Shown here: one piece after another, positions 1-64,000 of the stretch
Numbering within the stretch: position 1 is the stretch's first letter
How the letters are laid out: each line of letters begins with the position of its first letter
Assembly (NCBI RefSeq): GCF_003344865.1
Contig: NZ_CP031165.1
Span: forward strand, 4,841,910 to 4,905,909
Direction: 5' to 3'
From: Euzebya pacifica
Lineage (GTDB): Bacteria > Actinomycetota > Nitriliruptoria > Euzebyales > Euzebyaceae
Length of the DNA stretch: 64,000 bases
The notes under the pieces: model-generated
Seen by the model: only the letters and a program-made list of their open reading frames with translations
Told to the model about the DNA's origin: nothing
Database searches by the model: none
Translations under genes and position numbers: made by a program

Positions 1-802
1 CGGCGGGGGTCTGCTGGACCTCCGCCGGTGTGCCCAGCGCGATCGGCTCGCCGAAGTTCAGGGCGAGCACGCGGTCCGCGATGCTCATCACGACGGCCAT
101 GTCGTGCTCGATCAGCAGCACGGTGACGTCCAGCTCGGCCCGGATCTCGTAGATGAAGCGGACGACATCCAGCTTCTCCTCCACCGTCATGCCGGCCATG
201 GGCTCGTCGAGCAGCAGCAGGTCGGGCTCCATGGCCAGCACGCGGCCCAGCTCGATCCGCTTCTGCAGGCCGTAGGGCAGGTCGCCGACGGGCTCGAAGC
301 GCAGGTGCGAGATCTCCAGCAGGTCCATGACCCGTTCGACGGCGGCACGCGCCTCGACCTCCTCCTTCACGGCCCGGCGGGTGCGGAACCCCGAGGCGAA
401 GACCCCACCACGCTGGTGGATGTAGCGCCCCAGCATCATGTTGTCGAGCAGCGACAGCTGGGGGAACAGGCCGAGGTTCTGGAAGGTCCGCGACAGGCCC
501 ATGCGCACGACCTGGTGGGGCTTGCGGCCCAGCAGGCTGTGGGTGGTCCCGCCGGCGTCGGTGTAGTCCACGACCGCGCCCGGGTTGGGTTGGTAGACGC
601 CGGTGATGGCGTTGACCAGCGAGGTCTTGCCGGCGCCGTTGGGGCCGATGAGGGCGAACAGCTCGCCGCGCTGGACCTGGGCGGTCACCCCGTTGCAGGC
701 CTTCAGCCCGCCGAACTGCACGGTGACGTCGCTGAGGGTCAGGATGGGGGCGGACTGGGTGGCGGGGGTGTCGGTCATGATCTGGGTGGCGGGGGCGCTC
801 AC
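1..802 (-). CDS. livG: ABC transporter ATP-binding protein, LivG type (3' end outside window)
   Basis: This is one of the two cytoplasmic ATPases of a branched-chain amino-acid-type (HAAT) importer. The translation shows Walker A GPNGAGKT at about residues 53-60, the LivG-typical GLSRTFQNLGLFP stretch, and Walker B LLLLDEPMAGM. The final residues seen, EPIALGTPAEV, match the family C-terminus, so probably only 10-20 residues are missing. I chose the GTG at 802 because GGGAGGG lies 5 bases upstream and the GTG overlaps the livF stop as GTGA; the ATG at 778 has no ribosome site. It is the last visible gene of a five-gene leftward operon. The real substrate may not be an amino acid, because the operon shares an operator with an acyl-CoA ligase. 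Confidence 0.93.
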   Translation of the reverse strand, partial: MSAPATQIMTDTPATQSAPILTLSDVTVQFGGLKACNGVTAQVQRGELFALIGPNGAGKTSLVNAITGVYQPNPGAVVDYTDAGGTTHSLLGRKPHQVVRMGLSRTFQNLGLFPQLSLLDNMMLGRYIHQRGGVFASGFRTRRAVKEEVEARAAVERVMDLLEISHLRFEPVGDLPYGLQKRIELGRVLAMEPDLLLLDEPMAGMTVEEKLDVVRFIYEIRAELDVTVLLIEHDMAVVMSIADRVLALNFGEPIALGTPAEVQQTPA

Positions 803-1608
803 GAAGCCCTCCCGGTGTAGCGGGCGACGACAGCCTCGTAGGCGTCCTTGGCATCTCCGGCGCCGCCCAGGTAGTACTCCTGCACGTAGCCGTCCTCTCG
901 CAGGTCCTTGCTGGTCCCCTCGACCACGACCCGTCCGGTCTCCATCACGTAGCCGTACTTGCTGTGGGCGAGGGCGACGCGGGCGTTCTGCTCGATGGCG
1001 AGCACCCCCATCCCCTCCTCCTCGTTGAGCTGGCTGAGCAGGTCGAACAGGTCCCGCACGATCATGGGGGCCAGTCCCAGCGACAGCTCGTCGCAGATCA
1101 GCAGGCTCGGCTTGGCCATCAGCGCGCGGCCGACGGCGATCATCTGCTGTTCCCCGCCGGAGAGATATCCCGCACGATCGCTGCGGCGGGACACGAGCTG
1201 CGGGAACAGCTCGAACATCTTCTCCAGGTCGGCGTCGATCCCGTCGCCGTCGCTGCGGCTCGCTGCACCGACCAGCAGGTTCTCCTCCACCGTCAGGCGG
1301 GGGAACAACATGCGTCCCTCCGGCACCTGGCAGACACCGGCACGCACGACCTTGCGGGCGCCCGCAGCCTCGATGGGTTGCCCGTCGAGGGTGATGCTGC
1401 CTTGGCTGACGTTGCCGTCGTGCACGAAGAGCAGGTTGGTGATGGCCCGGACGAGGGTGGTCTTGCCGGCACCGTTGGCACCGAGGACGGACACGAATCC
1501 GCCCGGCGGGACCTGCATCGACACGCCGTCGAGCGCGATGACGCTGCCGGCGTAGTCCACCGCCAGCCCCTGGACCACCAGTCCTTCGTTCAGCTGCTGT
1601 ACGGCCAC
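799..1608 (-). CDS. livF: ABC transporter ATP-binding protein, LivF type
   Basis: This is the second ATPase of the HAAT importer, 269 residues. Walker A GANGAGKTT lies at residues 43-51, the ABC signature is YLSGGEQQM, and Walker B is LLICDELSLGL, where the usual DEP is DEL. The C-terminus AIEQNARVAL is typical of LivF. The open frame continues far upstream through livM as a shadow. I took the GTG at 1608, which gives MAVQQLNEGLVVQGLAV, places the domain start correctly and overlaps livM by 19 bases; AAGGGA lies 11 bases upstream. An exact start a few codons away is possible. It pairs with livG and acts on the membrane subunits livH and livM. Confidence 0.93.
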   Translation of the reverse strand: MAVQQLNEGLVVQGLAVDYAGSVIALDGVSMQVPPGGFVSVLGANGAGKTTLVRAITNLLFVHDGNVSQGSITLDGQPIEAAGARKVVRAGVCQVPEGRMLFPRLTVEENLLVGAASRSDGDGIDADLEKMFELFPQLVSRRSDRAGYLSGGEQQMIAVGRALMAKPSLLICDELSLGLAPMIVRDLFDLLSQLNEEEGMGVLAIEQNARVALAHSKYGYVMETGRVVVEGTSKDLREDGYVQEYYLGGAGDAKDAYEAVVARYTGRAS

Positions 1609-2711
1609 GAGCTCACGTATCCCTTCATGGACTTCCACACGCCGACCAGGCCCGTGGGGCGGGCGACCAGCACGATGACGATCAGGACACCGAAGATCGC
1701 CAGGTTCGTTTCGTTGGCGTAGTCCTGCAGGAACTCCACCGAGCGGATGCCGGGGACCTCGGCCCGGATCCAGTCGAACAGCACCGGCGCCATGTAGTAG
1801 AAGAACGCGCCGAACACCGCGCCTTGGAACGACGAGATCCCGCCGACGATGATCATGATGGCGTAGAAGAGCACCAGCTCGAAGGGGAACGAGTCCTCGC
1901 CGCGGGCGCCGATGTAGTAGGCACCGAGGGCACCGGTGAGGGAGGCGAAGGCCGAGGACAGGGCGAACGCCGTCAGCTTGGTGCGGGTGACGTTGATGCC
2001 GATCAGCGACGCCGAGACGTCCTTCTCGGCGATGGCCATGAAGGCGCGCCCCTCGCGGCTGCGGACCACGTTGGAGAGGAAGAGGACCGACAAGGTCGCC
2101 ATCGGGAGGAGCACCCAGTACCAGCGGAAGTTGCCGGCGATGGCGAAGATCCCGTTGTCGTCCGGGGTGATGAACGGCAGCCAGTGCAGCCAGGCGGGCA
2201 CCTCGGGGGCGGTGAAGATGATCGCGTTGAAGCCGAAGTAGCCCACGATGAACTTCTTGTAGGCCAGCAGGAAGAAGAAGTGGACGCCGAAGGTGGCGAT
2301 CAGCAGGTACAGGCCCTGGAAGCGCAGGGCCGGCAAGCCGACGATCACCCCGACCAGGCCACCGACGATCAACGACGCCACCATGACGACGACGAAGTTG
2401 ACCCCGTGCAGCTGGCCCATCCAGGCACCGAGCATGGTCCCGAGCATGAGGAAGGCGGCGTGGGCCACGCTGACCTGGTGGGTGTAGCCCAGCAGCAGGT
2501 TGAACGCGGCCGCGCCGATCGTGGCGATGAGCGCGAGGTTGATGGCGGGGAACCACGCCGTCCACGGGAAGTCCAGCGGCGGATCGAAGCCGGAGGACAA
2601 GGCGAAGGGAACCGCGATGGCAACGAGAACGACGGCGAGGGCGAGGAGTCGCTGCCCGCGTGTGCGGAGCAGGCGGAGGTCCTGGCGGTAGTCGGTGGTG
2701 GCAGTCTTCAT
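1590..2711 (-). CDS. livM: Branched-chain-type ABC transporter permease, LivM
   Basis: This is a 373-residue integral membrane subunit of the importer. The translation shows repeated hydrophobic helices, the family stretch NLLLGYTHQVSVAHAAFLMLG near residues 70-90, and the EAA-like cytoplasmic loop around EKDVSASLIGINVTRTKLTAF. The ATG at 2711 is preceded by GAGGAG at a good distance and lies 10 bases after the livH stop, so I rejected the longer in-frame extension. It should form the membrane pore with LivH. No periplasmic binding protein (LivK) gene is in this operon, so the binding protein must be encoded elsewhere or beyond the left edge. Confidence 0.93.
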   Translation of the reverse strand: MKTATTDYRQDLRLLRTRGQRLLALAVVLVAIAVPFALSSGFDPPLDFPWTAWFPAINLALIATIGAAAFNLLLGYTHQVSVAHAAFLMLGTMLGAWMGQLHGVNFVVVMVASLIVGGLVGVIVGLPALRFQGLYLLIATFGVHFFFLLAYKKFIVGYFGFNAIIFTAPEVPAWLHWLPFITPDDNGIFAIAGNFRWYWVLLPMATLSVLFLSNVVRSREGRAFMAIAEKDVSASLIGINVTRTKLTAFALSSAFASLTGALGAYYIGARGEDSFPFELVLFYAIMIIVGGISSFQGAVFGAFFYYMAPVLFDWIRAEVPGIRSVEFLQDYANETNLAIFGVLIVIVLVARPTGLVGVWKSMKGYVSSWPYSS

Positions 2712-2721
2712 GACGTGCTCC

Positions 2722-3594
2722 TCAGACCCGGACGAGCTGTCGAGTGCCGTACAGCCCGGACGGGCGCCACAGCAGGACGGCGAACATGATCCCGAAGGCG
2801 ATGACGTCGCGGTACTCCGCACCGAGGTACCCCGCGCCGACGCTCTCGACGATCCCGACCAGCAGGCCACCGAGGATGGCGCCGCCGACGGAGTCGATCC
2901 CGCCGAGGATCGCCGCGGGGAAGGCCCGAAGGCCGATCACCGCCACGCCGAGCGACACCGACGGGGTGTAGTGGGCGTACATGACGCCACCGATGGCCGC
3001 CATCGTCAGACCGATGCCCCAGGCCGCCGCGTAGATGCGGTTGGGGTCGATGCCCATCGCGGCGGCAGCCTCGAGGTTCTCGGCAACCGCGCGCATGTGC
3101 AGACCCAGCCGGCTGCGCTGGAAGAAGACGAGGAACGCGCCGACGGAGATGGCAGCGGCGAGCACCATGAACCCGTTGACGTAGGGGATGGTGACCGTGC
3201 CGAAGTTCAGCTGGCCCTGCGGAAGGGCGGTCAGGCGGCCGCGGGGGGTCGGGCCGTAGAAGATCAGCAGCCCGGCGCGGATGACGATCTCCAGGCCGAC
3301 GGTGACCAGCACCACGGAGAAGAACGGCTTGCCGACCATGTGCCGCATGATCCCGTAGTGCAGGATCACCCCGACCGCGGCGAGGATCACGGCGATCACC
3401 ACGAGGCTGACGGCGAACGGCAGCTCGAGCACGTCGATGAAGGTCACCGCCAGGTAGGTGGCGATCATCAGGAAGGAGCCGTGCGCGAAGTTCAGGACCG
3501 AGGTGGCCTTGAACACGAGCACGAAGCCCAGGGCGACCAGCGCGTAGATCGCGCCGATCGCTATCCCGTTGAGGAGGAGTTGCAGCAGGAACAC
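2722..3594 (-). CDS. livH: Branched-chain-type ABC transporter permease, LivH
   Basis: This is a 290-residue membrane permease. It starts with the LivH-typical FLLQLLLNGIAIGAIYALVA helix and contains the SVLNFAHGSFLMIATY motif and the loop RAVAENLEAAAAMGIDPNRI that contacts the ATPases. Start is GTG at 3594 with GGAAGG 8 bases upstream. It lies 46 bases downstream of a SnoaL-like gene on the same strand, and both probably belong to one transcript starting at the operator near 4150. The shared control with a divergent acyl-CoA ligase suggests uptake of an organic acid rather than of leucine, but that is inference. Confidence 0.93.
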   Translation of the reverse strand: MFLLQLLLNGIAIGAIYALVALGFVLVFKATSVLNFAHGSFLMIATYLAVTFIDVLELPFAVSLVVIAVILAAVGVILHYGIMRHMVGKPFFSVVLVTVGLEIVIRAGLLIFYGPTPRGRLTALPQGQLNFGTVTIPYVNGFMVLAAAISVGAFLVFFQRSRLGLHMRAVAENLEAAAAMGIDPNRIYAAAWGIGLTMAAIGGVMYAHYTPSVSLGVAVIGLRAFPAAILGGIDSVGGAILGGLLVGIVESVGAGYLGAEYRDVIAFGIMFAVLLWRPSGLYGTRQLVRV

Positions 3595-3640
3595 CGCGTG
3601 GACCTTCCGTAGGCTCTTGGTTTCGGGGGGTGGGTAGGGA

Positions 3641-4111
3641 TCAGCTGGCGGTGTCGGCGAACGGGCGGTCCGGATGGCCCGGGTACCAGTCGTCGGGAAT
3701 CGCGTCCCATGGGGGCTCGGAGTCGACCCCGTGCAGGGTGTGCTCCACGACGGTCCATTCGCCGTCGCGGCGTTCGAGCACGTCGACGATCCGGGCCCAC
3801 AGCTGCCAGATGCGGCCGTCGGACTTCATCCGGTGCACCGCGTCGACGTAGGCCATCAGCTCGGCCCGGTCGCCATCGACGGTGACCTGGAAGTTGGAGA
3901 CGTGATGGGAGGTGCGGCCGTACTGGCCGAGCACCGCGGCAAGGGTGCGGGCGTAGGCGTCACGACCCTCCACCACACGACCGGTCATGATGTCGATGCG
4001 CGCGTCCTCGGCGAAGACCGCCGCGGCCCCTTCGGGGTCCTTGGCGTCGACTCGGTCGAAGTAGGTGACGAACACCTGCTCGACCTCTCGGATTGCGGCC
4101 AGATCGGTCAC
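3641..4111 (-). CDS. SnoaL-like (NTF2-fold) protein, possible isomerase, dehydratase or hydrolase
   Basis: This 156-residue protein has the pattern of the SnoaL/NTF2 superfamily: an N-terminal helix pair (REVEQVFVTYFDRVDAKDPEGAAAVFAEDARID), GRDAYARTLAAV, then strands ending in DGEWTVVEHTLHGVDSEPPW. A C-terminal tail with Trp and Pro follows. Relatives act as small cone-shaped enzymes on steroids, polyketides or terpene epoxides. The reaction here cannot be told from sequence. It is the first gene of the liv operon and lies next to the perfect operator at 4139-4168. A second relative with a similar tail (10267-10731; both end near LHGxxSEP) is under a related operator, which suggests both serve the same pathway. 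Confidence 0.8.
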   Translation of the reverse strand: MTDLAAIREVEQVFVTYFDRVDAKDPEGAAAVFAEDARIDIMTGRVVEGRDAYARTLAAVLGQYGRTSHHVSNFQVTVDGDRAELMAYVDAVHRMKSDGRIWQLWARIVDVLERRDGEWTVVEHTLHGVDSEPPWDAIPDDWYPGHPDRPFADTAS

Positions 4112-4138
4112 GCGGAGCGGCTCCTCAGCATTGATGGC

Positions 4139-4168
4139 ACTAACTTACCGAATGGTCGGTAAGTTAGT
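4139..4168. promoter_or_regulatory. Operator 1: perfect 13-4-13 palindrome between liv operon and acyl-CoA ligase
   Basis: The arms ACTAACTTACCGA and TCGGTAAGTTAGT are exact reverse complements around ATGG. The core TACCGAATGGTCGGTA (4145-4160 region) matches nine other sites in the window. On both sides the terminal TA continues as TAAGTT, a TAnnnT hexamer, so binding would cover a promoter in each direction. A TetR-family repressor is the likely ligand; the resemblance to the TetR-type PfmR box of Thermus is from memory. Confidence 0.85.
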
Positions 4169-4199
4169 CTAGCCCCGCATCGTCCGGGGACTCAACAAG

Positions 4200-4205
4200 T
4201 ATATT
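4200..4205 (+). promoter_or_regulatory. Putative -10 element of a leaderless acyl-CoA ligase transcript
   Basis: TATATT ends 7 bases before the ATG at 4213 and no Shine-Dalgarno is visible in front of that ATG. This is the layout of actinobacterial leaderless genes. The -35 region is not obvious. Confidence 0.45.
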
Positions 4206-4212
4206 CATACGC

Positions 4213-5829
4213 ATGGATTACCTGGGCCAGCACATCGGACGAATCGTCCGCGAACGGGCCAGCACGTCACCCGACGTGCCGGTCGTCACGATCAGCCCGG
4301 ACGGGGCGGAACCGGGGACCCCCGGCGTCCCGATCACCTACGCCGAGCTGGACGACCGGACCGAGGTCATGGCCGCCGCCCTGACCCGAGCGGGGGTCAC
4401 GAAGGGCGATCGGGCCGCGGTGATGCTGGCCAACGGGCCGTCGTTCGTGCACAGCTGGATCGGCATGGCGAAGGCGGGCGTGGTCGAGGTGCCGCTGCAC
4501 ACCGCATCGCGAGGCGACGGGCTGCGCCACGCCCTGGGCCTGACCGGCGCATCGCTGGCCGTGGTCGACGAGCGGGCGCTGCAGCGCATCGGCGATGTGG
4601 CCCACGACCTGCCGTCGTTGCGGACGCTGGTGGTCTGCGGTGACCCGGACGATCTGCCCGGTCGGGTCGGTGGCGCCGACGTGGTGTCCATGTCGGACTT
4701 CGTGCACGGCGTCCGGCCGGGGCCGGCGGTGGACGTGGCGGACACCGATCCATCGGTGGTGCTGTTCACCTCGGGCACGACCGGTCCGTCGAAGGGTGTC
4801 GTGCTGTCGCATCGGGCGAACACCCGGCTGGCGTGGTCGGTGGGGCAGGGCGCCGGCTTCCAGCGAAGCGAGGTGCTGTTCACGACCTTCCCGTTGTTCC
4901 ACGTCGCCGCCCGATACGTCTCGACCCTCGCGGCGATGCTGGTGGAGGGCCGCGTCGTCATCCGCGAACGCTTCTCCGCCAGCCGGTTCTGGGAGGAGTG
5001 CGCAGAGGAGGGCGTGACGGCCGTGCACTACCTGGGCTCGCTGCTCACGATGTTGCTCAAGCAGCCCGCCCGGTCGGTGGACAGCGGCCACGGGGTGCGG
5101 GTGGGGTACGGGGCGGGTGCACCCAAGCCGGTGGCCGAGGCGTTCACCGAACGGTTCGGGGTGCCGCTGCACGAGCTGTACGGCATGACGGAGACGGGCG
5201 CGGTGACGATGAACCGGGCCGGCGCGTACCGGCTGGGCTCGTGCGGCACGGCGCTGGAGGACTGCGAGGTCGCCGTGGTCGGTGCCGATGACGAGGCGTT
5301 GCCTGCGGGCGAGGTCGGGGAGATCGTCACCCGCCCGTCGGTGCCACACATCATGATCGAGCAGTACGAGGGCATGCCCGAGGCGACGGTGGACGCCTTC
5401 CGGAATCTCTGGTTCCACACCGGCGACCGGGGCTGGCTGGACGCCGACGGCTTCCTGCACTTCGTCGGCCGACAGAAGGACGCCATCCGGCGGCGGGGCG
5501 AGAACGTGTCGGCCTTCGAGGTCGAGGTGGTGCTGGAGGATCACCCGTCGGTGGCGGGCAGCGCCGTGGTCGGTGTGCCCGACGAGATCAGCGGCGAGGA
5601 GATCCTGGCCTACCTGGAGCTGCGCGAGGGGGCGGTTCTGGACGTCGCGTCGGTGCTGGACCACTGCCAGACCCGCCTGCCCCACTTCGCGGTCCCCCGC
5701 TACGTCGCTGCCGTGGCGTCCCTCCCCCGCAACACCTCCCAGCGGGTCCAGAAGCACCTCCTGGACGTCTCCGCCACCGCGGACGGCGTCGTCGACCGCG
5801 AGGCGATCGGCTACGTCGTCACCCGCTGA
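4213..5829 (+). CDS. Acyl-CoA synthetase (AMP-forming), FadD type
   Basis: This 538-residue enzyme is an ANL-superfamily ligase that activates a carboxylic acid to its CoA thioester through an acyl-adenylate. The AMP-binding P-loop TSGTTGPSKG lies near residue 186, the A5 motif YGMTETG near residue 322, and the C-terminal hinge and lid region contains WFHTGDRGWLDADGFLHFVGRQKDAIRRRGENVS. The catalytic lysine region near the C-terminus reads LPRNTSQRVQK. The head MDYLGQHIGRIVRERA resembles crotonobetaine/carnitine-CoA ligase relatives. It is transcribed divergently from the SnoaL-liv operon across operator 1, so import and activation are probably co-induced. It is one of three such ligases in the cluster. 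Confidence 0.92.
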   Translation: MDYLGQHIGRIVRERASTSPDVPVVTISPDGAEPGTPGVPITYAELDDRTEVMAAALTRAGVTKGDRAAVMLANGPSFVHSWIGMAKAGVVEVPLHTASRGDGLRHALGLTGASLAVVDERALQRIGDVAHDLPSLRTLVVCGDPDDLPGRVGGADVVSMSDFVHGVRPGPAVDVADTDPSVVLFTSGTTGPSKGVVLSHRANTRLAWSVGQGAGFQRSEVLFTTFPLFHVAARYVSTLAAMLVEGRVVIRERFSASRFWEECAEEGVTAVHYLGSLLTMLLKQPARSVDSGHGVRVGYGAGAPKPVAEAFTERFGVPLHELYGMTETGAVTMNRAGAYRLGSCGTALEDCEVAVVGADDEALPAGEVGEIVTRPSVPHIMIEQYEGMPEATVDAFRNLWFHTGDRGWLDADGFLHFVGRQKDAIRRRGENVSAFEVEVVLEDHPSVAGSAVVGVPDEISGEEILAYLELREGAVLDVASVLDHCQTRLPHFAVPRYVAAVASLPRNTSQRVQKHLLDVSATADGVVDREAIGYVVTR

Positions 5830-5850
5830 TCCCGGAACGGATCGGCGGGT
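5821..5850. terminator. Bidirectional hairpin between convergent genes
   Basis: ACCCGCTGATCC and GGATCGGCGGGT form a 12-bp stem with a single T-G wobble and a 6-base loop. It includes the stop codon of the ligase and lies just before the stop of the convergent UGSC gene. No U-tract follows, which is common in actinobacteria. Confidence 0.6.
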
Positions 5851-5854
5851 TGGG

Positions 5855-6385
5855 TCAGGTTGAGAGGCGGGCGGCGACGTCTGGGGCGAAGCGGTCGGCG
5901 AGGGCCTGCAGCGCCGCGTCATCCTTGGTGGACACCGGGTGGGGAACCATGACCGTGGGGTAGGCGGGCGCGCCGAGGGTTGCCCCGAAGCGGGCGGCCA
6001 GGCCCTGGAAGGGCTCGGTCATGACGAGCGTGGCGGGGATTCCCAGCCGCTCGAACTGGACGGAGTCGTGCAAACTGCACGCGGTGCACGCACCTCAGTC
6101 ACCGAGGCCGGAGATGACCAGGTGCGAGCGGGCCGCCAGCATCCGGGTCACGTCGGCGTCCAGCGGGGCACCGGCAGAGGGTTTGGTGTGGACCTCGACG
6201 TGGGCGACGCCCAGGAGGTCGCGGAGCCGCTCGCCGATGTGGCTGAGCAGCGCCTTGGCGTTGGGCTTGCCGTTGTCGACGACGAGCAGCCGGGCGTCGG
6301 TGGGAAGGGGGACGCGGGGGGCAAGCTCCAGCGCGTCGGCAGCGGCGTCGGCCATGTCGGGCCGGTGGACGCGGATAACGGTCAC
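5855..6385 (-). CDS. UGSC-family (seleno)protein with in-frame TGA, putative selenocysteine 97
   Basis: Read from GTG 6385 to TGA 5855 this is a 177-codon frame interrupted only by TGA at 6097-6095 (codon 97). Upstream of it the protein reads VTVIRVHRPDMADAAAD ... LVISGLGD. Downstream, in the same frame, it reads GACTACSLHDSVQFERLGIP. The joined motif GD-U-GACTACSxHD matches the known UGSC family, where U is Sec or Cys in a [UC]G[SA]C redox-like motif. No ATG or GTG start with a ribosome site precedes the downstream half. The GTG start overlaps the stop of the upstream partner as GTGA, so the two are translationally coupled. Function is unknown; a thiol or selenol redox role is inferred. The alternative is a true stop and a pseudogene. 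Confidence 0.8.
6067..6097 (-). promoter_or_regulatory. Putative bacterial SECIS element after the in-frame TGA
   Basis: Directly after TGA the mRNA-sense strand carries GGTGCGTGCACC (5-bp stem, 2-base loop). Next comes CGTGCAGTTTGCACG, a perfect 6-bp stem with loop GTT at 6067-6081. The first loop G lies 20 bases after the TGA. In the E. coli fdhF SECIS the loop GGUC starts 19 bases after UGA and is also closed by a GCA/UGC stem. The bulged U of the E. coli element is not present. Confidence 0.55.
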
Positions 6386-7503
6386 GGCCGCTCCTCCCCC
6401 ACTGGCGGGAGGGTGACCTCGCAGCCGTCGGGGCCGCAGTCGGGCAGCGCCTCGCCCGGCGGGCGGACACGCCGGCTGACCGCACGGGCCAGGGCGACGT
6501 CGACCGGGGCCCACGACGGGATGTAGGCCGACCAGCCCGCCCCGGCGCCGCCGGCGGTCACGACGAACACGTCGTCGGGGGTCGGCACGGTCGCAAGCTT
6601 GCCGTCCGCCCCGGGAACCAGGTCGTGGGAGCTGCCCTCCGGCAGGTCGATGCCTGCCGCCAACAGCTCGTCGGGGGTGATGCGTGAGGCCTCGGCGAGG
6701 AACTCCTGGACGTCGCGGCGACTCCAGCCGGCCTCGACGACGGCGAGCTGGTGTTCGTGGCCGAGGACGACGACGCCCTGGCCACCCTTGCCGGACACGA
6801 AGTTGGAGGGGACCTTCATCGCGGCGGCGAAGGTCAGCAGCAGGCGTTCGGGGTCCTCGACCAGGTGGTTGGCGACCTGCCGGGGCCCCTCGCTGGGCAC
6901 GACGGTGACCACGGTGTCGTCGGGAGCGAAGCCGAGGTCGGCGGCCAACGGTTGCCACGGCGAACGCGGCGGGTCCTCGGCGAAGCAGAGGGTGTACTTG
7001 CCGGGGTGGCCCATCGAGCTGCCGTCGAGCCCACCGCTCTTGGCACCGAGCACGTTGCTGGCCACGAGGCGGAGCGTCCGGCCGATCGTGGCGTTGGCGC
7101 GGTTGCCCGAGCCCAACGCGTTGTGCGTGCCGTTCATCCCCACCTCGCGGGCCATGGGGCCGCTGACGATGGTGCAGATCGCGGCGCCGCCGGTGCTGGT
7201 GGTGGCGGTGTGGGCGTTGAACGCCGGGTCGAGCATCGCCGACACCCCGGCGATGACGATCGGGAAGTACTCCGGCTTGCAGCCGGCCATGACGGCGTTG
7301 ATGGCGGCCTTCTCGACCGTGACGGCGATCCCGCGCTGAGGGACGGTGCCGAGGACGTCGTCGGGGTCGGTCACCCCGGCGGCCAGCATCATGTCGAGGA
7401 CACGGTCGGGGGTTGGGGGGACGATCGGCAGGCCGTCGGTCCACCCCTCCTCGAAGAAGCGTTCCTGCACGTCGACGTCATCGATCTCGATGAGGTCCGT
7501 CAT
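6382..7503 (-). CDS. Conserved protein of unknown function, partner of the UGSC protein
   Basis: This 373-residue protein has no domain I can name. It begins with an acidic helix, VQERFFEEGWTDGLPIVPPT, followed by a strongly patterned segment MAGCKPEYFPIVIAGVSAM and a Gly/Asn-rich stretch with NGTHNALGSGNRANATIGR. Near the C-terminus is DCGPDGC, a Cys pair. It is soluble, with no signal peptide. ATG 7503 has GGAGGAGAAGG upstream. Its 4-base GTGA overlap with the UGSC gene suggests a stoichiometric complex in which this large subunit may bind the substrate and the small subunit supply the selenol. That is inference. Operator 2 lies directly upstream and its end forms the -10-like TAGTAT. Confidence 0.75.
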   Translation of the reverse strand: MTDLIEIDDVDVQERFFEEGWTDGLPIVPPTPDRVLDMMLAAGVTDPDDVLGTVPQRGIAVTVEKAAINAVMAGCKPEYFPIVIAGVSAMLDPAFNAHTATTSTGGAAICTIVSGPMAREVGMNGTHNALGSGNRANATIGRTLRLVASNVLGAKSGGLDGSSMGHPGKYTLCFAEDPPRSPWQPLAADLGFAPDDTVVTVVPSEGPRQVANHLVEDPERLLLTFAAAMKVPSNFVSGKGGQGVVVLGHEHQLAVVEAGWSRRDVQEFLAEASRITPDELLAAGIDLPEGSSHDLVPGADGKLATVPTPDDVFVVTAGGAGAGWSAYIPSWAPVDVALARAVSRRVRPPGEALPDCGPDGCEVTLPPVGEERP

Positions 7504-7544
7504 GTGGCCTTCTCCTCCTTCCGGTGCAATGATGCGCACAATAC

Positions 7545-7564
7545 TACCAACCGTCCGGTTGGTA
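7545..7564. promoter_or_regulatory. Operator 2: 20-bp perfect palindrome
   Basis: TACCAACCGTCCGGTTGGTA is exactly self-complementary apart from the central pair. It can be read as two overlapping copies of the 16-bp core. Leftwards its end continues into TAGTAT, a good -10 for the UGSC operon; rightwards it lies 21 bases before the GTG of the transporter gene. Confidence 0.8.
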
Positions 7565-7585
7565 AAGACGTTGGGGAGGCAAGGC

Positions 7586-8518
7586 GTGACTGCTCGTACG
7601 GCCCGCGTGTCGCTGACGGTGGCGATGGCGCTGTGGGGCCTGCAGTTCGTCGCCAACCACGAGCTGCTGGAGGTGCTGACGGCGACGGAGATCGTGGTCG
7701 TCCGGTTCATCGCGGTGGTCGCCGCGGTGGGCGCGATCCTGCTGTTCGTGCCCCGTCTGCGTCCGAGGTTGGACCGTCGGGACGTCGTGATCCTGGTGTT
7801 CGCCGGGTTGTTGTCGGTCCCGGGCTCCCAGCTGCTGCTGGCGACGGGGCAGAACTACCTCGCCCCGGCGATGGCGGGGCTGGTGGTGGCGACCCAGCCG
7901 GCGGTGACCGCGGCCATGTCGGCGCTGGTGCTGCGCGAGCGGGTGTCGCCGCGTGCGGTCGTCGGCATGGTGCTGGCGCTGGTCGGCGCGGCCGTGGTGA
8001 TCGTCTTCGCGACGGGAGGAGGGACGGCGCTGACCGTCCGCAACCCGTGGGGCGCGGCGCTGGTGTTCCTGGCCCAGGTGTCCTTCGCCGGATACACGGT
8101 GCTGACGAAGGCCGTGCAGGGGCGGATGAACCCGCTGACGTTGACGTTCGCGGGGTTGTTGTTCGGCGCGGTGTGGCTGGTGCCGCTGGCGCCGGGTGCG
8201 CTGGCCGGCATCGGCGCGCTGGAGGGGCTGCGGTGGCTGTGGTTCATCCAGCTCGTGGTCGGCGGGACGTTGATCCCCTACATCGTGTGGAACCTCGCGC
8301 TGGGGGTGCTGCCCGCCAACGAGGTCGGCAGCTACACCTTCCTCGTCCCGCTCTTCGGGGTGGCGTGGAGCTGGACGATCCTGCGGGAGGACCTGTCGCT
8401 GATCGGCCTGGCCGGCGGCGCCCTGATCGTCCTCGGCGTGGTCCTGACCCAGGCCCGTGGCCGCCGCGCCGCCGTCGAACCCACCCTCGCCGACGTGGGC
8501 AGCCCTCCCGCCGCCTGA
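7586..8518 (+). CDS. EamA/DMT-superfamily transporter
   Basis: This 310-residue membrane protein has about ten hydrophobic helices arranged as two EamA repeats: the first from VAMALWGLQFVANHELL to VVIVFATGG, the second from WGAALVFLAQVSFAGYTVL to ALIVLGVVLTQ. The repeat-closing motif (VGGTLIPYIVWNLALGVLPANEVGSYTFLVPLFGV) is typical of drug/metabolite exporters. I took the GTG at 7586 because GGGGAGG lies 6 bases upstream; the frame upstream is a shadow of the divergent gene. The nearby operator 2 suggests it exports a pathway intermediate or end product, but the substrate cannot be told. Confidence 0.88.
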   Translation: MTARTARVSLTVAMALWGLQFVANHELLEVLTATEIVVVRFIAVVAAVGAILLFVPRLRPRLDRRDVVILVFAGLLSVPGSQLLLATGQNYLAPAMAGLVVATQPAVTAAMSALVLRERVSPRAVVGMVLALVGAAVVIVFATGGGTALTVRNPWGAALVFLAQVSFAGYTVLTKAVQGRMNPLTLTFAGLLFGAVWLVPLAPGALAGIGALEGLRWLWFIQLVVGGTLIPYIVWNLALGVLPANEVGSYTFLVPLFGVAWSWTILREDLSLIGLAGGALIVLGVVLTQARGRRAAVEPTLADVGSPPAA

Positions 8519-8558
8519 CCCCCGACCCCCCGACCCCCCCGGCCTGGTCCGACCGATC

Positions 8559-8780
8559 GGCGCGGCTATCGGCGCGATCGGGGCCCAACCCACCCATACG
8601 CGCGTTGGGGCACGATCCGCTCGGTCCGCCGGCGCGACTATCGGCGCGATCGGGGCCCAACCCACCCATACGCGCGTTGCGGCACGATCCGCTCGAGTCA
8701 GGCGGCCGGAGTGGGTCGGCCATCGGCGCGATCGGGGCCTGCGTCGGCCATCGACGCGGTTCGGCACGATCCGCTCGAGG
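8559..8780. repeat. Degenerate tandem repeat in the 345-bp gap after the DMT gene
   Basis: The gap 8519-8863 holds no convincing gene. Two near-identical 72-bp units start at 8559 and 8631, and a shorter diverged third copy is offset by 82 bp. Each unit contains ATCGGCGCGATCGGGG and ends in CACGATCCGCTCG; the first two also share CCCAACCCACCCATACGCGC. Unit 3 has lost the middle. The first 40 bases of the gap are a C-rich run after the stop codon. Confidence 0.85.
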
Positions 8781-8863
8781 AGCGCCGGGGAGCCGGGGAC
8801 GCCGACCACGCTGTGGGCGGTAGGCTCTCGCCGTCGCAGTCGAGCAGGCCAGGGGTGGTCGAG

Positions 8864-9346
8864 GTGAAGCAGCGTGTGTCGCGTGCCGTCATCGCGGCGG
8901 TGGTGGTGCTGGGGTCAGCGGTTGCCAGCGGGTGCTCCACGGCGGAGATCCCCGGCATGGCCGACGTGCTCGACCTGCCCACCGACGGCTCGCACGTGCT
9001 GACGAGCGGCGAGGACTGGCAGCTCGTCGTCACGCCGCACCAAGCACTGGAGCTCAGGCAGGAGCGGCGCATATCTGGCGTCAGCGACTACACCCGACCC
9101 ATCACCCTGACCGAGGCGCACGGCTTCGATGCCACGAGGAACGGGAACCCGGTCACGGTGGTCGCCGGGCCGGTGGGTGACGACGCTGCCCGCGTCGAGG
9201 TGGAGAGCCTCAACGGCGTCGTCGATGACGCAGCGATCGTGCGCGCACACGGCCTGACGTGGTTCTGGCTGGAGCTGGCCGACGACGACCTCTTCCAGAT
9301 CACCGCCTACGACGACCAGGGCGAGATCCTCGATCAGCGGCGGTAG
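8864..9346 (+). CDS. Small putative lipoprotein
   Basis: This is a 160-residue protein. The N-terminus VKQRVSRAVIAAVVVLGSAVASGCST is a type II signal with basic head, hydrophobic core and lipobox VASGC, so it should be anchored outside the membrane through Cys-24. The mature part is acidic, with no recognised domain, and ends in a short beta-rich stretch (WFWLELADDDLFQITAYDDQGEIL). The GTG at 8864 has AGGGG 8 bases upstream; a GTG three codons earlier is an alternative. The gene overlaps the convergent hydrolase by 13 bases at its 3' end. Nothing links it to the catabolic regulon. Confidence 0.75.
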   Translation: MKQRVSRAVIAAVVVLGSAVASGCSTAEIPGMADVLDLPTDGSHVLTSGEDWQLVVTPHQALELRQERRISGVSDYTRPITLTEAHGFDATRNGNPVTVVAGPVGDDAARVEVESLNGVVDDAAIVRAHGLTWFWLELADDDLFQITAYDDQGEILDQRR

Positions 9347-10209
9347 GCCGATGCCAGGCGGGACAGGATGTCCGCCAGGTCGCAGGGGTGATCGAGCATC
9401 AGGTGGTGGTGGCCCGGCTCGACCAGCAGCTCGAGGTCGGGGTCGGCAGCGGCCATGTGGGTCAGGCGGTCGCGCTGCTCGACCGGCACGACGGGCGAGT
9501 CGTCGGCCACGATCACCGTCGCTGGACAGCGGGCACTTTCCAGGACCACGCCCACATCCCCAGGCCGGTCGGGTGGGTGCCCCACGAACAGGGCGGGGTC
9601 GAACGCCCACGTCCACCCCTCGGCATGTTCGACCACGGCGTGGGCCGCGAGGTGCGCCAGCAGGGAGGGGTGGACGACCGGCTGGGCGGGCAGCAGCCGG
9701 AACCGCCTGGTCAGCGCCTCCGCAGAGCTGGCATACCGCCGGGCGGCCATGATCTGCTCGGCGTGGCCGATGGACTCCGGCGGCGGGATGTCCAGCGGCG
9801 TGTCGACGACCACCACTCCCCCGAGCCTGTCGCCGTGGGCTGCCCCGACCATCGCCGCCACGACCCCGCACATCGAGTGCCCCACGACCACGGGGGACGG
9901 CCCGCCCACCTCCTCCACCACGGCCATCACCTGGTCGACCCAACCGGTGAAGGAGTAGCGGTCGAGGTGCGACGACCGGCCGTGGCCGACCATGTCCAGC
10001 GCGACGACGTGCCATCGGTCCGCCAGCAGTCCGGCCACGGCGCTCCACCATCCGGCGTGCGCCCCGCCGCCGTGCAGGACGACCAGGACCGGGCACCCGA
10101 GCGTCCCCCACTCCAACCGGTGGTGGTCCACCCCATCGACGGTCGTCACGACCGAACGCGGCTCGCGGGCGAGGGCGGCGCCCAACCAAGGCGGCGAAGG
10201 ACTGGTCAT
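9334..10209 (-). CDS. Alpha/beta hydrolase
   Basis: This 291-residue alpha/beta-hydrolase-fold protein shows the oxyanion-hole motif HGGGAHAGWW, the strand VVALDMVGHGRS and the nucleophile elbow GHSMCG. A late Asp is seen in VIVADDSP and the catalytic His in EPGHHHLML. Relatives cleave esters, lactones or C-C bonds such as meta-cleavage products. The substrate is not evident. It starts next to operator 3; reading towards the gene, the operator end continues as TAAACT, a TAnnnT -10 candidate, and AGGA precedes the ATG. Membership of the regulon suggests hydrolysis of an ester, lactone or ring-cleavage intermediate. Confidence 0.85.
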   Translation of the reverse strand: MTSPSPPWLGAALAREPRSVVTTVDGVDHHRLEWGTLGCPVLVVLHGGGAHAGWWSAVAGLLADRWHVVALDMVGHGRSSHLDRYSFTGWVDQVMAVVEEVGGPSPVVVGHSMCGVVAAMVGAAHGDRLGGVVVVDTPLDIPPPESIGHAEQIMAARRYASSAEALTRRFRLLPAQPVVHPSLLAHLAAHAVVEHAEGWTWAFDPALFVGHPPDRPGDVGVVLESARCPATVIVADDSPVVPVEQRDRLTHMAAADPDLELLVEPGHHHLMLDHPCDLADILSRLASAYRR

Positions 10210-10229
10210 ACGACGGATCCTGCCATAGT

Positions 10230-10246
10230 TTACTTATCAGTAAGTC
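10230..10246. promoter_or_regulatory. Operator 3 between hydrolase and SnoaL gene
   Basis: TTACT-TATC-AGTAA is perfect at 10230-10243. The 16-mer TACTTATCAGTAAGTC aligns with TACCGAACGGTAAGTA of operator 4. It is a weaker match to the consensus than most others. Confidence 0.6.
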
Positions 10247-10266
10247 ACCTGCGCCGAGGAGCCGCC

Positions 10267-10731
10267 ATGTCCAACACCGCCAACGACCTCGAGGCCATCC
10301 GTGGGCTGCTCGGCCGATACGCCGACCACATCGACGCGGTGGACCTCGACGGCCTCGCCACGCTGTTCACCGAGGACGCGACCGCGTGGCTGCTGGGCAC
10401 CGAGCTGACCGGTCGCGACGAGATCATCGATTACGTCGGAAAGGCGCTGGATCGGTGCGAGGCCACCAGCCACCTCATCGGCAGCCACGTCGTGGACGCC
10501 GCGTGGGACAGCGCCACCCAGACGGCGGTGGTGCAGGCGTTCCACCGCTTCCGCGACACCGGCGAGACGTGGCTGCTGCACGGCCGGTACGTCCAGTCCC
10601 TCGTCCTCACCGGCGACGGGTGGAGGATCACCCGCCACGAGCTGCACGGCATCGGCTCGGAGCCCGACGGTGGCGGACCGTCCCGCAGCTACAGCGGCCA
10701 CCCCCGCCGCCGGACACCGCAGACCACCTGA
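10267..10731 (+). CDS. SnoaL-like (NTF2-fold) protein
   Basis: This 154-residue protein has the family pattern LEAIRGLLGRYADHIDAVDLDGLATLFTEDATAW, then GRDEIIDYVGKALD and a C-terminal strand set ending DGWRITRHELHGIGSEPDGG. Start ATG 10267 has GAGGAGCC upstream; the long upstream frame is a shadow of the hydrolase. It resembles the SnoaL gene at 3641-4111 in length and in the HELHG..SEP tail. Members act as isomerases, cyclases, dehydratases or epoxide hydrolases, or have no known activity. It stands across operator 3 from the hydrolase. A weak CCCTC/GAGGG hairpin follows its stop and faces the convergent TIM-barrel gene. Confidence 0.78.
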   Translation: MSNTANDLEAIRGLLGRYADHIDAVDLDGLATLFTEDATAWLLGTELTGRDEIIDYVGKALDRCEATSHLIGSHVVDAAWDSATQTAVVQAFHRFRDTGETWLLHGRYVQSLVLTGDGWRITRHELHGIGSEPDGGGPSRSYSGHPRRRTPQTT

Positions 10732-10756
10732 CCCACCCTCAACCGAACGAGGGGGA

Positions 10757-11572
10757 TCAGCGCGACGCGGCCAGGACCGAGCGCGTCGCTGCGGCGGCCA
10801 TGGCGACCGCCTTGGTCGTCGGCATCCGCCCGAGGCGAGGCGAGATGACCTCCACGCACAACGGCGTGTCGACCAGCACGTGCCGCAACGCACCGAGGAA
10901 GCCGGACAGGTCGAACGTGCCGTCACCGGGCAGCTCGCGTTCCATCGTCTCCTCCTCCAGCGGGATGTCGTCCTGCCGTGGTCCGGCGTCGTCGACCTGC
11001 ACGGCGGCGACCAGATCGGCGGGGACGTCCTCCAGCAGCCCGAGGTCGTCGCCACCGCGGAAGTGATGCCAGCTGTCGATGACCACCCCGCCGTTCGGGC
11101 GCCCGGCATCCTCCACGATCCGCCTCGCGGACGGCAGGTCGGGCACGGTGGTCCAGGGCAGGTACTCCAGCCCCACGGCCAGCCCGTGTTCGGCGGCCCG
11201 GTCGCACAGGCCGGCGAACGTCGACGCCACCCGGTCAGGGGGTCCCTCGACGTCGCCGACGACGGTGACGTGCCGGCCGCCGAGGGCGTCGGCCAGCTCG
11301 AACACCCGCTGCTCGTGGCGCTGCGCGCTGGCCAGCGGTTCGCCCGTGGCACCCCAGCCGCTGATCACATCGATCTCGACCACGTCGAGACCGCCCTGGC
11401 GAAGCATCGCCTGCATGTCGGCGTCCGACAGGCCGGCCTCGTGGGCGCGTGTCCGGTCACCCGGACGCAGGCCGATGCCGTCGAATCCGGCCGCAGCAGC
11501 CGCGGTGACCCGGGCCTCGAACGGCGCGTCGGGCACGGTCATGACCGACAACGCCAGCTCGGGGGACATCAC
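10757..11572 (-). CDS. Sugar-phosphate isomerase/epimerase-type TIM-barrel protein
   Basis: This 271-residue protein fits the xylose-isomerase-like/AP-endonuclease-2 TIM barrel. It has metal-ligand-like acidic residues on strand ends: GLEYLPW, VVIDSWHHFRGGDD, AAVQVDDAG and a late CVEVISPRL. The spacing LEY / DSWHH / QVDD / EV is typical of the divalent-metal site. Such enzymes isomerise sugars, inosose or dehydroshikimate-like compounds. It is the last gene of the Rieske-LLM-P450 operon, 13 bases after the P450 stop. A role in rearranging a hydroxylated or keto ring intermediate is only a guess. Confidence 0.8.
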   Translation of the reverse strand: MMSPELALSVMTVPDAPFEARVTAAAAAGFDGIGLRPGDRTRAHEAGLSDADMQAMLRQGGLDVVEIDVISGWGATGEPLASAQRHEQRVFELADALGGRHVTVVGDVEGPPDRVASTFAGLCDRAAEHGLAVGLEYLPWTTVPDLPSARRIVEDAGRPNGGVVIDSWHHFRGGDDLGLLEDVPADLVAAVQVDDAGPRQDDIPLEEETMERELPGDGTFDLSGFLGALRHVLVDTPLCVEVISPRLGRMPTTKAVAMAAAATRSVLAASR

Positions 11573-11585
11573 CGGGACGCCCCAG

Positions 11586-12842
11586 TCAGGACGCCGGAAC
11601 CGCGTCGTGTGCGACCGGCAGCGACTTCAGCGCGCGGGACGCCAGGCTCGGCACGTACTCCAGGGTCGCGTCGTCGGCCAGGCGCAGGCCGGGCAGCCGC
11701 TCGACGATGCTCTGCAGCATGTGCCGCATCTCCAGCCTGGCCAGCTGCGCTCCGATGCAGGCGTGGATGCCCCGTCCGAAGGCGACGTGCCGGTTGGGAT
11801 GGCGGGTGATGTCCAGCGACCCGGCGTCGTCGAAGTAGTCGGGGTCGTGGTTGGCCCCGGCCAGCGCGAGGAAGATCCGGTCGCCCGCCGGGACCGTCAC
11901 CCCGTCGAGCTCGATGTCCTCCAGCACCCAGCGCACCAGCACCTTGATCGGCCCGTCGATGCGCAGCAGCTCCTCCACCGCCTTGGCGGCCATGTCGGGG
12001 TCCTGCCGCATCGCCTCCATCTGCTCGGGGTTGCGCAGCAGGGCGAGCACGCCGTTGGCGGTGGCGTTGATGGTGGTCTCGTGGCCGGCGAACAGCAGCA
12101 GCGCCAGCATGCTGAGCAGCTCCTGGTCGTCCAGCCGGTCGCCGTCCTCGACGGGGGCGGCGAGGGCGCTGATCATGTCCTCGCCCGGTTCGGCACGGGC
12201 GGCGTCGACCAGCCCCTGCAGGTAGGCGAACATCTCCTCGATACCGCGCAGCGCCCGTTCGTGGCGGTCACCGCGTGCGGCCCCGCCGGCCCCGAAGGCG
12301 ACCAGCGCGAGCTCGTCGGACCATGCGCGGAAGCGGTCCTGGTCCTCCAGCGGCACACCCATCATCTCGGCGATGACGGCGGCGGGCAGCGGGTAGGCGA
12401 CGTGGTGGATCAGGTCCCGTTCACCGGAGGCGATGAAGTCGTCGAGGATCTGGTCGACGCGGGCCTGGATGGCCTCGCCCATGAGGCTGATCCGCTGGCC
12501 CTTGAAGGCTCCGGCGGCGAGCTTGCGCAGGCGGGTGTGGGCGGGCGGGTCGGACACGACCATCCACGACTTGAGGATCTCCAGGATCCGCGAGGCCGAC
12601 GACTCCTCCCCCGGGGCGTCCTCGGCACGGGCCCGGGCCAGCACCGGCGCGACGCGGTCGGAGGACAACCGGCGGTCGGTCAACGCCGACTCCACGTCGC
12701 GGTAACGGGCGACGATCCAGGCCTGGTGGCGGTCGGACCACACCGCCGGGGCGGTGTCGCGGAGCGCCTGCATGGTGGCGTAGGGGTCCTCGGTGGCCTC
12801 GGGGGACAGCAGGTCGACGTCGTCGAGCGCGGTCGTGGTCAT
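11586..12842 (-). CDS. Cytochrome P450 monooxygenase
   Basis: This 418-residue soluble bacterial class I P450 shows the I-helix oxygen-binding motif FAGHETT, the K-helix ExxR in EELLRIDG, and the heme-binding FGRGIHACIGAQLAR with Cys-362 as thiolate ligand. It hydroxylates a substrate using electrons from a ferredoxin and ferredoxin reductase. A Rieske ferredoxin is encoded at 14079 in the same operon, and a FAD ferredoxin reductase at 15252 in the divergent operon. No dedicated 3Fe-4S ferredoxin lies beside it, so it may use the Rieske protein or a remote partner. It sits between the LLM and TIM-barrel genes. Confidence 0.95.
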   Translation of the reverse strand: MTTTALDDVDLLSPEATEDPYATMQALRDTAPAVWSDRHQAWIVARYRDVESALTDRRLSSDRVAPVLARARAEDAPGEESSASRILEILKSWMVVSDPPAHTRLRKLAAGAFKGQRISLMGEAIQARVDQILDDFIASGERDLIHHVAYPLPAAVIAEMMGVPLEDQDRFRAWSDELALVAFGAGGAARGDRHERALRGIEEMFAYLQGLVDAARAEPGEDMISALAAPVEDGDRLDDQELLSMLALLLFAGHETTINATANGVLALLRNPEQMEAMRQDPDMAAKAVEELLRIDGPIKVLVRWVLEDIELDGVTVPAGDRIFLALAGANHDPDYFDDAGSLDITRHPNRHVAFGRGIHACIGAQLARLEMRHMLQSIVERLPGLRLADDATLEYVPSLASRALKSLPVAHDAVPAS

Positions 12843-12889
12843 GGGTGGCTCCTGGAGGGTCGGGTGTGTCGGAGGAGGGTGGTGGCCGG

Positions 12890-14005
12890 TCAGGCGCCCT
12901 TGACCATGGCCTTCAGCTCGTTCATGCCCTGGAAGCTGTACCGGGCGAGCTCGGGGTCACCGAGGCCGGTGATGTTCCACATGACGAGGTGGCGCAGGCC
13001 AGCGTCGTGGTAGCGCTCGATCTCCTCGGCGAGCTGCTCGGGGGTGCCGGCGAAGGCGTAGTGGGACGACACCTGCGGCGGGATCTTGGTGAGGATGCGG
13101 TCGACCTCCTCACGCGGGACGCGGGTGGGGATGAAGTCGTGGAAGCCGCCGCTGCCGCCGAGGGGCGGCTCGAGGCCCATGGACTCATACACCCAGTTGG
13201 GCATGAGGATGCAGAGCATGCGGACCATCTCCGAGGCCAGCAAGCGCTGCACGGACTCCTCGTCGGGGCCGATCAGGAAGTAACCGAGCATGCCGGGCGT
13301 GAACCCGTCCATGTTGCGTCCGGCGTCCTTGCCGGCCTTCAGGATCGTGTCGAGGGAGGAGCGGTAGGCCTCGGGCGACATCTTGGTCGGCAGCCAGCCG
13401 TCGGCGTACTGGCCCGTGAGGCCGAGCATGCGGGGGCCGTGGGCGGCCAGCCAGATCTCCGGCGGGGTGTCGCCGTAGGGGTCCAGGCCCATGACGGCGT
13501 CCTTGAGGCGGAAGTGCGTGCCCTCGAAGTCGACCTTCTCCGCGCCGGCGTTGAAGAGGAGCTTGATGACCTCCAGGCCCTCGGCGAGCTTGCCGACCGG
13601 CTTGTCCCACTCCATCCCGTAGGGCTCGATGTTGAGCTGTTCGCCCGAGCCGACACCGAGGATGGCGCGACCCTTGGTCATGTGGTCCAGCGTCAGCATC
13701 GTCTGGGCGACCGACGCGGGGTGGCGGCGCAGCAGGTCGGTGACGCAGGTGCCGAGCTTGATCGTCTCGGTCTGCGCGCCGACGGCCGACATCATCGCGA
13801 ACGGGTCGGCGTACACGTGGCTGGACTGCTGGTAGTTGGCCAGCGGCGTGTAGTCGGTGTTCCACATGCTGTCGGGGTGCCAGCCCATGAGGTGGTCGGG
13901 CCACCAGATGCCGTCGTAGCCGGCCTGCTCCATCTTCACCCCGGCGGCGATGCCACGGTCGATCGGTGGGGTGATGGCGCCTGGGGCGCCGAGCTGGATG
14001 TCCAT
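12890..14005 (-). CDS. LLM-class F420-dependent oxidoreductase
   Basis: This 371-residue protein belongs to the luciferase-like monooxygenase fold using coenzyme F420. It shows EQAGYDGIWWPDHLMGW, the conserved IKLGTCVTDLLRRHPASVAQTMLTL and GRAILGVGSGEQLNIEPYG. The layout ending in WNITGLGDPELA resembles glucose-6-phosphate dehydrogenase (Fgd) and phthiodiolone ketoreductase relatives. The activity is hydride transfer between F420 and an alcohol or ketone. Start ATG 14005 has GAGCCACC upstream, which is weak. It lies between the Rieske and P450 genes, which suggests oxidation of the alcohol made by the P450. That order is inferred. Confidence 0.9.
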   Translation of the reverse strand: MDIQLGAPGAITPPIDRGIAAGVKMEQAGYDGIWWPDHLMGWHPDSMWNTDYTPLANYQQSSHVYADPFAMMSAVGAQTETIKLGTCVTDLLRRHPASVAQTMLTLDHMTKGRAILGVGSGEQLNIEPYGMEWDKPVGKLAEGLEVIKLLFNAGAEKVDFEGTHFRLKDAVMGLDPYGDTPPEIWLAAHGPRMLGLTGQYADGWLPTKMSPEAYRSSLDTILKAGKDAGRNMDGFTPGMLGYFLIGPDEESVQRLLASEMVRMLCILMPNWVYESMGLEPPLGGSGGFHDFIPTRVPREEVDRILTKIPPQVSSHYAFAGTPEQLAEEIERYHDAGLRHLVMWNITGLGDPELARYSFQGMNELKAMVKGA

Positions 14006-14078
14006 TGCGGTGGCTCCTCGAGGGGCTCGGTGGCTGGCTGGGGGTGGCTGTGTGGTCTGGGGGTCTCGGTGGGGGGCG

Positions 14079-14396
14079 TCAGACGGTGACGAGGACGTCG
14101 TCGCCGTCGGTGGTGACGGGGTAGGTCCTGACCGGTTCGGTGGCCGGCAGGGTCAGCGCCTCGCCGGTGCGCAGGTCGAAGACGGAGTTGTGGGCGGGAC
14201 ACTCGATGCAGCTGCCGTCGAGCCAGCCCTCGCTGAGCGACTCCTCCTCGTGGCTGCAGATGTCGTCGACCGCGAACAGCTCGTCGTCGTCGGTGCGGGC
14301 CAGGCAGACGCGTTGGCCACCGAGCTCGAGCAGCCGGACCTCGCCGGGAGCCAGGGACGCCGCCCCCGCCACCCGATGTGTGTTCGACTCGGTCAC
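14079..14396 (-). CDS. Rieske [2Fe-2S] ferredoxin-like protein
   Basis: This is a 105-residue single-domain Rieske protein. The cluster ligands are Cys-47/His-49 (ICSHEEE) and Cys-66/His-69 (CPAHNS), the C-x-H...C-x2-H pattern of oxygenase ferredoxins and NirD-like proteins. The GTG at 14396 has GGGAGG 7 bases upstream. The upstream ATG at 14435 falls inside the presumed -10 (TATTAT) and is rejected. It heads the operon Rieske-LLM-P450-TIM barrel, and across operator 4 stands a ferredoxin reductase, so the pair probably forms an electron chain. No oxygenase alpha subunit with a mononuclear iron site is present nearby. Confidence 0.92.
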   Translation of the reverse strand: MTESNTHRVAGAASLAPGEVRLLELGGQRVCLARTDDDELFAVDDICSHEEESLSEGWLDGSCIECPAHNSVFDLRTGEALTLPATEPVRTYPVTTDGDDVLVTV

Positions 14397-14439
14397 GCTC
14401 GATCCTCCCGGGGTTGTCTGACGGTGCCTCGTCATAATA

Positions 14440-14461
14440 GTCTACCGAACGGTAAGTAGAC
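14440..14461. promoter_or_regulatory. Operator 4 and overlapping promoters
   Basis: The core TACCGAACGGTAAGTA (14443-14458) is flanked so that GTCTAC and GTAGAC also form outer arms. Reading left, CGGTA continues into TAGACT and TATTAT (14434-14439), strong -10 candidates for the Rieske operon. Reading right, GGTAAGTAGAC serves the SDR operon. Confidence 0.8.
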
Positions 14462-14532
14462 AACCCTCCCGGCCCGTGTTCCTGCGGTACCCACGGGGGT
14501 TGGATGTGGCACTCGATGTGAACGGAGCGGAC

Positions 14533-15252
14533 GTGACAGACCTCGATGGACGGGTCGTGGCGGTGACCGGCGCAGGTTCCGGCATCGGCCTGGCCACGGT
14601 TGCGCTGCTCCGCGAACGGGGGGCCACCACGGTCTCGTGGGACCTGTCCCCCATCGAGGTGGAGGCGCCCCACCGCGCCGCCGTGCTCGACGTCACCGAC
14701 GAGGGCGCCGTGGCGCTGGCGGTGTCGGATGCCATCAACGACCTCGGCCGCCTGCACGGCCTGGTCAACTGCGCCGGGACGCTGGGCCACACCGGCGACC
14801 GCCTGGCCGACCAGCCCCTCAACCGGGCCCGCACCACGTTCGAGGTCAACACCCACGCGGTCCTCTCGACGATGCAGCAGGTACTGCCGCACATGGTCGC
14901 CTCCGGGGGCGGTGCGATCGTCAACGTCGCCTCCAACGCCGCGCTGGGTGCCCGGCCCGGGCTGGCCCCCTACTCCGCCTCCAAGGCCGCCTCGATCGCC
15001 TACACCCGGACCGCCGCGCGGGAATACGGCCGCCACGGGGTGCGCGTCAACGCCGTCTGCCCCGGCGGCACGGCGACGCCCATGGTGGGTGACGTCACCG
15101 AGGAGTCGATGGAGCGTGTCACCCGTGCAATCCCGCTGGGCCGCTGGGCCGAGCCGTCGGAGATCGCGGCCACCATCGTGTTCCTGCTGTCCGACGAGGC
15201 GTCCTACGTGTCGGGGGCGACGTTGGTCGTCGACGGCGGGGCGACCGCGTGA
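14533..15252 (+). CDS. Short-chain dehydrogenase/reductase
   Basis: This 239-residue classical SDR has a nucleotide-binding TGAGSGIG at residues 12-19, the NCAGTLG motif, the catalytic Ser in VASNAAL and YSASK as catalytic Tyr/Lys. The C-terminus AIPLGRWAEPSEIAATIVFLLSDEASYVSGATLVVDGG is typical of 3-oxoacyl-ACP-reductase-like enzymes. The GTG at 14533 follows GGAG; starts further upstream exist in frame (14518, 14476) but have poorer sites. It overlaps the ferredoxin reductase gene as TGATG. A role as a beta-hydroxyacyl-CoA or alcohol dehydrogenase in the regulon is likely. Confidence 0.9.
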   Translation: MTDLDGRVVAVTGAGSGIGLATVALLRERGATTVSWDLSPIEVEAPHRAAVLDVTDEGAVALAVSDAINDLGRLHGLVNCAGTLGHTGDRLADQPLNRARTTFEVNTHAVLSTMQQVLPHMVASGGGAIVNVASNAALGARPGLAPYSASKAASIAYTRTAAREYGRHGVRVNAVCPGGTATPMVGDVTEESMERVTRAIPLGRWAEPSEIAATIVFLLSDEASYVSGATLVVDGGATA

Positions 15253-16487
15253 TGGCCGGTCCACAGGTGGTCGTGGTCGGCGGTGGGCCCGCCGCTGCCG
15301 CGTTGGTCCACGGGCTGCACCGTGGCGGCCACGAGGGATCCGTCGTGGTGCTGGCCGGTGAGGGGTGCACGCCGTACGACCGGACGGCGGTGTCCAAGGG
15401 CCTGCTGACCGGTGAGGTGCCTACCGCGCCCGAGCTGTTCCCCGAGGTGCTGACCGCCGACGTCGTGCGCCATGCCGACGTCGTCGAGATCGACCGGGCC
15501 GCTCGCGAGGTCGTGACGGGCGACGACGACCGCATCGGCTTCGACCGGCTCGTGCTGGCCACCGGTGCGGCGCCCCGGGTGCCCCCGGTCCCGGGGCTGG
15601 ACGGCCCCCACGCCAGCACCCTTCGCGACGCCGCCGAGGCAGCTGTCCTGGCCGAGCGGTTGCGGCCCGGCGCCCGGCTGGTCGTCGTCGGCGCGGGCCT
15701 GATCGGGCTCGAGGTTGCGGCGGCGGCGCGCACCCGGGGCGCCTCGGTCACGGTGCTGGAGGCGGCCCCGACCGCCCTGAGTCGGGTGCTGCCGACCGTG
15801 GTGTCGGAGGTGGTGCTGAGCCGGCACGCCGCTGAGGGCATCGACGTGCGGCTGGGCACTCCTCCCTCCGCGGTGGTGTCCTCCTCCTCTTCTTCCGGGC
15901 AGGCCGTGGTCGTCCTGGCAGACGGGACCGAGCTGCCGGCCGACCACGTGCTGGTCGCCACCGGCGTCGCCCCACGCACCGACCTGGCGGCCGCCGCGGG
16001 CCTGGCCGTCGACGACGGCGTCCTGGTCGACGAGCGGCTCGTGACCAGCGACCCGGCGATCATGGCCATCGGCGACGTCGCCCGTGTCCGTGCCGCCGAC
16101 GGGACCACCGCGCGCCACGAGGCCTACACGCCGGCGATGGCCATGGGCCAGCACGCCGCCCGCACGATCCTCGGCGAGCCGACCCGGTTCGTCGACGTGC
16201 CGTGGTCGTGGTCGGACCAGCTGGACCTGAGCATCCAGGTCGCGGGCTGGCCCGACCGGGCCGACCGCTGGGTGCTGCGTGGGTCCGCCGAGGACCTGGA
16301 TGCTGGCCTGTTCGCCTTCGGTGTGCGCGACGGGCGGCTGGTCGCCGCGACCGGTGTGTCGCGTGGCCGACAGGTCGGCCGGATCGTCCGCGGCGCGCAG
16401 GCGTTGGTTGCCGCTGGCCTCGACGTCGACGATGCTGCCCTCGCAGACCCCTCCACCGACCTGCGCCGTTTGGCTCGCACCGGCTGA
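15252..16487 (+). CDS. FAD-dependent ferredoxin reductase
   Basis: This 411-residue flavoprotein is of the rubredoxin/putidaredoxin-reductase type. The FAD Rossmann motif GGGPAAAALVHGL is at the N-terminus, CTPYDRTAVSKG follows, and the NAD(P)H-binding VVVGAGLIGLEVAAAA sits mid-chain. The second FAD motif is DPAIMAIGDVARV, followed by the W-rich reductase C-terminal domain VPWSWSDQL. It passes electrons from NAD(P)H to a small iron-sulfur protein, here most likely the Rieske ferredoxin encoded divergently, and on to the P450 or an oxygenase. ATG 15252 overlaps the SDR stop (TGATG); GTG 15249 is an alternative. A run of serine codons (SSSSSS) interrupts one loop. Confidence 0.92.
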   Translation: MAGPQVVVVGGGPAAAALVHGLHRGGHEGSVVVLAGEGCTPYDRTAVSKGLLTGEVPTAPELFPEVLTADVVRHADVVEIDRAAREVVTGDDDRIGFDRLVLATGAAPRVPPVPGLDGPHASTLRDAAEAAVLAERLRPGARLVVVGAGLIGLEVAAAARTRGASVTVLEAAPTALSRVLPTVVSEVVLSRHAAEGIDVRLGTPPSAVVSSSSSSGQAVVVLADGTELPADHVLVATGVAPRTDLAAAAGLAVDDGVLVDERLVTSDPAIMAIGDVARVRAADGTTARHEAYTPAMAMGQHAARTILGEPTRFVDVPWSWSDQLDLSIQVAGWPDRADRWVLRGSAEDLDAGLFAFGVRDGRLVAATGVSRGRQVGRIVRGAQALVAAGLDVDDAALADPSTDLRRLARTG

Positions 16488-16530
16488 CGTTCGCTACGTT
16501 CTCACCCACCCCGAAGACCGAGGAGCCCTC

Positions 16531-17133
16531 ATGTCGACTGTCCACCTCCCGATCCTGCCCGCCGCCCGTCCGGCGCTGCTGGCCACCGTCCCCCGCCAGG
16601 TCGTGGCTGTCGCGGTCGGCAGCGCTGCGCTGGCGATCTCGGCCCAGCTGCAGGTGCCGATGTGGCCCGTGCCCATCACCGCGCAGACCCTCGTCGTGCT
16701 GCTGCTGGGCTTCGTGCTCGGCCCGAAGCTGGCGATGGCGACCGTGCTCACCTACCTGGGTGAGGGTGCGCTGGGCCTGCCCGTCTTCGCCGGCCTGACC
16801 GGCGGCGCCGCCACGCTGGTCGGCCCGACCGGTGGCTACCTGTGGGGCTTCGTCCTGGCCGCCGGCCTGACCGGTGCGCTCGCCCAGCGCGGCTGGCACC
16901 GTTCCGCACCGCTGGTCGCGGCCGCGATGGTGCTCGGCAACCTGGTCATCTACGCGATCGGCGCCAGCTACCTGACGACCTGGCTGCACTTCATGGCGGC
17001 CGACACCCTCGCCTGGGGCAACGCGGTCAAGGCCGCCTGGACCGGCGGCGTGTACCCGTTCCTCATCGGCGACGCCGTCAAGATCGCCCTCGCGATGGTC
17101 GCCCTCCCGGCCCTCTCCCGCCGCACCGACTGA
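16531..17133 (+). CDS. bioY: BioY biotin transporter S component
   Basis: This 200-residue membrane protein has the BioY pattern: WPVPITAQTLVVLLLGFVLG, GLPVFAGLTGGAATLVGPTGGYLWGF, and further hydrophobic helices. It is the biotin-binding S unit of an ECF importer, or a lone uptake protein. No ECF A or T genes are seen nearby. AGGAG precedes the ATG at 16531, and the gene begins 43 bases after the ferredoxin reductase, so it may share its transcript; a terminator follows. A biotin-dependent carboxylase in the same cluster (25383-27173) gives a reason for biotin import here. No BirA-type operator was recognised. Confidence 0.93.
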   Translation: MSTVHLPILPAARPALLATVPRQVVAVAVGSAALAISAQLQVPMWPVPITAQTLVVLLLGFVLGPKLAMATVLTYLGEGALGLPVFAGLTGGAATLVGPTGGYLWGFVLAAGLTGALAQRGWHRSAPLVAAAMVLGNLVIYAIGASYLTTWLHFMAADTLAWGNAVKAAWTGGVYPFLIGDAVKIALAMVALPALSRRTD

Positions 17134-17160
17134 ACCTCGCGTCACGCCCGACGCACCACG

Positions 17161-17187
17161 ACGCCCCGGCCCAAGCGGCCGGGGCGT
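17161..17187 (+). terminator. Rho-independent-like terminator after bioY
   Basis: ACGCCCCGGCC and GGCCGGGGCGT make a perfect 11-bp stem with the 5-base loop CAAGC, followed by TGTTG. It closes the SDR-ferredoxin reductase-bioY unit. Confidence 0.8.
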
Positions 17188-17250
17188 TGTTGCGTCCGGA
17201 CACCTTCACCTCCCCCTCGCTTCTCGACCGACCCCTGCCCCTCCTCTGCC

Positions 17251-17382
17251 CGACGGATTCGCCTCGGAGATGAACCGGTCGAGCGTGTGGCCGAGGCGAT
17301 TCCGTCGCCGACCGGCCTCGAGTGCGGCGCTGAACCCGAGAACACCGAGGCGAATCCGTCGCTGCGCGAGGCGAATCCGTCG
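17251..17382. repeat. Four copies of a 15-bp repeat in the gap after bioY
   Basis: The 315-bp gap 17134-17448 holds no gene beyond the terminator. GAGGCGAATCCGTCG occurs at 17347-17361 and 17368-17382, once with one change at 17293-17307, and once inverted at 17251-17265. Spacing is irregular (42, 54 and 21 bases between starts), so it is not CRISPR. Confidence 0.8.
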
Positions 17383-17448
17383 GGAGGGGCCGCCGGGCCG
17401 GGCCGTCGGAACGGGCCAACCGGCAAGCCCGGCGGGCAACCAAAGGAG

Positions 17449-18234
17449 CTACTGGAGGGTGACCATGCCGCCGTCGACGGGGAGCACGGCGCCGGTGACC
17501 CAGGAGGCGGCGCGGGAGGAGAGGAAGATGGCGGCACCGGCGGCGTCGTCGGGGCGGCCGACGCGGCCGAGCGGCACGGACTCCTCGATCCCCTCCTCGT
17601 CGGTCTCCAGCGCGAAAGCGGTCATCTTCGACGGGAAGATGCCGGGGGCGATTGCGTTGACCGTGATGTGCTCGCGGGCGAGGCGGGCGCCGACCACGCG
17701 GGTCAGCTGGTGCACGCCGGCCTTGGAGGCGGAGTAGGCGTAGGACTCCCAGATCGGGGTGCGCATGCCGTCGACCGACCCGATGTTGATCACCCTGGAG
17801 GGGTGGTCGGCGGTGGCCGCAGCGCGCAGCAGGTCCAGGCACGCCACGGTCAGGTTGAACGGCGCCTTCAGGTTGAGGGCCAGCACCTTGTCCCACGCCT
17901 CGTCGGGGTAGTCCTCGATGTCGGCACCCCACGTCGCGCCGGCGTTGTTGACCAGCACATCGAGCCGGTCCGTGTGCGCCGACAGCCCCTCGACGAGCGC
18001 CGCGACACCCTCGACGCTCGACACGTCCGCCGGCAGGGCCACGGCCCGCTCCCCCAGCTCCTCGACCAGCGCCTCGCAGGCCGACGCCGTTCGCGCCGAC
18101 ACGTAGACGGTGGCCCCTGCCGCGTGGAACCCACGGGTGATCATCTCACCGATTCCACGGGACCCGCCGGTCACGAGCACGTGCCGGCCGGCGACGTCGA
18201 ACAGCTCGGCCGGTCCGGAGGCACCCACGCTCAC
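17449..18234 (-). CDS. Short-chain dehydrogenase/reductase, RhlG/FabG-like
   Basis: This 261-residue SDR has TGGSRGIG at residues 22-29, the NNAGATWG motif, catalytic Ser in NIGSVDG and YSASK as Tyr/Lys pair. The C-terminus AAIFLSSRAASWVTGAVLPVDGG is the usual cofactor and tetramer segment. The sequence DVAGRHVLVTGGSRGIGEMI and the insertion DHPSRVINIGSVDGM resemble RhlG-type 3-ketoacyl reductases. The GTG at 18234 overlaps the stop of the FrhB-like gene as GTGA, so translation is coupled. It is the last gene of the leftward operon starting at operator 5. Confidence 0.9.
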   Translation of the reverse strand: MSVGASGPAELFDVAGRHVLVTGGSRGIGEMITRGFHAAGATVYVSARTASACEALVEELGERAVALPADVSSVEGVAALVEGLSAHTDRLDVLVNNAGATWGADIEDYPDEAWDKVLALNLKAPFNLTVACLDLLRAAATADHPSRVINIGSVDGMRTPIWESYAYSASKAGVHQLTRVVGARLAREHITVNAIAPGIFPSKMTAFALETDEEGIEESVPLGRVGRPDDAAGAAIFLSSRAASWVTGAVLPVDGGMVTLQ

Positions 18235-19352
18235 GTCGAGATGATGGGCAGCAGGCCGGGACGACGGGCGTCGCCGACCAGGTCGTCGGTGGGCCAGCGC
18301 TTGCGGGACACCGTCGACAGCTTGGTCAGCAGGTTCATCGCCACCGGGTCCTCCTCACCGGGACGCGCCTCGATCAGGCCGGCGTCGATGACGCCCTTCA
18401 TCCACTCCTCCCCGCGGGCGGTGCGGATGAGGGTCAGCGTCCAGTTGTCGTCCGCGCCGATCCCGCCGGTGGAGATGTCGGCGTGCTCGGCCGCGAAGTC
18501 CGGGCACTTCTTGCAGCCCTCGCGGGTGTAGGGGTGGAACTCCTTGAGCGGCAGCTCGTGGTACGAGCCGTCCCGCAGCCACACCATGTAGCGGCCCTTG
18601 ATGTTGACCTTCACGACGTCGTTGATGTCGATGTCGTGGTTGGCCAGGACCAGCTTCTGCCCCTCGTAGGTGAAGGTCTTGGAGCACAGCAGGCCGATCG
18701 TCAGGGCGATCTTGCGCTTGTACTTGTTCACCCCGTACGTCTCGACCGTGCCGTTGATCGACGCCTGGCAGGACATGCCGACCAGCGCGATCTGCTTGAG
18801 CTTCTGCTCGTCGGCCTGCTTCATCGCCAGCGGGTTGGCGGAGTAGGTGTAGCGCGACCCAGCTGTGGCCAGCACGCCCTCGCGGTCGGTGACGAGGGCG
18901 GGTTCGGAGTCGAACGGTCCGCGCGTCTCCGTGATCGCCGACGTCAGCGCGCCGTCGATCATCTCGTTCTCCAGCCCCCAGATGAGGAGGGTGGACACGA
19001 GCCCGCCGTCCTGGCCCTGCTCGTGCACGGTCTTCTCCGTGGCACGGGTCAGCAGGATCGAGCGGACGTGGCCGTAGACCTGGTCGGGTTCGCGGGGCTG
19101 GCCGAACAACACCTCGTCGATGTCGGTCTCCCAGTTGCGGAACCGGGGACACGCGCGGGTGCAGATGTCGCAGCCGCGGTCACCGATGACGCACTGGTCC
19201 TTCTCCATCCCCTCGCCGATCTGCACCGGCCAGTAGTCCTCGGTGTAGCCGAGGACGTCCCGGGGGCAGACCATGACGCAGGCGGCGCAACCGGTGCACA
19301 ACCCGGGCTCCACGACCTCGCGGTACAGCTCTCGCCAGTGCACGTCACCCAT
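18231..19352 (-). CDS. Coenzyme F420 hydrogenase/dehydrogenase beta-subunit-like protein (FrhB family)
   Basis: This 373-residue iron-sulfur flavoprotein carries two N-terminal 4Fe-4S motifs: Cys-19/22/25/29 (CTGCAACVMVC) and Cys-54/61/64/68. FrhB N and C domains follow, with GMSCQASINGTVETYG and CKKCPDFAAEHADISTGGIGADDNW, characteristic of the family. FrhB proteins hold FAD and exchange hydride with F420 while moving electrons to iron-sulfur partners. Here it lies between two SDRs, not beside a hydrogenase, so it may couple F420H2 (from the LLM enzyme) to reduction of an unsaturated acyl-CoA or ring. That link is inferred. ATG 19352 has GGAG 7 bases upstream. Confidence 0.9.
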   Translation of the reverse strand: MGDVHWRELYREVVEPGLCTGCAACVMVCPRDVLGYTEDYWPVQIGEGMEKDQCVIGDRGCDICTRACPRFRNWETDIDEVLFGQPREPDQVYGHVRSILLTRATEKTVHEQGQDGGLVSTLLIWGLENEMIDGALTSAITETRGPFDSEPALVTDREGVLATAGSRYTYSANPLAMKQADEQKLKQIALVGMSCQASINGTVETYGVNKYKRKIALTIGLLCSKTFTYEGQKLVLANHDIDINDVVKVNIKGRYMVWLRDGSYHELPLKEFHPYTREGCKKCPDFAAEHADISTGGIGADDNWTLTLIRTARGEEWMKGVIDAGLIEARPGEEDPVAMNLLTKLSTVSRKRWPTDDLVGDARRPGLLPIIST

Positions 19353-19372
19353 AACAAGTCTCCGGTCGTCGA

Positions 19373-20182
19373 TCAGCCACGGGGCGGGAACACCGACCCG
19401 AAGGGGTGGGGAGAAAGATGCCAGCCTCCGTCTACCACGACGGTTGCACCGGTCACGTATCCGGCTGCTCGGCTGAGCAGGAACGCCGCCGGGCCGAGCA
19501 GCTCGTCGGACGCGCCGAACCGGCCGAGCGGGATGTTGTCCAGGGCCGCATCGTGGACCGGTCCGAAGCTCCACATGCCGGCGTCGGCTCCCTCGGTGGA
19601 GAAGGCGCCGGGGGCGAGGGAGTTGATGCGCAGGCCCCTGGGTCCCCACTCCACGGCGAGGGAGCGGATGAGTGCCTCCAGGCCGGCCTTGGCGGCGCTG
19701 GAGTGGGCGGCGCCTGGAACCTCGCGTTCGGCCAGGGCGCTGGAGACCATCATGGCTGCGCCGGGGGTGCCGGCCCCGAGCAACGGCTGCGCCCAGCGGC
19801 GGAGCACCTGGAAGGGGCCGTTCAGGCTGGAGCCGACGACCGCGGCGAACCCGCCCGGGCTGATGTCCTCGGCCGCCGCGAGGAAGGCGCCGCTGGCGGC
19901 GTTGACCAGCAGCGGGACCGGTCCGCCCTCGGCCTCGGCGGCGGTGAAGGCCGCGTCGACGGCGTCGGCGTCACGGATGTCGGCGGCGAGCGGGGTGATC
20001 GACCCGTCGGACTCGGCAGCCACGGCCTCGAGCCGTTCCATCCGACGGCCGACGACGAACACCTCGACCCCGGCGCCGGCCAGCATCAGCGCGATGTCAC
20101 GCCCGATCCCGGAGCTGCCACCGGTGACGAGCGCCCGATCGGCGGCGGGCACCCAGGGGCCCTGGAAGTAGGCGGACGACAT
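19373..20182 (-). CDS. 2,4-dienoyl-CoA reductase-like SDR
   Basis: This 269-residue SDR has TGGSSGIG at residues 20-27 and NAASGAF where classical SDRs have NNAG. The catalytic Tyr is replaced: the motif reads AAHSSAAKAG with Lys-165 and His-160. The following segment LIRSLAVEWGPRGLRINSLAPGAFSTEGADAG closely follows peroxisomal/mitochondrial 2,4-dienoyl-CoA reductases, which also lack the Tyr. It should reduce a conjugated dienoyl-CoA with NADPH. It heads the operon with the FrhB-like protein and a second SDR. Operator 5 lies 41 bases upstream and its end makes the -10-like TAGAAT; GAGGAAG precedes the ATG. Confidence 0.85.
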   Translation of the reverse strand: MSSAYFQGPWVPAADRALVTGGSSGIGRDIALMLAGAGVEVFVVGRRMERLEAVAAESDGSITPLAADIRDADAVDAAFTAAEAEGGPVPLLVNAASGAFLAAAEDISPGGFAAVVGSSLNGPFQVLRRWAQPLLGAGTPGAAMMVSSALAEREVPGAAHSSAAKAGLEALIRSLAVEWGPRGLRINSLAPGAFSTEGADAGMWSFGPVHDAALDNIPLGRFGASDELLGPAAFLLSRAAGYVTGATVVVDGGWHLSPHPFGSVFPPRG

Positions 20183-20222
20183 GGCGGCTTCCTCGCGAGT
20201 GTTCGATGGTTGCCGGTGATTC

Positions 20223-20238
20223 TACCGACTGTTTGGTA
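20223..20238. promoter_or_regulatory. Operator 5 upstream of dienoyl-CoA reductase operon
   Basis: TACCGACTGTTTGGTA fits the 16-bp core. Reading left, its end continues into TAGAAT, a near-ideal -10. The right side runs to the 3' end of the ligase gene, so this operator serves one direction. Confidence 0.8.
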
Positions 20239-20326
20239 AGTGATAGTAGGGCGAGCGCTGCCCGCCGGTCAAGCGCTGGTCGGTTCCGCCGACCACGCCA
20301 CGCCGACCGAGCCGGCCACGACCCGA

Positions 20327-21970
20327 TCAGGTGAGGGGTGCGCGACCGGCGAAGTCCTCGACGGCCCGATCCCGCAGGTCGACCTTGCGGATCTTGGTGG
20401 CCGACATCGGCCACTCCTCGATGAAGGCGACGTGGCGGGGGATCTTGAAGCTGGCGATCTCGTCGCGGCACCAGTCGATGATGTCCTGCTCGGTCAGCCC
20501 GGAGCCGGGACGGATCTCGAGGTAGGCCACGGCGACCTCCCCGAGCCGGTCGTCGGGCAGGCCGACGACGGCAGCCATCTGCACGTCGGGGTGGGCGATC
20601 AGGTGGGACTCGATCTCGATCGCGGCGACGTTCTCGCCGCCGATCTTGAGCATGTCCTTCAGCCGACCGCGGAACTCCAGCAGGCCGTCGACGGTGATGA
20701 CGCCCAGGTCGCCGGTGTGGAACCAGCCCTCGTCGTCCATCACCTCCGCCGTCTTCTCCTCCAGCCCGTGGTAGTGGGAGAACAACGTGGTGCCACGGCA
20801 GACGATCTCGCCCTCCACCCCCGCCGGGGCCGGCTGGTTGTCGCCGATGGTCCGGACCTCGACCTCGGCACCGCGCAACGGCCTGCCGGGTCGCATGCGC
20901 AGCTCGAAGGGGTCGTGCGGGTCGGCCATGGCGATGGATCCGGCGACCTCGGTCATGCCGAAGGCGGTGACGACCTTCGTCCCGGGCAGCTTGCCCTCCA
21001 GCTCGCGGAGCTGCGTGGGCGGTGCGACGGTGAAGACGCTGCGGACCCGGCGGAAGGGCTCGGGGTCGAAGTCGGGGTGGTCGACCAGCCCGTCGGTGAT
21101 CGGCGGGAACGCGGTGTACAGGACGGTCGCCTGCTCCTCGGCGATCATCCGCAGGCCCACCGCGGCGTCGAAGGCCTGCATGTTGCAGTAGGTCCCGACC
21201 GACCAGAGCATGGCGAACAGCGGTTGCGAGCAGGCGCTGTGGAACATCGGCAGCGGGCTGAACATGACGTCGCCGCGGCGCACGTCCATGCGTACGGCGG
21301 TCTCCTGTCCCTGGCGAACCATCGCCTCGTGGCTGAGCACACAGCCCTTGGGCAGCGACGTCGTGCCGGAGGTGTAGAAGATCGTCGCCGGGTCGCGCAG
21401 GGCCACGCGGGCGGCCTCGTGCTCGACCACGGCCTCGGTGACGTCAGCGCCGGCCGCCTCGAAACGCTTGGCCGGCAGGAATCCCGTCGCCCCGGTGGAG
21501 GAGAGGTCCACCACGTGGCGCAGCGCGGGGGCCTCGGTCAGGGACAACGGTGCCCCGTCGGCGGCGCCGGTCTGCTCGGCGAGCGCGGGGAAGGCGTGGG
21601 TGACCCGTTCGGTGAACGCGATCACGCCCTCCTCGTCGGCCACGGCCAGCACCGCGATGTCGGCGTCGGGTACGACGTGGCGCAGCTCACGTGACCGGAA
21701 CCGGCTGTTGATCGGCACCAGGACGGCGCCGAGGAGGAGGGTGCCGAACCAGACCTCGAGGTAGTCCAGGGAGTTGGGCATCAGCACGCCGACCCGGTCG
21801 CCCGCCCGGACGCCGAGTCCGTGGAGCGACCGCGCGGCCGCCACCGATCCGTCCAGCAGCTGCTGGTAGGTCCGGCGGTCGTCGGGGAAGACGATCGCCG
21901 TGCGGTCGGGGTCGAGGGTGGCGCCCCTGATGATCAGGTCGCCACCGGTGCACACCTCGCGGTACTCCAC
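20327..21970 (-). CDS. Acyl-CoA synthetase (AMP-forming)
   Basis: This 547-residue ANL ligase has the P-loop FYTSGTTSLPKG near residues 197-208, the A5 motif AFGMTEVAGS and the A7/A8 region WFHTGDLGVITVDGLLEFRGRLKDMLKIGGENV. Near the C-terminus MSATKIRKVDLRD supplies the catalytic Lys region. It resembles medium-chain or aryl/cyclic acid CoA ligases. It lies 54 bases behind the thiolase on the same strand, so the two probably form one transcript from operator 6. Activation and thiolysis in one operon fits a complete side-chain removal module. Confidence 0.92.
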   Translation of the reverse strand: MEYREVCTGGDLIIRGATLDPDRTAIVFPDDRRTYQQLLDGSVAAARSLHGLGVRAGDRVGVLMPNSLDYLEVWFGTLLLGAVLVPINSRFRSRELRHVVPDADIAVLAVADEEGVIAFTERVTHAFPALAEQTGAADGAPLSLTEAPALRHVVDLSSTGATGFLPAKRFEAAGADVTEAVVEHEAARVALRDPATIFYTSGTTSLPKGCVLSHEAMVRQGQETAVRMDVRRGDVMFSPLPMFHSACSQPLFAMLWSVGTYCNMQAFDAAVGLRMIAEEQATVLYTAFPPITDGLVDHPDFDPEPFRRVRSVFTVAPPTQLRELEGKLPGTKVVTAFGMTEVAGSIAMADPHDPFELRMRPGRPLRGAEVEVRTIGDNQPAPAGVEGEIVCRGTTLFSHYHGLEEKTAEVMDDEGWFHTGDLGVITVDGLLEFRGRLKDMLKIGGENVAAIEIESHLIAHPDVQMAAVVGLPDDRLGEVAVAYLEIRPGSGLTEQDIIDWCRDEIASFKIPRHVAFIEEWPMSATKIRKVDLRDRAVEDFAGRAPLT

Positions 21971-22024
21971 GTCTGGCCCTCTTCTGTTCGACGTCGGCTC
22001 TGGAACCCTGCGGTCGAGGTTGGC

Positions 22025-23230
22025 CTAGCCCAGGCGCTCGATGATCGTGGCGTTGGCCATGCCGCCGCCCTCGCACATCGTCTGCAGGCCGAAGCGGCCG
22101 CCGGTCTGCTCGAGCACGTTGATCAGGGTGGTCATCAGCTTGGCGCCGGACGCACCCAGCGGGTGGCCGTTGGCCATGGCCCCGCCGTTGATGTTCACCT
22201 TGGCCATGTCCGCGCCGGTCTCGGCCTGCCAGGCCAGCACGACCGGGGCGAAGGCCTCGTTGACCTCGAAGGCGTCGATGTCGTCGATGGTCATGCCGGC
22301 CCGCTCGAGGACCTTCTTGGTGGCGGGGATGACGCCGGTGAGCATCAGCACGGGGTCATCGCCGACGACGGCGACCTCGCGGATGACGGCGCGAGGGGTC
22401 AGGCCCAGCTCGTCGGCCTTCTCGCGGGACATGACCAGCACGGCGGCGGCGCCGTCGGAGATCTGGGAGGCCCCACCGGCGTGCACGACCCAGTTCAGGT
22501 CGGGATAGGTCTCGGCCAGCTCGTCGCTGTGGAAGGCGGGCTTGAGGCTGGCCAGCGACTCGGGGCTGGTGCTGGGACGGATGCCCTCGTCGGCGGTCAT
22601 CTTCTCGCCGGTCGGACCCTCGCCACGGTTGACGGCGACCTGCAGCAGCTCGTTCTCGAAGCGGCCGTCCTTGGTTGCCTCGTTGGCGCGGCGGTGGGAC
22701 TCGGTGGCCAAGTTGTCCAGGTCGGCGCGGGTCAGGCCCCACTTGGCGGCGATCATCTCGGCGCTGATGCCCTGGTTGACCAGCCCGCCGCGCTCGGCGT
22801 AGCGGTCGGCGACCTTGGTGCCGAAGGAGTCCTTGCCCTGGGCGGAGGAGAACATCGGCACACGCGACATGACCTCCACGCCACAGGCGATGGCCACGTC
22901 GTAGGCGCCGGACTGCACACCCTGGGCGGCGAAGTGCAGCGCCTGCTGGGACGACCCGCACTGGCGGTCGATCGAGGTGGCAGGGACGTGTTCGGGGAAC
23001 CCAGCACCCAGGACGGCGTTGCGGCCGACGTTGAAGGACTGCTCGCCGGACTGGGAGACGCAGCCGGTGATGACGTCGTCGACGATGCCCGGGTCGATGC
23101 CGGTGCGCTCGACAAGCCCGGACAGGACCTCGGCAAGCAGGTCGACGGGGTGCCAGCCGGACAGGGCGCCGCCGGGCTTGCCCTTCCCGATGGGGGTCCT
23201 GAGGACGTCGACGATCACGGCTTCACGCAT
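22025..23230 (-). CDS. Acetyl-CoA acyltransferase (thiolase), degradative type
   Basis: This 401-residue thiolase has all catalytic residues: Cys-91 in DRQCGSSQQ (acyl carrier), His-356 in NGHPLGASG and Cys-386 in MCEGGGMANA. The substrate loop NEAFAPVVLAWQ and the oxyanion His are also present. It cleaves a 3-oxoacyl-CoA to acetyl-CoA (or propionyl-CoA) and a shortened acyl-CoA. The sequence style resembles FadA5-like steroid thiolases as well as general FadA, which I cannot separate by eye. Operator 6 lies 56 bases upstream. It is followed by the acyl-CoA ligase. Confidence 0.94.
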   Translation of the reverse strand: MREAVIVDVLRTPIGKGKPGGALSGWHPVDLLAEVLSGLVERTGIDPGIVDDVITGCVSQSGEQSFNVGRNAVLGAGFPEHVPATSIDRQCGSSQQALHFAAQGVQSGAYDVAIACGVEVMSRVPMFSSAQGKDSFGTKVADRYAERGGLVNQGISAEMIAAKWGLTRADLDNLATESHRRANEATKDGRFENELLQVAVNRGEGPTGEKMTADEGIRPSTSPESLASLKPAFHSDELAETYPDLNWVVHAGGASQISDGAAAVLVMSREKADELGLTPRAVIREVAVVGDDPVLMLTGVIPATKKVLERAGMTIDDIDAFEVNEAFAPVVLAWQAETGADMAKVNINGGAMANGHPLGASGAKLMTTLINVLEQTGGRFGLQTMCEGGGMANATIIERLG

Positions 23231-23285
23231 GGCGGGCTCCTGGGGATGTGGAGGTGAGGTGCTACCTGCTCGAGCAACAGCGTAC

Positions 23286-23303
23286 TTACCTACTAGTCGG
23301 TAA
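23286..23303. promoter_or_regulatory. Operator 6 upstream of thiolase-ligase operon
   Basis: TTACCTACTAGTCGGTAA has matching outer arms TTACC and GGTAA and an ACTAGT centre. It lies in the 136-base gap between the thiolase start and the 3' end of the OYE gene and so controls the thiolase side. Confidence 0.78.
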
Positions 23304-23366
23304 ACAGGTTGGCGACATCGAACACCGGGCCGAACCGTTCAGTCAAGTCCAGTCAGTCGAGCCCGG

Positions 23367-25307
23367 TCAGTCGAGCCCGGCCACGAGGGCGAAGGCCTGA
23401 CGGGTGGCCGCGACCAGCCGGCGGGGCGCGAACGCATCGCCGAGGAGGTGCAACGACGACACCCTCCCACGAAGTGCCGTGTGGAGACCAGCCCGTGGCA
23501 CGGCGCCGCACGCGAGGACGACCGTGTTGACGTCGTCGAGCTGGAACGGCCGTCCGGAGTACACGTTGGCGAGGTGGACCGTGGGGCCATCGACGGCGAC
23601 CAACCGGGCGTGGGGCACCAGCCGGCCACCCTCGGCGTCCAGCCGGGCCAGGATCCCGCCGATCGTGTACTTGTTGGTCAGCGGTGACGGGTCGGGGGAG
23701 CCGTGGACCACGGTGACCGCGTGCCCGGCGCCGGCCAGGTGGTCGGCCACGGCCAGGGGCACGGGCCGGTCGTCCTCGGCGATCACCACGACGCGATGGC
23801 CCACCCCTGCGCCCTGCAGGACGTCGACGGCGGTCAGCACGTGTGGTTGGTCCAGCCCGTCGGCATCGGGCAGGCGGGGCGAGGCGCCGGTGGCCACGAC
23901 CACGACGTCGGTGCCCTCCTCGAGGACGGCCGTCTCGTCGGCATCGACGCCGAACCGGACCTCCACGCCGAGCGCGTCCAGACGCCGCGCCTGCCAGCCG
24001 ATCCAGTCGGCGTACGGCGCGTTCATCCGCGCCCGGGCGGCCACGGCAAGCTGCCCGCCCAGGTGGTCGTCGCGCTCCCACAGCTGGACTCGGTGCCCGC
24101 GTTCGGCGGCGAGGGCCGCCACCTCCGTTCCCGCCGGCCCTCCGCCGATGACGAGGATCGACCGGGCCTGCTCCACGCGCGGCAGCGGACCCTCGTGCTC
24201 GCGGCCGACGTGGGGGTTGACCGCGCACGCGAACGGCAGGTGCTCCACGACCCTGCGACTGAGGCAGTCCTGGACGCCGATGCACGGACGGGCGTTCCCC
24301 TCCTCCCCCTGCTTGGCGAGCTCCAGCAGGCGCGGTTCGGCGATGAGGGCACGGACCACCCCGACCAGGTCGGCGTGGCCGTCGGCGATGACCTGTCGGG
24401 CGGTGGCGACGTCCCCGACGCGGCCGGCGTAGAGGATCGGCAGGTCCGTGGCCGTCCCGGCCTCGGCGCACAGGGCCGCCCACTGCGCCGGGCCGTAGGT
24501 GTTGGGCGCGACGTAGCTGGGGGCACCCCAGTTGTTGCCGACGTCGAGGCTGAAGTAGTCCACCGTGCCCTCGGCGGTGAAGGCCGCGAGCAGCTGCTGG
24601 CACTCCTCCAGCCCGTAGCCGCCCTCGATCATCTCGTCGACGCACAGGCGCAGACCGACGGTGATGGGCCGGGCGATGCGGGCGCGAATGGCCTCGACCA
24701 CCTCGCGGAGCAGCCGGCGCCGGTTCTCCGGCGATCCGCCGTAGGCATCGGTGCGACGATTCGTCCGGGGCGAGAGGAACCACTGCAGCACGTCGTCGTG
24801 GTTGGCGTGCAGCTCGATCACATCGGCATCGCCGTCGGCGGCCAGGGCCGCGGATTCGCCGTACTCCCTCACCAGCCAGGACATTTCGTCGAGGTCGAGG
24901 GCATGCGGCACCTGGTGGTCGCGGTGGCCGCTGAGGGTGGCCGACGGTGCGGTGGGGAGGCCGCCCTGCAGGACCATCTGGACCGTGGACCAGCCGCCTG
25001 CCGTGTGCAACCTGCGCGAGTACTCGGCCAGCCGCTCGACGTAGCCGGACTGGCGGAAGGTGCCGTCAGCCATCGCACCCACGCCGGTCGGCTCGAACCC
25101 GGGCACGAGGGGGTTGCGCACGAACGTCGGCGCGCCGCCCACCCACTGCACGCCCGCCTCGACCCGCTGCACCCAGTAGGCGCAGAAGCGTTCGAACTGC
25201 ACGTCGCGGCCGAGCAGCGCCCCGCGCCCGCCGGAATGGGGCGGCATGACCATGCGGTGGTCCAGCGAGATCGTCCCGACGGTGATGGGGTCGAACAGGT
25301 CGGTCAT
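23367..25307 (-). CDS. Old-yellow-enzyme-family iron-sulfur flavoprotein (FadH/TMADH-like)
   Basis: This 646-residue protein has three parts. The FMN TIM barrel (about 1-335) includes IELHANHDDVLQWFLSPRTNRRTDAYGG, the family signature. A cluster-binding linker and an ADP/FAD domain with VIGGGPAGTEVAALAAERGH follow, with a C-terminal NAD(P)-like part. Relatives are 2,4-dienoyl-CoA reductases, trimethylamine dehydrogenase and NADH:enone reductases. The cluster motif reads Cys-342-x2-Val-345-x2-Cys-348-x12-Cys-361, the trimethylamine dehydrogenase spacing but with Val in place of the second Cys. Operator 7 lies upstream with a TATATT -10 and GGAG before the ATG. Confidence 0.9.
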   Translation of the reverse strand: MTDLFDPITVGTISLDHRMVMPPHSGGRGALLGRDVQFERFCAYWVQRVEAGVQWVGGAPTFVRNPLVPGFEPTGVGAMADGTFRQSGYVERLAEYSRRLHTAGGWSTVQMVLQGGLPTAPSATLSGHRDHQVPHALDLDEMSWLVREYGESAALAADGDADVIELHANHDDVLQWFLSPRTNRRTDAYGGSPENRRRLLREVVEAIRARIARPITVGLRLCVDEMIEGGYGLEECQQLLAAFTAEGTVDYFSLDVGNNWGAPSYVAPNTYGPAQWAALCAEAGTATDLPILYAGRVGDVATARQVIADGHADLVGVVRALIAEPRLLELAKQGEEGNARPCIGVQDCLSRRVVEHLPFACAVNPHVGREHEGPLPRVEQARSILVIGGGPAGTEVAALAAERGHRVQLWERDDHLGGQLAVAARARMNAPYADWIGWQARRLDALGVEVRFGVDADETAVLEEGTDVVVVATGASPRLPDADGLDQPHVLTAVDVLQGAGVGHRVVVIAEDDRPVPLAVADHLAGAGHAVTVVHGSPDPSPLTNKYTIGGILARLDAEGGRLVPHARLVAVDGPTVHLANVYSGRPFQLDDVNTVVLACGAVPRAGLHTALRGRVSSLHLLGDAFAPRRLVAATRQAFALVAGLD

Positions 25308-25345
25308 GACGGCTCCGGTCGTGTGGGGGGATTCGGAATATAGTT

Positions 25346-25361
25346 TACTGAACGGTCAGTC
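25346..25361. promoter_or_regulatory. Operator 7 between OYE gene and biotin carboxylase operon
   Basis: The core is ACTGA-ACGG-TCAGT within TACTGAACGGTCAGTC. To the left it continues as TAAACT and TATATT for the OYE gene. To the right TACGAT (25368-25373) lies 9 bases before the carboxylase ATG, so that transcript may be leaderless. Confidence 0.75.
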
Positions 25362-25382
25362 GAGGTCTACGATGGGTTCCTC

Positions 25383-27173
25383 ATGTTCAACGCAGTGCTG
25401 ATCGCCAACCGTGGAGAGATCGCCGTCCGGGTCGCCCGCGCCTGTCGGGAGCTGGGCGTGCGAAGCGTCGCCGTCCACTCCGAGGCCGACGCCGGCGCCA
25501 TGCACGTGCGCATGGCCGACGAGGCCCATCTCCTCGGCCCCACGCCTCCCGCCGAGAGTTATCTCAACATCCCGCGGATCCTCGCGGTCGCCGAGCAGGC
25601 GGGGGTGGACGCCATCCACCCGGGCTACGGCTTCCTGTCGGAGAACGCCGACTTCGCCCGTGCCGTCGTCGACGCCGGATTCGCCTGGATCGGCCCACCG
25701 CCGAAAGCCATCGAGGCCATGGGCGACAAGCTGACCGCTCGTGCCGTCGCCCGTGCGGCCGACGTGCCCGTCGTACCGGGGACGACCGAACCGACGACCG
25801 ACCCGGAGCTGGTCCGGGCGTTCGGCGAGACACATGGCTGGCCGTTGGCCATCAAGGCGGCGTTCGGCGGCGGTGGTCGTGGCATGAAGGTCGTTCGCGG
25901 CCCCGGCGACGTCGAGTCGGCGCTGGCAGGTGCCCGCCGCGAGGCCGAGGCGTCCTTCGGCCGTGGCGAGTGCTACGTCGAGCGGTACCTGGAGCGTCCC
26001 CGCCACGTCGAGGTGCAGGTCCTTGCCGACGCTGACGGAACCGTCATCCACCTGGGTGAGCGCGACTGCTCGTTGCAGCGTCGCCACCAGAAGCTGGTGG
26101 AGGAGGCCCCTGCACCCGGCCTGGCCGACGCCACCCGTATGGCCCTGCGCGACGCAGCCATCCGAGTGGCCAGCGAGATGGGCTACGTCAACGCCGGGAC
26201 GTGTGAGTTCCTCGTCGACCGCGACGCCGACGGCACCGAACGCCACTACTTCTTGGAGATGAACACCCGCCTGCAGGTCGAGCACCCGGTCACGGAGCTC
26301 GTGACCGGCGTGGACCTGGTCCACCAGCAGCTGCGGATCGCCGCGGGCGACGGCATGACCATCGCCCAGGACGACGTCGAGCTGCGCGGCCACGCCATCG
26401 AGGTGCGGCTGAACGCCGAGGACCCGGCGACCAACTTCATGCCCTCCCCCGGCCCGGTCACCCGCATCACCGTGCCGCAGGGCCCGTGGATCCGCTTCGA
26501 CGGCGGTGTGGAGTCCGGTGACGTCATCGGCGGCGCCTACGACTCGATGGTCGGCAAGCTGATCGTGTGGGGCGAGGACCGCGCCACCGCGGTGTCCCGC
26601 ATGGCCCGGGCGCTGGAGGAGATGACGGTCGTCGGCGTGCCGACCACGCTGCCGTTCCACCGCCTCGCGATGGCCCACGAGGACTTCGTGACGGCCAGCC
26701 ACGCGACCTCCTCGGTCGAGGGCGACTGGGACCTGTCGACGCTGGAGCCGTGGCAGCCGGCCGACCCCGAACCGGTGGCGACCAACGGGCACGCCCCCGG
26801 TCACACCACCACCGCCCGCGAGGTCGAGCTGTTCGTCTCCGGCGCCCCGCTGCACGTCACCGTGCACGGGGTCGGCCGGGCCAACGCCGCGGTGCAGGCC
26901 GCCAGCAGCCGCCGACGTGACGGCGGTGGTCGTCGGGGCGCCGGGGCCAGCAACGACGGTCCCGAGCTGCGCGCCCCGATGACCGGCGTGATCGTCACCT
27001 ACGCGGTGGCCGACGGCGACACGGTGTCCGCCGGCGACATCGTCTGCGTGCTGGAGGCCATGAAGATGGAGAACCACGTGGTGGCCCACCGCGACGGCAC
27101 CGTCGGCGGCATCGGCCTGTCCGATGGCGACGCGGTCGAGCAGGGCGCGCTGCTGGCCACCATCACCGCATGA
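25383..27173 (+). CDS. Biotin carboxylase/biotin carboxyl carrier alpha subunit of an acyl-CoA carboxylase
   Basis: This 596-residue alpha subunit has the N-terminal biotin carboxylase domain (FNAVLIANRGEIAVRVARAC), the ATP-grasp glycine loop AAFGGGGRGMKVV, and the active-site region EMNTRLQVEHPVTELVTGVDLV. At the C-terminus a biotinyl domain carries EAMKMEN with biotin Lys-561. It carboxylates biotin with bicarbonate and ATP. The matching carboxyltransferase (beta) is not in the window, so the acyl-CoA substrate (acetyl, propionyl, methylcrotonyl or geranyl type) cannot be named. It heads the operon with an epimerase-like protein and the MaoC pair, under operator 7. Confidence 0.93.
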   Translation: MFNAVLIANRGEIAVRVARACRELGVRSVAVHSEADAGAMHVRMADEAHLLGPTPPAESYLNIPRILAVAEQAGVDAIHPGYGFLSENADFARAVVDAGFAWIGPPPKAIEAMGDKLTARAVARAADVPVVPGTTEPTTDPELVRAFGETHGWPLAIKAAFGGGGRGMKVVRGPGDVESALAGARREAEASFGRGECYVERYLERPRHVEVQVLADADGTVIHLGERDCSLQRRHQKLVEEAPAPGLADATRMALRDAAIRVASEMGYVNAGTCEFLVDRDADGTERHYFLEMNTRLQVEHPVTELVTGVDLVHQQLRIAAGDGMTIAQDDVELRGHAIEVRLNAEDPATNFMPSPGPVTRITVPQGPWIRFDGGVESGDVIGGAYDSMVGKLIVWGEDRATAVSRMARALEEMTVVGVPTTLPFHRLAMAHEDFVTASHATSSVEGDWDLSTLEPWQPADPEPVATNGHAPGHTTTAREVELFVSGAPLHVTVHGVGRANAAVQAASSRRRDGGGRRGAGASNDGPELRAPMTGVIVTYAVADGDTVSAGDIVCVLEAMKMENHVVAHRDGTVGGIGLSDGDAVEQGALLATITA

Positions 27174-27228
27174 TCGGTGCGGTCGCCCGCCGACGGGCAG
27201 TGACCGTCCCCACGAGGAGCACCCCACG

Positions 27229-28383
27229 ATGAGCGCACGGACCGCACTGGTCATCGGCGGCACCGGACCGACCGGGCCACCCCTGGTCGACGGGCTGGTC
27301 GAGCGAGGGTTCGACACGACGATCTTCCACACGGGCCGCCACGAGCTGCCCGACGGACCCGACGTGCCCCACCTGCACGGCGACCCCTACAGCGCCGACG
27401 GCATCGCCGACGCGCTGGGAGGCCGCCGCTTCGACGTGGTCGTGGCGACCTACGGGCGGGTCCGGCTGCTGGCCGAGCACGTCGCCGGCAGGTGCGACCA
27501 CTTCCTGGCCGTGGGCGGCACACCGGTCTACGAGGGCTACGTCGAACCCCACCTCCACTTCCCCACCGGCATGGACATGCCCGTGCGGGAGGATCGCCAC
27601 CCGTTGGTGCCGACCGAGGACATCCCCGACGCCCACTACCGCACGGCGGCGATCCGTCGGACCGAGGACACCGTCTTCGAGCTCGGCACCCGCGGGGCGT
27701 TCGACGCGACCTACCTGCGCTACCCGACGGTCTACGGGCCGAGGAACCCGCACGCGTGGGAGTGGACGGTCGTCCGCCGTGTGCTCGACGGTCGGCCGTG
27801 GATGATCCTGTCCGACGACGGGCGGGGCATCCACTCCCGAGCGGGTGCACGCAACGCCGCCCACGCGATCCTCTGCGCGATCGACCACCCGTCCGCGGCG
27901 GCCGGCAAGGCCTACAACGTCGCCGACGAGGACCTGGTCAGCATCCGGCAGTGGGCCGAGCTGACCGCCGAGGCGGCCGGCGGGTCGCTGGGCATCCGCT
28001 CGTTGCCCGGCGAGCTGCCGAGCCCCGGCTGGGGCGTCATCGCCTTCGGCTACAAGGGCACCCCGAGCTGTGTGCTGGACACCACCCGGCTGCGCGAGGA
28101 CCTGGGCTACCGCGACGTGATGTCGCTGCGGGACGGCATCGCCGAGACGGTGGAGTGGATGCTGGCCAACCGCGAGCAGATGGACGCCAACCCCAACCTC
28201 GTCGACCCGTTCGACTACGACGCCGAGGACGCGCTGATGGCCGCCTACGACCGGGCCATGGCTGACCTGGCCCCGTACACCGAGCCGTTCACCAGCGGCA
28301 TGAAGCGCATGCCGGTGCCGCAGACCGCGAAGGGCTCGAAGGCCGGCGACACCGCCGGCGACACGGCGGGGACCTCGTCGTGA
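27229..28383 (+). CDS. NAD-dependent epimerase/dehydratase-like (extended/atypical SDR)
   Basis: This 384-residue protein starts with a Rossmann glycine motif ALVIGGTGPTGPPL. It continues with extended-SDR features such as TYLRYPTVYGPRNPHAWEW and AYNVADEDLVSIRQWAEL. The classical YxxxK is not clear; HYRTAAIRRTEDTV stands where it is expected, so this may be an atypical SDR. It could act on an acyl-CoA hydroxyl or keto group. ATG 27229 has GAGGAG upstream. The C-terminus ends in a short repeat coding GDTAGDTAG. It lies between the biotin carboxylase and the hydratase pair in one operon. Confidence 0.82.
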   Translation: MSARTALVIGGTGPTGPPLVDGLVERGFDTTIFHTGRHELPDGPDVPHLHGDPYSADGIADALGGRRFDVVVATYGRVRLLAEHVAGRCDHFLAVGGTPVYEGYVEPHLHFPTGMDMPVREDRHPLVPTEDIPDAHYRTAAIRRTEDTVFELGTRGAFDATYLRYPTVYGPRNPHAWEWTVVRRVLDGRPWMILSDDGRGIHSRAGARNAAHAILCAIDHPSAAAGKAYNVADEDLVSIRQWAELTAEAAGGSLGIRSLPGELPSPGWGVIAFGYKGTPSCVLDTTRLREDLGYRDVMSLRDGIAETVEWMLANREQMDANPNLVDPFDYDAEDALMAAYDRAMADLAPYTEPFTSGMKRMPVPQTAKGSKAGDTAGDTAGTSS

Positions 28384-28396
28384 TCGGGCTGACATC

Positions 28397-28834
28397 GTGA
28401 TCGGGCTGGAGGAGCTGCGCGACCGGGTGCTCGGCCGCGAGCTGGAGGGTGGCACGTGGACGCCGCTGGACTACGAGGCATGGCTGGCGGCCGACGCCAT
28501 GCTGGCCCCGCCCCCGCAGGACGGCGCGATGCACCCGATGATGGTCTTCCATGCCACCGTGCGGGCCGTCGCCTACACCATCGGCGAGCTGTTCGAGCTG
28601 TTCGACTGCCCGTTGGAGGACGGCCCGATGCTGGGCGAGATGGACCTGCACCAGCACCGCCCGCTGCAGGTGGGCGAGACCTACGCGGTCCAGCCGACGA
28701 TCGTCGACGTCGTCCGCAAGGAGGGCCGCAGCGGCACCTTCGACCTGATCGCCACCGAGTTCGTGGTGCGTGGCGACGACGGCGAAGCGGCCGCCACCCT
28801 CCGCAACACCTACGTCTGCCCGAGGAGGGCGTGA
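28397..28834 (+). CDS. MaoC/FAS1-like hot-dog dehydratase subunit, non-catalytic half
   Basis: This 145-residue protein looks like the N-terminal hot-dog half of a split MaoC-type hydratase. It has hydrophobic helix and strand patterns such as TVRAVAYTIGELFELF and FDLIATEFVVRGDDG but lacks the hydratase active-site motif. The downstream gene overlaps it (TGATG) and carries that motif, so the two should make a heteromeric enoyl-CoA hydratase, as in the steroid hydratase ChsH1-ChsH2 arrangement. It begins at GTG 28397, just after a 14-base direct repeat that duplicated its start region. Confidence 0.78.
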   Translation: MIGLEELRDRVLGRELEGGTWTPLDYEAWLAADAMLAPPPQDGAMHPMMVFHATVRAVAYTIGELFELFDCPLEDGPMLGEMDLHQHRPLQVGETYAVQPTIVDVVRKEGRSGTFDLIATEFVVRGDDGEAAATLRNTYVCPRRA

Positions 28835-29244
28835 TGACGACCCCGATCGTTGGCGAGGCGATCACCCCGCTGCACATCGACGGCGTGGACGGCCAGCAGA
28901 TCAAGACCATGGCCGCCCTGCTGCGCGACCCCAACCCAATCCACTTCGACACCGACGTCACCCGGGCGCTGGGCATGGGCGATCGTGCGGTCAACCAGGG
29001 GCCGACCAACGTCGGTTACGTGGCCACCGCGCTGATGGCGTGGGCCGGCGGCGGCCCCGAGTGCATCCGCCACCTGAAGGTCCGCCTGGCCGGGAACGTC
29101 TTCGCCGGCGACCGCCTGACCGCCGGCGGCACCGTCGAGTCCCTCTCGGAGGAGGACGGCACCACCGTCGCCACCTGCACCGTGTGGCTGCGCCGCGACG
29201 ACGACACCGTCGTGGTCACCGGCACCGCCGAAGTGGCCCTGTAG
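28834..29244 (+). CDS. MaoC-like enoyl-CoA hydratase subunit, catalytic half
   Basis: This 136-residue hot-dog protein carries the (R)-specific hydratase motif LLRDPNPIHFDTDVTRALGMG, where the Asp of RDPNP and the His of PIHFD are the predicted catalytic dyad. RAVNQGPTNVGYVATALMAWAGG follows, the hot-dog helix. It hydrates a 2-enoyl-CoA to the 3-hydroxyacyl-CoA with its partner encoded immediately upstream. It is the last gene of the biotin carboxylase operon. Split MaoC enzymes often handle bulky acyl-CoAs such as steroid side chains, which suggests a large substrate for this pathway (inferred). Confidence 0.88.
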   Translation: MTTPIVGEAITPLHIDGVDGQQIKTMAALLRDPNPIHFDTDVTRALGMGDRAVNQGPTNVGYVATALMAWAGGGPECIRHLKVRLAGNVFAGDRLTAGGTVESLSEEDGTTVATCTVWLRRDDDTVVVTGTAEVAL

Positions 29245-29265
29245 CCCTCGAGCCGACGAGGTGCG

Positions 29266-29430
29266 TGTGCGTTGGCCACCCCCTGTGGCAGCTCAACTCA
29301 CCCGGGGTGGAGCGTCGTGCGGCATACCCACCCCCTGACGGCGTCCATGCCACACGTCGGCCAAGGCTGCGCGACATGGGCAGCCAGAGCCGACGCCGAA
29401 CGCACACACCGTTCGTGTGCCCAACGCACA
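29266..29430. repeat. Inverted repeats in the gap between convergent operons
   Basis: TGTGCGTTGG (29266-29275) and CCAACGCACA (29421-29430) are exact inverses 145 bases apart, and CCAACGCACC recurs just after. Inside, CGAACG/CGTTCG (29397-29415) and GCACAC/GTGTGC (29402-29420) are overlapping 6-bp stems that exclude each other. No gene is seen; probable termination region. Confidence 0.55.
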
Positions 29431-29467
29431 GAGGTGCCAACGCACCGCCGCCGGGCATCCCAAACCC

Positions 29468-31027
29468 CTACACCGTCCGGCCGGCGTCGTCCCAGTGCTG
29501 CTTGCGGAGCTCGCGCTTGAGGATCTTGCCGGTCGGCGCCTTGGGCAGCGCGTCGACGAACTCCACGCTCTTGGGCTTCTGGTAGGACGCGAGGTGTTCG
29601 CGGGCGGCGTCGATGATGTCGCGCTCGGTGGCCTCGTGGCCCTTGCGAAGCACGACGACGGCGTGGACGTTCTCGCCCCACACGTCGTCGGGGACGCCGA
29701 TGACGGCGCACTCCAGCACGGCGGGATGGGCGTTGATCGCCTCCTCGACCTGCACCGAGTAGATGTTCTCGCCGCCCGAGATGATCATGTCCTTGGCGCG
29801 GTCGACGATGTAGACGAACCCGTCGGCGTCCCACGTCGCCATGTCGCCGGTCCACATCCAGCCGTCGCGCAATGTCTGCGCGGTCTGCTCCGGCTGCTGC
29901 CAGTAGCCCAGCATGTTCGCGGGTGAGCGCACGATGATCTCACCGGTCGTCTCGCCGTCCCGCGGGACCGGCTCGCCGTCGAACCCGACCACGCGCACGT
30001 CGGTGACAAACCCCTCCCGACCGCAGGACTTCAGCCGGTGCGGGTTGATGCCCTCGACCGCGTCGGCGTGGACCTCCTGGGACAGGAACGTCATCGTCGT
30101 GCCCTCCGTCTGCCCGTACCCCTGGATGAGGGTGCACGGGAAGGCCTCGAGCGCGCGCTTGACCACGGCGCTCGGCATCGGTCCGCCGCCGTACTGGATG
30201 TTGCGCAGGCTGGACAGGTCGAAGTCGTCGAAGTCCTCGACGTCCATCATCCAGCTGAGCATCGTGGTGATGCCGAGAAAGGCCGACACCCGCTCGCGCT
30301 GGATGACCTCCAGGGCCAGGCGAGGCTCGAAGTTGATCAGCACCACCGGGCAGCCGTGCGCCAGGTAGTTCATCGACAGCACCACGGGGATGTGGAACAT
30401 CTGCCCGGTCAGCATGTAGACGTCGGTCGGCACGATCCGCTCGGCGACGGTCTGGTTGAGCATGCCCATCCAGGCGCTGCGGTGGGAGTGCAGCGCGCCC
30501 TTGGACCGTCCGGTGGTGCCTCCGGTGTAGAGGATGAAGAGGGGGTCGTCCTCCCCGACGCCGTCGGCCCACGGGGGCTCGTGGTCGCCGGCGCGGGCGA
30601 CGAGCTCGGCGAGGCTGCCGCTGCCGTCGGGGGCGACGGCCAGGACGTGGGGGATGTCGAGCTCGCCGGCAAGGGTCTCGGCGACGTCCCGGAACTCCTC
30701 GGCCACGACGATCGCGGCGGGATCGCCGTCGGCGAGGATCTTCCCCAGCTCGACCTCACCCAGCCGCCAGTTCAGCGGCTGGGTGATCAGCCCGGCCCGG
30801 CCGCAGGCGAAGTAGAGGGCCTGGTACTCGATGGAGTTGCGGGACAGGACCGCAACTCGGTCCCCCTGCTCGAGCCCGAGCTCGTCGCGAAGCCCGTTGG
30901 CGAGCCGCCGGACGTACTCGTCGAGCGCGGCGAAGGTCATCCGTCGCCCGCTGGGGACGTCGATGAGGGCTTCGCGTTCACCGTCGAGGTGGGCCCACTT
31001 GGTCGGGATGCGGCCGATGTTGATCAC
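29468..31027 (-). CDS. Acyl-CoA synthetase (AMP-forming), third of the cluster
   Basis: This ANL ligase of about 519 residues has the P-loop LYTGGTTGRSKG near residue 170, the A5 motif GYGQTEGTTM and the late motifs MWTGDMATWDADGFVYIVDRAKDMIISGGENIY and LPKAPTGKILKREL. It belongs to the fatty/aromatic acyl-CoA ligase group with a FadD3- or cyclohexanecarboxylate-ligase-like look. I prefer the GTG at 31027: TAGAAC (31035-31040), formed by operator 8, lies 7 bases before it and there is no Shine-Dalgarno, so the transcript seems leaderless. The GTG at 31033 is too close to that element. It is single-gene and divergent from the flavoprotein-VOC-TetR operon. Confidence 0.92.
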   Translation of the reverse strand: MINIGRIPTKWAHLDGEREALIDVPSGRRMTFAALDEYVRRLANGLRDELGLEQGDRVAVLSRNSIEYQALYFACGRAGLITQPLNWRLGEVELGKILADGDPAAIVVAEEFRDVAETLAGELDIPHVLAVAPDGSGSLAELVARAGDHEPPWADGVGEDDPLFILYTGGTTGRSKGALHSHRSAWMGMLNQTVAERIVPTDVYMLTGQMFHIPVVLSMNYLAHGCPVVLINFEPRLALEVIQRERVSAFLGITTMLSWMMDVEDFDDFDLSSLRNIQYGGGPMPSAVVKRALEAFPCTLIQGYGQTEGTTMTFLSQEVHADAVEGINPHRLKSCGREGFVTDVRVVGFDGEPVPRDGETTGEIIVRSPANMLGYWQQPEQTAQTLRDGWMWTGDMATWDADGFVYIVDRAKDMIISGGENIYSVQVEEAINAHPAVLECAVIGVPDDVWGENVHAVVVLRKGHEATERDIIDAAREHLASYQKPKSVEFVDALPKAPTGKILKRELRKQHWDDAGRTV

Positions 31028-31038
31028 GACCACAGTTC

Positions 31039-31054
31039 TACCATCCGTTTGGTA
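31039..31054. promoter_or_regulatory. Operator 8 in front of the third ligase
   Basis: TACCATCCGTTTGGTA fits the 16-bp core. Reading left, GGTA becomes TAGAAC, the presumed -10, so bound repressor would block RNA polymerase directly. Confidence 0.8.
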
Positions 31055-31125
31055 AGCAAATCCACCGCCTTCCGAGGACCCTGCGCCATCGAAGGCTTGC
31101 GCACCTCGCCTCCGGGTGCAACGAT

Positions 31126-31145
31126 TACCAAACAGTCGTTTGGTG
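31126..31145. promoter_or_regulatory. Operator 9 in front of the flavoprotein-VOC-TetR operon
   Basis: ACCAAAC-AGTC-GTTTGGT (31127-31144) is a perfect 7-4-7 palindrome in the 20-bp format of operator 2. Because the downstream operon encodes the TetR protein, this site could be autoregulatory. The two operators in this divergent gap are 72 bases apart. Confidence 0.8.
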
Positions 31146-31184
31146 GATCGCCGACGACACCCCCAACCTGAGCAGGGAGCCGTG

Positions 31185-32579
31185 ATGCAGAACTACGACG
31201 TCATCGTGATCGGAGCGGGAGCCGCCGGGCTGTCCGCAGCCGCGCTGCTGGCCAAGGAGGGGAAGTCCGTCCTCGTCGTCGAGCGCAGCCCCTTCCTCGG
31301 CGGCCGCGGCATGGCCACCCCCGACGAGGGCTACGAGCTGAACCTCGGCGCCCACCTCATGGAGGACTCCGGGTCGGGCCTGACGCGGATCTTCGAGCAC
31401 GTCGGCAAGACGCTGGGCCACGGCCCCTCCAACACCGACATGCCCGTGTGGAACCACGAGACCGAGCAGTGGGGTTCCATCCGCGACCGCTACTCCGGCT
31501 CCAAGGACGAGCTGAAGGCCGTGATCAAGGCGCTCGTCGACACCCCCTACGAGGAGCTCGAGCGCTGGGACGACCGGCCCATGCGCGCGTGGATCCAGCA
31601 GTACACCAACCACCAGGGCGTCATCGACCTGTTCGAGTTCATCACCGTCATGGAGTGCATGACCGAGGACTGGTGGGACCACTCGGCGTCGGAGAACCTC
31701 TTCGTGCGCAAGATGCACTACGAGGAGAAGAACACCGCGGCGTACTCCTACTGGCCGGTGGGCGGCTGGCAGAAGCTGTTCACCGACCTGCGCGACGCCA
31801 TCGAGGAGAACGGTGGCGAGGTTCGGCTCGGACAGCCGGTCAGCCGCGTGCTGATGGATGGTGGCGAGGTGAAGGGTGTCGCCCTGCCCCGCGCCGGTGC
31901 GGTGCTGCCCAACGAGATCTTCCACGAGGACGAGGTCCGCGCACCCGTCGTCATCTCCACGCTGCCCGTGTGGCACGTCCTCAACATCGTCGACGAGCAT
32001 GCCCTGCCGGAGTGGTACGTCGACCAGATCAAGCAGATGGCGCAGGACAAGAACCGCATCTCGTGGGCCGGCCTGTACATGGCCACCGAGGAACCGATCC
32101 CGGTGCTGGACCGCCAGGAGATCGCGACGTGGCTGCACTCCCCCGTCGCCCGCGCCTCCGGCTTCATGTTCGAGATGTCGGCCCTGGACGAATCGGTCGC
32201 CCCCGACGGCAAGCACCTCTACGTGATGGGTGCGATGCTCCACGGGTTCGGACGAAACGGCGACATGGGATTCGTCAAGCAGAAGTTCGACGAGTTCGAG
32301 CAGGACGTCGAGACGATGTGGCCGGGCCTCGCCGACCACGTCTTCAAGCGCCGCCACCTGGTCTACGACCCCTCCTTCGGCGTCATCCAGAAGCCCGGAC
32401 TGGTCGGCAGCTTCCGTCCGCACTGGAAGGCCCCCAACATCCAGGGCCTGTACTTCGCGTCGGAGACCTTCAAGTCCCGCGGCATCGGCATCGACCGGGC
32501 CGCACGTGCCGGCCTGTCGGCGGTGGAGGACATCCTCGGCCGTCGCCTGTGGCCGCTCGACGAGGGCTTCCGGTACTGA
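31185..32579 (+). CDS. FAD-dependent oxidoreductase, phytoene-desaturase-like
   Basis: This 464-residue protein has the dinucleotide motif VIGAGAAGLSAAALLAKEGKSVLVVERSPFLGGR at the N-terminus and the closing FAD motif NIQGLYFASETFKSRGIGIDRAARAGLSAVEDILG. This is the layout of carotenoid desaturase/amine-oxidase-type flavoproteins. The middle is rich in Trp and acidic residues and has no membrane helix. It may oxidise or desaturate an isoprenoid-like or alicyclic substrate; the exact reaction is not evident. ATG 31185 has GGGAG upstream. It overlaps the VOC gene by TGATG and heads the operon with the TetR regulator under operator 9. Confidence 0.88.
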   Translation: MQNYDVIVIGAGAAGLSAAALLAKEGKSVLVVERSPFLGGRGMATPDEGYELNLGAHLMEDSGSGLTRIFEHVGKTLGHGPSNTDMPVWNHETEQWGSIRDRYSGSKDELKAVIKALVDTPYEELERWDDRPMRAWIQQYTNHQGVIDLFEFITVMECMTEDWWDHSASENLFVRKMHYEEKNTAAYSYWPVGGWQKLFTDLRDAIEENGGEVRLGQPVSRVLMDGGEVKGVALPRAGAVLPNEIFHEDEVRAPVVISTLPVWHVLNIVDEHALPEWYVDQIKQMAQDKNRISWAGLYMATEEPIPVLDRQEIATWLHSPVARASGFMFEMSALDESVAPDGKHLYVMGAMLHGFGRNGDMGFVKQKFDEFEQDVETMWPGLADHVFKRRHLVYDPSFGVIQKPGLVGSFRPHWKAPNIQGLYFASETFKSRGIGIDRAARAGLSAVEDILGRRLWPLDEGFRY

Positions 32580-33124
32580 TGCGCGACGTCGTCGGGCGGC
32601 TGGGCGTGGTCCGCGTGGACCACGTCGCGGTCGCCGTCCGGTCCATCGAGGCCGCCGTACCGCTGTTCCGCGACCTGCTGGGCGGCGAGTTCCTGCACGG
32701 CGGCAACGAGCCGGAACCGCTGGGCATCCGCACGATCCAGCTGGCGATGCCGAACGACCTGCGCATCGAGCTGCTCCAGCCCTGCACCCCCGACAGCTAC
32801 CTCCACGCCGTCCTCGACAAGCGTGGCGAGGGCGTGCACCACATCACCGTCTTCGTCGCCGACATCCATGTGGCGCTGGCCGCGCTGGAGGAGGCCGGCA
32901 TCGAGACGGTCGACACGGACCTCGAGACCGACCCGACGTGGCTGCAGACCTACGTCCGCCCGCGTTCGGGGTTCGGGATCGTCTGGCAGATCGTGCAGTC
33001 CGCCGACGACTGGAGCGTCCCCCAGGGCATCGCCTCGCTGGAGGCGGTCCTGGCCGGAGGGGTCGACTGGGCCACCAACCGGGTGGCCCGCAGCGACGGG
33101 GACGCGGGCAGCACACCGTCGTGA
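32579..33124 (+). CDS. VOC-family protein, methylmalonyl-CoA-epimerase-like
   Basis: This 181-residue vicinal-oxygen-chelate protein has two beta-alpha-beta modules. The first, RVDHVAVAVRSIEAAVPLFRDLLGGEF, carries a metal-ligand-like His. The second contains GVHHITVFVADIHVALAALEEAG, with a further His pair, and a late FGIVWQIVQ. This order matches methylmalonyl-CoA epimerases and related glyoxalase-fold enzymes. With a biotin carboxylase in the same regulon, an epimerase for a methyl-branched malonyl-CoA type product is plausible, though a dioxygenase or other VOC function cannot be excluded. ATG 32579 overlaps the flavoprotein stop. Confidence 0.82.
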   Translation: MRDVVGRLGVVRVDHVAVAVRSIEAAVPLFRDLLGGEFLHGGNEPEPLGIRTIQLAMPNDLRIELLQPCTPDSYLHAVLDKRGEGVHHITVFVADIHVALAALEEAGIETVDTDLETDPTWLQTYVRPRSGFGIVWQIVQSADDWSVPQGIASLEAVLAGGVDWATNRVARSDGDAGSTPS

Positions 33125-33155
33125 GGCGGCCCTCCCCGGTTACCCTTCGTTGACC

Positions 33156-33803
33156 ATGCCTGCCGACCGCGCCCCCCGAGGCACCCGCGAAGCCCCACGC
33201 CGCAAGGACGAGGTGCTCGCCGCCGCCACCCGTGTGTTCCACGCCAAGGGCTACGCGACCGCGTCGATCCAGGACGTCGCCGACGAGCTCGGCATCCTCA
33301 AGGGCAGCCTCTACTACTACATCGACTCCAAGGAGGACCTGCTCTTCGACATCATCGACCGGGTCCACCGTGACACCGTCGAACGGCTCGAGGAGTGGCT
33401 CGAGGTCGAGGGTGACCCGCTGGTGCAGCTGCGGGCCTACCTCGAGCAGCAGGTGCAGGCGTACTGCCGGGACGTGCAGCAGGTCGGCGTGTTCCTCAAC
33501 GACTTCGCCCATCTGTCGGAGGCGCGCCGAGCGACGATCCTGGCCGAACGCGACCGGTTCGACGCGGCCCTGCGCGACCTGCTGCGTCGAGGCGTCGAGT
33601 CCGGATCCATGGCCGCCGACGTCGACCCGAAGCTGACGGCCATGGCCGTCTTCGGGATGATGAACTGGATCAGCACCTGGTGGCGCGAGGACGGGCCGAG
33701 CACTCCCGAACAGGTCGCCCGGCAGTTCACCGACCTCGTGCTGGCCGGTGTCGTCGGCCCGGCCAGCGGGTCCCGAAGCGACCTGGGGCGCCCGGCGTCC
33801 TGA
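33156..33803 (+). CDS. TetR/AcrR-family transcriptional regulator, candidate regulon repressor
   Basis: This 215-residue regulator has the TetR N-terminal helix-turn-helix: RRKDEVLAAATRVFHAKGYATASIQDVADELGILKGSLYYYIDSKEDLLFDII. The recognition helix region is LKGSLYYYI. The C-terminal ligand domain is all-helical, with LAERDRFDAALRDLLRRGVESGSMAADVDPKL, resembling KstR2/FadR-type regulators that sense acyl-CoA. Start ATG 33156 has no clear ribosome site, but it lies 31 bases after the VOC stop, so it is probably co-transcribed from operator 9. It is the only TetR gene in the window and the natural candidate for the palindromes; a remote TetR cannot be excluded. Confidence 0.93.
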   Translation: MPADRAPRGTREAPRRKDEVLAAATRVFHAKGYATASIQDVADELGILKGSLYYYIDSKEDLLFDIIDRVHRDTVERLEEWLEVEGDPLVQLRAYLEQQVQAYCRDVQQVGVFLNDFAHLSEARRATILAERDRFDAALRDLLRRGVESGSMAADVDPKLTAMAVFGMMNWISTWWREDGPSTPEQVARQFTDLVLAGVVGPASGSRSDLGRPAS

Positions 33804-33816
33804 TCGATCCGGACGG

Positions 33817-36800
33817 TCAGCTGGTCCGGACGTCCCAGCAGACCTCGACCTCGGGGTCGTACCGGCAGTGCACGCCCAGGTCGATGCTGCGTCGCAGGTG
33901 GTCGGCGAGATCGGGGCAGACCTCGTCGATCCGCTTGATCGCGTAACGGATGCGGGCACCGACCGCCTGGCGGGCCTTCTCCTCCCCGTCGGCGCCGAGC
34001 CGGGTTCGGTGGCCGAGGCCGGCCGACGCCCGGAGCTGCCCGACCAACCAGCCCCGTTCGGCCCGAACCGTCTCCAGCGTCGCCTCGTCACCGTGGTGCG
34101 CCGCCAGGGCCGCCCGTTCGTCGAGCTCGACGATCCTGCGGGCGTAGCGTCGACGCGCCTGGTCGTCGATGACCTCGAGCCGTCGTTCGAGGACGCCGGA
34201 CCCGGTCAGGTCGAAGACGTGGACGTCCTGGCCGCTGTTGTCGAGGAGGACCGCGATGTCGCGCACGCCCTTGGCGTCGGGCACCACGGCGCTCGTGTCG
34301 CGGAGGCCGATGACCCAACCGTGACCGGTCTGCTGCCAGCGTCCGGTAGCGGGTTCCGGCTGCCCGGTGGCGCTGACGCCGGTGTGCTCGACGGTCGGAG
34401 TGCTCAGCCCGTGCCGGGCGAGTAGCTCCTTGGCTCGCCGCAGGAGCGGCCGCGCACCGATGTCCTTCGCGGTCCGGGCCGCACGCGCCAGGGCCGTGCG
34501 TGCCGCAGGGCGATCCCCGACCCGGAGGTGCAGCTCGCCGAGCTCCAGCAGGCACATGGCGACGCGCTGGGGCATGGGCATCGCCTCGTAGCACGCCAAC
34601 GCGTCGTTCCAGCGTTCGATCACCGCCTTCGGATCACCGCCGCGGGACACGAGCGCCATCGCCTCGAGCCGCATCCGTTCCCCCGCGTGCACACGGGTCT
34701 CGCCCGTGGCCGCCCGGTCGCGGACGGCACGGACCACCGGGTCGAGGTCCTCGTCGATGCCTGCGGCCCGCACGGCCTCGGCGTACAGGGCCCCGACCTC
34801 GCCGGCCCAGAACGCGGGCCCGTCCGGGTCGGTCGCCGCGGTGAACGCCACACGGACACGCGCCACGGCCGTCTCGTGGTCGCCCTCGGCCAGCGCGACC
34901 TCGGTGGCGAGCTGTCCCCAGAAGCACTGGAACCAGATCTGCCGGGAGCTCGCCATCTCGCGGTCGGCCTCCTCCATCAGCCAGCGGGCCAGGCGGACGT
35001 CGCCGCTGCGGATCGCCGCCATGCCGGTCTGGGTCAGCAGGCCGCCCCGCGCCGCTCCCTCCGGCGCCAGGACCATCGCCTCCAGGCCGATCGCGAGGGC
35101 CTCCTCGAGGCGGCCGAGGTCGATGGAAGGGCCCAGCAGGTTGATGCGCAGGTCCATGCCGCGCGTGCGCCCGAGGCCATGGGCCTCCGCGAGGTCCACC
35201 GCCCGCTGACACTCCTCGATTGCCGCCTCGAAGGCACCCTGATTGGCCAGGATCCCGCTGTGCCCGCTCGCGGCCCGCATCTGCTGCACCACGGCACCGG
35301 CGTCCTCTGCGACGCGGCGAGCCCGGGCGAAGAGGCGAGCCGACTCCGCTGCGTCGCCGCGTTGCCCCCGGATGGTGGCCAGGGTGATGAGCGCCTCTGC
35401 CCATGCGGTCTGCTCCCCGACGGCCTCGGCGACCTCGGCAGCGTGGGCGGCAAGGGCCTCGCCCTCACCGAAGATGCCCTGCTTCATCATCGCGGTGGAG
35501 AAGGCGGCCTCGACGCGGGCACGAAGGGGGGTCCGCTGGTCGCGCACGAGGGACAACGCCGTCCGGAACGCGGGCTCGGACCGTTCCCAGTCGAGGTCGT
35601 GGCCGCGGCCGACCAGCGTGTGCAGCGCGGCTGCCCGTTCGCGGTCCTGCTCGGCATCACCGAGGAGCTCCAGCCCCTTCGTGGCCAGCGCGACCGTGCG
35701 ACGCTCGTCGAGGTCGGCGAGCGCGCACTGGGAGGCGGCCTGCATGACGCCGGGAAGGTCGGTGCCGACCCGGGCCTCGGCGTCGGGCACCAGGTGCCAC
35801 AGCTCAGCGACCCGTTCGAGGGACAGCCGGGCATCCCTGTAGGCGAACACCGTCCGTGCATGTGTCGCCGCACGGAACGCCGCCTCGAGCTCCTCGTCAC
35901 GACGACCGGCGACGCGGAGATGCCTCGCCAGCTCGGCGGCATCCTCGGCGTCGATCCCGCCACCCTGCAGGAGGCGGTCGGCGAGCGCGCTGTGGACCGC
36001 CAGGAGCTCGCTCGGCAGGGAACCGGCCTCGATCGCATCCGCGATGAGGGCATGGCGCAGCCGGTACGCCACCCCGTCGACGATCAGCAGGTGGCGTTCG
36101 ATCGCCTCGCGCACGGCCGCGTCGAGCTCGTCGGGCGCCAGGCTGCTGACCTCGAGCAGCACGACGTGGTCGACCGGCCCGCCGACGGCGGCAAGGATGC
36201 GCAGGACCTGCTTGGTCCGCTGGGCGCACCCGTCGAACCGGGCGAGCAGGAGGTCGGCCAGCTGGTCGGTCAGCGCCCCGTGCCCGTTCGCCAGCTCCAG
36301 GGCGTACAGCGGGTTGCCTCCGGAGCGGTCCATGACGTCGCCGAGCTCACGGGCGTCCATGACCCGGTCGCGCAGCAGGGACAGCAGGGCCGCCGCGTCG
36401 AGCGGGCCGAGGTCGAGCCTGGTTGCCCGTGGCGAACGGGTGACGGTGTCCAGCAACGGCCTGGCCGGGTGCCCGCGCCCGATCTCGGTCGTCCGGGCCG
36501 TCATCACGACGAGGGCCCGGACGCCACCGAGGTTGGCGAGCAGGTAGCCAAGGACGTCGCGGCTGGCTGGGTCGCACCAGTGGACGTCCTCGATGACCAG
36601 CACCAGCAGGGGACACGCAGCGGCCGCCTGCTCGACCACCCCGAGCAGGTGCTCCACGAGCTGGTCCTGGCCGAGGGCGTCGACGCGGCTCGTCATCCCC
36701 TCCGCGCCCAGCAGGTCAGGGACCAAACGGCTCAGCGAGACCCTGGCGGCGGCGCTGATCTCGACCCCCCACTGCTCTGGGTCTCGCAGGACGGGACGGA

Positions 36801-37107
36801 TCGCCTGGACGGTGGCGGCGTAGGGCAGCTGACCGGCGCCGGTGTCGAGGCACTCGCCGCGGAGCACGCGTGCGCCCTCGAGCCCAGCGACGAAGGTGTC
36901 GACCACCGTGCTCTTGCCGATCCCCGCGTCGCCGGAGACCAGGACGATCCGTGCGTCGTGGCCCCGTCGGGCCTCCTCTGCGACGCGGAGGAGGACCCCG
37001 AGCTCGTCGTCACGACCGAGCGGCCTGCCCCCGCTGGTGCGCACACGGAACGGCGACGCAGACAAGGCGTCCTGCGACGGCACTGCTGCCCCTGCACCCA
37101 CGTTCAC
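33817..37107 (-). CDS. Large STAND/AAA-type ATPase regulator without recognised DNA-binding domain
   Basis: This 1096-residue protein starts with a P-loop module typical of LuxR-LAL/MalT-like STAND proteins: GRDDELGVLLRVAEEARRG, Walker A GDAGIGKS at 59-66 and Walker B LLVLVIEDVHW at 167-177. A long TPR-like helical solenoid (about 400-900) follows. The C-terminus does not look like a LuxR helix-turn-helix. Instead it has GHGWVIGLRDTSAVVPDAKGVRDIAVLLDNSGQDVHVFDLTG, a compact domain seen in some actinobacterial ATPases, then a charged helical tail. It could sense a ligand and signal by partner binding. Its Shine-Dalgarno is inside a perfect hairpin (37115-37134). Confidence 0.85.
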   Translation of the reverse strand: MNVGAGAAVPSQDALSASPFRVRTSGGRPLGRDDELGVLLRVAEEARRGHDARIVLVSGDAGIGKSTVVDTFVAGLEGARVLRGECLDTGAGQLPYAATVQAIRPVLRDPEQWGVEISAAARVSLSRLVPDLLGAEGMTSRVDALGQDQLVEHLLGVVEQAAAACPLLVLVIEDVHWCDPASRDVLGYLLANLGGVRALVVMTARTTEIGRGHPARPLLDTVTRSPRATRLDLGPLDAAALLSLLRDRVMDARELGDVMDRSGGNPLYALELANGHGALTDQLADLLLARFDGCAQRTKQVLRILAAVGGPVDHVVLLEVSSLAPDELDAAVREAIERHLLIVDGVAYRLRHALIADAIEAGSLPSELLAVHSALADRLLQGGGIDAEDAAELARHLRVAGRRDEELEAAFRAATHARTVFAYRDARLSLERVAELWHLVPDAEARVGTDLPGVMQAASQCALADLDERRTVALATKGLELLGDAEQDRERAAALHTLVGRGHDLDWERSEPAFRTALSLVRDQRTPLRARVEAAFSTAMMKQGIFGEGEALAAHAAEVAEAVGEQTAWAEALITLATIRGQRGDAAESARLFARARRVAEDAGAVVQQMRAASGHSGILANQGAFEAAIEECQRAVDLAEAHGLGRTRGMDLRINLLGPSIDLGRLEEALAIGLEAMVLAPEGAARGGLLTQTGMAAIRSGDVRLARWLMEEADREMASSRQIWFQCFWGQLATEVALAEGDHETAVARVRVAFTAATDPDGPAFWAGEVGALYAEAVRAAGIDEDLDPVVRAVRDRAATGETRVHAGERMRLEAMALVSRGGDPKAVIERWNDALACYEAMPMPQRVAMCLLELGELHLRVGDRPAARTALARAARTAKDIGARPLLRRAKELLARHGLSTPTVEHTGVSATGQPEPATGRWQQTGHGWVIGLRDTSAVVPDAKGVRDIAVLLDNSGQDVHVFDLTGSGVLERRLEVIDDQARRRYARRIVELDERAALAAHHGDEATLETVRAERGWLVGQLRASAGLGHRTRLGADGEEKARQAVGARIRYAIKRIDEVCPDLADHLRRSIDLGVHCRYDPEVEVCWDVRTS

Positions 37108-37114
37108 GGCGCGT

Positions 37115-37134
37115 TCCTCCCCTTGTGGGGAGGA
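37115..37134 (-). promoter_or_regulatory. Hairpin sequestering the STAND-gene ribosome site
   Basis: In mRNA sense TCCTCCCC-ACAA-GGGGAGGA forms an 8-bp perfect stem. The 3' arm is the full Shine-Dalgarno, ending 7 bases before GTG 37107. Translation would be blocked unless the stem opens. If the promoter is the nearby TAGTCT, transcription would start inside the loop and the palindrome would act as DNA only. Confidence 0.6.
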
Positions 37135-37188
37135 GACTAGTTCGGATACGCCGCTGTTCCAAGGGTCGGAGCACGATTCATGCGGTCG

Positions 37189-37605
37189 TCACCCGTTGGC
37201 GGCTCGGACCTGGCGGGCGACGTCGCGGGTGTCGTACCAGAGGCTGAGTCGTGCGATGTGGCCGTCCTCGTCGATGTCGAACACGTCGACGGCGTCGAAG
37301 GCGATGTCGGCACCGCCCACGGTTCGCCCCTCGAACCCGATCTCGACGGTCACGACCCGGTCGGCGACGGAGATCCGGGTGGGTGTGTCGGTGCCGCGTT
37401 CGAACCCGGCCAGCAACGGCGGGTAGTAGGCCGCGATGTCCGCTCGCCCCTGCCGGTCGCGCGACCCCACCGGGCTGAACGTCGCATCCTCCGCGAACAG
37501 CGCCGCCAGGGCGTCGAAGTCACGCGCGTTGACGGCAGCGAAGTAGGCCTCGACAGTGGCGCGAGGGTTGGTGGGACGGGGCTCGGAAGCGGGCGAATCG
37601 GGCAC
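37189..37605 (-). CDS. SnoaL-like (ketosteroid-isomerase-type) protein
   Basis: This 138-residue protein has ATVEAYFAAVNARDFDALAALFAEDATFSPVGSRDRQGRADI and a final strand DGHIARLSLWYDTRDVARQV, the standard NTF2/KSI fold signature. Catalytic residues cannot be assigned. It is controlled by the perfect 20-bp operator 10, which ends 9 bases before its GTG. CAGTAT lies exactly 7 bases before the GTG and there is no Shine-Dalgarno, so the mRNA is probably leaderless. This makes the gene a distal member of the cluster's regulon or of a related one. Confidence 0.8.
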   Translation of the reverse strand: MPDSPASEPRPTNPRATVEAYFAAVNARDFDALAALFAEDATFSPVGSRDRQGRADIAAYYPPLLAGFERGTDTPTRISVADRVVTVEIGFEGRTVGGADIAFDAVDVFDIDEDGHIARLSLWYDTRDVARQVRAANG

Positions 37606-37613
37606 GAACCGAA

Positions 37614-37633
37614 TACTGACTGATCAGTCAGTA
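37614..37633. promoter_or_regulatory. Operator 10: 20-bp perfect palindrome over a stop codon
   Basis: TACTGACTGATCAGTCAGTA is fully self-complementary. It overlaps the stop codon (37628-37630) of the upstream DUF1990 gene and the presumed -10 of the SnoaL gene. It shares the TACY...RGTA frame of the other sites, but its arms differ (CTGACTGA), so a different TetR protein could bind it. Confidence 0.8.
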
Positions 37634-39067
37634 GGTCACAAGGGTCGGGTCGGGATCGCCGACTCGCGCGCGGACGAGCTCGTCCATGCGCCGGAGGGCG
37701 TTGCGGGCGAAGCGCTTCTGCATCCAGCGGCCGAACACCTTCATGCCGAGCCAGACGATCGGGTTGGTGATGCGGGCCGGGCGGCTGTAGGCGTGGATGC
37801 GGAACTGCACCTCGCCGGTGTCCAGCCACTTCCACACCTCGAAGTCCATCTGCCCGGTCTCCAGGTGCCCCTCGAGGGTGCGGTAGTTCCAGCCCCACCG
37901 TCGGACGGGCCGGTCGTCGACGGTGGCGGTCTCGTCGCGGACGTCACCGACCCGCAGGCCGAGCAGGAACCGCAGCCCGTAGAACCGCGCTTCGAGCATC
38001 ATGTTGCGTTGCGCCAGCGGGACGTCGGCCCAGTAGACGGCCCGGACGATGCGCGGGTCGACGAAGGCGTAGTCCTCGATCAGCAGTGCGGCTGTTTCCC
38101 AGGGGCCATCGGGGATCGGGTCGCCGGGAGGTTCGTGCGGCAGCGCTCGGCACCAGTCGTCGAGGATCCATCCCTGGTCCACGTCGTCGATGTCCACGGT
38201 GTCGAGGGCGTAGTTGAGCCCGGAGTCGGGCAGCCGCTCCAACCCTCGCCTGGCCCTGTCCGACACCGGCGCGGTCGATACCGTCCGGCGTTGGTCCGCA
38301 CCGGGCCCGTCGGCATCCTCCTCGATGATGTCGGTGTCCATCTCCACGGAGGTCATGACCACGCCGCCCGCAAGGGCGACGACGCCTGCGCAGAACTCGG
38401 CCCACATGTGCAGCTGGATCTCGCTGGCGAGCGGCACGCGGTCGTAGAGGACGTGGAACAGCCGGTTCCCGCTGCGGGCGAAGGACTCGATCTCGAAGAC
38501 GGTCCAGTCGAACCGGTCGTGGGCCCGGGCTCGAAAGGTGATCTGTCCTGCCTCCATGTGCCCGTCGAGCGTAATCAGCGTGAACGACGTCGCATCGGCG
38601 TCGACGACCCTGACAGGACCGTTCCAGGGGCCGGGCAGGTACACCACGTACTCGTTGCCGACCTCGATCCGGTCGGTCTTGCCGTCGGGTGAGCCGTCCT
38701 CGAAGCGGGCCATCGCCTCGGGAGTCGCCGCGTTGATGTCCCGCCGCAGGGTGGCCACGACCTGCTCGGGCGTCATCGCGCTGTCGGTGAAGGCGATGCG
38801 ATAGGAACGGCGGTACAGCGGGCCCACCCCGTCAGCGGCCCGCTGGACGACGTCGAGGTCGCCGACCACGTCGCGGTCGAGGTCGGGCACGTCCGGCACC
38901 GTCTGGGCGGACCGTCCCCGACGGTAGAGGGGCACGCGGTGGAACAGGTAGGACAGGGTGGTCCACAACATGCTGGTCGCCCAGCGCCACACGCGCTGGG
39001 CCCGGGTCGACACCGTCAGTGCGGGGGCGCGGCCGTCGGCATCGGGCATGTCGGGAATGGAGGGCAT
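37628..39067 (-). CDS. Protein with two DUF1990-like halves and an N-terminal hydrophobic segment
   Basis: This is a 479-residue protein. The C-terminal half (WGWNYRTLEGHLETGQMDFEVWKW ... HAYSRPARITNPIVWLGMKVFGRWMQKRFARNALRRM) follows the DUF1990 pattern GYxTLxGHxExGExxFxV...FSRP...Q...Y. The N-terminal half has the same order in weaker form: LDGHMEAGQITFRARAHDRFDWTVFEIESFARSGNRLFHVLYD. A hydrophobic stretch near residue 30-45 (WATSMLWTTLSYLFHRV) may tether it to the membrane. Function is unknown; DUF1990 folds resemble lipid- or steroid-binding pockets, which would fit the neighbourhood. It precedes the SnoaL gene on the same strand, separated by operator 10. Confidence 0.75.
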   Translation of the reverse strand: MPSIPDMPDADGRAPALTVSTRAQRVWRWATSMLWTTLSYLFHRVPLYRRGRSAQTVPDVPDLDRDVVGDLDVVQRAADGVGPLYRRSYRIAFTDSAMTPEQVVATLRRDINAATPEAMARFEDGSPDGKTDRIEVGNEYVVYLPGPWNGPVRVVDADATSFTLITLDGHMEAGQITFRARAHDRFDWTVFEIESFARSGNRLFHVLYDRVPLASEIQLHMWAEFCAGVVALAGGVVMTSVEMDTDIIEEDADGPGADQRRTVSTAPVSDRARRGLERLPDSGLNYALDTVDIDDVDQGWILDDWCRALPHEPPGDPIPDGPWETAALLIEDYAFVDPRIVRAVYWADVPLAQRNMMLEARFYGLRFLLGLRVGDVRDETATVDDRPVRRWGWNYRTLEGHLETGQMDFEVWKWLDTGEVQFRIHAYSRPARITNPIVWLGMKVFGRWMQKRFARNALRRMDELVRARVGDPDPTLVTY

Positions 39068-39123
39068 GGTCCCCCTGTACCCACGCGGGACCGGAATGCA
39101 CCGACCTGCAGCGAGGTGGAGGT

Positions 39124-39714
39124 GTGAGGGCAGCCACGAATGGACACATCCTCCAGGTGATCACCAACCTCCTCCGGCAGGTGGCGCCGTGGATCCTGCG
39201 CGCGGCCCACGACATCGGCCTCGCCGCCTGGTTCGGCGGGGCCTACTTCGGCGCGGTGTCGCTCAACGGGGCTTCCCGGGAGGTCGAGGACCCCACCCAG
39301 CGCAGCCGTGTGGCCAACGCCGGCTGGTTCCGTTGGGCGGCGATCGTGCCGGTCGCCATCGGCGCGCACCTCGTCGGCGGCGTCGGCCTGCTGGCCCATC
39401 AGGACCACGACGACTCCGGCACCGAGCGGACCGTGGCGCTGCTGCGTGCGGGCGTGCTCGGCACCGCCATGCTGGCCACGCTGGAGAGCGGCCGTCTCGG
39501 GCGAAAAGTGGCCGCGGCCGGCGACGTGCCGGTGGCGACGGCGGTCCGACCGATCGCGGACACCCCGGCGGAGGTCGCCTCCTGCCAGCGCCGCCTGCGG
39601 GTACTCCAATGGGTGATCCCTGCCGCCACGGCCAGCCTCGTCGTCATCGACGCGTGGCAGTCCTCCCGCAGCGGGACCCGCCCGGCACCCCGCGAGTGGC
39701 TGCGGGGCCGCTGA
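39124..39714 (+). CDS. Small multi-pass membrane protein, unknown
   Basis: This 196-residue protein has about four hydrophobic segments: DIGLAAWFGGAYFGAVSL, FRWAAIVPVAIGAHLVGGVGLLA, AGVLGTAMLATLESG and LQWVIPAATASLVVIDAW. A short basic C-terminus follows. I do not recognise a family; there are no conserved ligand residues apart from a His in GAHLVGG and HQDHDD in a loop. GTG 39124 has AGGTGGAGG just upstream, so I reject the longer reading. It is divergent from the DUF1990-like gene and convergent with glutamate dehydrogenase, 15 bases away. Confidence 0.7.
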   Translation: MRAATNGHILQVITNLLRQVAPWILRAAHDIGLAAWFGGAYFGAVSLNGASREVEDPTQRSRVANAGWFRWAAIVPVAIGAHLVGGVGLLAHQDHDDSGTERTVALLRAGVLGTAMLATLESGRLGRKVAAAGDVPVATAVRPIADTPAEVASCQRRLRVLQWVIPAATASLVVIDAWQSSRSGTRPAPREWLRGR

Positions 39715-39729
39715 GCGGGCCGGGAGGGG

Positions 39730-41888
<2,159 letters not shown>

Positions 41889-41935
41889 AAGGCTTCACAG
41901 GCACTCCACAGGTGGGCGGGCCATGATTCCTCGGC

Positions 41936-43306
41936 ATGTGCACCCCATCGCCAGGAACCGTTCGGACGCTCGTCGTCCTCGCGGCGCTCGCCCTCATCGC
42001 GTCAGCCTGTGCTGACACCGCGGACGAGACGGTCGTCGATCAGGCCCGGGCGGAGGACACCGCCGCGGCCGACCCAACCGAAGCCAGCGATCAGGCCACC
42101 AGCGACCAGGCCACCACCGATCAGGCCACCACCGACCTGAGCGCGGTGTGGATCCTCGACGAAGGCGAGACGTCGGCGATCGTCGACGCCGGGTCGGCCG
42201 TCAACGTGCAGGACGTCGCCATCGAGACCGTCGACGGGGTCGAGTACCTGCGTGTGGTCGCCACCGGCCTGCCCGACTACACCTCCACCATCGACGCCGA
42301 CCAGCTCGAGTTCCTGTCGAGTCGCCCCAACGCCGACACCGACTTCGACGACGGGGCACCCGCCGTCGAGGTGGGCGACACCGTGACCTGGGGCGCCGAC
42401 ATCGGCTATGTCAACGACCAGTGCGCCGAGGGCGCGGGCCAGGGGTACTGGCCGCCGGGCCCGGGCTGTCCCACCACCCAGGCAACCGAGGCGTACTTCC
42501 CCCTGTCGCCGACCATGGCCGCTGAGGGCGAAGAGGCCGAGACGGGCCTCGGCAAGCTCGGCCTGTGGGTCAACGGCGTGTCCATCTACGGCTGGGGCGA
42601 CGGCATGTCCTACGAGAACGGTGGGGTCTGGCAGAACCTCGCCCCTTCCTTCGAGGTGTACGACCTCGACGTCTGCGATGGCCACGCCGCCAACGGCGAC
42701 TACCACCACCACAACGATGCCGACTGCCTCGCCGAGCAGATCGGCGACACCGGCGACGGCCACTCGCCCGTCTACGGCATCGCTGCCGACGGCTACCCCG
42801 TGTACGGCCCATGGGTCGCCGAGGGCGTCCTGGCCCGCAGCTCGTGGAGCATCCGCGACTACAACGACGCCGACTCGGCCACCGGCTGCGGAGAAGCCGG
42901 CGCCCGTACGTGCCTGATGATCGACCGCCTCGACCCGTCCGCCGGCACCGAGACCGCCTCGCAGGAGGGACCGCGCGCCAGCGACATCGTCTCCACTCTG
43001 AGCGGCAACATCATCCAGGCCGTCCCGGGCGTGTACTTCGAGGACTACTACTTCGACGCCTCGCTGGACGACGGCACGTTGCAGGCGCTCGACGAGCACA
43101 ACGGCCACGACCACGACGACCTCGGCTACCACTACCACGTGACGCTCGAAGCCGATGCAGACGGCCACACGACCAACGTCTTCCCGTACTTCTTCGGCGA
43201 GACCTTCGCGGGTGTGCTGGACGACAACGCCGTCGCGCAGGCCGGTGCTGCAGGCGGCCCCGGTGACGGTGGTCCCCCGGGCGACGGTCCGCCGCCGGGC
43301 GGGTAG
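41936..43306 (+). CDS. YHYH-domain secreted lipoprotein
   Basis: This is a 456-residue protein. The N-terminus has a type II signal with lipobox LIASAC (Cys near residue 26), followed by an acidic, Thr/Gln-rich spacer with the repeat DQATTDQATTD. The main domain has the YHYH family features: YEVYDLDVCDGHAANGDYHHH, YGIAADGYPVYGPW, and GYHYHVTLEADADGHTTNVFPYFFGE. Four or more His clusters suggest metal binding. The C-terminus is Gly/Pro-rich. It should be exposed outside the membrane. Enzymatic function of YHYH proteins is not established. Confidence 0.88.
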   Translation: MCTPSPGTVRTLVVLAALALIASACADTADETVVDQARAEDTAAADPTEASDQATSDQATTDQATTDLSAVWILDEGETSAIVDAGSAVNVQDVAIETVDGVEYLRVVATGLPDYTSTIDADQLEFLSSRPNADTDFDDGAPAVEVGDTVTWGADIGYVNDQCAEGAGQGYWPPGPGCPTTQATEAYFPLSPTMAAEGEEAETGLGKLGLWVNGVSIYGWGDGMSYENGGVWQNLAPSFEVYDLDVCDGHAANGDYHHHNDADCLAEQIGDTGDGHSPVYGIAADGYPVYGPWVAEGVLARSSWSIRDYNDADSATGCGEAGARTCLMIDRLDPSAGTETASQEGPRASDIVSTLSGNIIQAVPGVYFEDYYFDASLDDGTLQALDEHNGHDHDDLGYHYHVTLEADADGHTTNVFPYFFGETFAGVLDDNAVAQAGAAGGPGDGGPPGDGPPPGG

Positions 43307-43363
43307 CCCCCGGAACGCCACGGCCCGAACCGATGGGGTGCGGGCGATGACAGACTGGCCGGG

Positions 43364-44155
43364 ATGATCCGCCACCGAGGACCTCGCGCACTGGCCGTCG
43401 ACGAGGTGGCGGCGGTCGAACGGGCCTTCCCCGGCCGAGCCCGCCTCGACGTCGACCACCGCACCCGCTACGACGCCGCCGTCACCGACCTGCTGGATCG
43501 CTGTGGCTGGGAGGCCTCGGCTGGGTTCGAGCTGACCGACGACATGCGCCTGACCATCGCCGCCCGCGCGGCGATCCTCGCCATCGGGTTCGACGAGACG
43601 CCGCTGGGGGCGGTGCGCACCATCGTCGTCCACCCGTCCACGATCATGCTCTCCTCGGTTCGTCGCGGCGCGATCCCCGGGACGGTGTCGGATGGCCCGA
43701 TGCCCGTTGCCGGCCACACCGCCGCCCGGGGACCGGTGTTCCTCGCGTGGAACCAGGTGGCGGGCGACCGTCGCCATCCGCGGCGACACCGCGACGTCGT
43801 CCTCCACGAGTTCGCCCACCAGCTGGACTTCCTCGACGGGGCCGGCGACGGCACGCCGCCGCTGGAGGGTGACCGCCGTCGACGGTGGATCACGATCTGC
43901 CAGATGGAGCTCGACGCCCTGCGGCGGGGAAACGGCAGCGCGTTGCTGCGGTCCTACGCAGCGACCAACCCCAGCGAGTTCTTCGCGGTGGCCACCGAGG
44001 TGTTCCTCACCAACGGCGCAGCGCTGCGCGACGACCGGCCGCTGCTGCATGCGGTGCTGGCCGACTACTACAACGTCGACCCCGCTGACTGGGCCGGCGA
44101 GGAGATCCCGCCCAGCTCGACGCTCACTTCAGCGGATCGTGACCCCAGTTCATGA
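43364..44155 (+). CDS. MtfA-type zinc metallopeptidase (M90-like)
   Basis: This 263-residue protein has the zinc-binding HEFAHQLDFLDG (HExxH) preceded by the conserved strand GPVFLAWNQVA, and YAATNPSEFFAVATEVFL with the downstream Glu ligand. It resembles MtfA (YeeI) peptidases. In enterobacteria MtfA binds the glucose regulator Mlc; whether that holds here is unknown. The N-terminal part AFPGRARLDVDHRTRYDAAVTDLLDRCGWEASAGFELTDDMRLTIAARAAILAIGFD fits the family. Its 3' end overlaps the DUF3140 gene by 32 bases in convergent orientation. Confidence 0.9.
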   Translation: MIRHRGPRALAVDEVAAVERAFPGRARLDVDHRTRYDAAVTDLLDRCGWEASAGFELTDDMRLTIAARAAILAIGFDETPLGAVRTIVVHPSTIMLSSVRRGAIPGTVSDGPMPVAGHTAARGPVFLAWNQVAGDRRHPRRHRDVVLHEFAHQLDFLDGAGDGTPPLEGDRRRRWITICQMELDALRRGNGSALLRSYAATNPSEFFAVATEVFLTNGAALRDDRPLLHAVLADYYNVDPADWAGEEIPPSSTLTSADRDPSS

Positions 44156-44459
44156 GCGAGTAGCGCCAGCGAGTGTCCTCGACGTCGCCGTCGGGTTGTT
44201 GCGCGAGGTGACGGGCGACGTAGCCGTTGACCTTCCGCATGTGGTCGAAGTCGTCGTCGCCCAGGTCGGCCTTGTCGGTCCGCTTGATCTCCACGATCCG
44301 ACGGCCGGACTGGTGCCCGGTGGACTCACCGTCGTCGGTGTCGCCCACGGACTTCGACTCCTCGGTCTCCAGCCACTCCTCCAGCTCCTGCGGCTGCATG
44401 TTGACGGTGTCGTGGAACTCCTCGATGAGGGCTTCGGTGTCGTCGTCGTACATCGTCAT
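44124..44459 (-). CDS. DUF3140 family protein
   Basis: This 111-residue acidic protein matches DUF3140: EEFHDTVNMQPQELEEWLETEESKSVG, then GESTGHQSGRRIVEIKRTDKADLGDDDFDHMRKVNGYVARHLAQ and the closing DTRWRYSLMNWGHDPLK. The family is widespread in actinobacteria with no firm function; DNA-binding has been suggested in some annotations. ATG 44459 has GGAGG 5 bases upstream; an ATG two codons later is possible. It overlaps the MtfA gene. The 147-bp gap upstream of it (44460-44606) shows no clear element. Confidence 0.92.
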   Translation of the reverse strand: MTMYDDDTEALIEEFHDTVNMQPQELEEWLETEESKSVGDTDDGESTGHQSGRRIVEIKRTDKADLGDDDFDHMRKVNGYVARHLAQQPDGDVEDTRWRYSLMNWGHDPLK

Positions 44460-44606
44460 GGGGGTCCTCCGGGGACTGGGGCCGCGATCCCGGTCGATCA
44501 GTCCGGGTCGATCAGAGGAACGATTGCCCGTGGCCGGAGCCGGCAACCGCAGAGTGCCGCGTCCACCGTCACATGGACTGCGGTCGCAGTGCATCCGTGG
44601 CGGCGG

Positions 44607-45845
44607 TCAGGCATCGGTGGGCGCCAGCGCCTGCTCCCGCGCTGGACGTTGTCCGGCCGCTGGGCGTCGGCGGAAGACGAGGTCGTGCAGCGTGTCGGCG
44701 TTCTTGGCGAGCACGGGTCCTGCGACCGCGGTGAGCAGCACGTAGGCCGCGGCGATGATGCCCAGGTCTGCACCGTCGGCCAGGCCCACGCCGAGCGAGG
44801 CGATGACGATGGAGAACTCGCCGCGGGCGATCAGCGCCGCCCCGGCGCGGACACGTCCTCGTGTGCTGGCCCCGATCCGCTTGGCCGCCACCCATCCGGT
44901 GACCATCTTCCCGGCCCCGGTCACCAGCAGCAGGAGGGCGGCCGGCACCATCGCGGCCGGTAGGTCGCCCGGGTCGATCTGGAAGGCGAAGAAGAGGAAG
45001 AACATCGCCGCGAACAGGTCACGCAACGGCTCGATGAGCTCGCTGGCCCGCTCCTGCACCGGCCCGGACAGCGCAAGCCCGACGAGGAACGCGCCGATCG
45101 CCGCGGAGATCTGCAGCTGCTGGGCCAGGCCACCGACGACGAGGGTCAGGCCGAACACCGCCAGCAGCAGGGCCTCGTTGTTGCCCCGGTCCAGCCGCAC
45201 GCTCATCAGGTGGCCGTAGGACATCGCAACCCAGAGCACGACGGCGACCGTGACGAGCGCGATGGCGACGGTGGTCGCCGTGGACATCATGTCCTCGCCG
45301 GCCACGACGGCGGCCACGATCGGCAGGTAGACCGCCATCGCGAGGTCCTCGATGACCAGCAGGTTGAGGATCGACGGCGTCTCGCGATAGCCCAGCCGGT
45401 CCAGGTCGCTGAGCACCTTGGAGATGACGCCGGAGGAGCTGATCCACGTGACGCCGCCGAGCAGCACGGCTGCCGGAATCGACCAGCCGAGCAGGAGGCC
45501 GGCGACCAGGCCCGGCCCGAAGCCGAGCAGCGCGTCGATGGCCCCGGGCACGCCCCCGCCACGCAGTCCCGAGCGCAGCTCGTCGGAGCTGTACTCCAGC
45601 CCCAGCGTCAGCAGGAGCATGAGGACGCCGATCTCGGCACCGAGCTCCACGAAGCCCTCCGCCACGCCGATGTCGGCGATCCCGCCCTCCCCCAGGCCGA
45701 GGCCGGCCAGCAGGTAGAACGGCACGGCGGTGATGCCGAGCTTGGACGCCACACGGGCGAGGAAGGCGAGGACGAGGGCCAGCAGGCCGATCTCGACGAA
45801 GGCCTGCGCCACGTCGGCGCCGACCGCTGCAACGACGGGGGTCAC
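44607..45845 (-). CDS. CPA2-family cation/proton antiporter, KhtU-like
   Basis: This 412-residue membrane protein has 11-13 hydrophobic segments. It carries the CPA2 core features GITAVPFYLLAGLGLG, a broken-helix region SSSGVISKVLSDLD, LVIEDLAMAVYLPIV (the conserved D of the ion site in IED) and GKMVTGWVAAKRIG. It exports potassium or another cation in exchange for protons. Start GTG 45845 overlaps the stop of the upstream RCK-type gene as GTGA. That coupling and the partner type are as in the Bacillus KhtTU system, which is regulated by nucleotide and pH. No ligand is evident from sequence here. Confidence 0.88.
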   Translation of the reverse strand: MTPVVAAVGADVAQAFVEIGLLALVLAFLARVASKLGITAVPFYLLAGLGLGEGGIADIGVAEGFVELGAEIGVLMLLLTLGLEYSSDELRSGLRGGGVPGAIDALLGFGPGLVAGLLLGWSIPAAVLLGGVTWISSSGVISKVLSDLDRLGYRETPSILNLLVIEDLAMAVYLPIVAAVVAGEDMMSTATTVAIALVTVAVVLWVAMSYGHLMSVRLDRGNNEALLLAVFGLTLVVGGLAQQLQISAAIGAFLVGLALSGPVQERASELIEPLRDLFAAMFFLFFAFQIDPGDLPAAMVPAALLLLVTGAGKMVTGWVAAKRIGASTRGRVRAGAALIARGEFSIVIASLGVGLADGADLGIIAAAYVLLTAVAGPVLAKNADTLHDLVFRRRPAAGQRPAREQALAPTDA

Positions 45846-46321
45846 GACAGGAGGTCGCGTACCTGCCGGACGCCGTCCGGTGTGCCGACGGCGACGGCCA
45901 TGTCCCCGACGGCGAAGGCGAAGTCCGGTTCGGGCGAGGGAATCGTCTGCTCGCCCCGGACGACGGCCACGATCGAGACGCCGGTACGCGTCCGGACCTG
46001 CTGGTCCCCGATGGTGCGGCCCACCGACGACGACCCCTTGGCGATACGGAGCCACGCGATGGTCAGGCCCTGGATGTCCTGCTCGATGGCGGTCGCGACC
46101 TGGCTGACGGTGGAACCGCCCATGAGCTCCCCGAGGGCACGGGTCTCGTCGGCGGTCATGTGCAGCACCGTGCGGCAGCGGTCGGGGTCGTCGGCGTCGT
46201 AGACCAGCAGCTCCTTCCACCCGCCACGGTGGGCGATGACGCCGACCTGTTCCCCGGCCTCGGTGTCGAACTCGTACCGGACGCCGACGCCCGGCAGGGT
46301 GACCTCGCGGATGTTGGGCAT
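45842..46321 (-). CDS. RCK_C/TrkA-C domain regulator of the antiporter, KhtT-like
   Basis: This is a 159-residue soluble protein. The N-terminal part (REVTLPGVGVRYEFDTEAGEQVGVIAHRGGWKELLVYDADD) is the KhtT N-domain pattern. The C-terminal part (GLTIAWLRIAKGSSSVGRTIGDQQVRTRTGVSIVAVVRGEQTIPSPEPDFAFAVGDMAVAVG) is an RCK_C (TrkA-C) domain, which usually binds a regulatory nucleotide or di-nucleotide. It gates the antiporter encoded directly downstream. ATG 46321 has GGAG 8 bases upstream. It is divergent from the adenosine deaminase gene. Confidence 0.88.
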   Translation of the reverse strand: MPNIREVTLPGVGVRYEFDTEAGEQVGVIAHRGGWKELLVYDADDPDRCRTVLHMTADETRALGELMGGSTVSQVATAIEQDIQGLTIAWLRIAKGSSSVGRTIGDQQVRTRTGVSIVAVVRGEQTIPSPEPDFAFAVGDMAVAVGTPDGVRQVRDLLS

Positions 46322-46456
46322 CTGCTCTGCTCCTCGCGCCCTGGGGCGCCAATCGATGTGGACGTCGTGAACGTCGTGGCCGGCCACGGTGTTCCCACGG
46401 CCGACCGGCCCGAACACGCGCCGCGGCGGTGTTGCCCACGACCCTACGATCCGAAC

Positions 46457-47488
46457 ATGACCAGCAGCCAGTCCCCCACCCGTCCGTTCCCGCTCGAGGA
46501 GGTGCGTGCGCTGCCGAAGGCCGAGCTGCACGTCCACCTCGAGGGCACCGTCGACCCAGCGACGCTCCTCGACCTGGCCGCCCGACACGGTGCCGAGCCG
46601 CCTGCAGACACCGTGGAGGGGGTGCAGGACTGGTACCGGTTCGATGGCTTCCCGATGTTCCTCGAGCGGTACTTCGCGGTGCTCGAGCTGCTCCGCGACC
46701 CCGAGGACTTCGCCACCATCGCCGAGCGCTATCTCGACACGGCCCATGCCCAGGGTGTGGTCCACGTCGAGCTGCACGTCTCGGCGACCGGGCACATCGC
46801 CGAGGGCGGCAAGGCGTGGGCGCCGATCCACGACGGCATCGTCGAGGGATGCCAGCGGGCCGCAGACCGGACAGGGATCTCGTGGGGACTGATCCCCGAC
46901 ATGTCCCCGCACCTGGGGGCCGCCGTGTGCGCCGACGCGATGGAGGAGGTGTTCGCCCACGACCTGACCCACCTCCTGGCGGTCGGCATGGGCGGGCCGA
47001 CCGACACGTGGCGGACCGACGACTTCTCGCCGATCTTCCGCCGAGCCGAGTCCCTGGGCATCCCCGCGGTGTCCCATGCCGCCGAGCACGGCAGCGCCTG
47101 GGAGATCCGACACGCCGTGGAGCAGTTCGGCGCTCGCCGGATCCAGCACGGGATCGGGGTGATGGCCGATCCCGACGTGGTGGCGTTGCTGGTCGAGCGC
47201 GGCATCCCCTGCGACGTGGCCCCCGGATCGAACCTTGCCCTGCACGCCGTCGACTCGCCCGAGGCCCACCCGTTGCGGCGCATGCTCGACGCCGGCATCG
47301 CCGTGACGCTGGGCAGCGACGACCCGCCGCTGTTCCAGACCACCCTGCTGGAGGAGTACCAGCGTGCGTGGGAGTGGTGCGACCTGGACATGGACGGGAT
47401 GGCCGCGCTGGCCCGCAGCTCCATCGAGCACAGCTTGGCGAGCGATGCGGACAAGTCGACGTGGTTGGGTGGTCTCGCCGGGGCCTGA
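46457..47488 (+). CDS. Adenosine/adenine deaminase family protein
   Basis: This 343-residue TIM-barrel metal hydrolase has zinc ligands His-25 and His-27 in KAELHVHLEGT, a further His in VSHAAEHGSA, QHGIGVM (catalytic His) and GSDDPPLF (paired Asp). This is the full adenosine deaminase set. It turns adenosine (or adenine) into inosine (or hypoxanthine) plus ammonia. The loop VGMGGPTDTW is compatible with adenosine deaminase-like enzymes active on adenosine analogues. The substrate choice is not certain. Confidence 0.9.
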   Translation: MTSSQSPTRPFPLEEVRALPKAELHVHLEGTVDPATLLDLAARHGAEPPADTVEGVQDWYRFDGFPMFLERYFAVLELLRDPEDFATIAERYLDTAHAQGVVHVELHVSATGHIAEGGKAWAPIHDGIVEGCQRAADRTGISWGLIPDMSPHLGAAVCADAMEEVFAHDLTHLLAVGMGGPTDTWRTDDFSPIFRRAESLGIPAVSHAAEHGSAWEIRHAVEQFGARRIQHGIGVMADPDVVALLVERGIPCDVAPGSNLALHAVDSPEAHPLRRMLDAGIAVTLGSDDPPLFQTTLLEEYQRAWEWCDLDMDGMAALARSSIEHSLASDADKSTWLGGLAGA

Positions 47489-47524
47489 TCGGCCCGCCTC
47501 CGAGGACAGCGACGTCGTGGCGAT

Positions 47525-47974
47525 TCAGGCTCGCCGTCCCCCGAGCATCCGTACCGGGGCCAGCAGCAGACCGCGAACGATGGCGACGGTCAGGTCGGCG
47601 GTGTCGAACCGGTCGCGCCAGACCGTGATCCGGCCGTCGCGGACCTCGAAGGTGCCGCACACCCAGAACCCGACCCGGACCGGCCCGTTGACGAACGTGT
47701 CGATCCGCTCGGTCAGCACGGTGTCCCCGTCCGCGGCGATGGCGAGCATCTCGACCTCGAACCCCTTGGCCAGCACCAGGAACGAGCGAAGCACCGCGAC
47801 CGTGGCGCGCGGACCCCGCACCGCCGGGAACGGCACGTTCCGGTAGCTGATGTCGGGGGCCATCAGCGCGCTGGCGGCATCGACGTCGAGCGCCTGCAGG
47901 GCGTCGAGGAAGGCCACAACAACGTCGTGGGAGGTTCGCGACGTCGTGGGATCAGGAGCGGGTTCGGCGTCCAC
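47525..47974 (-). CDS. Limonene-1,2-epoxide hydrolase family protein
   Basis: This 149-residue SnoaL-fold protein has the epoxide-hydrolase-specific YRNVPFPAVRG, LTERIDTFVNG with Arg/Asp of the catalytic triad, and the closing RITVWRDRFDTADL with Asp. That matches the limonene/cholesterol-epoxide hydrolases (Rhodococcus LEH, mycobacterial EphG-like). It would open an epoxide by water addition. It starts at GTG 47974, inside the 3' end of the upstream hydrolase-like gene (23-base overlap), so it is probably co-transcribed with it. Whether it acts with the P450 of the catabolic cluster is unknown. Confidence 0.87.
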   Translation of the reverse strand: MDAEPAPDPTTSRTSHDVVVAFLDALQALDVDAASALMAPDISYRNVPFPAVRGPRATVAVLRSFLVLAKGFEVEMLAIAADGDTVLTERIDTFVNGPVRVGFWVCGTFEVRDGRITVWRDRFDTADLTVAIVRGLLLAPVRMLGGRRA

Positions 47975-49436
47975 CGGCGGGGAGCCTACGCCATCGATCC
48001 AGACCGGGTGCGGGTCGCGGTGCGGACCGACACCGCGCTGGCCTTACCGGGGTTCGGAGACGACGACGCCGGGGGGGTGGATCGGTCAGCAGGTCGACCC
48101 GTCCCGACCCGGTGCCGAGCATCCATGCCAGGCCGGCGGAGGTGATGGCCTCGGTCAACCGGTGGGTCTCGGCGGGGTCACGCGCACCCGACAGGCCGAG
48201 CTGTGAGGACAGCGGGGTGAGGAGGGGAAGGACGGTGACGTCACGGTGCAGGGTCCCGGGGATCGCCAGCCCCACCGCCCGGTCGGTCGCTGCATGCACG
48301 TCGACCAGCACGGCGTCGTTGTCGTCGCCCACCCACGGCTCGCTGCGCAGCGACACCAGCGGCACGTCGAGGCCGGCCCGCCGGACCTCCGGGGGCAGCG
48401 GCTCCACCCACGGGTCGTGGCCGATCACGCCATCGCAGACCGGAACGCCCAGCTCGGCGCAGGCCCATATGGCCGCCCCGCCGCCGGTGGAGTGGCCCTG
48501 GATGACCAACCGGTCCAGGTCCGCGGCGGCCAGCACATCGGCGCCCGCACCCTCCCCGGAGGGCCCACCGCCAGCGGCCAGGTCGGCCACGAGCGCCAGG
48601 ACGTCGTCGCGGAACAGCCGCTCCAGCTCGGTCGAGGCTCGGTCGTACACGTCGTAGGGTGCACCGTCGGGCAGCAGGTCGGGGTCGATGCCGATGATCT
48701 CGCCGCCGTCGACTGGCTGGCTGGCCAGCGCCCCGTAGGCGTGGTCCATGGCGATGACGAGATGCCCGTCGGCAGCGAGCGACTCCAGCAGCTGGGCCTG
48801 TGCGGCGCGAAACCCTCCCCAGCCATGGATCGACACCACGACCGGCAACGGCTGGGTGGGCAGCGGCTCGTCGACGATCGCGGCGGTCCGGGCCAGCCCG
48901 AGGTGCCGCAGCAGCAGCGGGGGAAGCCCGAGGAACCCGCCGGCGACATCCGCGAACTCGGCCGGCCTGCGGGTGACGGGGTTGCGCGGACCATCGGTCG
49001 CCTCGGTCGGGTACCAGACCTGCACCGGCAGCGCCCGGGGGACGCCGGCCGGTCCGGACGGGTGGGTCCGGGAGTCGTCGAGCAGGGTGTAGCTGGTCGT
49101 CCCGACACCGGTCGGCGCCGACAGCGAGAGGACGGGGAGGGCCGTCCCGGCCACGAGGGTCACGAGGGCGAGCGGCACCGCGATCGCCGCGAGCGCCCCC
49201 GACCCGCGGTCCGCCTCGGCCCCGCCGCCCCTGGCCGACCGGATCGCGTTGGTCGACAGCAGGACCGCTGCCGCCACGTACGCCGGGACGTACTGCCAGC
49301 GGGCCGCCGCGAGGGCCTGCAGTCCCAGGAGGCCGACGGCGCTCACGGCGGCCGGAAGCGCCAACCGGGGCCAGCGCCACCCGACCACCGCGGCGAGCAG
49401 GACACCTCCGAGCGCGGTTGTGTCGAGGGGCGTCAT
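47952..49436 (-). CDS. Membrane-anchored PAF-acetylhydrolase-like alpha/beta hydrolase
   Basis: This is a 494-residue protein. The first 110 residues contain several hydrophobic helices (GGVLLAAVVGWRWPRLALPAAVSAVGLLGLQALAA and AAIAVPLALVTLVAGTALPVL). The rest is a platelet-activating-factor acetylhydrolase-like domain with VVVSIHGWGGF (oxyanion), IQGHSTGGGAAIW (nucleophile Ser), an Asp in CDGVIGHDPW and a late His in HRDVTV. The C-terminal basic tail (PPPRRRRLRTPVRPARCRSAPRP) is unusual and may be a frame drift or a real extension. It should hydrolyse an acyl ester or lactone at the membrane. Confidence 0.85.
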   Translation of the reverse strand: MTPLDTTALGGVLLAAVVGWRWPRLALPAAVSAVGLLGLQALAAARWQYVPAYVAAAVLLSTNAIRSARGGGAEADRGSGALAAIAVPLALVTLVAGTALPVLSLSAPTGVGTTSYTLLDDSRTHPSGPAGVPRALPVQVWYPTEATDGPRNPVTRRPAEFADVAGGFLGLPPLLLRHLGLARTAAIVDEPLPTQPLPVVVSIHGWGGFRAAQAQLLESLAADGHLVIAMDHAYGALASQPVDGGEIIGIDPDLLPDGAPYDVYDRASTELERLFRDDVLALVADLAAGGGPSGEGAGADVLAAADLDRLVIQGHSTGGGAAIWACAELGVPVCDGVIGHDPWVEPLPPEVRRAGLDVPLVSLRSEPWVGDDNDAVLVDVHAATDRAVGLAIPGTLHRDVTVLPLLTPLSSQLGLSGARDPAETHRLTEAITSAGLAWMLGTGSGRVDLLTDPPPRRRRLRTPVRPARCRSAPRPAPGLDRWRRLPAGGRRTRS

Positions 49437-49487
49437 CGGCCCGAGACTACGGCCGACCGCACGCGCTGATGACGGTCCGCCGCCCGG

Positions 49488-52400
49488 TCACCCCTCGACC
49501 ACGACGGTGTCGGTGCCGGTGCGGCCGAACACCTCCGGGGTGTAGATCTCCTCCGCGGTTGCCGGGGGGACCACGAAGGTGCCGGGCGTGGTCGCCCGGG
49601 CGATGTAGTCCCACGTGTAGGTGCCTGCGGGCAGGTAGCCGCTGAACGCCTCGGCACGGTCGTCGCGGAAGTTCTGGTGGTCGAACCAGGTCGGATACCA
49701 GCCGATGTCGAACCCACGACCGTCGAAGCCGAACAGGTCACAGCAGGGGACGCCGGGCGTCGGGAACGGCGTCGGCTCGACCGGGTCCGGCGGCAGGGCC
49801 GGCGAGGCGGCCAGCGCCGGGTTCACGATCTCCAGGCCAGCCGGCAGCGGGTCGACCAGCGCCATGTTGACCCGGCGGCTGTCGGCCACCATGGTCAGCC
49901 GCACCCGGACCTCGGCCCCCGCACGGATGCGCCACCGCCCGTCGTCGCCACGGACGACGTCGGACGGATCGCCCACGGCCTCGTAGACGCGCTCGACGAC
50001 GAAGCCCTCGTCACGGGGGTCCAGCTGCAGATCGTCCGGCGCGGTGTGCAGGCCCAACCGGTAGTACAACCGTCCCTCGCCGTCCTTGGACAACACGATG
50101 GCCGGATCCTCTCGGTCCAGCAGCTCGGCGGTGGGCACGACCGTCAGGGTCGAGTCGGTCGAGCGGCCCACGTAGGTGTGCTCGGCGGCGTACAGGTCGC
50201 CCAGCCAGACCCGGGCGACGAAGTCGGGGGTGGTGGCCTCGAAGGTGTCGAAGTACCGCTTGAGGGCGAGCAGGACGAAGGCGTTCTCCTGCACGTTGTC
50301 CCAGCGACCCTGCTTCTGGTTGGCGATCAGGCCGTTGACGATCTTCGGGATCAGGTCGCTGTCGGGCTGCTGGTCGATGAAGGCGTCCAGGACGATCCCG
50401 TCGGTGCGGCGGTCCGAGCCGAGCACCAGGTAGGCGTCCTCGCCGTAGCCCGTGGTGAAGGTGGCCGCCGACGGGGTCTCGGTGACCTGGTTGGCGAAGG
50501 TCCGCCCGATCTCCTCGCGGATGCCGGCGTCGTCGATGACGGGCCACAGCCAGGCGATGGCGTCCAGCGGCAGGGTGTCGTCGTCACCGGTCGCGTCCTC
50601 CAGCGCCCCGTACACCTCCGCCGCACGGCCCGGGTCTCGGTCGCCGGCGAGGTCACGGACGTGGACGGCGTAGGCACGGATGGTCTGCCGGGCCGTCTCG
50701 CTCCAGTCGGGGTCGATGATGGCCTCGATGCTCCGCAGCCGTTCGAGCGCCCGGTCCAGCGTGCCGGCGGGGACGTCGTAGCCGGCGTCGCGTGCCGCGA
50801 CGAGCGCGTGGGTGGCCTGGACGGTGTGGTACGGCTCGGTCTGGCGGTTGCGCTGCCAGACGGGCCACCCGCCGTCGTCGTTCTGCAGCCCGACGAGCCC
50901 GGCGATGTCGCCGGTGACGGTCTCCTCGATCTCGGCGGCCGGGGGCAGCTGCTCGGCCTCGAAGGCCTCGAGCACGTCCCGCAGGGCAGCGATGGCAAGG
51001 ATGCGGGAGGCGAACGCGTCGGAGGAGTCGTAGGGGTACTCCGCCAGGTACAGCACCGCGTCGGTCAGGGCCTGCAGGGCGGTGGAGGACGTGGTGACCT
51101 CCAGCCCGCCGAACTGCGGGACGACGCCCTCCGGGGTGAGGAGGGGTTGGGCGACGGCGCCGTCGTCGATGACGCCGTAGGTGGCGAAGGACTCCGAGGT
51201 GGTCGGGGTGTAGACGGGCAACGACACGGTGGCGGAGTCGGCCGCGTCGTCGCTGCTGCTGACCGCGGTGGCACGGAAGCGGGCGGTGCCGGCGTCGGCG
51301 GCGGTGACGGGGAAGCGGACCTCGACGCGGTTGCCCGCGGGGACGGTGACGGTGGTGCCGGTCCGGGTCTCGTCGGGGCCCTCGACGGCCAGGTTGGCGG
51401 TCTCCAGGACCACGTCGGCGGTCAGGTCGGTGTCGGTCTGGTTCTGCAGGACGACCGGCAGCTCGAAGGCGTCACCGAAGTTGGCGAACCGGGGGGCGGA
51501 GGGGCGGACCTGCAGCGGCAGCCGGGCGGTCAGGGACGAATCGCCCTTGCCGAACCGGTCGGCCCCCGACGCGGCGACGGCGATGACGCGGTAGCGGGTC
51601 AGGTTGTCGGGCAGGTCGACGTCGACCGTGGCCCGGCCGGCGGCGTCGGTGACGACCGAGGGGGCCCACACGGCCAGGGCGTCGAAGTCCGATCGCACCT
51701 CGATCGGCGTGGCCGCTTCGCCTGCGGACTGTCGGCCGGCGTCGGTGTCGGCGAGCGCGGCCACCGGAGCGGGTGCCGCCGATGCCGCGGTCGTCCCCTC
51801 GGCGGCGTCGTCGCTGGCCGACTCGTCCGTTGCCTCGTCCTCCGTGACCTCGAAGGAGGTGTCACCCCCGTCGGTACCTCCGCCGGCAGGGTTGAGGACG
51901 TCGGCACGGGACAGCAGGATCGTGCGGCGCAGGTACTCGCTGTCCAGCCAGCCGTACAGGGAGCTGTGGAAGACGTCGACGGGGTTGGTGGGGGCGTAGC
52001 CGATCAACGACAGGACGGCCTCGTCGACGACCACCACGGCCACGTCCGCACCGTCCACGGGGTTGCCTGCCGCGTCGGTGACGGTCACGTCCACTGCGGT
52101 CGTTGCACCGGGCAGGACCGCCGCGTTACGTGGGGTGGCCTCGACGGCCAGGGTCCGCGAGGTGGGCGGGACGGCGATGTCGATCGTGCCGGTGGCGTAG
52201 GCGGGCCGTGCGGGCAGGTCGGGGGCGGGCGATCCGTCGTCGAGGACACGTGGGGCGGCGCCGACGAGGTCGACCTGCACGGTGATGCCGGGGACCATGT
52301 CGTCGGTCAGGGGGATCTCGACCACGGCGCTGCCGTCGGTGACGGGGACCACTCGGGTGCTGTCGATGCCGTTGCGGCTGATGGTGACCAGGCCGGTGGC

Positions 52401-55400
52401 CGGGCCGAACGGTGCCGGCACCAGGATCTCCGCGGTGTCCCCGGCGACGTAGTCCTGCTGGGCCGGGATCAGGGTCAGCCGTTCCTGCTCGACCCGGCGG
52501 GTGGGGACGGCTTCGGCGCCGCTGACCCAGACCTCGTACTCCGTCAGGTTGGTGCCGCCGTCGGCGTCGGTGACGGTGCTGGAGATGCGGTAGCGGCCGC
52601 CGACCTCGGTGGCGAACTCGCAGCGCTGCGGATCGGCGGCGCTGGTCAGCTCGCAGGTCTGCGGGTCGACGGCGGTCTCGGTCAACGTGCCGTCGACCCA
52701 CTCCTCCACCAGCCGTTCGGCGGTCACGACGACGGGTTCGCCGACGACGGCGTTGCCGTCGATGTCGGTCAGCACGGCGTCGATCCGGATGGGGTCGCCA
52801 CGACGGACGAAGGCCCGGTCGCTGCGCACCCCGAGGTAGCGCTGGCCGGCATGGACCAGCAGGTCGGTGGTCGAGGCGAACGACTGGCGGTTGACGTCCT
52901 CGACCGCGGCGTTGGCCGACACGAGCGTCGGCTGGTCGGGAGCGTCGCCCTCGAGCTCGATCTCGAGGTAGTGCGCGCCGGCGGCGTCGGTCACACCGTC
53001 GAAGCGTTCGACGGTTTCCTCACCACCGGGGAAGCAGCAGATCTCGTCGGCGAAGCCCCGCTCGACGCCGATGTCACCCCCCTCGAATCCGCCGCCGAAC
53101 CACCACGGGACGAACACCCCGAAGCTGAAGCCCTCCCAGCCCGGCGGGGCGTAGCTGGTGTCGCGGTGGCTGACGGTCCAGGTGACCGGGGCGTTGGGCA
53201 GCGCACCACCGGCGAAGTAGGTGGCCTCGGCGGCGACGGTGACCGGGTTGGTCACGACGTGCGGTGCAGGGCTCTCCGCGCGGGTGGCCACCTCGAACTC
53301 GGGCCGACGGAACTCCTCGATGCGCAGCGGGTGCTCGAAGTAGGTGTCCTGCAGGCCGGCGACCCCCGACAGCTGGAAGGCGATGGTGCCGTAGCCGAGG
53401 TTGGCCCCCTCGGGCAGGTCGACCGCCAGGTCGAACCCGCCCAGGGCGTCGGGGGCCAGCTGGCCGCTCGTGATCTCGGTGTACTGGCCGTCGAAGACCT
53501 GGTAGTCGATCGTGGCGCCGTCGCCGGGGATGGACAGGGACGCGTCGCCGGACAGCTGCACCCGACGGATCCAGCCCTTCAGGTTGACGGTCTCACCGGG
53601 CCGGTACAGCCCGCGGTCGTCCAGGACGTACCAGCGGGCGATGTCGTTGCGGGGCTGGGCCTGCCAGCGCTCCCGCCAGCCCGACCCGAGCAGGGCGGTA
53701 CGGCCCTCGACGGTGGCGGTGATCGTCGGGTCGCCGGAGCTGTCCAGCGAGAACGTGGCCAGGCCGTCGGCGTCGGTGGTGGCGGTGGTGCCGTCATGGG
53801 CGACGTCGGCGCCGGCGATGGGGCTGCCGTCGCGCAGGTCGGTGGTCCACACGATCAGCCGCTCGCCGTCGGCGAGGGCGTCGATCCCGATGGTCGTGGC
53901 CTGCACCCAGACCAGCATCGGCAGGTTGTTCCAGTGCTCCTCGCTGCCGCTGGGGAAGCTGCGTGTCGGTTCGACGTACAGCAGCGCCTGTCCGCTGCCG
54001 TCGGGGAACGCCTCGGACAGGTCGACGATCGTCTCGACGGTCGTGCCGTCGTCGGCGCCGGTCTCGACGGTGCGGTCCAGCAGGACGGGGAAGTCGGGGA
54101 CCGTGAGCTCGTCGCTCCAGCGGTCCAGGGCGGTGTAGCGGGACCAGTCGTCGGGGTCGACGTCGAGCGCAACGATCCGCAGGTCCTCGTGGCCGGCGCT
54201 GACCAGCGACACCGACGGCTGCTCGGCCAGCGGGTCGACGGTGATCATGTCGGTGTCGAACCGTCGGAGGAACGGCACCGGGTCGCCGACGTCGAACTCT
54301 CGGGTTTCCTCGCTGCCGAGCGTCTGGCCGCGGTCGTCACGCAGGGCCGCGGGCAGGGTGACCCGGTAGGTCGTGTCGGCCTCGGTCGCCCCCTGGACGA
54401 TGATGACGTTGCCCTGCACGCCGATGGTGGCGCCCGGCAGCTCGGGGTCGACGGTGACCGTCGCCGGGTCGAACGCGGCGGCGTCCAGCGGGTTGGAGAA
54501 CTCCACCCGCAGCGGCTGGCCCGGCCGGCATCCCTGCCCGTGGCCGCACTCGGTCCGGACGATCGTCAGCGGCGGGAACGTCCGGCCGGTGAAGCGCTGC
54601 TCCGTGGTCGTCGTGCGCGGGCCCTCGGCCGACGGCGTGCCCTCGCCGACGGTGATGGCGACCGGGGTGTCGGCAGGCAACGGCTCGGTCGGACGGAACG
54701 CCACCCACCGGCCGTCGAGGGCCTGGTCGACGACGGGGCGGACGGTGTCGTCGACCTCGACCTCCTCCGGTGTGGCCAGCCGGACGGCTCGGCCGCCGTC
54801 GGCGTCCAGGGTCAGGTGGTCCAGCACCGCGTCCGGGTCGACGATCTGGTCGAACACGACGACGAACACCGGGTCGAGGACGAGGCTGTCGTCCTGGGGC
54901 ACGACGGCCTGCACGGTCGGGGCAGGCGTGGTGAAGGAGAAGGTGACGTCCTCGGCCAGGGCTCCGCCGGTCGGTGCGGTGGTGCCGGCCGGGACGGTGA
55001 CGGTGTAGTCCGTCGCCATGGGCAGCCGGTCGATCTGACCGGGGGTGTGCTCGAACCGCAGCGTGCGCGTGCCGATCCAGCGCCAGCGGCCGTCGAGCTC
55101 GGGGGTGACGGTGACCGGGACGTCGGCGGCGTCGAGCTGCTCGAGGGTGGCCAGCGGCACCATCGGTTGGTTGAAGGTGATCGACAGGGACGGGGCGATG
55201 TCGACGTCGCCCTCGGGCTGGAACCGCACGACCTCCAGCGGGCCGGCCGGCACGTCGGGCGTCGGATCGTCACCGGCGCCGTCGGGCGGGAAGGTGGTTT
55301 CCACCGTCTGGCCGGCGATCGGCGGGGCCAGGGTCTCGGCGGGCCGGTTGAACGCCTCGCGGTCCCCCTCCTCCTCCCCGAAGGGCTCCAGCCGGTCGAC

Positions 55401-55679
55401 GATCTGGTCGATCCGGCCCTCGTCCAGCGGCGTGCCGGCGACGACCTCGACCGGGTCGTCGGCCTGGGCGATCGACTGGCCCTGGCGCAGCCGAACCCGC
55501 AGGGGCTGCCTGTCCGCCTCGACCGCCGACGGCCCGGTGCCGTTGTCGGTCACTGGGTCACCCCCCTCGTCCTCGTCGTCACCGGCGACCGTGCAGAGGG
55601 TGGCGACCACCGCGAGGGCGACGAAGACCGACAGGTAGAGGGGCCACAGCCCACGGAGCCGGGTGGAGTTGGTCGACAT
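49488..55679 (-). CDS. Giant alpha-2-macroglobulin-like protein lacking the thioester motif
   Basis: This 2063-residue protein has an N-terminal hydrophobic signal/anchor (LWPLYLSVFVALAVVATLC) and a long acidic linker. Multiple MG-type beta domains follow, for example VVRFQPEGDVDIAPSLSITFNQPMVP, an A2M N-terminal module, and NIARWYVLDDRGLYRPGETVNLKGWIRRV of the MG2 class. Then come the A2M core DFDALAVWAPSVVTDAAGRATVDVDLPDNLTRYRVIAVAASGADRFG and a thioester-domain-like region. Where thioester members have a CxEQ motif, here the text is YPYDSSDAFASRILA (about residue 1548), so no thioester can form. It may trap or cap proteases or act as a cell-wall-associated scaffold. Confidence 0.88.
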   Translation of the reverse strand: MSTNSTRLRGLWPLYLSVFVALAVVATLCTVAGDDEDEGGDPVTDNGTGPSAVEADRQPLRVRLRQGQSIAQADDPVEVVAGTPLDEGRIDQIVDRLEPFGEEEGDREAFNRPAETLAPPIAGQTVETTFPPDGAGDDPTPDVPAGPLEVVRFQPEGDVDIAPSLSITFNQPMVPLATLEQLDAADVPVTVTPELDGRWRWIGTRTLRFEHTPGQIDRLPMATDYTVTVPAGTTAPTGGALAEDVTFSFTTPAPTVQAVVPQDDSLVLDPVFVVVFDQIVDPDAVLDHLTLDADGGRAVRLATPEEVEVDDTVRPVVDQALDGRWVAFRPTEPLPADTPVAITVGEGTPSAEGPRTTTTEQRFTGRTFPPLTIVRTECGHGQGCRPGQPLRVEFSNPLDAAAFDPATVTVDPELPGATIGVQGNVIIVQGATEADTTYRVTLPAALRDDRGQTLGSEETREFDVGDPVPFLRRFDTDMITVDPLAEQPSVSLVSAGHEDLRIVALDVDPDDWSRYTALDRWSDELTVPDFPVLLDRTVETGADDGTTVETIVDLSEAFPDGSGQALLYVEPTRSFPSGSEEHWNNLPMLVWVQATTIGIDALADGERLIVWTTDLRDGSPIAGADVAHDGTTATTDADGLATFSLDSSGDPTITATVEGRTALLGSGWRERWQAQPRNDIARWYVLDDRGLYRPGETVNLKGWIRRVQLSGDASLSIPGDGATIDYQVFDGQYTEITSGQLAPDALGGFDLAVDLPEGANLGYGTIAFQLSGVAGLQDTYFEHPLRIEEFRRPEFEVATRAESPAPHVVTNPVTVAAEATYFAGGALPNAPVTWTVSHRDTSYAPPGWEGFSFGVFVPWWFGGGFEGGDIGVERGFADEICCFPGGEETVERFDGVTDAAGAHYLEIELEGDAPDQPTLVSANAAVEDVNRQSFASTTDLLVHAGQRYLGVRSDRAFVRRGDPIRIDAVLTDIDGNAVVGEPVVVTAERLVEEWVDGTLTETAVDPQTCELTSAADPQRCEFATEVGGRYRISSTVTDADGGTNLTEYEVWVSGAEAVPTRRVEQERLTLIPAQQDYVAGDTAEILVPAPFGPATGLVTISRNGIDSTRVVPVTDGSAVVEIPLTDDMVPGITVQVDLVGAAPRVLDDGSPAPDLPARPAYATGTIDIAVPPTSRTLAVEATPRNAAVLPGATTAVDVTVTDAAGNPVDGADVAVVVVDEAVLSLIGYAPTNPVDVFHSSLYGWLDSEYLRRTILLSRADVLNPAGGGTDGGDTSFEVTEDEATDESASDDAAEGTTAASAAPAPVAALADTDAGRQSAGEAATPIEVRSDFDALAVWAPSVVTDAAGRATVDVDLPDNLTRYRVIAVAASGADRFGKGDSSLTARLPLQVRPSAPRFANFGDAFELPVVLQNQTDTDLTADVVLETANLAVEGPDETRTGTTVTVPAGNRVEVRFPVTAADAGTARFRATAVSSSDDAADSATVSLPVYTPTTSESFATYGVIDDGAVAQPLLTPEGVVPQFGGLEVTTSSTALQALTDAVLYLAEYPYDSSDAFASRILAIAALRDVLEAFEAEQLPPAAEIEETVTGDIAGLVGLQNDDGGWPVWQRNRQTEPYHTVQATHALVAARDAGYDVPAGTLDRALERLRSIEAIIDPDWSETARQTIRAYAVHVRDLAGDRDPGRAAEVYGALEDATGDDDTLPLDAIAWLWPVIDDAGIREEIGRTFANQVTETPSAATFTTGYGEDAYLVLGSDRRTDGIVLDAFIDQQPDSDLIPKIVNGLIANQKQGRWDNVQENAFVLLALKRYFDTFEATTPDFVARVWLGDLYAAEHTYVGRSTDSTLTVVPTAELLDREDPAIVLSKDGEGRLYYRLGLHTAPDDLQLDPRDEGFVVERVYEAVGDPSDVVRGDDGRWRIRAGAEVRVRLTMVADSRRVNMALVDPLPAGLEIVNPALAASPALPPDPVEPTPFPTPGVPCCDLFGFDGRGFDIGWYPTWFDHQNFRDDRAEAFSGYLPAGTYTWDYIARATTPGTFVVPPATAEEIYTPEVFGRTGTDTVVVEG

Positions 55680-55836
55680 GTCGAAGTGCCTCTGCGTCGT
55701 CTGTGCGGTCGATTCGACACCACGGATGGTGTCGTCGTTGCGAGGTACGACGCGAGATCGACGCCGTGGGTTCCGACGGATGTGCCGAATCCACGACGGT
55801 CCGGGTACGGCAGCCCCCGGCGACCGCCCGCGAGCG

Positions 55837-58278
55837 TCAGCCGGTGGTGTTGCCCCACACGTCGACGCCGGTGACCGTCGGCAGGTCCGTCCCCGGGAGG
55901 GTCACCCGGTAGACCGCATGGATCGTGTTGGCGTCGACCTGCACGATCTCGGGAACCTGGTCGTCGGCGACGCCGGCCGCACCCTCGAACGTGACCTCAC
56001 CGGCGCGGACGGGCGCCGGACGGTCCGCCGGCAGGTCCGCGTCGAGCAGCCGCCGGTTCGTCGGCACCGGGGTGTAGGCCAGCCGTGCGGTCACGACGTC
56101 GCCGTCACGGGTCACGTCGAGCACCTGGAGAGTGTCGGCAGGGCGCACGTCGAAGGGCGCGGAGGCCACCTCGTAGTCGCTGTCCAGCAGACCCGTGGAC
56201 CCGGATGCGACGAACCGGTGGGTCCCCGCCGGCCAGTCCTTGGGTGGCTCGAAGTCGACCACCCACAGATGGGCATCGCCGGACAGCCGGTAGGTCAGCG
56301 CGTACTCGAACGGACGGTCCAGCGGTCGTCCGCCGCGGACGTCCGCCGCGACCCACTGGCCGTCGGCGTCCTGGCGCTGCAGCACGACCGTGGGCAGGTC
56401 CGCGACCGGGTCGCCACCCTCGAAGCGGAACGTGGTGGCGTCGAACCGGGTCACGTCGGCGGGCTGGGTGACGACGCGTCCGGGGCGTGGCGCGGGGACG
56501 ACCGCGGCGGGCACCCAGGGACGCTGCACGTAGCTGATCTCGAGCTCGTCCTCGGGCATCGGGGCGCTGCCGTCCAGCGCCGCCATGACTGCCGCGGTGG
56601 CGTCGAGGATCCGGCCGCCCTGCTTCCAGCCCCAGAAGCTGGTGGTGCCCTCGACGCGGCCCATCAACCAGTCGGCTCGGCTGTCGGGGAGGATGTAGCC
56701 GACGTGGTCCTGGGCGTACCCGACGACGAACGTGTCAACCGGGTCGGTGGAGGATGCCTCGACCAGGCGCAGCCCCTGCTCGACCAGCGGCTCGCCGGGC
56801 TGGGTGATCAGCCGCAGGTCGCCGATGTCGGCGACGGTGACGCGGGTGTCGAGCGGCACGAAGGAGGCGTTCTCGGCGTGGCCGTTGTCGGCCAGGTCCC
56901 ACGCGTCGGGAGCCGGTGCGGGGACGCAGTTCCGGTCGGTCGCAACCGTCTCGAGCACGGCGGTGTCGGCGTTGTTGCACTGGACCGCACCCCACTCGTG
57001 GGGGTACTCGTCCGCGGTGTAGCCCAGCGAGGCGCGGTCCAGCAGGATCCGCTGGCTGGCGACCTCGATGTCGGGGGCGGTCTGCCAGGTGTCGATGCCG
57101 TCGGCGAGGGCGCGAACCTGCCGTCCGAGCAGCTCACCGAACCGCTCGATGCGCTGCAGCGTCGGTCGGCCCCGTCCGTCACGATCGGCACGGGGACTGA
57201 CGTCTCCGGCGGCGGACTGCACGTACATGGCCACGACAGGGGTGTCGTAGCTCGACTCCACCCAGCGCTCGGCACCGGCCGGTCCACCGCCGGAGAAGAA
57301 GTGGTTCTCGACGTCGAACATGATCCCGTGTGCGGCGAAGTTCATGACGACCGCGAGCGGAGCCACGACGGTGCCGGTCGACGGGTCGATCCGGTCGACG
57401 GTGATCACGCCGAGCCGGCGGCGGAACGCATCCTGCTCGGCGACGCGGGCGGCGTCCCACGGGTCACGGGGACGCCGGAAGGAGTTCAGCGAGTCGGGGT
57501 GGGTGTCGGCGCCCATCGTGTGGCCGATCCGGGCCGGACCCACGTTGCCAACGGCGTCGACGACGACGTCGGCCACGTCGTTGACCAGCCGGTCCAGGAC
57601 CTCCGGCTGGAAGACGTCCATTGCCGCCCAGAAGTACCGGACGCTGTCGCCGGCGACCGCCCCGGGGCCGTGGTGGGAATGGGTGGCGGTCGGGACCAGC
57701 CCGTCGGCGACGTCGATGCCGGTGCGGTCCAGCACCCGCTGGGCGACGGCCAGGGTCAGCTCGTCGAGGCTGCCGATGGTGTCGGTCTTGACCAGGACAC
57801 TCCAGTCGGTGCCGTCGAACAACGCGATGGCCTTGGCGGTCAGCGCGTCGTGGTAGCCGCGGCTGGGTGGGGAGATCGTCGCGAACGGCGAGTGGCCGGC
57901 ACGCGCCTCGTCGGGGACGTGCACGATCGGGGTGCCGTCCTCGGAGACGCCGGCCGAGAGGTCGGTGTAGTGGGCGGGCGTCTGCGCGCCGAACAGCTCG
58001 CCACCGACGGGCGGGCGCAGGTACCCCCCGAGCGGGGTCCCGACGGGGACACGCAGCAGCCCCTCTGCCGCGCCGGCCACGAGCGGGGCGGCCGGCCCCT
58101 CGACTGGGTCGTTGTCCAACGTCGATCCCGACCCCGGGTCGGTGAGGACCGGCGGCCGCACGACCCGGTCGAGGTCGAGCGACGGCGACACGAGGGCCGT
58201 CGCGGGGGTCGCCACGACAGCGGTGATCGCAACGGTCGACAGCAGTCGGCGCAGGCGGAGGGTCGGCAACACGGCCAT
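55837..58278 (-). CDS. Neutral/alkaline ceramidase-like secreted hydrolase
   Basis: This 813-residue protein has an N-terminal signal (RRLLSTVAITAVVATPATALV). It then shows the neutral ceramidase features: ATHSHHGPGAVAGD (zinc His region) near residues 198-206, NFAAHGIMFD, and YVQSAAGDVSPRADRDG near residue 354, where the family has the catalytic Ser. The C-terminal part is an Ig-like domain. It would cleave the amide bond of ceramide-like lipids outside the cell. It is co-directional with the alpha-2-macroglobulin-like gene downstream (157 bases apart). Confidence 0.85.
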   Translation of the reverse strand: MAVLPTLRLRRLLSTVAITAVVATPATALVSPSLDLDRVVRPPVLTDPGSGSTLDNDPVEGPAAPLVAGAAEGLLRVPVGTPLGGYLRPPVGGELFGAQTPAHYTDLSAGVSEDGTPIVHVPDEARAGHSPFATISPPSRGYHDALTAKAIALFDGTDWSVLVKTDTIGSLDELTLAVAQRVLDRTGIDVADGLVPTATHSHHGPGAVAGDSVRYFWAAMDVFQPEVLDRLVNDVADVVVDAVGNVGPARIGHTMGADTHPDSLNSFRRPRDPWDAARVAEQDAFRRRLGVITVDRIDPSTGTVVAPLAVVMNFAAHGIMFDVENHFFSGGGPAGAERWVESSYDTPVVAMYVQSAAGDVSPRADRDGRGRPTLQRIERFGELLGRQVRALADGIDTWQTAPDIEVASQRILLDRASLGYTADEYPHEWGAVQCNNADTAVLETVATDRNCVPAPAPDAWDLADNGHAENASFVPLDTRVTVADIGDLRLITQPGEPLVEQGLRLVEASSTDPVDTFVVGYAQDHVGYILPDSRADWLMGRVEGTTSFWGWKQGGRILDATAAVMAALDGSAPMPEDELEISYVQRPWVPAAVVPAPRPGRVVTQPADVTRFDATTFRFEGGDPVADLPTVVLQRQDADGQWVAADVRGGRPLDRPFEYALTYRLSGDAHLWVVDFEPPKDWPAGTHRFVASGSTGLLDSDYEVASAPFDVRPADTLQVLDVTRDGDVVTARLAYTPVPTNRRLLDADLPADRPAPVRAGEVTFEGAAGVADDQVPEIVQVDANTIHAVYRVTLPGTDLPTVTGVDVWGNTTG

Positions 58279-58425
58279 GGCGGGGTCCTCGGTGGGGTTC
58301 GGCTCTTCCCCACTTGGTTCGCCGCCGGACCGAGCACCTCCTCCCCGCCGACCCACCGGAGAAATGTTGCCCCCACCAACAAAAAGGGTTTGCTGCCCTC
58401 CTGTGCATTCGGCATGCTGCGTTCC

Positions 58426-59455
<1,030 letters not shown>

Positions 59456-59460
<5 letters not shown>

Positions 59461-59495
59461 GCCAGCCCCGCCTGAGCCAGCCCCGCCTGAGGCGG
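59456..59495 (+). repeat. 15-bp tandem duplication at the fba stop codon with a small hairpin
   Basis: CCTGAGCCAGCCCCG occurs twice in tandem (59456-59470, 59471-59485), the first copy containing the stop codon TGA of fba. A second in-frame TGA therefore follows five codons on. CCGCC-TGA-GGCGG (59483-59495) then forms a weak hairpin. Confidence 0.75.
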
Positions 59496-59560
59496 CACCA
59501 GCCGTCGCACGGACCCCCGTGGGCGGTTGACGGCCGGGTCGACGGGTACGCCTGCGGGCC

Positions 59561-62059
59561 ATGACCTTCGACCCGACCGATCCGTACGTCCACGTCCGCG
59601 GCGCGCGCGAGCACAACCTCAAGCACGTCGACATCGACGTGCCTCGCGACGCGATGGTCGCCTTCACCGGCGTGTCGGGGTCCGGCAAGTCCTCGCTGGC
59701 CTTCGGCACCCTCTACGCCGAGGCGCAGCGCCGCTACTTCGAGTCCGTCGCGCCCTACGCCCGGCGGCTGCTGCAGCAGACCGGTGCGCCGCACGTGGAG
59801 GAGATCACCGGCCTGCCCCCGGCCGTGGCGCTGCAGCAACGCCGCGGCGCCCCGAGCTCGCGGTCCACGGTCGGGACCCTGACGACGCTGTCGAACCTCG
59901 TCCGGATGCTGTACTCGCGGGCCGGCACCTACCCCGAGGGGGCCGAGCGGCTGGAGGCCGAGTCGTTCTCGCCCAACACCACCGCCGGCGCCTGCCCGCG
60001 TTGTGGCGGGCTCGGTGTGGACCACGACGTCGCCGAGGACCTGATGGTCCCCGACACCACCCTCACGATCCGCGAGGGGGCGATCGCCGCCTGGCCGGGC
60101 GCCTGGCAGGGCAAGAACCTGCTGCGCATCACCAAGGCGGTGGGCATCGACGTCGACACCCCGTGGCGGGACCTCGCGAAGGATGACCGCGACTGGCTGC
60201 TGTACACCGACGAGCAGCCGAAGGTCCTGATCCGCAGGCGTGGAGAGCCCGACGACTCGACCGGCCGCGACTACCACGGCACGTTCTCCAGCGCCCGCCG
60301 GCACGTCCGGCACACCCTGGCCAACACCAAGAGCCAGATGATGCGCGACAAGGTCCTGGCCTTCGTGCGCAGCACCACCTGCGCGGCCTGCCACGGCACC
60401 GGACTGCAGACCGAATCGCTGCGGGTCACCTTCGGCGGCCTGACGATCGCGGAGATGAACGCCCTGTCGTTCACCGAGCTGGTGAAGGTACTGCGGCCGG
60501 TCGCCGAGCTCGTCGAGGTCGACGTCGCCACCTCGACAGCGGACTCCGGTGAGCGCACCGAGGTCGCCGTGCGGCTGTGCACCGACCTGCTGGCCCGGGT
60601 GCAGGTCCTGCTGGACCTCGGCCTCGGCTACCTGTCGATGGGACGGGTCTCCACGACGCTGTCGCCCGGTGAGACGCAGCGGCTGCGGATCGCCACCCAG
60701 CTGCGCTCGGGCCTGTTCGGCGTCGTCTACGTGCTGGACGAACCCTCGGCCGGGCTGCATCCGGCCGACGCCGAACCGTTGCTGGAGGTGCTGGAGCAGC
60801 TGAAGGCCTCGGGCAACTCGTTGTTCGTCGTCGAGCACGACATGGACGTGGTGCGTCGGGCCGACTGGGTCGTCGACCTCGGTCCGCTGGCCGGCGAGGC
60901 CGGCGGGCAGGTGCTGTACTCCGGCCCGGTCGACGGGCTGGAGGCGGTGGAGGAGTCCGCCACCGCCGCGTACCTGTTCGGGCGGGCCGCCTCGATCGAG
61001 GGACACGACCGTGACCCGCAGGGCTGGCTGCACCTGCGAGGGGTCAGCCGGCACAACCTGGTCGACCTCGACGTGGACGTGCCCCTGTGCGTCATGACCG
61101 CGGTGACCGGGGTGTCCGGGTCGGGCAAGTCCACCCTGGTCAGCCAGGTCCTGGCCGAGCTGGTCCGCCGTCATCTGGGGCAGGCCCCCGACGACGCCGA
61201 GGACACCGAGGTCCACCTCGACGTCGATGATGCAGAGGGCCTGGAGTCCTTCAACCGCTTGGTGCGTGTCGACCAGCGACCGATCGGCCGAACCCCACGA
61301 TCCAACCTGGCCACCTACACCGGGCTGTTCGACGCCGTCCGCAAGCTGTACGCGGAGACGGCGGAGGCCCGGGCGCGGGGCTACTCCCCGGGACGGTTCT
61401 CCTTCAACGTGGCCGAGGGGCGATGCGAAACCTGTCAGGGCGAGGGGTTCGTCGAGGTCGAGCTGCTGTTCCTGCCCGGCACCTACGCGCCCTGCCCGAC
61501 GTGTCATGGAGCCCGCTACGACGCCGCGACGCTGGAGATCACCTACCGCGATCGAAGCGTCGCCGACGTGCTGGCGATGTCGGTCGACGAAGCAGCGACG
61601 TTCCTCGCCGACGTGCCCTCCGCGGCACGCAGCCTGGGGACCCTCCAGGACGTGGGGCTGGGCTACCTGCGGCTGGGGCAGCCGGCGACGGAGCTGAGCG
61701 GCGGCGAGGCCCAGCGGATCAAGCTGGCCACCGAGCTGCAGCGCGCCCGCCGGGGGCACGCGCTGTACCTGCTGGACGAGCCGACGTCGGGGTTGCATCC
61801 CGCCGACGTCGCCCTGCTGCTGCGGCAGCTGCACCGGCTGGTCGACGCCGGCAACACTGTGGTCCTGGTCGAGCACGACCTGGACACCATCGCCAGCGTC
61901 GACCACGTCATCGACCTGGGACCCGGCGGCGGGGACGAGGGCGGTCGCGTGGTCGCCACGGGCACCCCGAGGGAGGTGTCCCGGGCGACGGGCAGCGCGA
62001 CCGCCCCCTACCTTGCCCGACGGCTGGACCGCCGGGCCGTGGCTACTCCACGCTCGTGA
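59561..62059 (+). CDS. UvrA-paralogue ABC ATPase (UvrA2/DrrC-like)
   Basis: This 832-residue protein has two ABC halves. Walker A motifs are GVSGSGKSS (37-45) and GVSGSGKST (about 518). Walker B stretches read VLDEPSAGLHPAD and LLDEPTSGLHPAD. Zinc-finger pairs are CPRCGG, CAACHG, CETCQG and CPTCHG, as in UvrA. The first signature reads LSPGETQRLRI instead of LSGGE; the second is canonical (LSGGEAQRIKL). Length and the absence of a large insertion after the first Walker A indicate that the UvrB-binding domain is missing. Such class II UvrA proteins are linked to drug or DNA-damage tolerance. Confidence 0.88.
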   Translation: MTFDPTDPYVHVRGAREHNLKHVDIDVPRDAMVAFTGVSGSGKSSLAFGTLYAEAQRRYFESVAPYARRLLQQTGAPHVEEITGLPPAVALQQRRGAPSSRSTVGTLTTLSNLVRMLYSRAGTYPEGAERLEAESFSPNTTAGACPRCGGLGVDHDVAEDLMVPDTTLTIREGAIAAWPGAWQGKNLLRITKAVGIDVDTPWRDLAKDDRDWLLYTDEQPKVLIRRRGEPDDSTGRDYHGTFSSARRHVRHTLANTKSQMMRDKVLAFVRSTTCAACHGTGLQTESLRVTFGGLTIAEMNALSFTELVKVLRPVAELVEVDVATSTADSGERTEVAVRLCTDLLARVQVLLDLGLGYLSMGRVSTTLSPGETQRLRIATQLRSGLFGVVYVLDEPSAGLHPADAEPLLEVLEQLKASGNSLFVVEHDMDVVRRADWVVDLGPLAGEAGGQVLYSGPVDGLEAVEESATAAYLFGRAASIEGHDRDPQGWLHLRGVSRHNLVDLDVDVPLCVMTAVTGVSGSGKSTLVSQVLAELVRRHLGQAPDDAEDTEVHLDVDDAEGLESFNRLVRVDQRPIGRTPRSNLATYTGLFDAVRKLYAETAEARARGYSPGRFSFNVAEGRCETCQGEGFVEVELLFLPGTYAPCPTCHGARYDAATLEITYRDRSVADVLAMSVDEAATFLADVPSAARSLGTLQDVGLGYLRLGQPATELSGGEAQRIKLATELQRARRGHALYLLDEPTSGLHPADVALLLRQLHRLVDAGNTVVLVEHDLDTIASVDHVIDLGPGGGDEGGRVVATGTPREVSRATGSATAPYLARRLDRRAVATPRS

Positions 62060-62315
62060 CCGCTGCCTCGATCGGTTGTTCGCTGCTCCCGAGATGGCCG
62101 AGCGGGGTGGCGTCGGGGTTGGCGTCCGCGGTCGCACAGCCGGCCAGCAGCAGCATGGCCAGGACGACGGCGTGGCGACGACGGGGTCGGGATGCGGTCC
62201 ACCACACGAGACCGGGCCGGACGGGGACGTCGGCGGGCCGTGGCGGGGGGAACGGAACGGTCGGCGAGGGGGTTGTGGGCGAGGGATCCGGGGGCGGGGG
62301 AACGACAGTGTGCAT
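62043..62315 (-). CDS. Small putative lipoprotein with Pro-rich head
   Basis: This is a 90-residue protein with a strong ribosome site (AAGGAGG, 5 bases before ATG 62315). The N-terminus is Pro/Thr-rich (MHTVVPPPPDPSPTTPSPTV). Then come a basic cluster and RRRHAVVLAMLLLAGCAT, a hydrophobic segment with lipobox LLAGC. The remaining 20-25 residues are acidic. It overlaps the convergent UvrA-like gene by 17 bases. The Pro-rich region before the signal is unusual for a lipoprotein, so the true start could be later, though no other start has such a site. Confidence 0.65.
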   Translation of the reverse strand: MHTVVPPPPDPSPTTPSPTVPFPPPRPADVPVRPGLVWWTASRPRRRHAVVLAMLLLAGCATADANPDATPLGHLGSSEQPIEAAVTSVE

Positions 62316-62347
62316 GGGTCCTCCTTGGGACGAGTGGTGGGGTGACC

Positions 62348-63733
62348 TCAGTCGAGGTCCAGGACCCGGCCGAGCGCCATGACGCGGTCCGGGTCGTAGG
62401 TGCGCGTGGCTGCCCGCAGCCGGGCGATCGTCGGCTGGTCGTAGGCCACGACCAGGTCCTCCGGGGAGAAGGAGAAGTTGGGCAGCCGGTAGGTGCCGGT
62501 CCACGGGGTCATGGCGTCCAGGACCGCATGCCCGTGGTCCTGCAGGCCGGGCGTCCCGGCGATGCCGACCAGCAGGAGGGAGTACCCCTCCCCTCGCGAG
62601 CAGAAGGCCGAGGCTCCACGGCGTTCGTCGCGGACGGCACCGCCCAGCTGGCGGACCTCGACGAGGATCTGCGGGGACTGGGCCCCGGCGCCGGTGAGCG
62701 CGATCAGCGCGTCCACCGCATCCAGCGGCAGGTCGCGCAGGACCGTGCCGGCCTCGTGGGTCGGGATCGGGTCGAGCGGATCGGTGTGGACCGAGTCGAT
62801 GGCGGTGTAGGGCTTGGTCGCGACGTCGTCGAGGATCACCGGGCCGGCGTTGCGCATCGCCTCGAACCAACGGGCACCTTCGTCGTCGTCGCCCGTCCAC
62901 ACGTAGCGGATCGAGACCGTCGTGCGTCCAGCCAGCGGCGGCGGGACCATGGGGTCATCGGCCGGCAGCTGGAACACCGCGAACGAGGTCGTCGCGACGG
63001 TGGGCAGCTGATCGGACCACGACTTCCAGCGGTGGAGCACGGAGGGGGCGTCAGCCGCGTCGAACCACAGCGAGCCGCCGTAGAACGTGGGCTGCCGCAC
63101 CAGGTCGAACTCGACGGCGGTGACGATGCCGAGCATGCCCTTGCCGCCGCGCAGCCCGAAGAACAGCTCGGGGTGCTCGGTCGGCGTGACACGGCGCAGC
63201 AAGCCGTCACCGGTCACGACCTCGAAGGCGCGGACGCGGTCGCTGGCCAACCCGTGGGTTCGCGCCATCGGACCGAGTCCACCGCCGGTGGTGTAGCCGA
63301 CGACGCCGACATCCGTGATGGATCCCGACAGCGGCGCGAGGCCAAGCGGCGCCGCCGCCTCGACGACGCGCAGCCACTTGACGCCGGCACCCACTCGGGC
63401 CCAGCCCTCGGGATGCACGACACACTCGTCGAGGCCCTTGGTGTCGACCAGGATCTGGCCGACCAGCGACGCCATCGGGCCATGGCCGGTGGCCTGCGGC
63501 GTGACCTGCAGGCCGTGGGCACGGGCGAACCGGACGGCTTCGACGACGTCGTCGTCGGTACGGGCGGCCAGCACCGCGTCGGGCAGGACGGGGATCGCGA
63601 GGTTCCACGGCTGGACCAGGGCGTCGTAGGCGGCGTCGCCACGAACGACGACGGGGCCGGTCGTACGCGCCGCGAGCAGCTCGTGGGGAACGGCGGGTGT
63701 GGGAGCGGGCGTGGGGGGCAGGAGCGTGGTCAC
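62348..63733 (-). CDS. FAD-linked oxidase, berberine-bridge-enzyme-like
   Basis: This 461-residue flavoprotein has an N-terminal FAD_binding_4 region: LVQPWNLAIPVLPDAVLAARTDDDVVEAVRFARAHGLQVTPQATGHGP, then VGAGVKWLRVVEAAAPLGLAPLSGSITDVGVVGYTTGGGLG and PELFFGLRGGKGMLGIVT. The C-terminal BBE motif is not strong. No covalent FAD-Cys is seen in the GGGLG loop; the His of ATGHGP may carry FAD. GTG 63733 follows GGAG. It oxidises an alcohol, amine or cyclic substrate; the real substrate is unknown. It is followed on the left by the small lipoprotein gene. Confidence 0.9.
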   Translation of the reverse strand: MTTLLPPTPAPTPAVPHELLAARTTGPVVVRGDAAYDALVQPWNLAIPVLPDAVLAARTDDDVVEAVRFARAHGLQVTPQATGHGPMASLVGQILVDTKGLDECVVHPEGWARVGAGVKWLRVVEAAAPLGLAPLSGSITDVGVVGYTTGGGLGPMARTHGLASDRVRAFEVVTGDGLLRRVTPTEHPELFFGLRGGKGMLGIVTAVEFDLVRQPTFYGGSLWFDAADAPSVLHRWKSWSDQLPTVATTSFAVFQLPADDPMVPPPLAGRTTVSIRYVWTGDDDEGARWFEAMRNAGPVILDDVATKPYTAIDSVHTDPLDPIPTHEAGTVLRDLPLDAVDALIALTGAGAQSPQILVEVRQLGGAVRDERRGASAFCSRGEGYSLLLVGIAGTPGLQDHGHAVLDAMTPWTGTYRLPNFSFSPEDLVVAYDQPTIARLRAATRTYDPDRVMALGRVLDLD

Positions 63734-63839
63734 GGGGATTCTCCGGAGGTCGGTGCGGATTCGATGTCCACACCGTCGGGCCCCCACTCGTGGCCGCCCT
63801 GTCACTCGCTGGGCGGTTCGCTCGTGTCTCGCTCGTGAC

Positions 63840-64000
63840 CTACTCGCGAGCCCCCGATGCCCGGGATGCGCTCGTCCGGGCGGGCTCGTGGGGCAGGACG
63901 AACAAGCCGTTCGGGTCGGCGGCAGCCCGGATGGCGCGCAGCCGCTCCCACGACGACGGCGCCCATCCACGTTCCACGTCGACCTCGTCCTCGGCCATCG
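63840..64000 (-). CDS. C-terminal end of a second BBE-like FAD oxidase (5' part outside window)
   Basis: The leftward frame visible up to the stop TAG at 63840-63842 reads ERGWAPSSWERLRAIRAAADPNGLFVLPHEPARTSASRASGARE. The pattern WERLRAIRAAADPNGLF is the berberine-bridge C-terminal motif (W..L..IR...DP...LF). An internal ATG at 63999 exists, but the context says the gene continues past the edge. It lies 107 bases upstream of the other BBE-like gene on the same strand, so the two may form one transcript and be diverged paralogues. Confidence 0.75.
   Translation of the reverse strand, partial: MAEDEVDVERGWAPSSWERLRAIRAAADPNGLFVLPHEPARTSASRASGARE

What the first reader, a model, noticed from the sequence alone, without database searches (positions are those of the whole stretch)
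5855..6385. Probable selenoprotein: UGSC-family gene read through an in-frame TGA
Codon 97 is TGA. The protein on both sides continues the same family (GD-U-GACTAC-SLHD). A hairpin sits right after the TGA with its loop at +20. Standard gene callers would give two broken halves.
Basis: partly seen in the sequence, partly recalled or inferred. Interest (0 to 1): 0.85.

Follow-up and report, generated by a model that had tools for sequence, protein, structure and literature searches.

The report
UGSC-family selenoprotein with obligate partner
The gene does use its internal TGA to insert selenocysteine, as a member of a selenoprotein family known since at least 2008, and here the family turns out to be tied to a conserved partner protein and related at its active site to the selenoenzymes that cut glycine and proline.

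Summary
Confirmed. On the minus strand, 6385..5855 encodes a 176-residue UGSC-family protein (Pfam PF24696, 1.5e-44) with TGA at codon 97. The genome carries tRNA-Sec(UCA), SelA, SelB and SelD. All 25 strong homologues in the class have one in-frame TGA. Cys homologues (42-46% identical, C at that exact position) fall inside the window's own clade. The hairpin (loop at +20) is supported by compensatory changes across homologues and by a codon signature: 22/22 Sec genes use AGT/GGT at the loop codon against 0/14 Cys genes (p = 2.6e-10). Single-sequence folding alone did not support it. It is a new member of a known selenoprotein family of unknown function.

Added here: (1) all 68 UGSC loci have a partner gene adjacent or fused; in the window it is 7503..6382, overlapping UGSC by GTGA, with no Pfam, NCBIfam or PDB sequence match. 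(2) The Sec-bearing half is homologous to the C-terminal domain of GrdB-type reductases, Sec on Sec (hhalign P = 4e-8; decoys no better than 0.02). (3) The predicted fold is flavodoxin/CheY-like. Best reading (inferred): Sec subunit of a two-component reductase in an aerobic catabolic cluster. Substrate unknown.

The parts
5855..6385 (-). UGSC-family selenoprotein gene, 176 aa with Sec97; GTG start 6385-6383, stop TGA 5857-5855
   Evidence: translation with TGA=U; PF24696 1.5e-44; the start aligns with the ATG of the 80%-identical homologue L028
6095..6097 (-). Sec codon TGA (codon 97)
   Evidence: TGA in 25 of 25 class homologues; Cys in 43 others
6067..6081 (-). SECIS-like hairpin: 6-bp stem CGUGCA/UGCACG, loop GUU at +20 to +22
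   Evidence: covariation on 23 homologues; loop-U codon signature 22/22 vs 0/14
6086..6088 (-). Cys100 of UxxC, proposed resolving cysteine
   Evidence: invariant in alignments A1 and A3
6382..7503 (-). partner gene, 373 aa; stop codon overlaps the UGSC start (GTGA, 6385-6382)
   Evidence: adjacent or fused in all 68 UGSC loci; no Pfam, NCBIfam or PDB sequence match
4213..5829 (+). acyl-CoA ligase (AMP-binding), convergent neighbour; context only
   Evidence: PF00501 2.4e-65
11586..12842 (-). cytochrome P450; context only
   Evidence: PF00067; a P450 also lies near Cys homologue L049
12890..14005 (-). luciferase-like (LLM) oxidoreductase; context only
   Evidence: PF00296; one also lies next to partner-UGSC in L049
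15249..16487 (+). ferredoxin--NAD reductase-like; context only
   Evidence: a Pyr_redox_2 reductase also lies near L049

Best explanation
A genuine selenoprotein of the UGSC family. UGA97 is decoded as Sec by SelB and tRNA-Sec, directed by a short hairpin whose loop starts 20 nt downstream (strongly supported by computation, not measured). The protein is probably the Sec subunit of a two-component enzyme whose other subunit is the 373-aa partner, co-translated through a GTGA overlap. Inferred mechanism: Sec97, at the N-terminus of the helix after strand 3 of a flavodoxin-like domain and homologous to the catalytic Sec of GrdB-type reductases, acts as a selenolate that attacks a polarised carbon-heteroatom bond (or a sulfur substrate) held by the partner, and Cys100 resolves the adduct to a selenenylsulfide that a thiol donor re-reduces. 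The setting is an aerobic catabolic cluster (acyl-CoA ligase, P450, LLM oxidoreductase, ferredoxin reductase). Substrate unknown. Sec decoding alone I hold at about 0.97; the confidence given is for the whole statement including the mechanism.
For: Sec decoding: family match across the TGA; full machinery; 25/25 class homologues with one TGA; Cys at the same position in 43 loci, with Cys forms L047-L049 nested among Sec forms in the window's clade, support 0.92-0.999; hairpin covariation, 91.8% cells paired and 0/500 shuffles as good; loop-U codons AGT/GGT in 22/22 Sec vs 0/14 Cys genes, p = 2.6e-10, AGT being 2 of 147 Ser codons in sampled window genes. Geometry fits published rules: 16-37 nt between UGA and apical loop (PMC10778597), 5-6 bp stem and invariant loop G (PMC4607533). 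Two-component: partner present in all 68 loci, fused in many. GrdB-like chemistry: hhalign P 4e-8, score 60.1 vs best of 60 column shuffles 22.6 and reversed 21.6, Sec aligned on Sec. Fold pLDDT 95. Shared P450/LLM/SDR/reductase neighbours in Nocardioides soli.
Against: No expression, Se-labelling or enzyme data. The window's stem is 6 bp where most relatives have 8, and is not stable alone. Beyond the Sec domain the GrdB analogy fails: no STUG serine, partner unrelated to GrdE (hhalign P 0.58). One Sec-type genome (G044, 71% complete) shows no selA and one (G020) only a fragment. The catabolic context rests on proximity in few genomes.
Confidence: 0.55

Rival explanations
1. Selenoprotein yes, but the Sec works as a general thioredoxin/peroxiredoxin-type thiol redox catalyst (UxxC redox motif), as the literature suggests, not as a GrdB-like bond-cleaving subunit.
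For: UxxC motif invariant; the 2008 ocean survey suggested a Trx-like fold (PMC2398784).
Against: Predicted fold is (beta-alpha)5 flavodoxin/CheY-like with high confidence; the sequence homology found is to GrdB; the fixed association with a 373-aa partner is unlike a free-standing thiol redox protein.
Confidence: 0.3
2. TGA97 is a real stop or a disabling mutation; the gene is a pseudogene or two broken halves.
For: Single-sequence folding gives no significant hairpin; no protein data.
Against: Same TGA in 25 of 25 homologues across the class, Cys at that position elsewhere, full Sec machinery, codon and covariation signature.
Confidence: 0.02
3. TGA is read as another amino acid (altered code or non-Sec suppressor).
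For: None beyond the open frame.
Against: UGSC and its partner themselves end in TGA; the tRNA with TCA anticodon is tRNA-Sec; homologues carry Cys, the usual Sec counterpart.
Confidence: 0.02

Closest known systems
UGSC family (seleno)protein (PF24696, NF041046; UGSC-containing protein of the 2008 Global Ocean Sampling survey, PMC2398784)
   Same: Domain, Sec position, UxxC, existence of Cys homologues, association with a second domain (the survey reported a UGSC/Unknown_1 fusion; I did not see its alignment, so identity with the partner here is likely but not tested).
   Different: This copy reads UGACTAC rather than UGSCTSC, keeps the partner as a separate upstream gene, and falls 5 bits under the NCBIfam cut-off.
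GrdB/PrdB, Sec subunits of glycine and D-proline reductase (PF07355 and relatives)
   Same: Homologous Sec-bearing C-terminal domain: UGxCTxC, ExxGIP, PHP; Sec on Sec.
   Different: No GrdB N-terminal domain, no STUG serine, partner unrelated to pyruvoyl subunit GrdE, aerobic catabolic surroundings.
FarB/FarE fluoroacetate-dehalogenating GrdB/GrdE homologues of Synergistota (PMC10838667)
   Same: Precedent for a GrdB-type Sec proposed to attack a C-X bond with a partner that lacks the pyruvoyl group.
   Different: Anaerobic; FarE is a GrdE homologue, the partner here is not.

Membership tests
UGSC family selenoprotein | match to PF24696 above curated cut-off over the whole domain | tested here: met
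   152.6 bits vs 25, residues 6-175
UGSC family selenoprotein | match to NCBIfam NF041046 above its naming cut-off (a threshold for automatic naming, not a biological feature) | tested here: not met
   120.1 vs 125 bits, E 7.5e-35: a near miss; Pfam, the Sec position and the tree place it in the family
UGSC family selenoprotein | Sec or Cys at the UxxC position across homologues | tested here: met
   TGA in 25/25, Cys in 43/43; the Cys scan pattern required Cys, so its 43/43 is by construction
bacterial selenoprotein gene | Sec machinery in the same genome | tested here: met
   tRNA-Sec TCA, SelA, SelB, SelD
bacterial selenoprotein gene | SECIS hairpin 16-37 nt from UGA to loop, 5-6 bp stem, loop G | tested here: met
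   19 nt, 6 bp, loop GUU; conserved with covariation
bacterial selenoprotein gene | Sec present in the protein | not testable with these tools
   needs 75Se labelling or mass spectrometry
GrdB/PrdB reductase subunit | homologous Sec-bearing C-terminal domain | tested here: met
   hhalign P 4e-8 vs decoys no better than 0.02
GrdB/PrdB reductase subunit | serine of the STUG motif before Sec | tested here: not met
   GDUG/ADUG in alignments
GrdB/PrdB reductase subunit | pyruvoyl-type GrdE partner | tested here: not met
   partner vs GrdE hhalign P 0.58; PrdA not tested
thioredoxin-like fold protein | Trx fold | tested here: inconclusive
   model is (beta-alpha)5; top PDB matches are flavodoxin/CheY/PurE-like, Z about 9-11

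The most novel reading that the evidence does not exclude
UGSC plus its partner is an undescribed class of two-subunit selenoenzyme: an offshoot of the GrdB lineage, with a new substrate-holding subunit in place of GrdE, that reductively cleaves carbon-heteroatom bonds in aerobic catabolic pathways of Actinomycetota and Proteobacteria.
Probability: 0.4. Interest if true: 0.75.

Novelty: new member of a known kind. Interest (0 to 1): 0.45.

Why it matters
UGSC is one of the commoner bacterial selenoprotein families in aquatic metagenomes, and a 2026 review counts it among selenoproteins whose functions remain largely uncharacterised. A fixed partner gene and homology at the catalytic Sec to glycine/proline reductase give a concrete test: co-express the two proteins and look for reductive bond cleavage. 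The loop-codon signature (AGT/GGT at Sec+7) is a simple way to tell Sec from Cys genes in GC-rich genomes.

Tried and rejected
Rfam RF00031 in the genome: no match, uninformative, as it also rings in no control. Single-sequence folding as evidence for the SECIS: not significant, not used. PDB sequence searches for UGSC, partner and GrdB: no credible match. Partner as GrdE-like or GrdB-like: rejected. Partner fold: weak Foldseek similarity to class I fumarate hydratases (E 2e-3, TM under 0.3; VIA Z 5.9 over 99 residues): too weak to use. My first reading that L048 and L049 are partner-UGSC fusions was wrong (different frames); only the order UGSC-partner is seen fused. PF07355 in the window's genome and six others holding UGSC: no GrdB found. 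Strict link between Sec machinery and Sec: Sec-type genomes have selA more often (12/14 vs 6/21, p = 0.0016), but some Cys-type genomes (two Nocardioides) have it too.

Full report
OBSERVATION. Window 6385..5855 (minus) translates, with TGA read as U, to 176 residues with U at codon 97. Pfam UGSC covers residues 6-175 at 1.5e-44; NCBIfam NF041046 gives 120.1 bits, just under its cut-off of 125. The GTG start overlaps the stop of the upstream gene (GTGA) and aligns with an ATG in the 80%-identical homologue L028.

SEC MACHINERY. The genome (6.37 Mb, two contigs) has tRNA-Sec (65 bits; ARAGORN: tRNA-SeC, anticodon tca), SelB (306 bits), SelA (453 bits) and SelD (385 bits), each over its curated cut-off. 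A second UGSC gene, also with one TGA, lies at C1:268886-269383.

HOMOLOGUES. In 66 genomes of the class, 14 hold UGSC genes above cut-off, 25 genes in all, each with exactly one TGA, each at the UG(S/A)C position. In the reference genome collection the scan pattern, built with Cys, found 43 Cys-type relatives, all with DCG(S/A)C at that position. This scan could not find Sec types, so the numbers do not give a Sec/Cys ratio. In a tree, the window, L030, L028, L037 and L029 (Sec) and L047-L049 (Cys, Nocardioides and Conexibacter) form one clade with support 0.999, the Cys forms inside it. Sec-to-Cys exchange at one position within a clade is the classical sign of a selenoprotein.

SECIS. The 42 nt from the TGA show a conserved hairpin, consensus GUCGUGCA-GUN-UGCACGAC. 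In 23 sequences 91.8% of cells pair, four pairs have changes on both sides, and 0 of 500 shuffles reach the covariation score; slid registers are far lower. RNAalifold finds the inner six pairs unaided. Since the stem is coding, Cys homologues serve as control: they form 5.2 of 8 pairs on average against 7.4 in Sec genes, and pair only 14% at the innermost position against 88%. The codon whose last base is the loop U is AGT or GGT in 22 of 22 Sec genes with Ser/Gly there and in 0 of 14 Cys genes (AGC or TCG), p = 2.6e-10; genes are related, so the p value overstates independence, but AGT is 2 of 147 Ser codons in sampled window genes. The window's stem is 6 bp, not 8, as GCG replaces TCG. Spacing and loop G fit published bacterial SECIS rules.

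PARTNER. The 373-aa upstream gene (7503..6382) has relatives next to, or fused to the C-terminus of, UGSC in all 68 loci examined. It has invariant residues including D23, G24, P26, N69, G74, R142, E176, W183 and near-invariant C75 and C173, no Pfam, NCBIfam or PDB sequence match, and only weak fold matches (model pLDDT 82.5). A UGSC/Unknown_1 fusion was reported in 2008; it is probably this domain.

RELATION TO GrdB. Full-length GrdB-type sequences from Clostridia, read through their own TGA, show STUGTCTRCGAT...E-ERxGIP...P(H/Y/F)P. The Pfam GRDB model ends just before the Sec, which may be why the link is invisible to hmmscan. hhalign aligns UGSC residues 80-176 with this region, P 4e-8, score 60.1; reversed profile 21.6; best of 60 column-shuffled profiles 22.6; GrdE 23.0. 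I found no mention of this link in the papers searched, which are open-access only and were searched by term, not read in full.

FOLD AND MECHANISM. AlphaFold gives pLDDT 95 and alternating beta-alpha order with Sec97 between strand 89-95 and helix 98-113 (modelled with Cys in place of Sec); best PDB matches are flavodoxin/CheY/PurE-like. GrdB binds substrate and releases its amine, and FarB is proposed to attack a C-F bond with its Sec. By homology, Sec97 is proposed to be a nucleophile and Cys100 to resolve it. Shown: the sequence homology, the fold prediction, the partner association. Inferred: bond cleavage, substrate held by the partner, catabolic role from shared neighbours (P450, LLM oxidoreductase, SDR, ferredoxin reductase in the window and in Nocardioides soli).

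VERDICT. The gene is a new member of a known selenoprotein family; what this work adds is that the partner is present at every locus examined, and the GrdB link.

Noticed in passing
G000 C1:268886-269383 (L022): A second UGSC gene with in-frame TGA in the same genome, from another branch of the family, with its own partner gene upstream.
   Followed up: partly
L023, L039, L042, L045, L046 (one genome, G057); L029, L040, L043 (G045): Some genomes carry three to five UGSC-partner sets, in one case three on one contig, as if each set served a different substrate.
   Followed up: no
L048:3892-7242: Conexibacter carries a second UGSC-like gene (5627-6190) and partner (6190-7242) directly behind the first pair.
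   Followed up: no
L090-L106: The Pfam GRDB model (PF07355) stops immediately before the Sec codon, so the catalytic domain of GrdB is missing from it.
   Followed up: yes
window 7503..6382: The partner family has invariant motifs across several phyla but no Pfam or NCBIfam match; its top structural matches, all weak, are class I fumarate hydratases.
   Followed up: partly
L054: A haloarchaeal MAG contig carries a Cys-type UGSC gene and partner; could be transfer or mis-binning.
   Followed up: no

Follow-up and report, generated by a model that had tools for sequence, protein, structure and literature searches.

The window, the whole 64,000-nucleotide stretch of Euzebya pacifica DNA that was analysed, carries on its minus strand a gene for a 373-amino-acid FrhB-family protein (18231-19352), identified by Pfam and the only gene with an FrhB_FdhB_C domain in the genome. 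Homologues and the gene finder favour the ATG start at 19352; a GTG start at 19649 was rejected as over-long, since it overlaps the upstream gene SDR1. SDR1 (19373-20182, minus strand) is separated from FrhB by 20 bp and encodes a 2,4-dienoyl-CoA-reductase-like protein according to Pfam, profile and PDB matches, among them PRK07677 2,4-dienoyl-CoA reductase (score below the model cut-off) and DECR structures. At the YxxxK site SDR1 reads HSSAAK, in which Ser replaces Tyr; its best PDB match is much alike there. Downstream of FrhB lies SDR2 (17449-18234, minus strand), a gluconate-5-dehydrogenase/FabG-like SDR by Pfam and profile matches, whose start overlaps the FrhB stop by 4 bp. The preliminary description had placed FrhB between two SDRs. 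The shared strand and tight spacing agree with this, but the range given for the arrangement, 18231-20182, leaves SDR2 outside.

The three genes belong to a larger catabolic cluster. Its minus strand encodes an acyl-CoA ligase (20327-21970; Pfam), a thiolase (22025-23230; Pfam and profile matches), a FadH/old-yellow-enzyme family flavoprotein (23367-25307) whose best PDB match is the bacterial 2,4-dienoyl-CoA reductase 1ps9, a Rieske-type [2Fe-2S] ferredoxin (14079-14435; Pfam), a cytochrome P450 (11586-12842; Pfam) and an LLM-class enzyme (12890-14005). The closest solved relatives of the LLM protein are the F420-dependent Mer and Adf, and its PDB matches comprise 11 sequences, of which all but one, a 'luciferase family protein', bear the names of F420-dependent enzymes. 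A ferredoxin reductase (15249-16487; Pyr_redox_2 plus Reductase_C) and a TetR-family regulator (33234-33803) are located on the plus strand. A biotin carboxylase with a biotin domain is encoded at 25383-27173. A putative BioY biotin transporter, read by eye, is found at 16531-17133 in the same cluster. No carboxyltransferase was noticed beside the biotin carboxylase; in genome G247 a gene of locus L096 (10112-11683) resembles one by eye. Elsewhere in the window, two ORFs of more than 2,060 amino acids occupy opposite strands of one stretch (49488-55679, minus; 49677-55874, plus), and the gene finder keeps the minus-strand ORF.

A palindromic operator-like motif, TACCRAACNGTYGGTA, gave 14 matches at ≤3 mismatches versus 1.36 expected, counted on both strands so that palindromic sites count twice, and 0 of 100 shuffles reached 14. 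One operator, TACCAAACAGTCGGTA on the minus strand (20223-20238), is located in the SDR1-FrhB-SDR2 promoter upstream of SDR1. Further operator-like sites lie between the Rieske/LLM/P450 genes and SDR3 (14443-14458) and upstream of the thiolase (23287-23302). The TetR-family regulator is the candidate repressor of these operators. An exact copy of the operator ahead of SDR1 is kept in genome G162, and none was found directly upstream of SDR1 in G258. TACCRAACNGTYGGTA-type sites precede both SDR1-FrhB-SDR2 and Rieske-LLM-P450, which supports the earlier suggestion that an LLM F420 enzyme belongs to the putative regulon of FrhB. The regulon contains acyl-CoA ligases, the thiolase, the FadH/old-yellow-enzyme flavoprotein, the biotin carboxylase, the P450 and the LLM enzyme, genes which together with the SDRs would fit several alicyclic or branched acids, and in addition the Rieske ferredoxin, the ferredoxin reductase and the TetR regulator.

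Domains, cluster ligands and predicted fold of FrhB

The FrhB-like gene of the preliminary description is real. Its product exceeded the Pfam cut-offs for FrhB_FdhB_N (65.9 versus 22 bits; 3.6e-18) and FrhB_FdhB_C (122.1 versus 23.3 bits; 2.3e-35) and also matched Fer4. The protein consists of an N-terminal two-[4Fe-4S] ferredoxin domain and an F420-reductase domain with four Cys residues (195, 223, 280 and 283). In the homologue alignment, C195, C223, C280 and C283 were invariant in 31 of 31 rows and the eight N-terminal Cys in every non-truncated row; in three rows the N-terminal Cys are missing, solely as a result of truncated gene calls. In the alignment the core Cys correspond to Cys 104/134/192/195 of FrhB, which are given as its core-cluster Cys in the available text of PMC3591093. 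The FrhB turn IGKGK reads NI-KGR in the window protein: one Lys is kept (K252, invariant) and the next position is R, K, V or D among the aligned homologues. As this turn is only half kept, F420 specificity is not provable from the residues. According to the available part of the Fsr structure paper, F420 density was absent in the FrhB-type fold there too (PMC10229431).

The AlphaFold2 model of FrhB had a pLDDT of 86.7. Its best structural match was 8riu_B, the F420-reducing CODH subunit (Z 41.8 over 347 residues, 2.3 Å, 28% identity), followed by 8rja_E, Fsr, FrhB and then 7-hydroxymethyl chlorophyll a reductase (HCAR; Z 28.6), and Foldseek gave a similar order. The predicted F420-reductase domain matched the fold of Frh, Fsr and the ethanotroph F420 reductases at Z 29-42. 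In the sequence search, F420-reducing hydrogenase beta subunits were found at 1.1e-47 versus 7.1e-5 for HCAR. The protein missed the NCBIfam cut-offs for the frhB equivalog (196.8 versus 331.5 bits) and for FpoF (138 versus 475 bits). No hydrogenase genes, including frhA and frhG, were present among its Pfam-scanned neighbours; a hydrogenase subunit was ruled out by these absent partner genes and the missed cut-offs.

F420 genes and distribution across Actinomycetota

The preliminary description had called for a check of the genome for F420 synthesis genes, whose absence would have told against its idea. CofC, CofD, CofE and CofGH were all found over curated cut-offs, which rules out an absence of F420 synthesis; CofGH is 843 amino acids long by gene call, in a 928-codon open frame. 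The genome also carries npdG (F420:NADP oxidoreductase family, Fno) over cut-off, and had no Fgd match at E≤1e-90. The presence of npdG ruled out FrhB as the sole F420 reductase of the genome, so that F420 recycling can do without FrhB. No FdxA-type ferredoxin is encoded in the operon, and the genome's one FdxA over cut-off lies ∼0.47 Mb away.

Homologues of FrhB were detected in 141 of 396 genomes of the phylum at E≤1e-20 and in 103 at E≤1e-50; in the class they occurred in 31 of 66 genomes. The view that FrhB proteins usually serve hydrogenases or methanogen enzymes is incomplete, given how common these close homologues (103/396) are in Actinomycetota. Of the 103 genomes, 89 had npdG over cut-off versus 50 of the 293 others, and 87 had CofH at a strict threshold versus 90 of the 293; both comparisons ignore relatedness and rest on hand-compiled genome lists. 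The strict CofH threshold, picked post hoc, defines 177 genomes, and the curated cut-off gives 188 of 396. Fgd was found in 0 of the 103. Strict CofH was missing in 16 of the 103, and among 12 of these checked for CofD, three (G010, G146 and G160) were without CofD over cut-off.

The window protein may instead be an FrhB-fold, ferredoxin-dependent enzyme without F420 use, as the fold includes HCAR, which is not an F420 enzyme, and as the genera g3 (4/4 genomes: G086, G308, G317 and G386) and g15 (2/2: G097 and G353) have FrhB at 73-84% identity and no CofH match. However, all six genomes carry CofD over cut-off and npdG, and FrhB has FbiC, FbiA and CofC neighbourhoods in other genomes. We consider such an enzyme very unlikely; these six genomes might take up FO or have an FO synthase that has diverged.

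A more distant FrhB homologue (∼34% identity) was observed in genomes of family f15 (e.g. G011, C1:239833-240813; G041; G053), and in 14 genomes CofH is located 7-15 kb away from a homologue of this type. Among the genomes with a weak FrhB match only, npdG over cut-off was missing in 36 of 38 and Fgd was found in 0 of 38, which makes the distant homologue a candidate F420 reductase there. G226 has two near-identical FrhB copies in different contexts (C1:131482 and C1:4947946).

Gene neighbourhoods and origin of the operon copy

The loci compared were hand-picked from the phylum and class positives, plus L006, L008, L010 and L011. SDR flanks were counted at 40 loci, i.e. 42 rows minus two duplicates, in which the FrhB gene was called; L077, L082 and L085, at which a simple high-GC gene finder made no FrhB call, were left out of this count and included in the 42-locus tally of genes within 5 kb. 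SDRs on both sides of FrhB were found at 3 of the 40 loci only (the window, G162 and G258), which ruled out class-wide conservation of the SDR-FrhB pair. G247, a congener, has FrhB (70-71%) in divergent orientation to FbiC and, at a separate place with no FrhB beside it, SDR1 (79%); it also retains further parts of the cluster at about 47-83%. Among the 66 class genomes, five have an SDR1 homologue (E≤1e-50), namely G075 and the four members of this genus.

Within 5 kb of FrhB at the 42 loci were FdxA (11 loci), crotonase (8), acyl-CoA dehydrogenase (4), CofC (3), FbiC (2) and 2-oxoacid:ferredoxin oxidoreductase (1); because loci of the same family descend from a common ancestor, these numbers do not represent independent events. 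The family names were verified on representatives (CofC, L083/L084; FbiB and CofGH, L063; FdxA, L069; KorA/B, L081; crotonase, L060). An F420-biosynthesis gene was located within 5 kb at 5 of the 42 loci, in about four lineages: FbiA/FbiC in G063, where FrhB lies between the two genes, FbiC in G247, and CofC at three loci of two families. In G024 and G215 the FrhB-CofH spacing (1,548-1,557 bp) is like that of G063. At L081 (G118, 6496-10411) an FrhB homologue (38%) overlaps a 2-oxoacid:ferredoxin oxidoreductase alpha/beta pair by 4 bp, an arrangement which suggests a dedicated F420-linked 2-oxoacid oxidoreductase. At L054, L060 and L067, in several class genomes, FrhB and a crotonase gene run in the same direction and overlap by 4-8 bp.

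The preliminary description had proposed that FrhB, coupled to the dienoyl-CoA-reductase-like SDR, may tie F420 redox to acyl-CoA or ring reduction. FrhB alone or with SDR1 would then catalyse the HCAR-like reduction of a dienoyl-CoA or ring intermediate, with F420H2 (or ferredoxin) as the electron donor. The DECR-like SDR in the operon, the FadH/old-yellow-enzyme flavoprotein nearby, the fold shared with HCAR, and the crotonase (8/42) and acyl-CoA dehydrogenase (4/42) genes near FrhB in other lineages point in this direction. Against it, most loci are not such catabolic operons, SDR1 is apart from FrhB in G247, HCAR is far more distant in sequence than the F420 relay subunits are, and the top structural matches are F420 subunits that relay electrons. 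The coupled reductase was not borne out and appears highly improbable to us, while the neighbouring genes in other lineages keep a wider acyl-CoA link alive.

The three operon copies cluster together in the FrhB tree (100/99) and then join G097/G353 (98/97), not the congener G247, whose FrhB forms a long branch. The CofH tree unites the four congeners (100/99), and an FrhB tree with the genus forced together was not rejected (AU p 0.376). The conflict between the two trees may reflect a transferred or replaced gene. A g15-like lineage as the donor, to which the 98/97 branch points, was not accepted in view of the AU result.

This grouping would fit a general F420 gene that was moved or transferred into the operon and has no metabolic tie to the pathway, as would the fact that the sole FrhB of the genome has its homologues outside such operons elsewhere. 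But the spacing is kept in three species (SDR1-FrhB 20-22 bp, FrhB-SDR2 −4 to 1 bp) and the operator in two, an F420-type LLM enzyme shares the regulon, and transfer itself is unproven by the AU test. We regard this explanation as unlikely. FrhB is conserved at 98% in G162 and at 92% in G258, where its operon neighbours are at 54-84%; this higher conservation speaks for a kept function, which would fit a general as well as a pathway role.

Proposed role and comparison with known systems

The best reading of the sequences is that FrhB is common in Actinomycetota as an F420-linked protein, mostly in F420 makers, and is not a hydrogenase subunit. For the window protein we favour, with about even confidence, a stand-alone F420 oxidoreductase with a relay to a ferredoxin-type partner, which would probably serve the co-regulated LLM enzyme. 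Hydride would be exchanged with F420 at the FAD of FrhB, and electrons would then travel singly through three [4Fe-4S] clusters, one in the core and two in the N-terminal domain, to the ferredoxin-type partner, as in FpoF or CODH zeta. The likeliest local role would be cofactor recycling for the LLM enzyme, either by draining F420H2 to a ferredoxin (and from there perhaps to the P450) or by the opposite reaction. As the sole FrhB copy lies in a TetR-type regulated catabolic operon, the FrhB level should follow the pathway. The analysis shows the gene itself, its order and wider F420-gene neighbourhoods, the operator-like sites, the F420 synthesis genes, the cluster ligands and the predicted fold; F420 activity, the ferredoxin partner, the direction, the regulation and the link to the LLM enzyme are what we infer. 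Support comes from the full-length match to 8riu_B, the conserved cluster Cys, the complete F420 gene set, the co-occurrence with npdG and CofH, the F420-biosynthesis and ferredoxin-related genes near FrhB in other genomes and the conservation of FrhB in G162 and G258. Against this reading count the half-kept turn, the missed NCBIfam cut-offs, the FrhB genomes without CofH or CofD, the lack of FdxA in the operon and the npdG already present. An extension that we think unlikely is that many Actinomycetota carry a general F420:ferredoxin oxidoreductase, a so far unrecognised bacterial branch of the archaeal F420 redox-coupling family, and that in this genus F420H2 from the LLM enzyme, acting as a dehydrogenase, would feed ferredoxin and then the P450, a closed loop without NAD(P)H in an aerobic regulon.

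F420/iron-sulfur electron exchange has so far been described mainly from methane-cycling and related archaea. In the available text of a 2021 F420 review, a table gives the redox-coupling family only from Euryarchaeota (methanogens, ANME and Archaeoglobales), and the bacterial F420 reducers named in its functional table are Fno and Fgd (PMC8498797). The available text of PMC7325909 and PMC5395668 holds nothing on FrhB. Searches of the open PMC literature brought up no paper on an F420 enzyme of the FrhB type from actinobacteria. Given a review listing from Euryarchaeota only, the newsworthy part is that bacteria have a branch of the family which is associated with F420 genes. We rate the FrhB family as known; what is new is a bacterial member that stands alone within a catabolic operon. 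Electrons may also pass between F420 and iron-sulfur proteins in ordinary bacteria; if true, the actinobacterial branch would be a further bacterial route from F420 to low-potential iron-sulfur chemistry. It would make F420H2 production or drainage directly testable in lineages without Fgd, and the catabolic operon offers an inducible setting for such tests.

The window protein resembles FrhB of the F420-reducing [NiFe]-hydrogenase in its core domain and four cluster Cys, but has its own ferredoxin domain and scores below the NCBIfam frhB cut-off. FpoF/FqoF, the F420H2 dehydrogenase subunit, combines a ferredoxin domain and an F420 domain on one chain, and the window FrhB aligned with it as a single stretch; however, the score falls short of the FpoF cut-off and there are no adjoining Fpo/Nuo genes. 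The N-terminal half of the F420-dependent sulfite reductase Fsr is alike in fold (Z 33.9, 322 residues), while by Pfam the window protein is without the siroheme sulfite-reductase domain. HCAR has the same fold and is not an F420 enzyme; its sequence match reaches only 7e-5, and the window FrhB is closer to F420 enzymes. The CODH zeta F420-reducing subunit of Ca. Ethanoperedens thermophilum (8RIU) and its Fwd counterpart (8RJA) differ in that the window FrhB is bacterial, at 28% identity, with scanned neighbours free of CODH or Fwd genes. Coupled F420 reduction was shown for both systems, whose subunit is described in the available text as a two-cluster ferredoxin domain, an F420-reductase domain with a cluster and FAD, and a C-terminal extension (PMC11493965). 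As far as this text describes it, the full-length layout is identical to that of the window protein.
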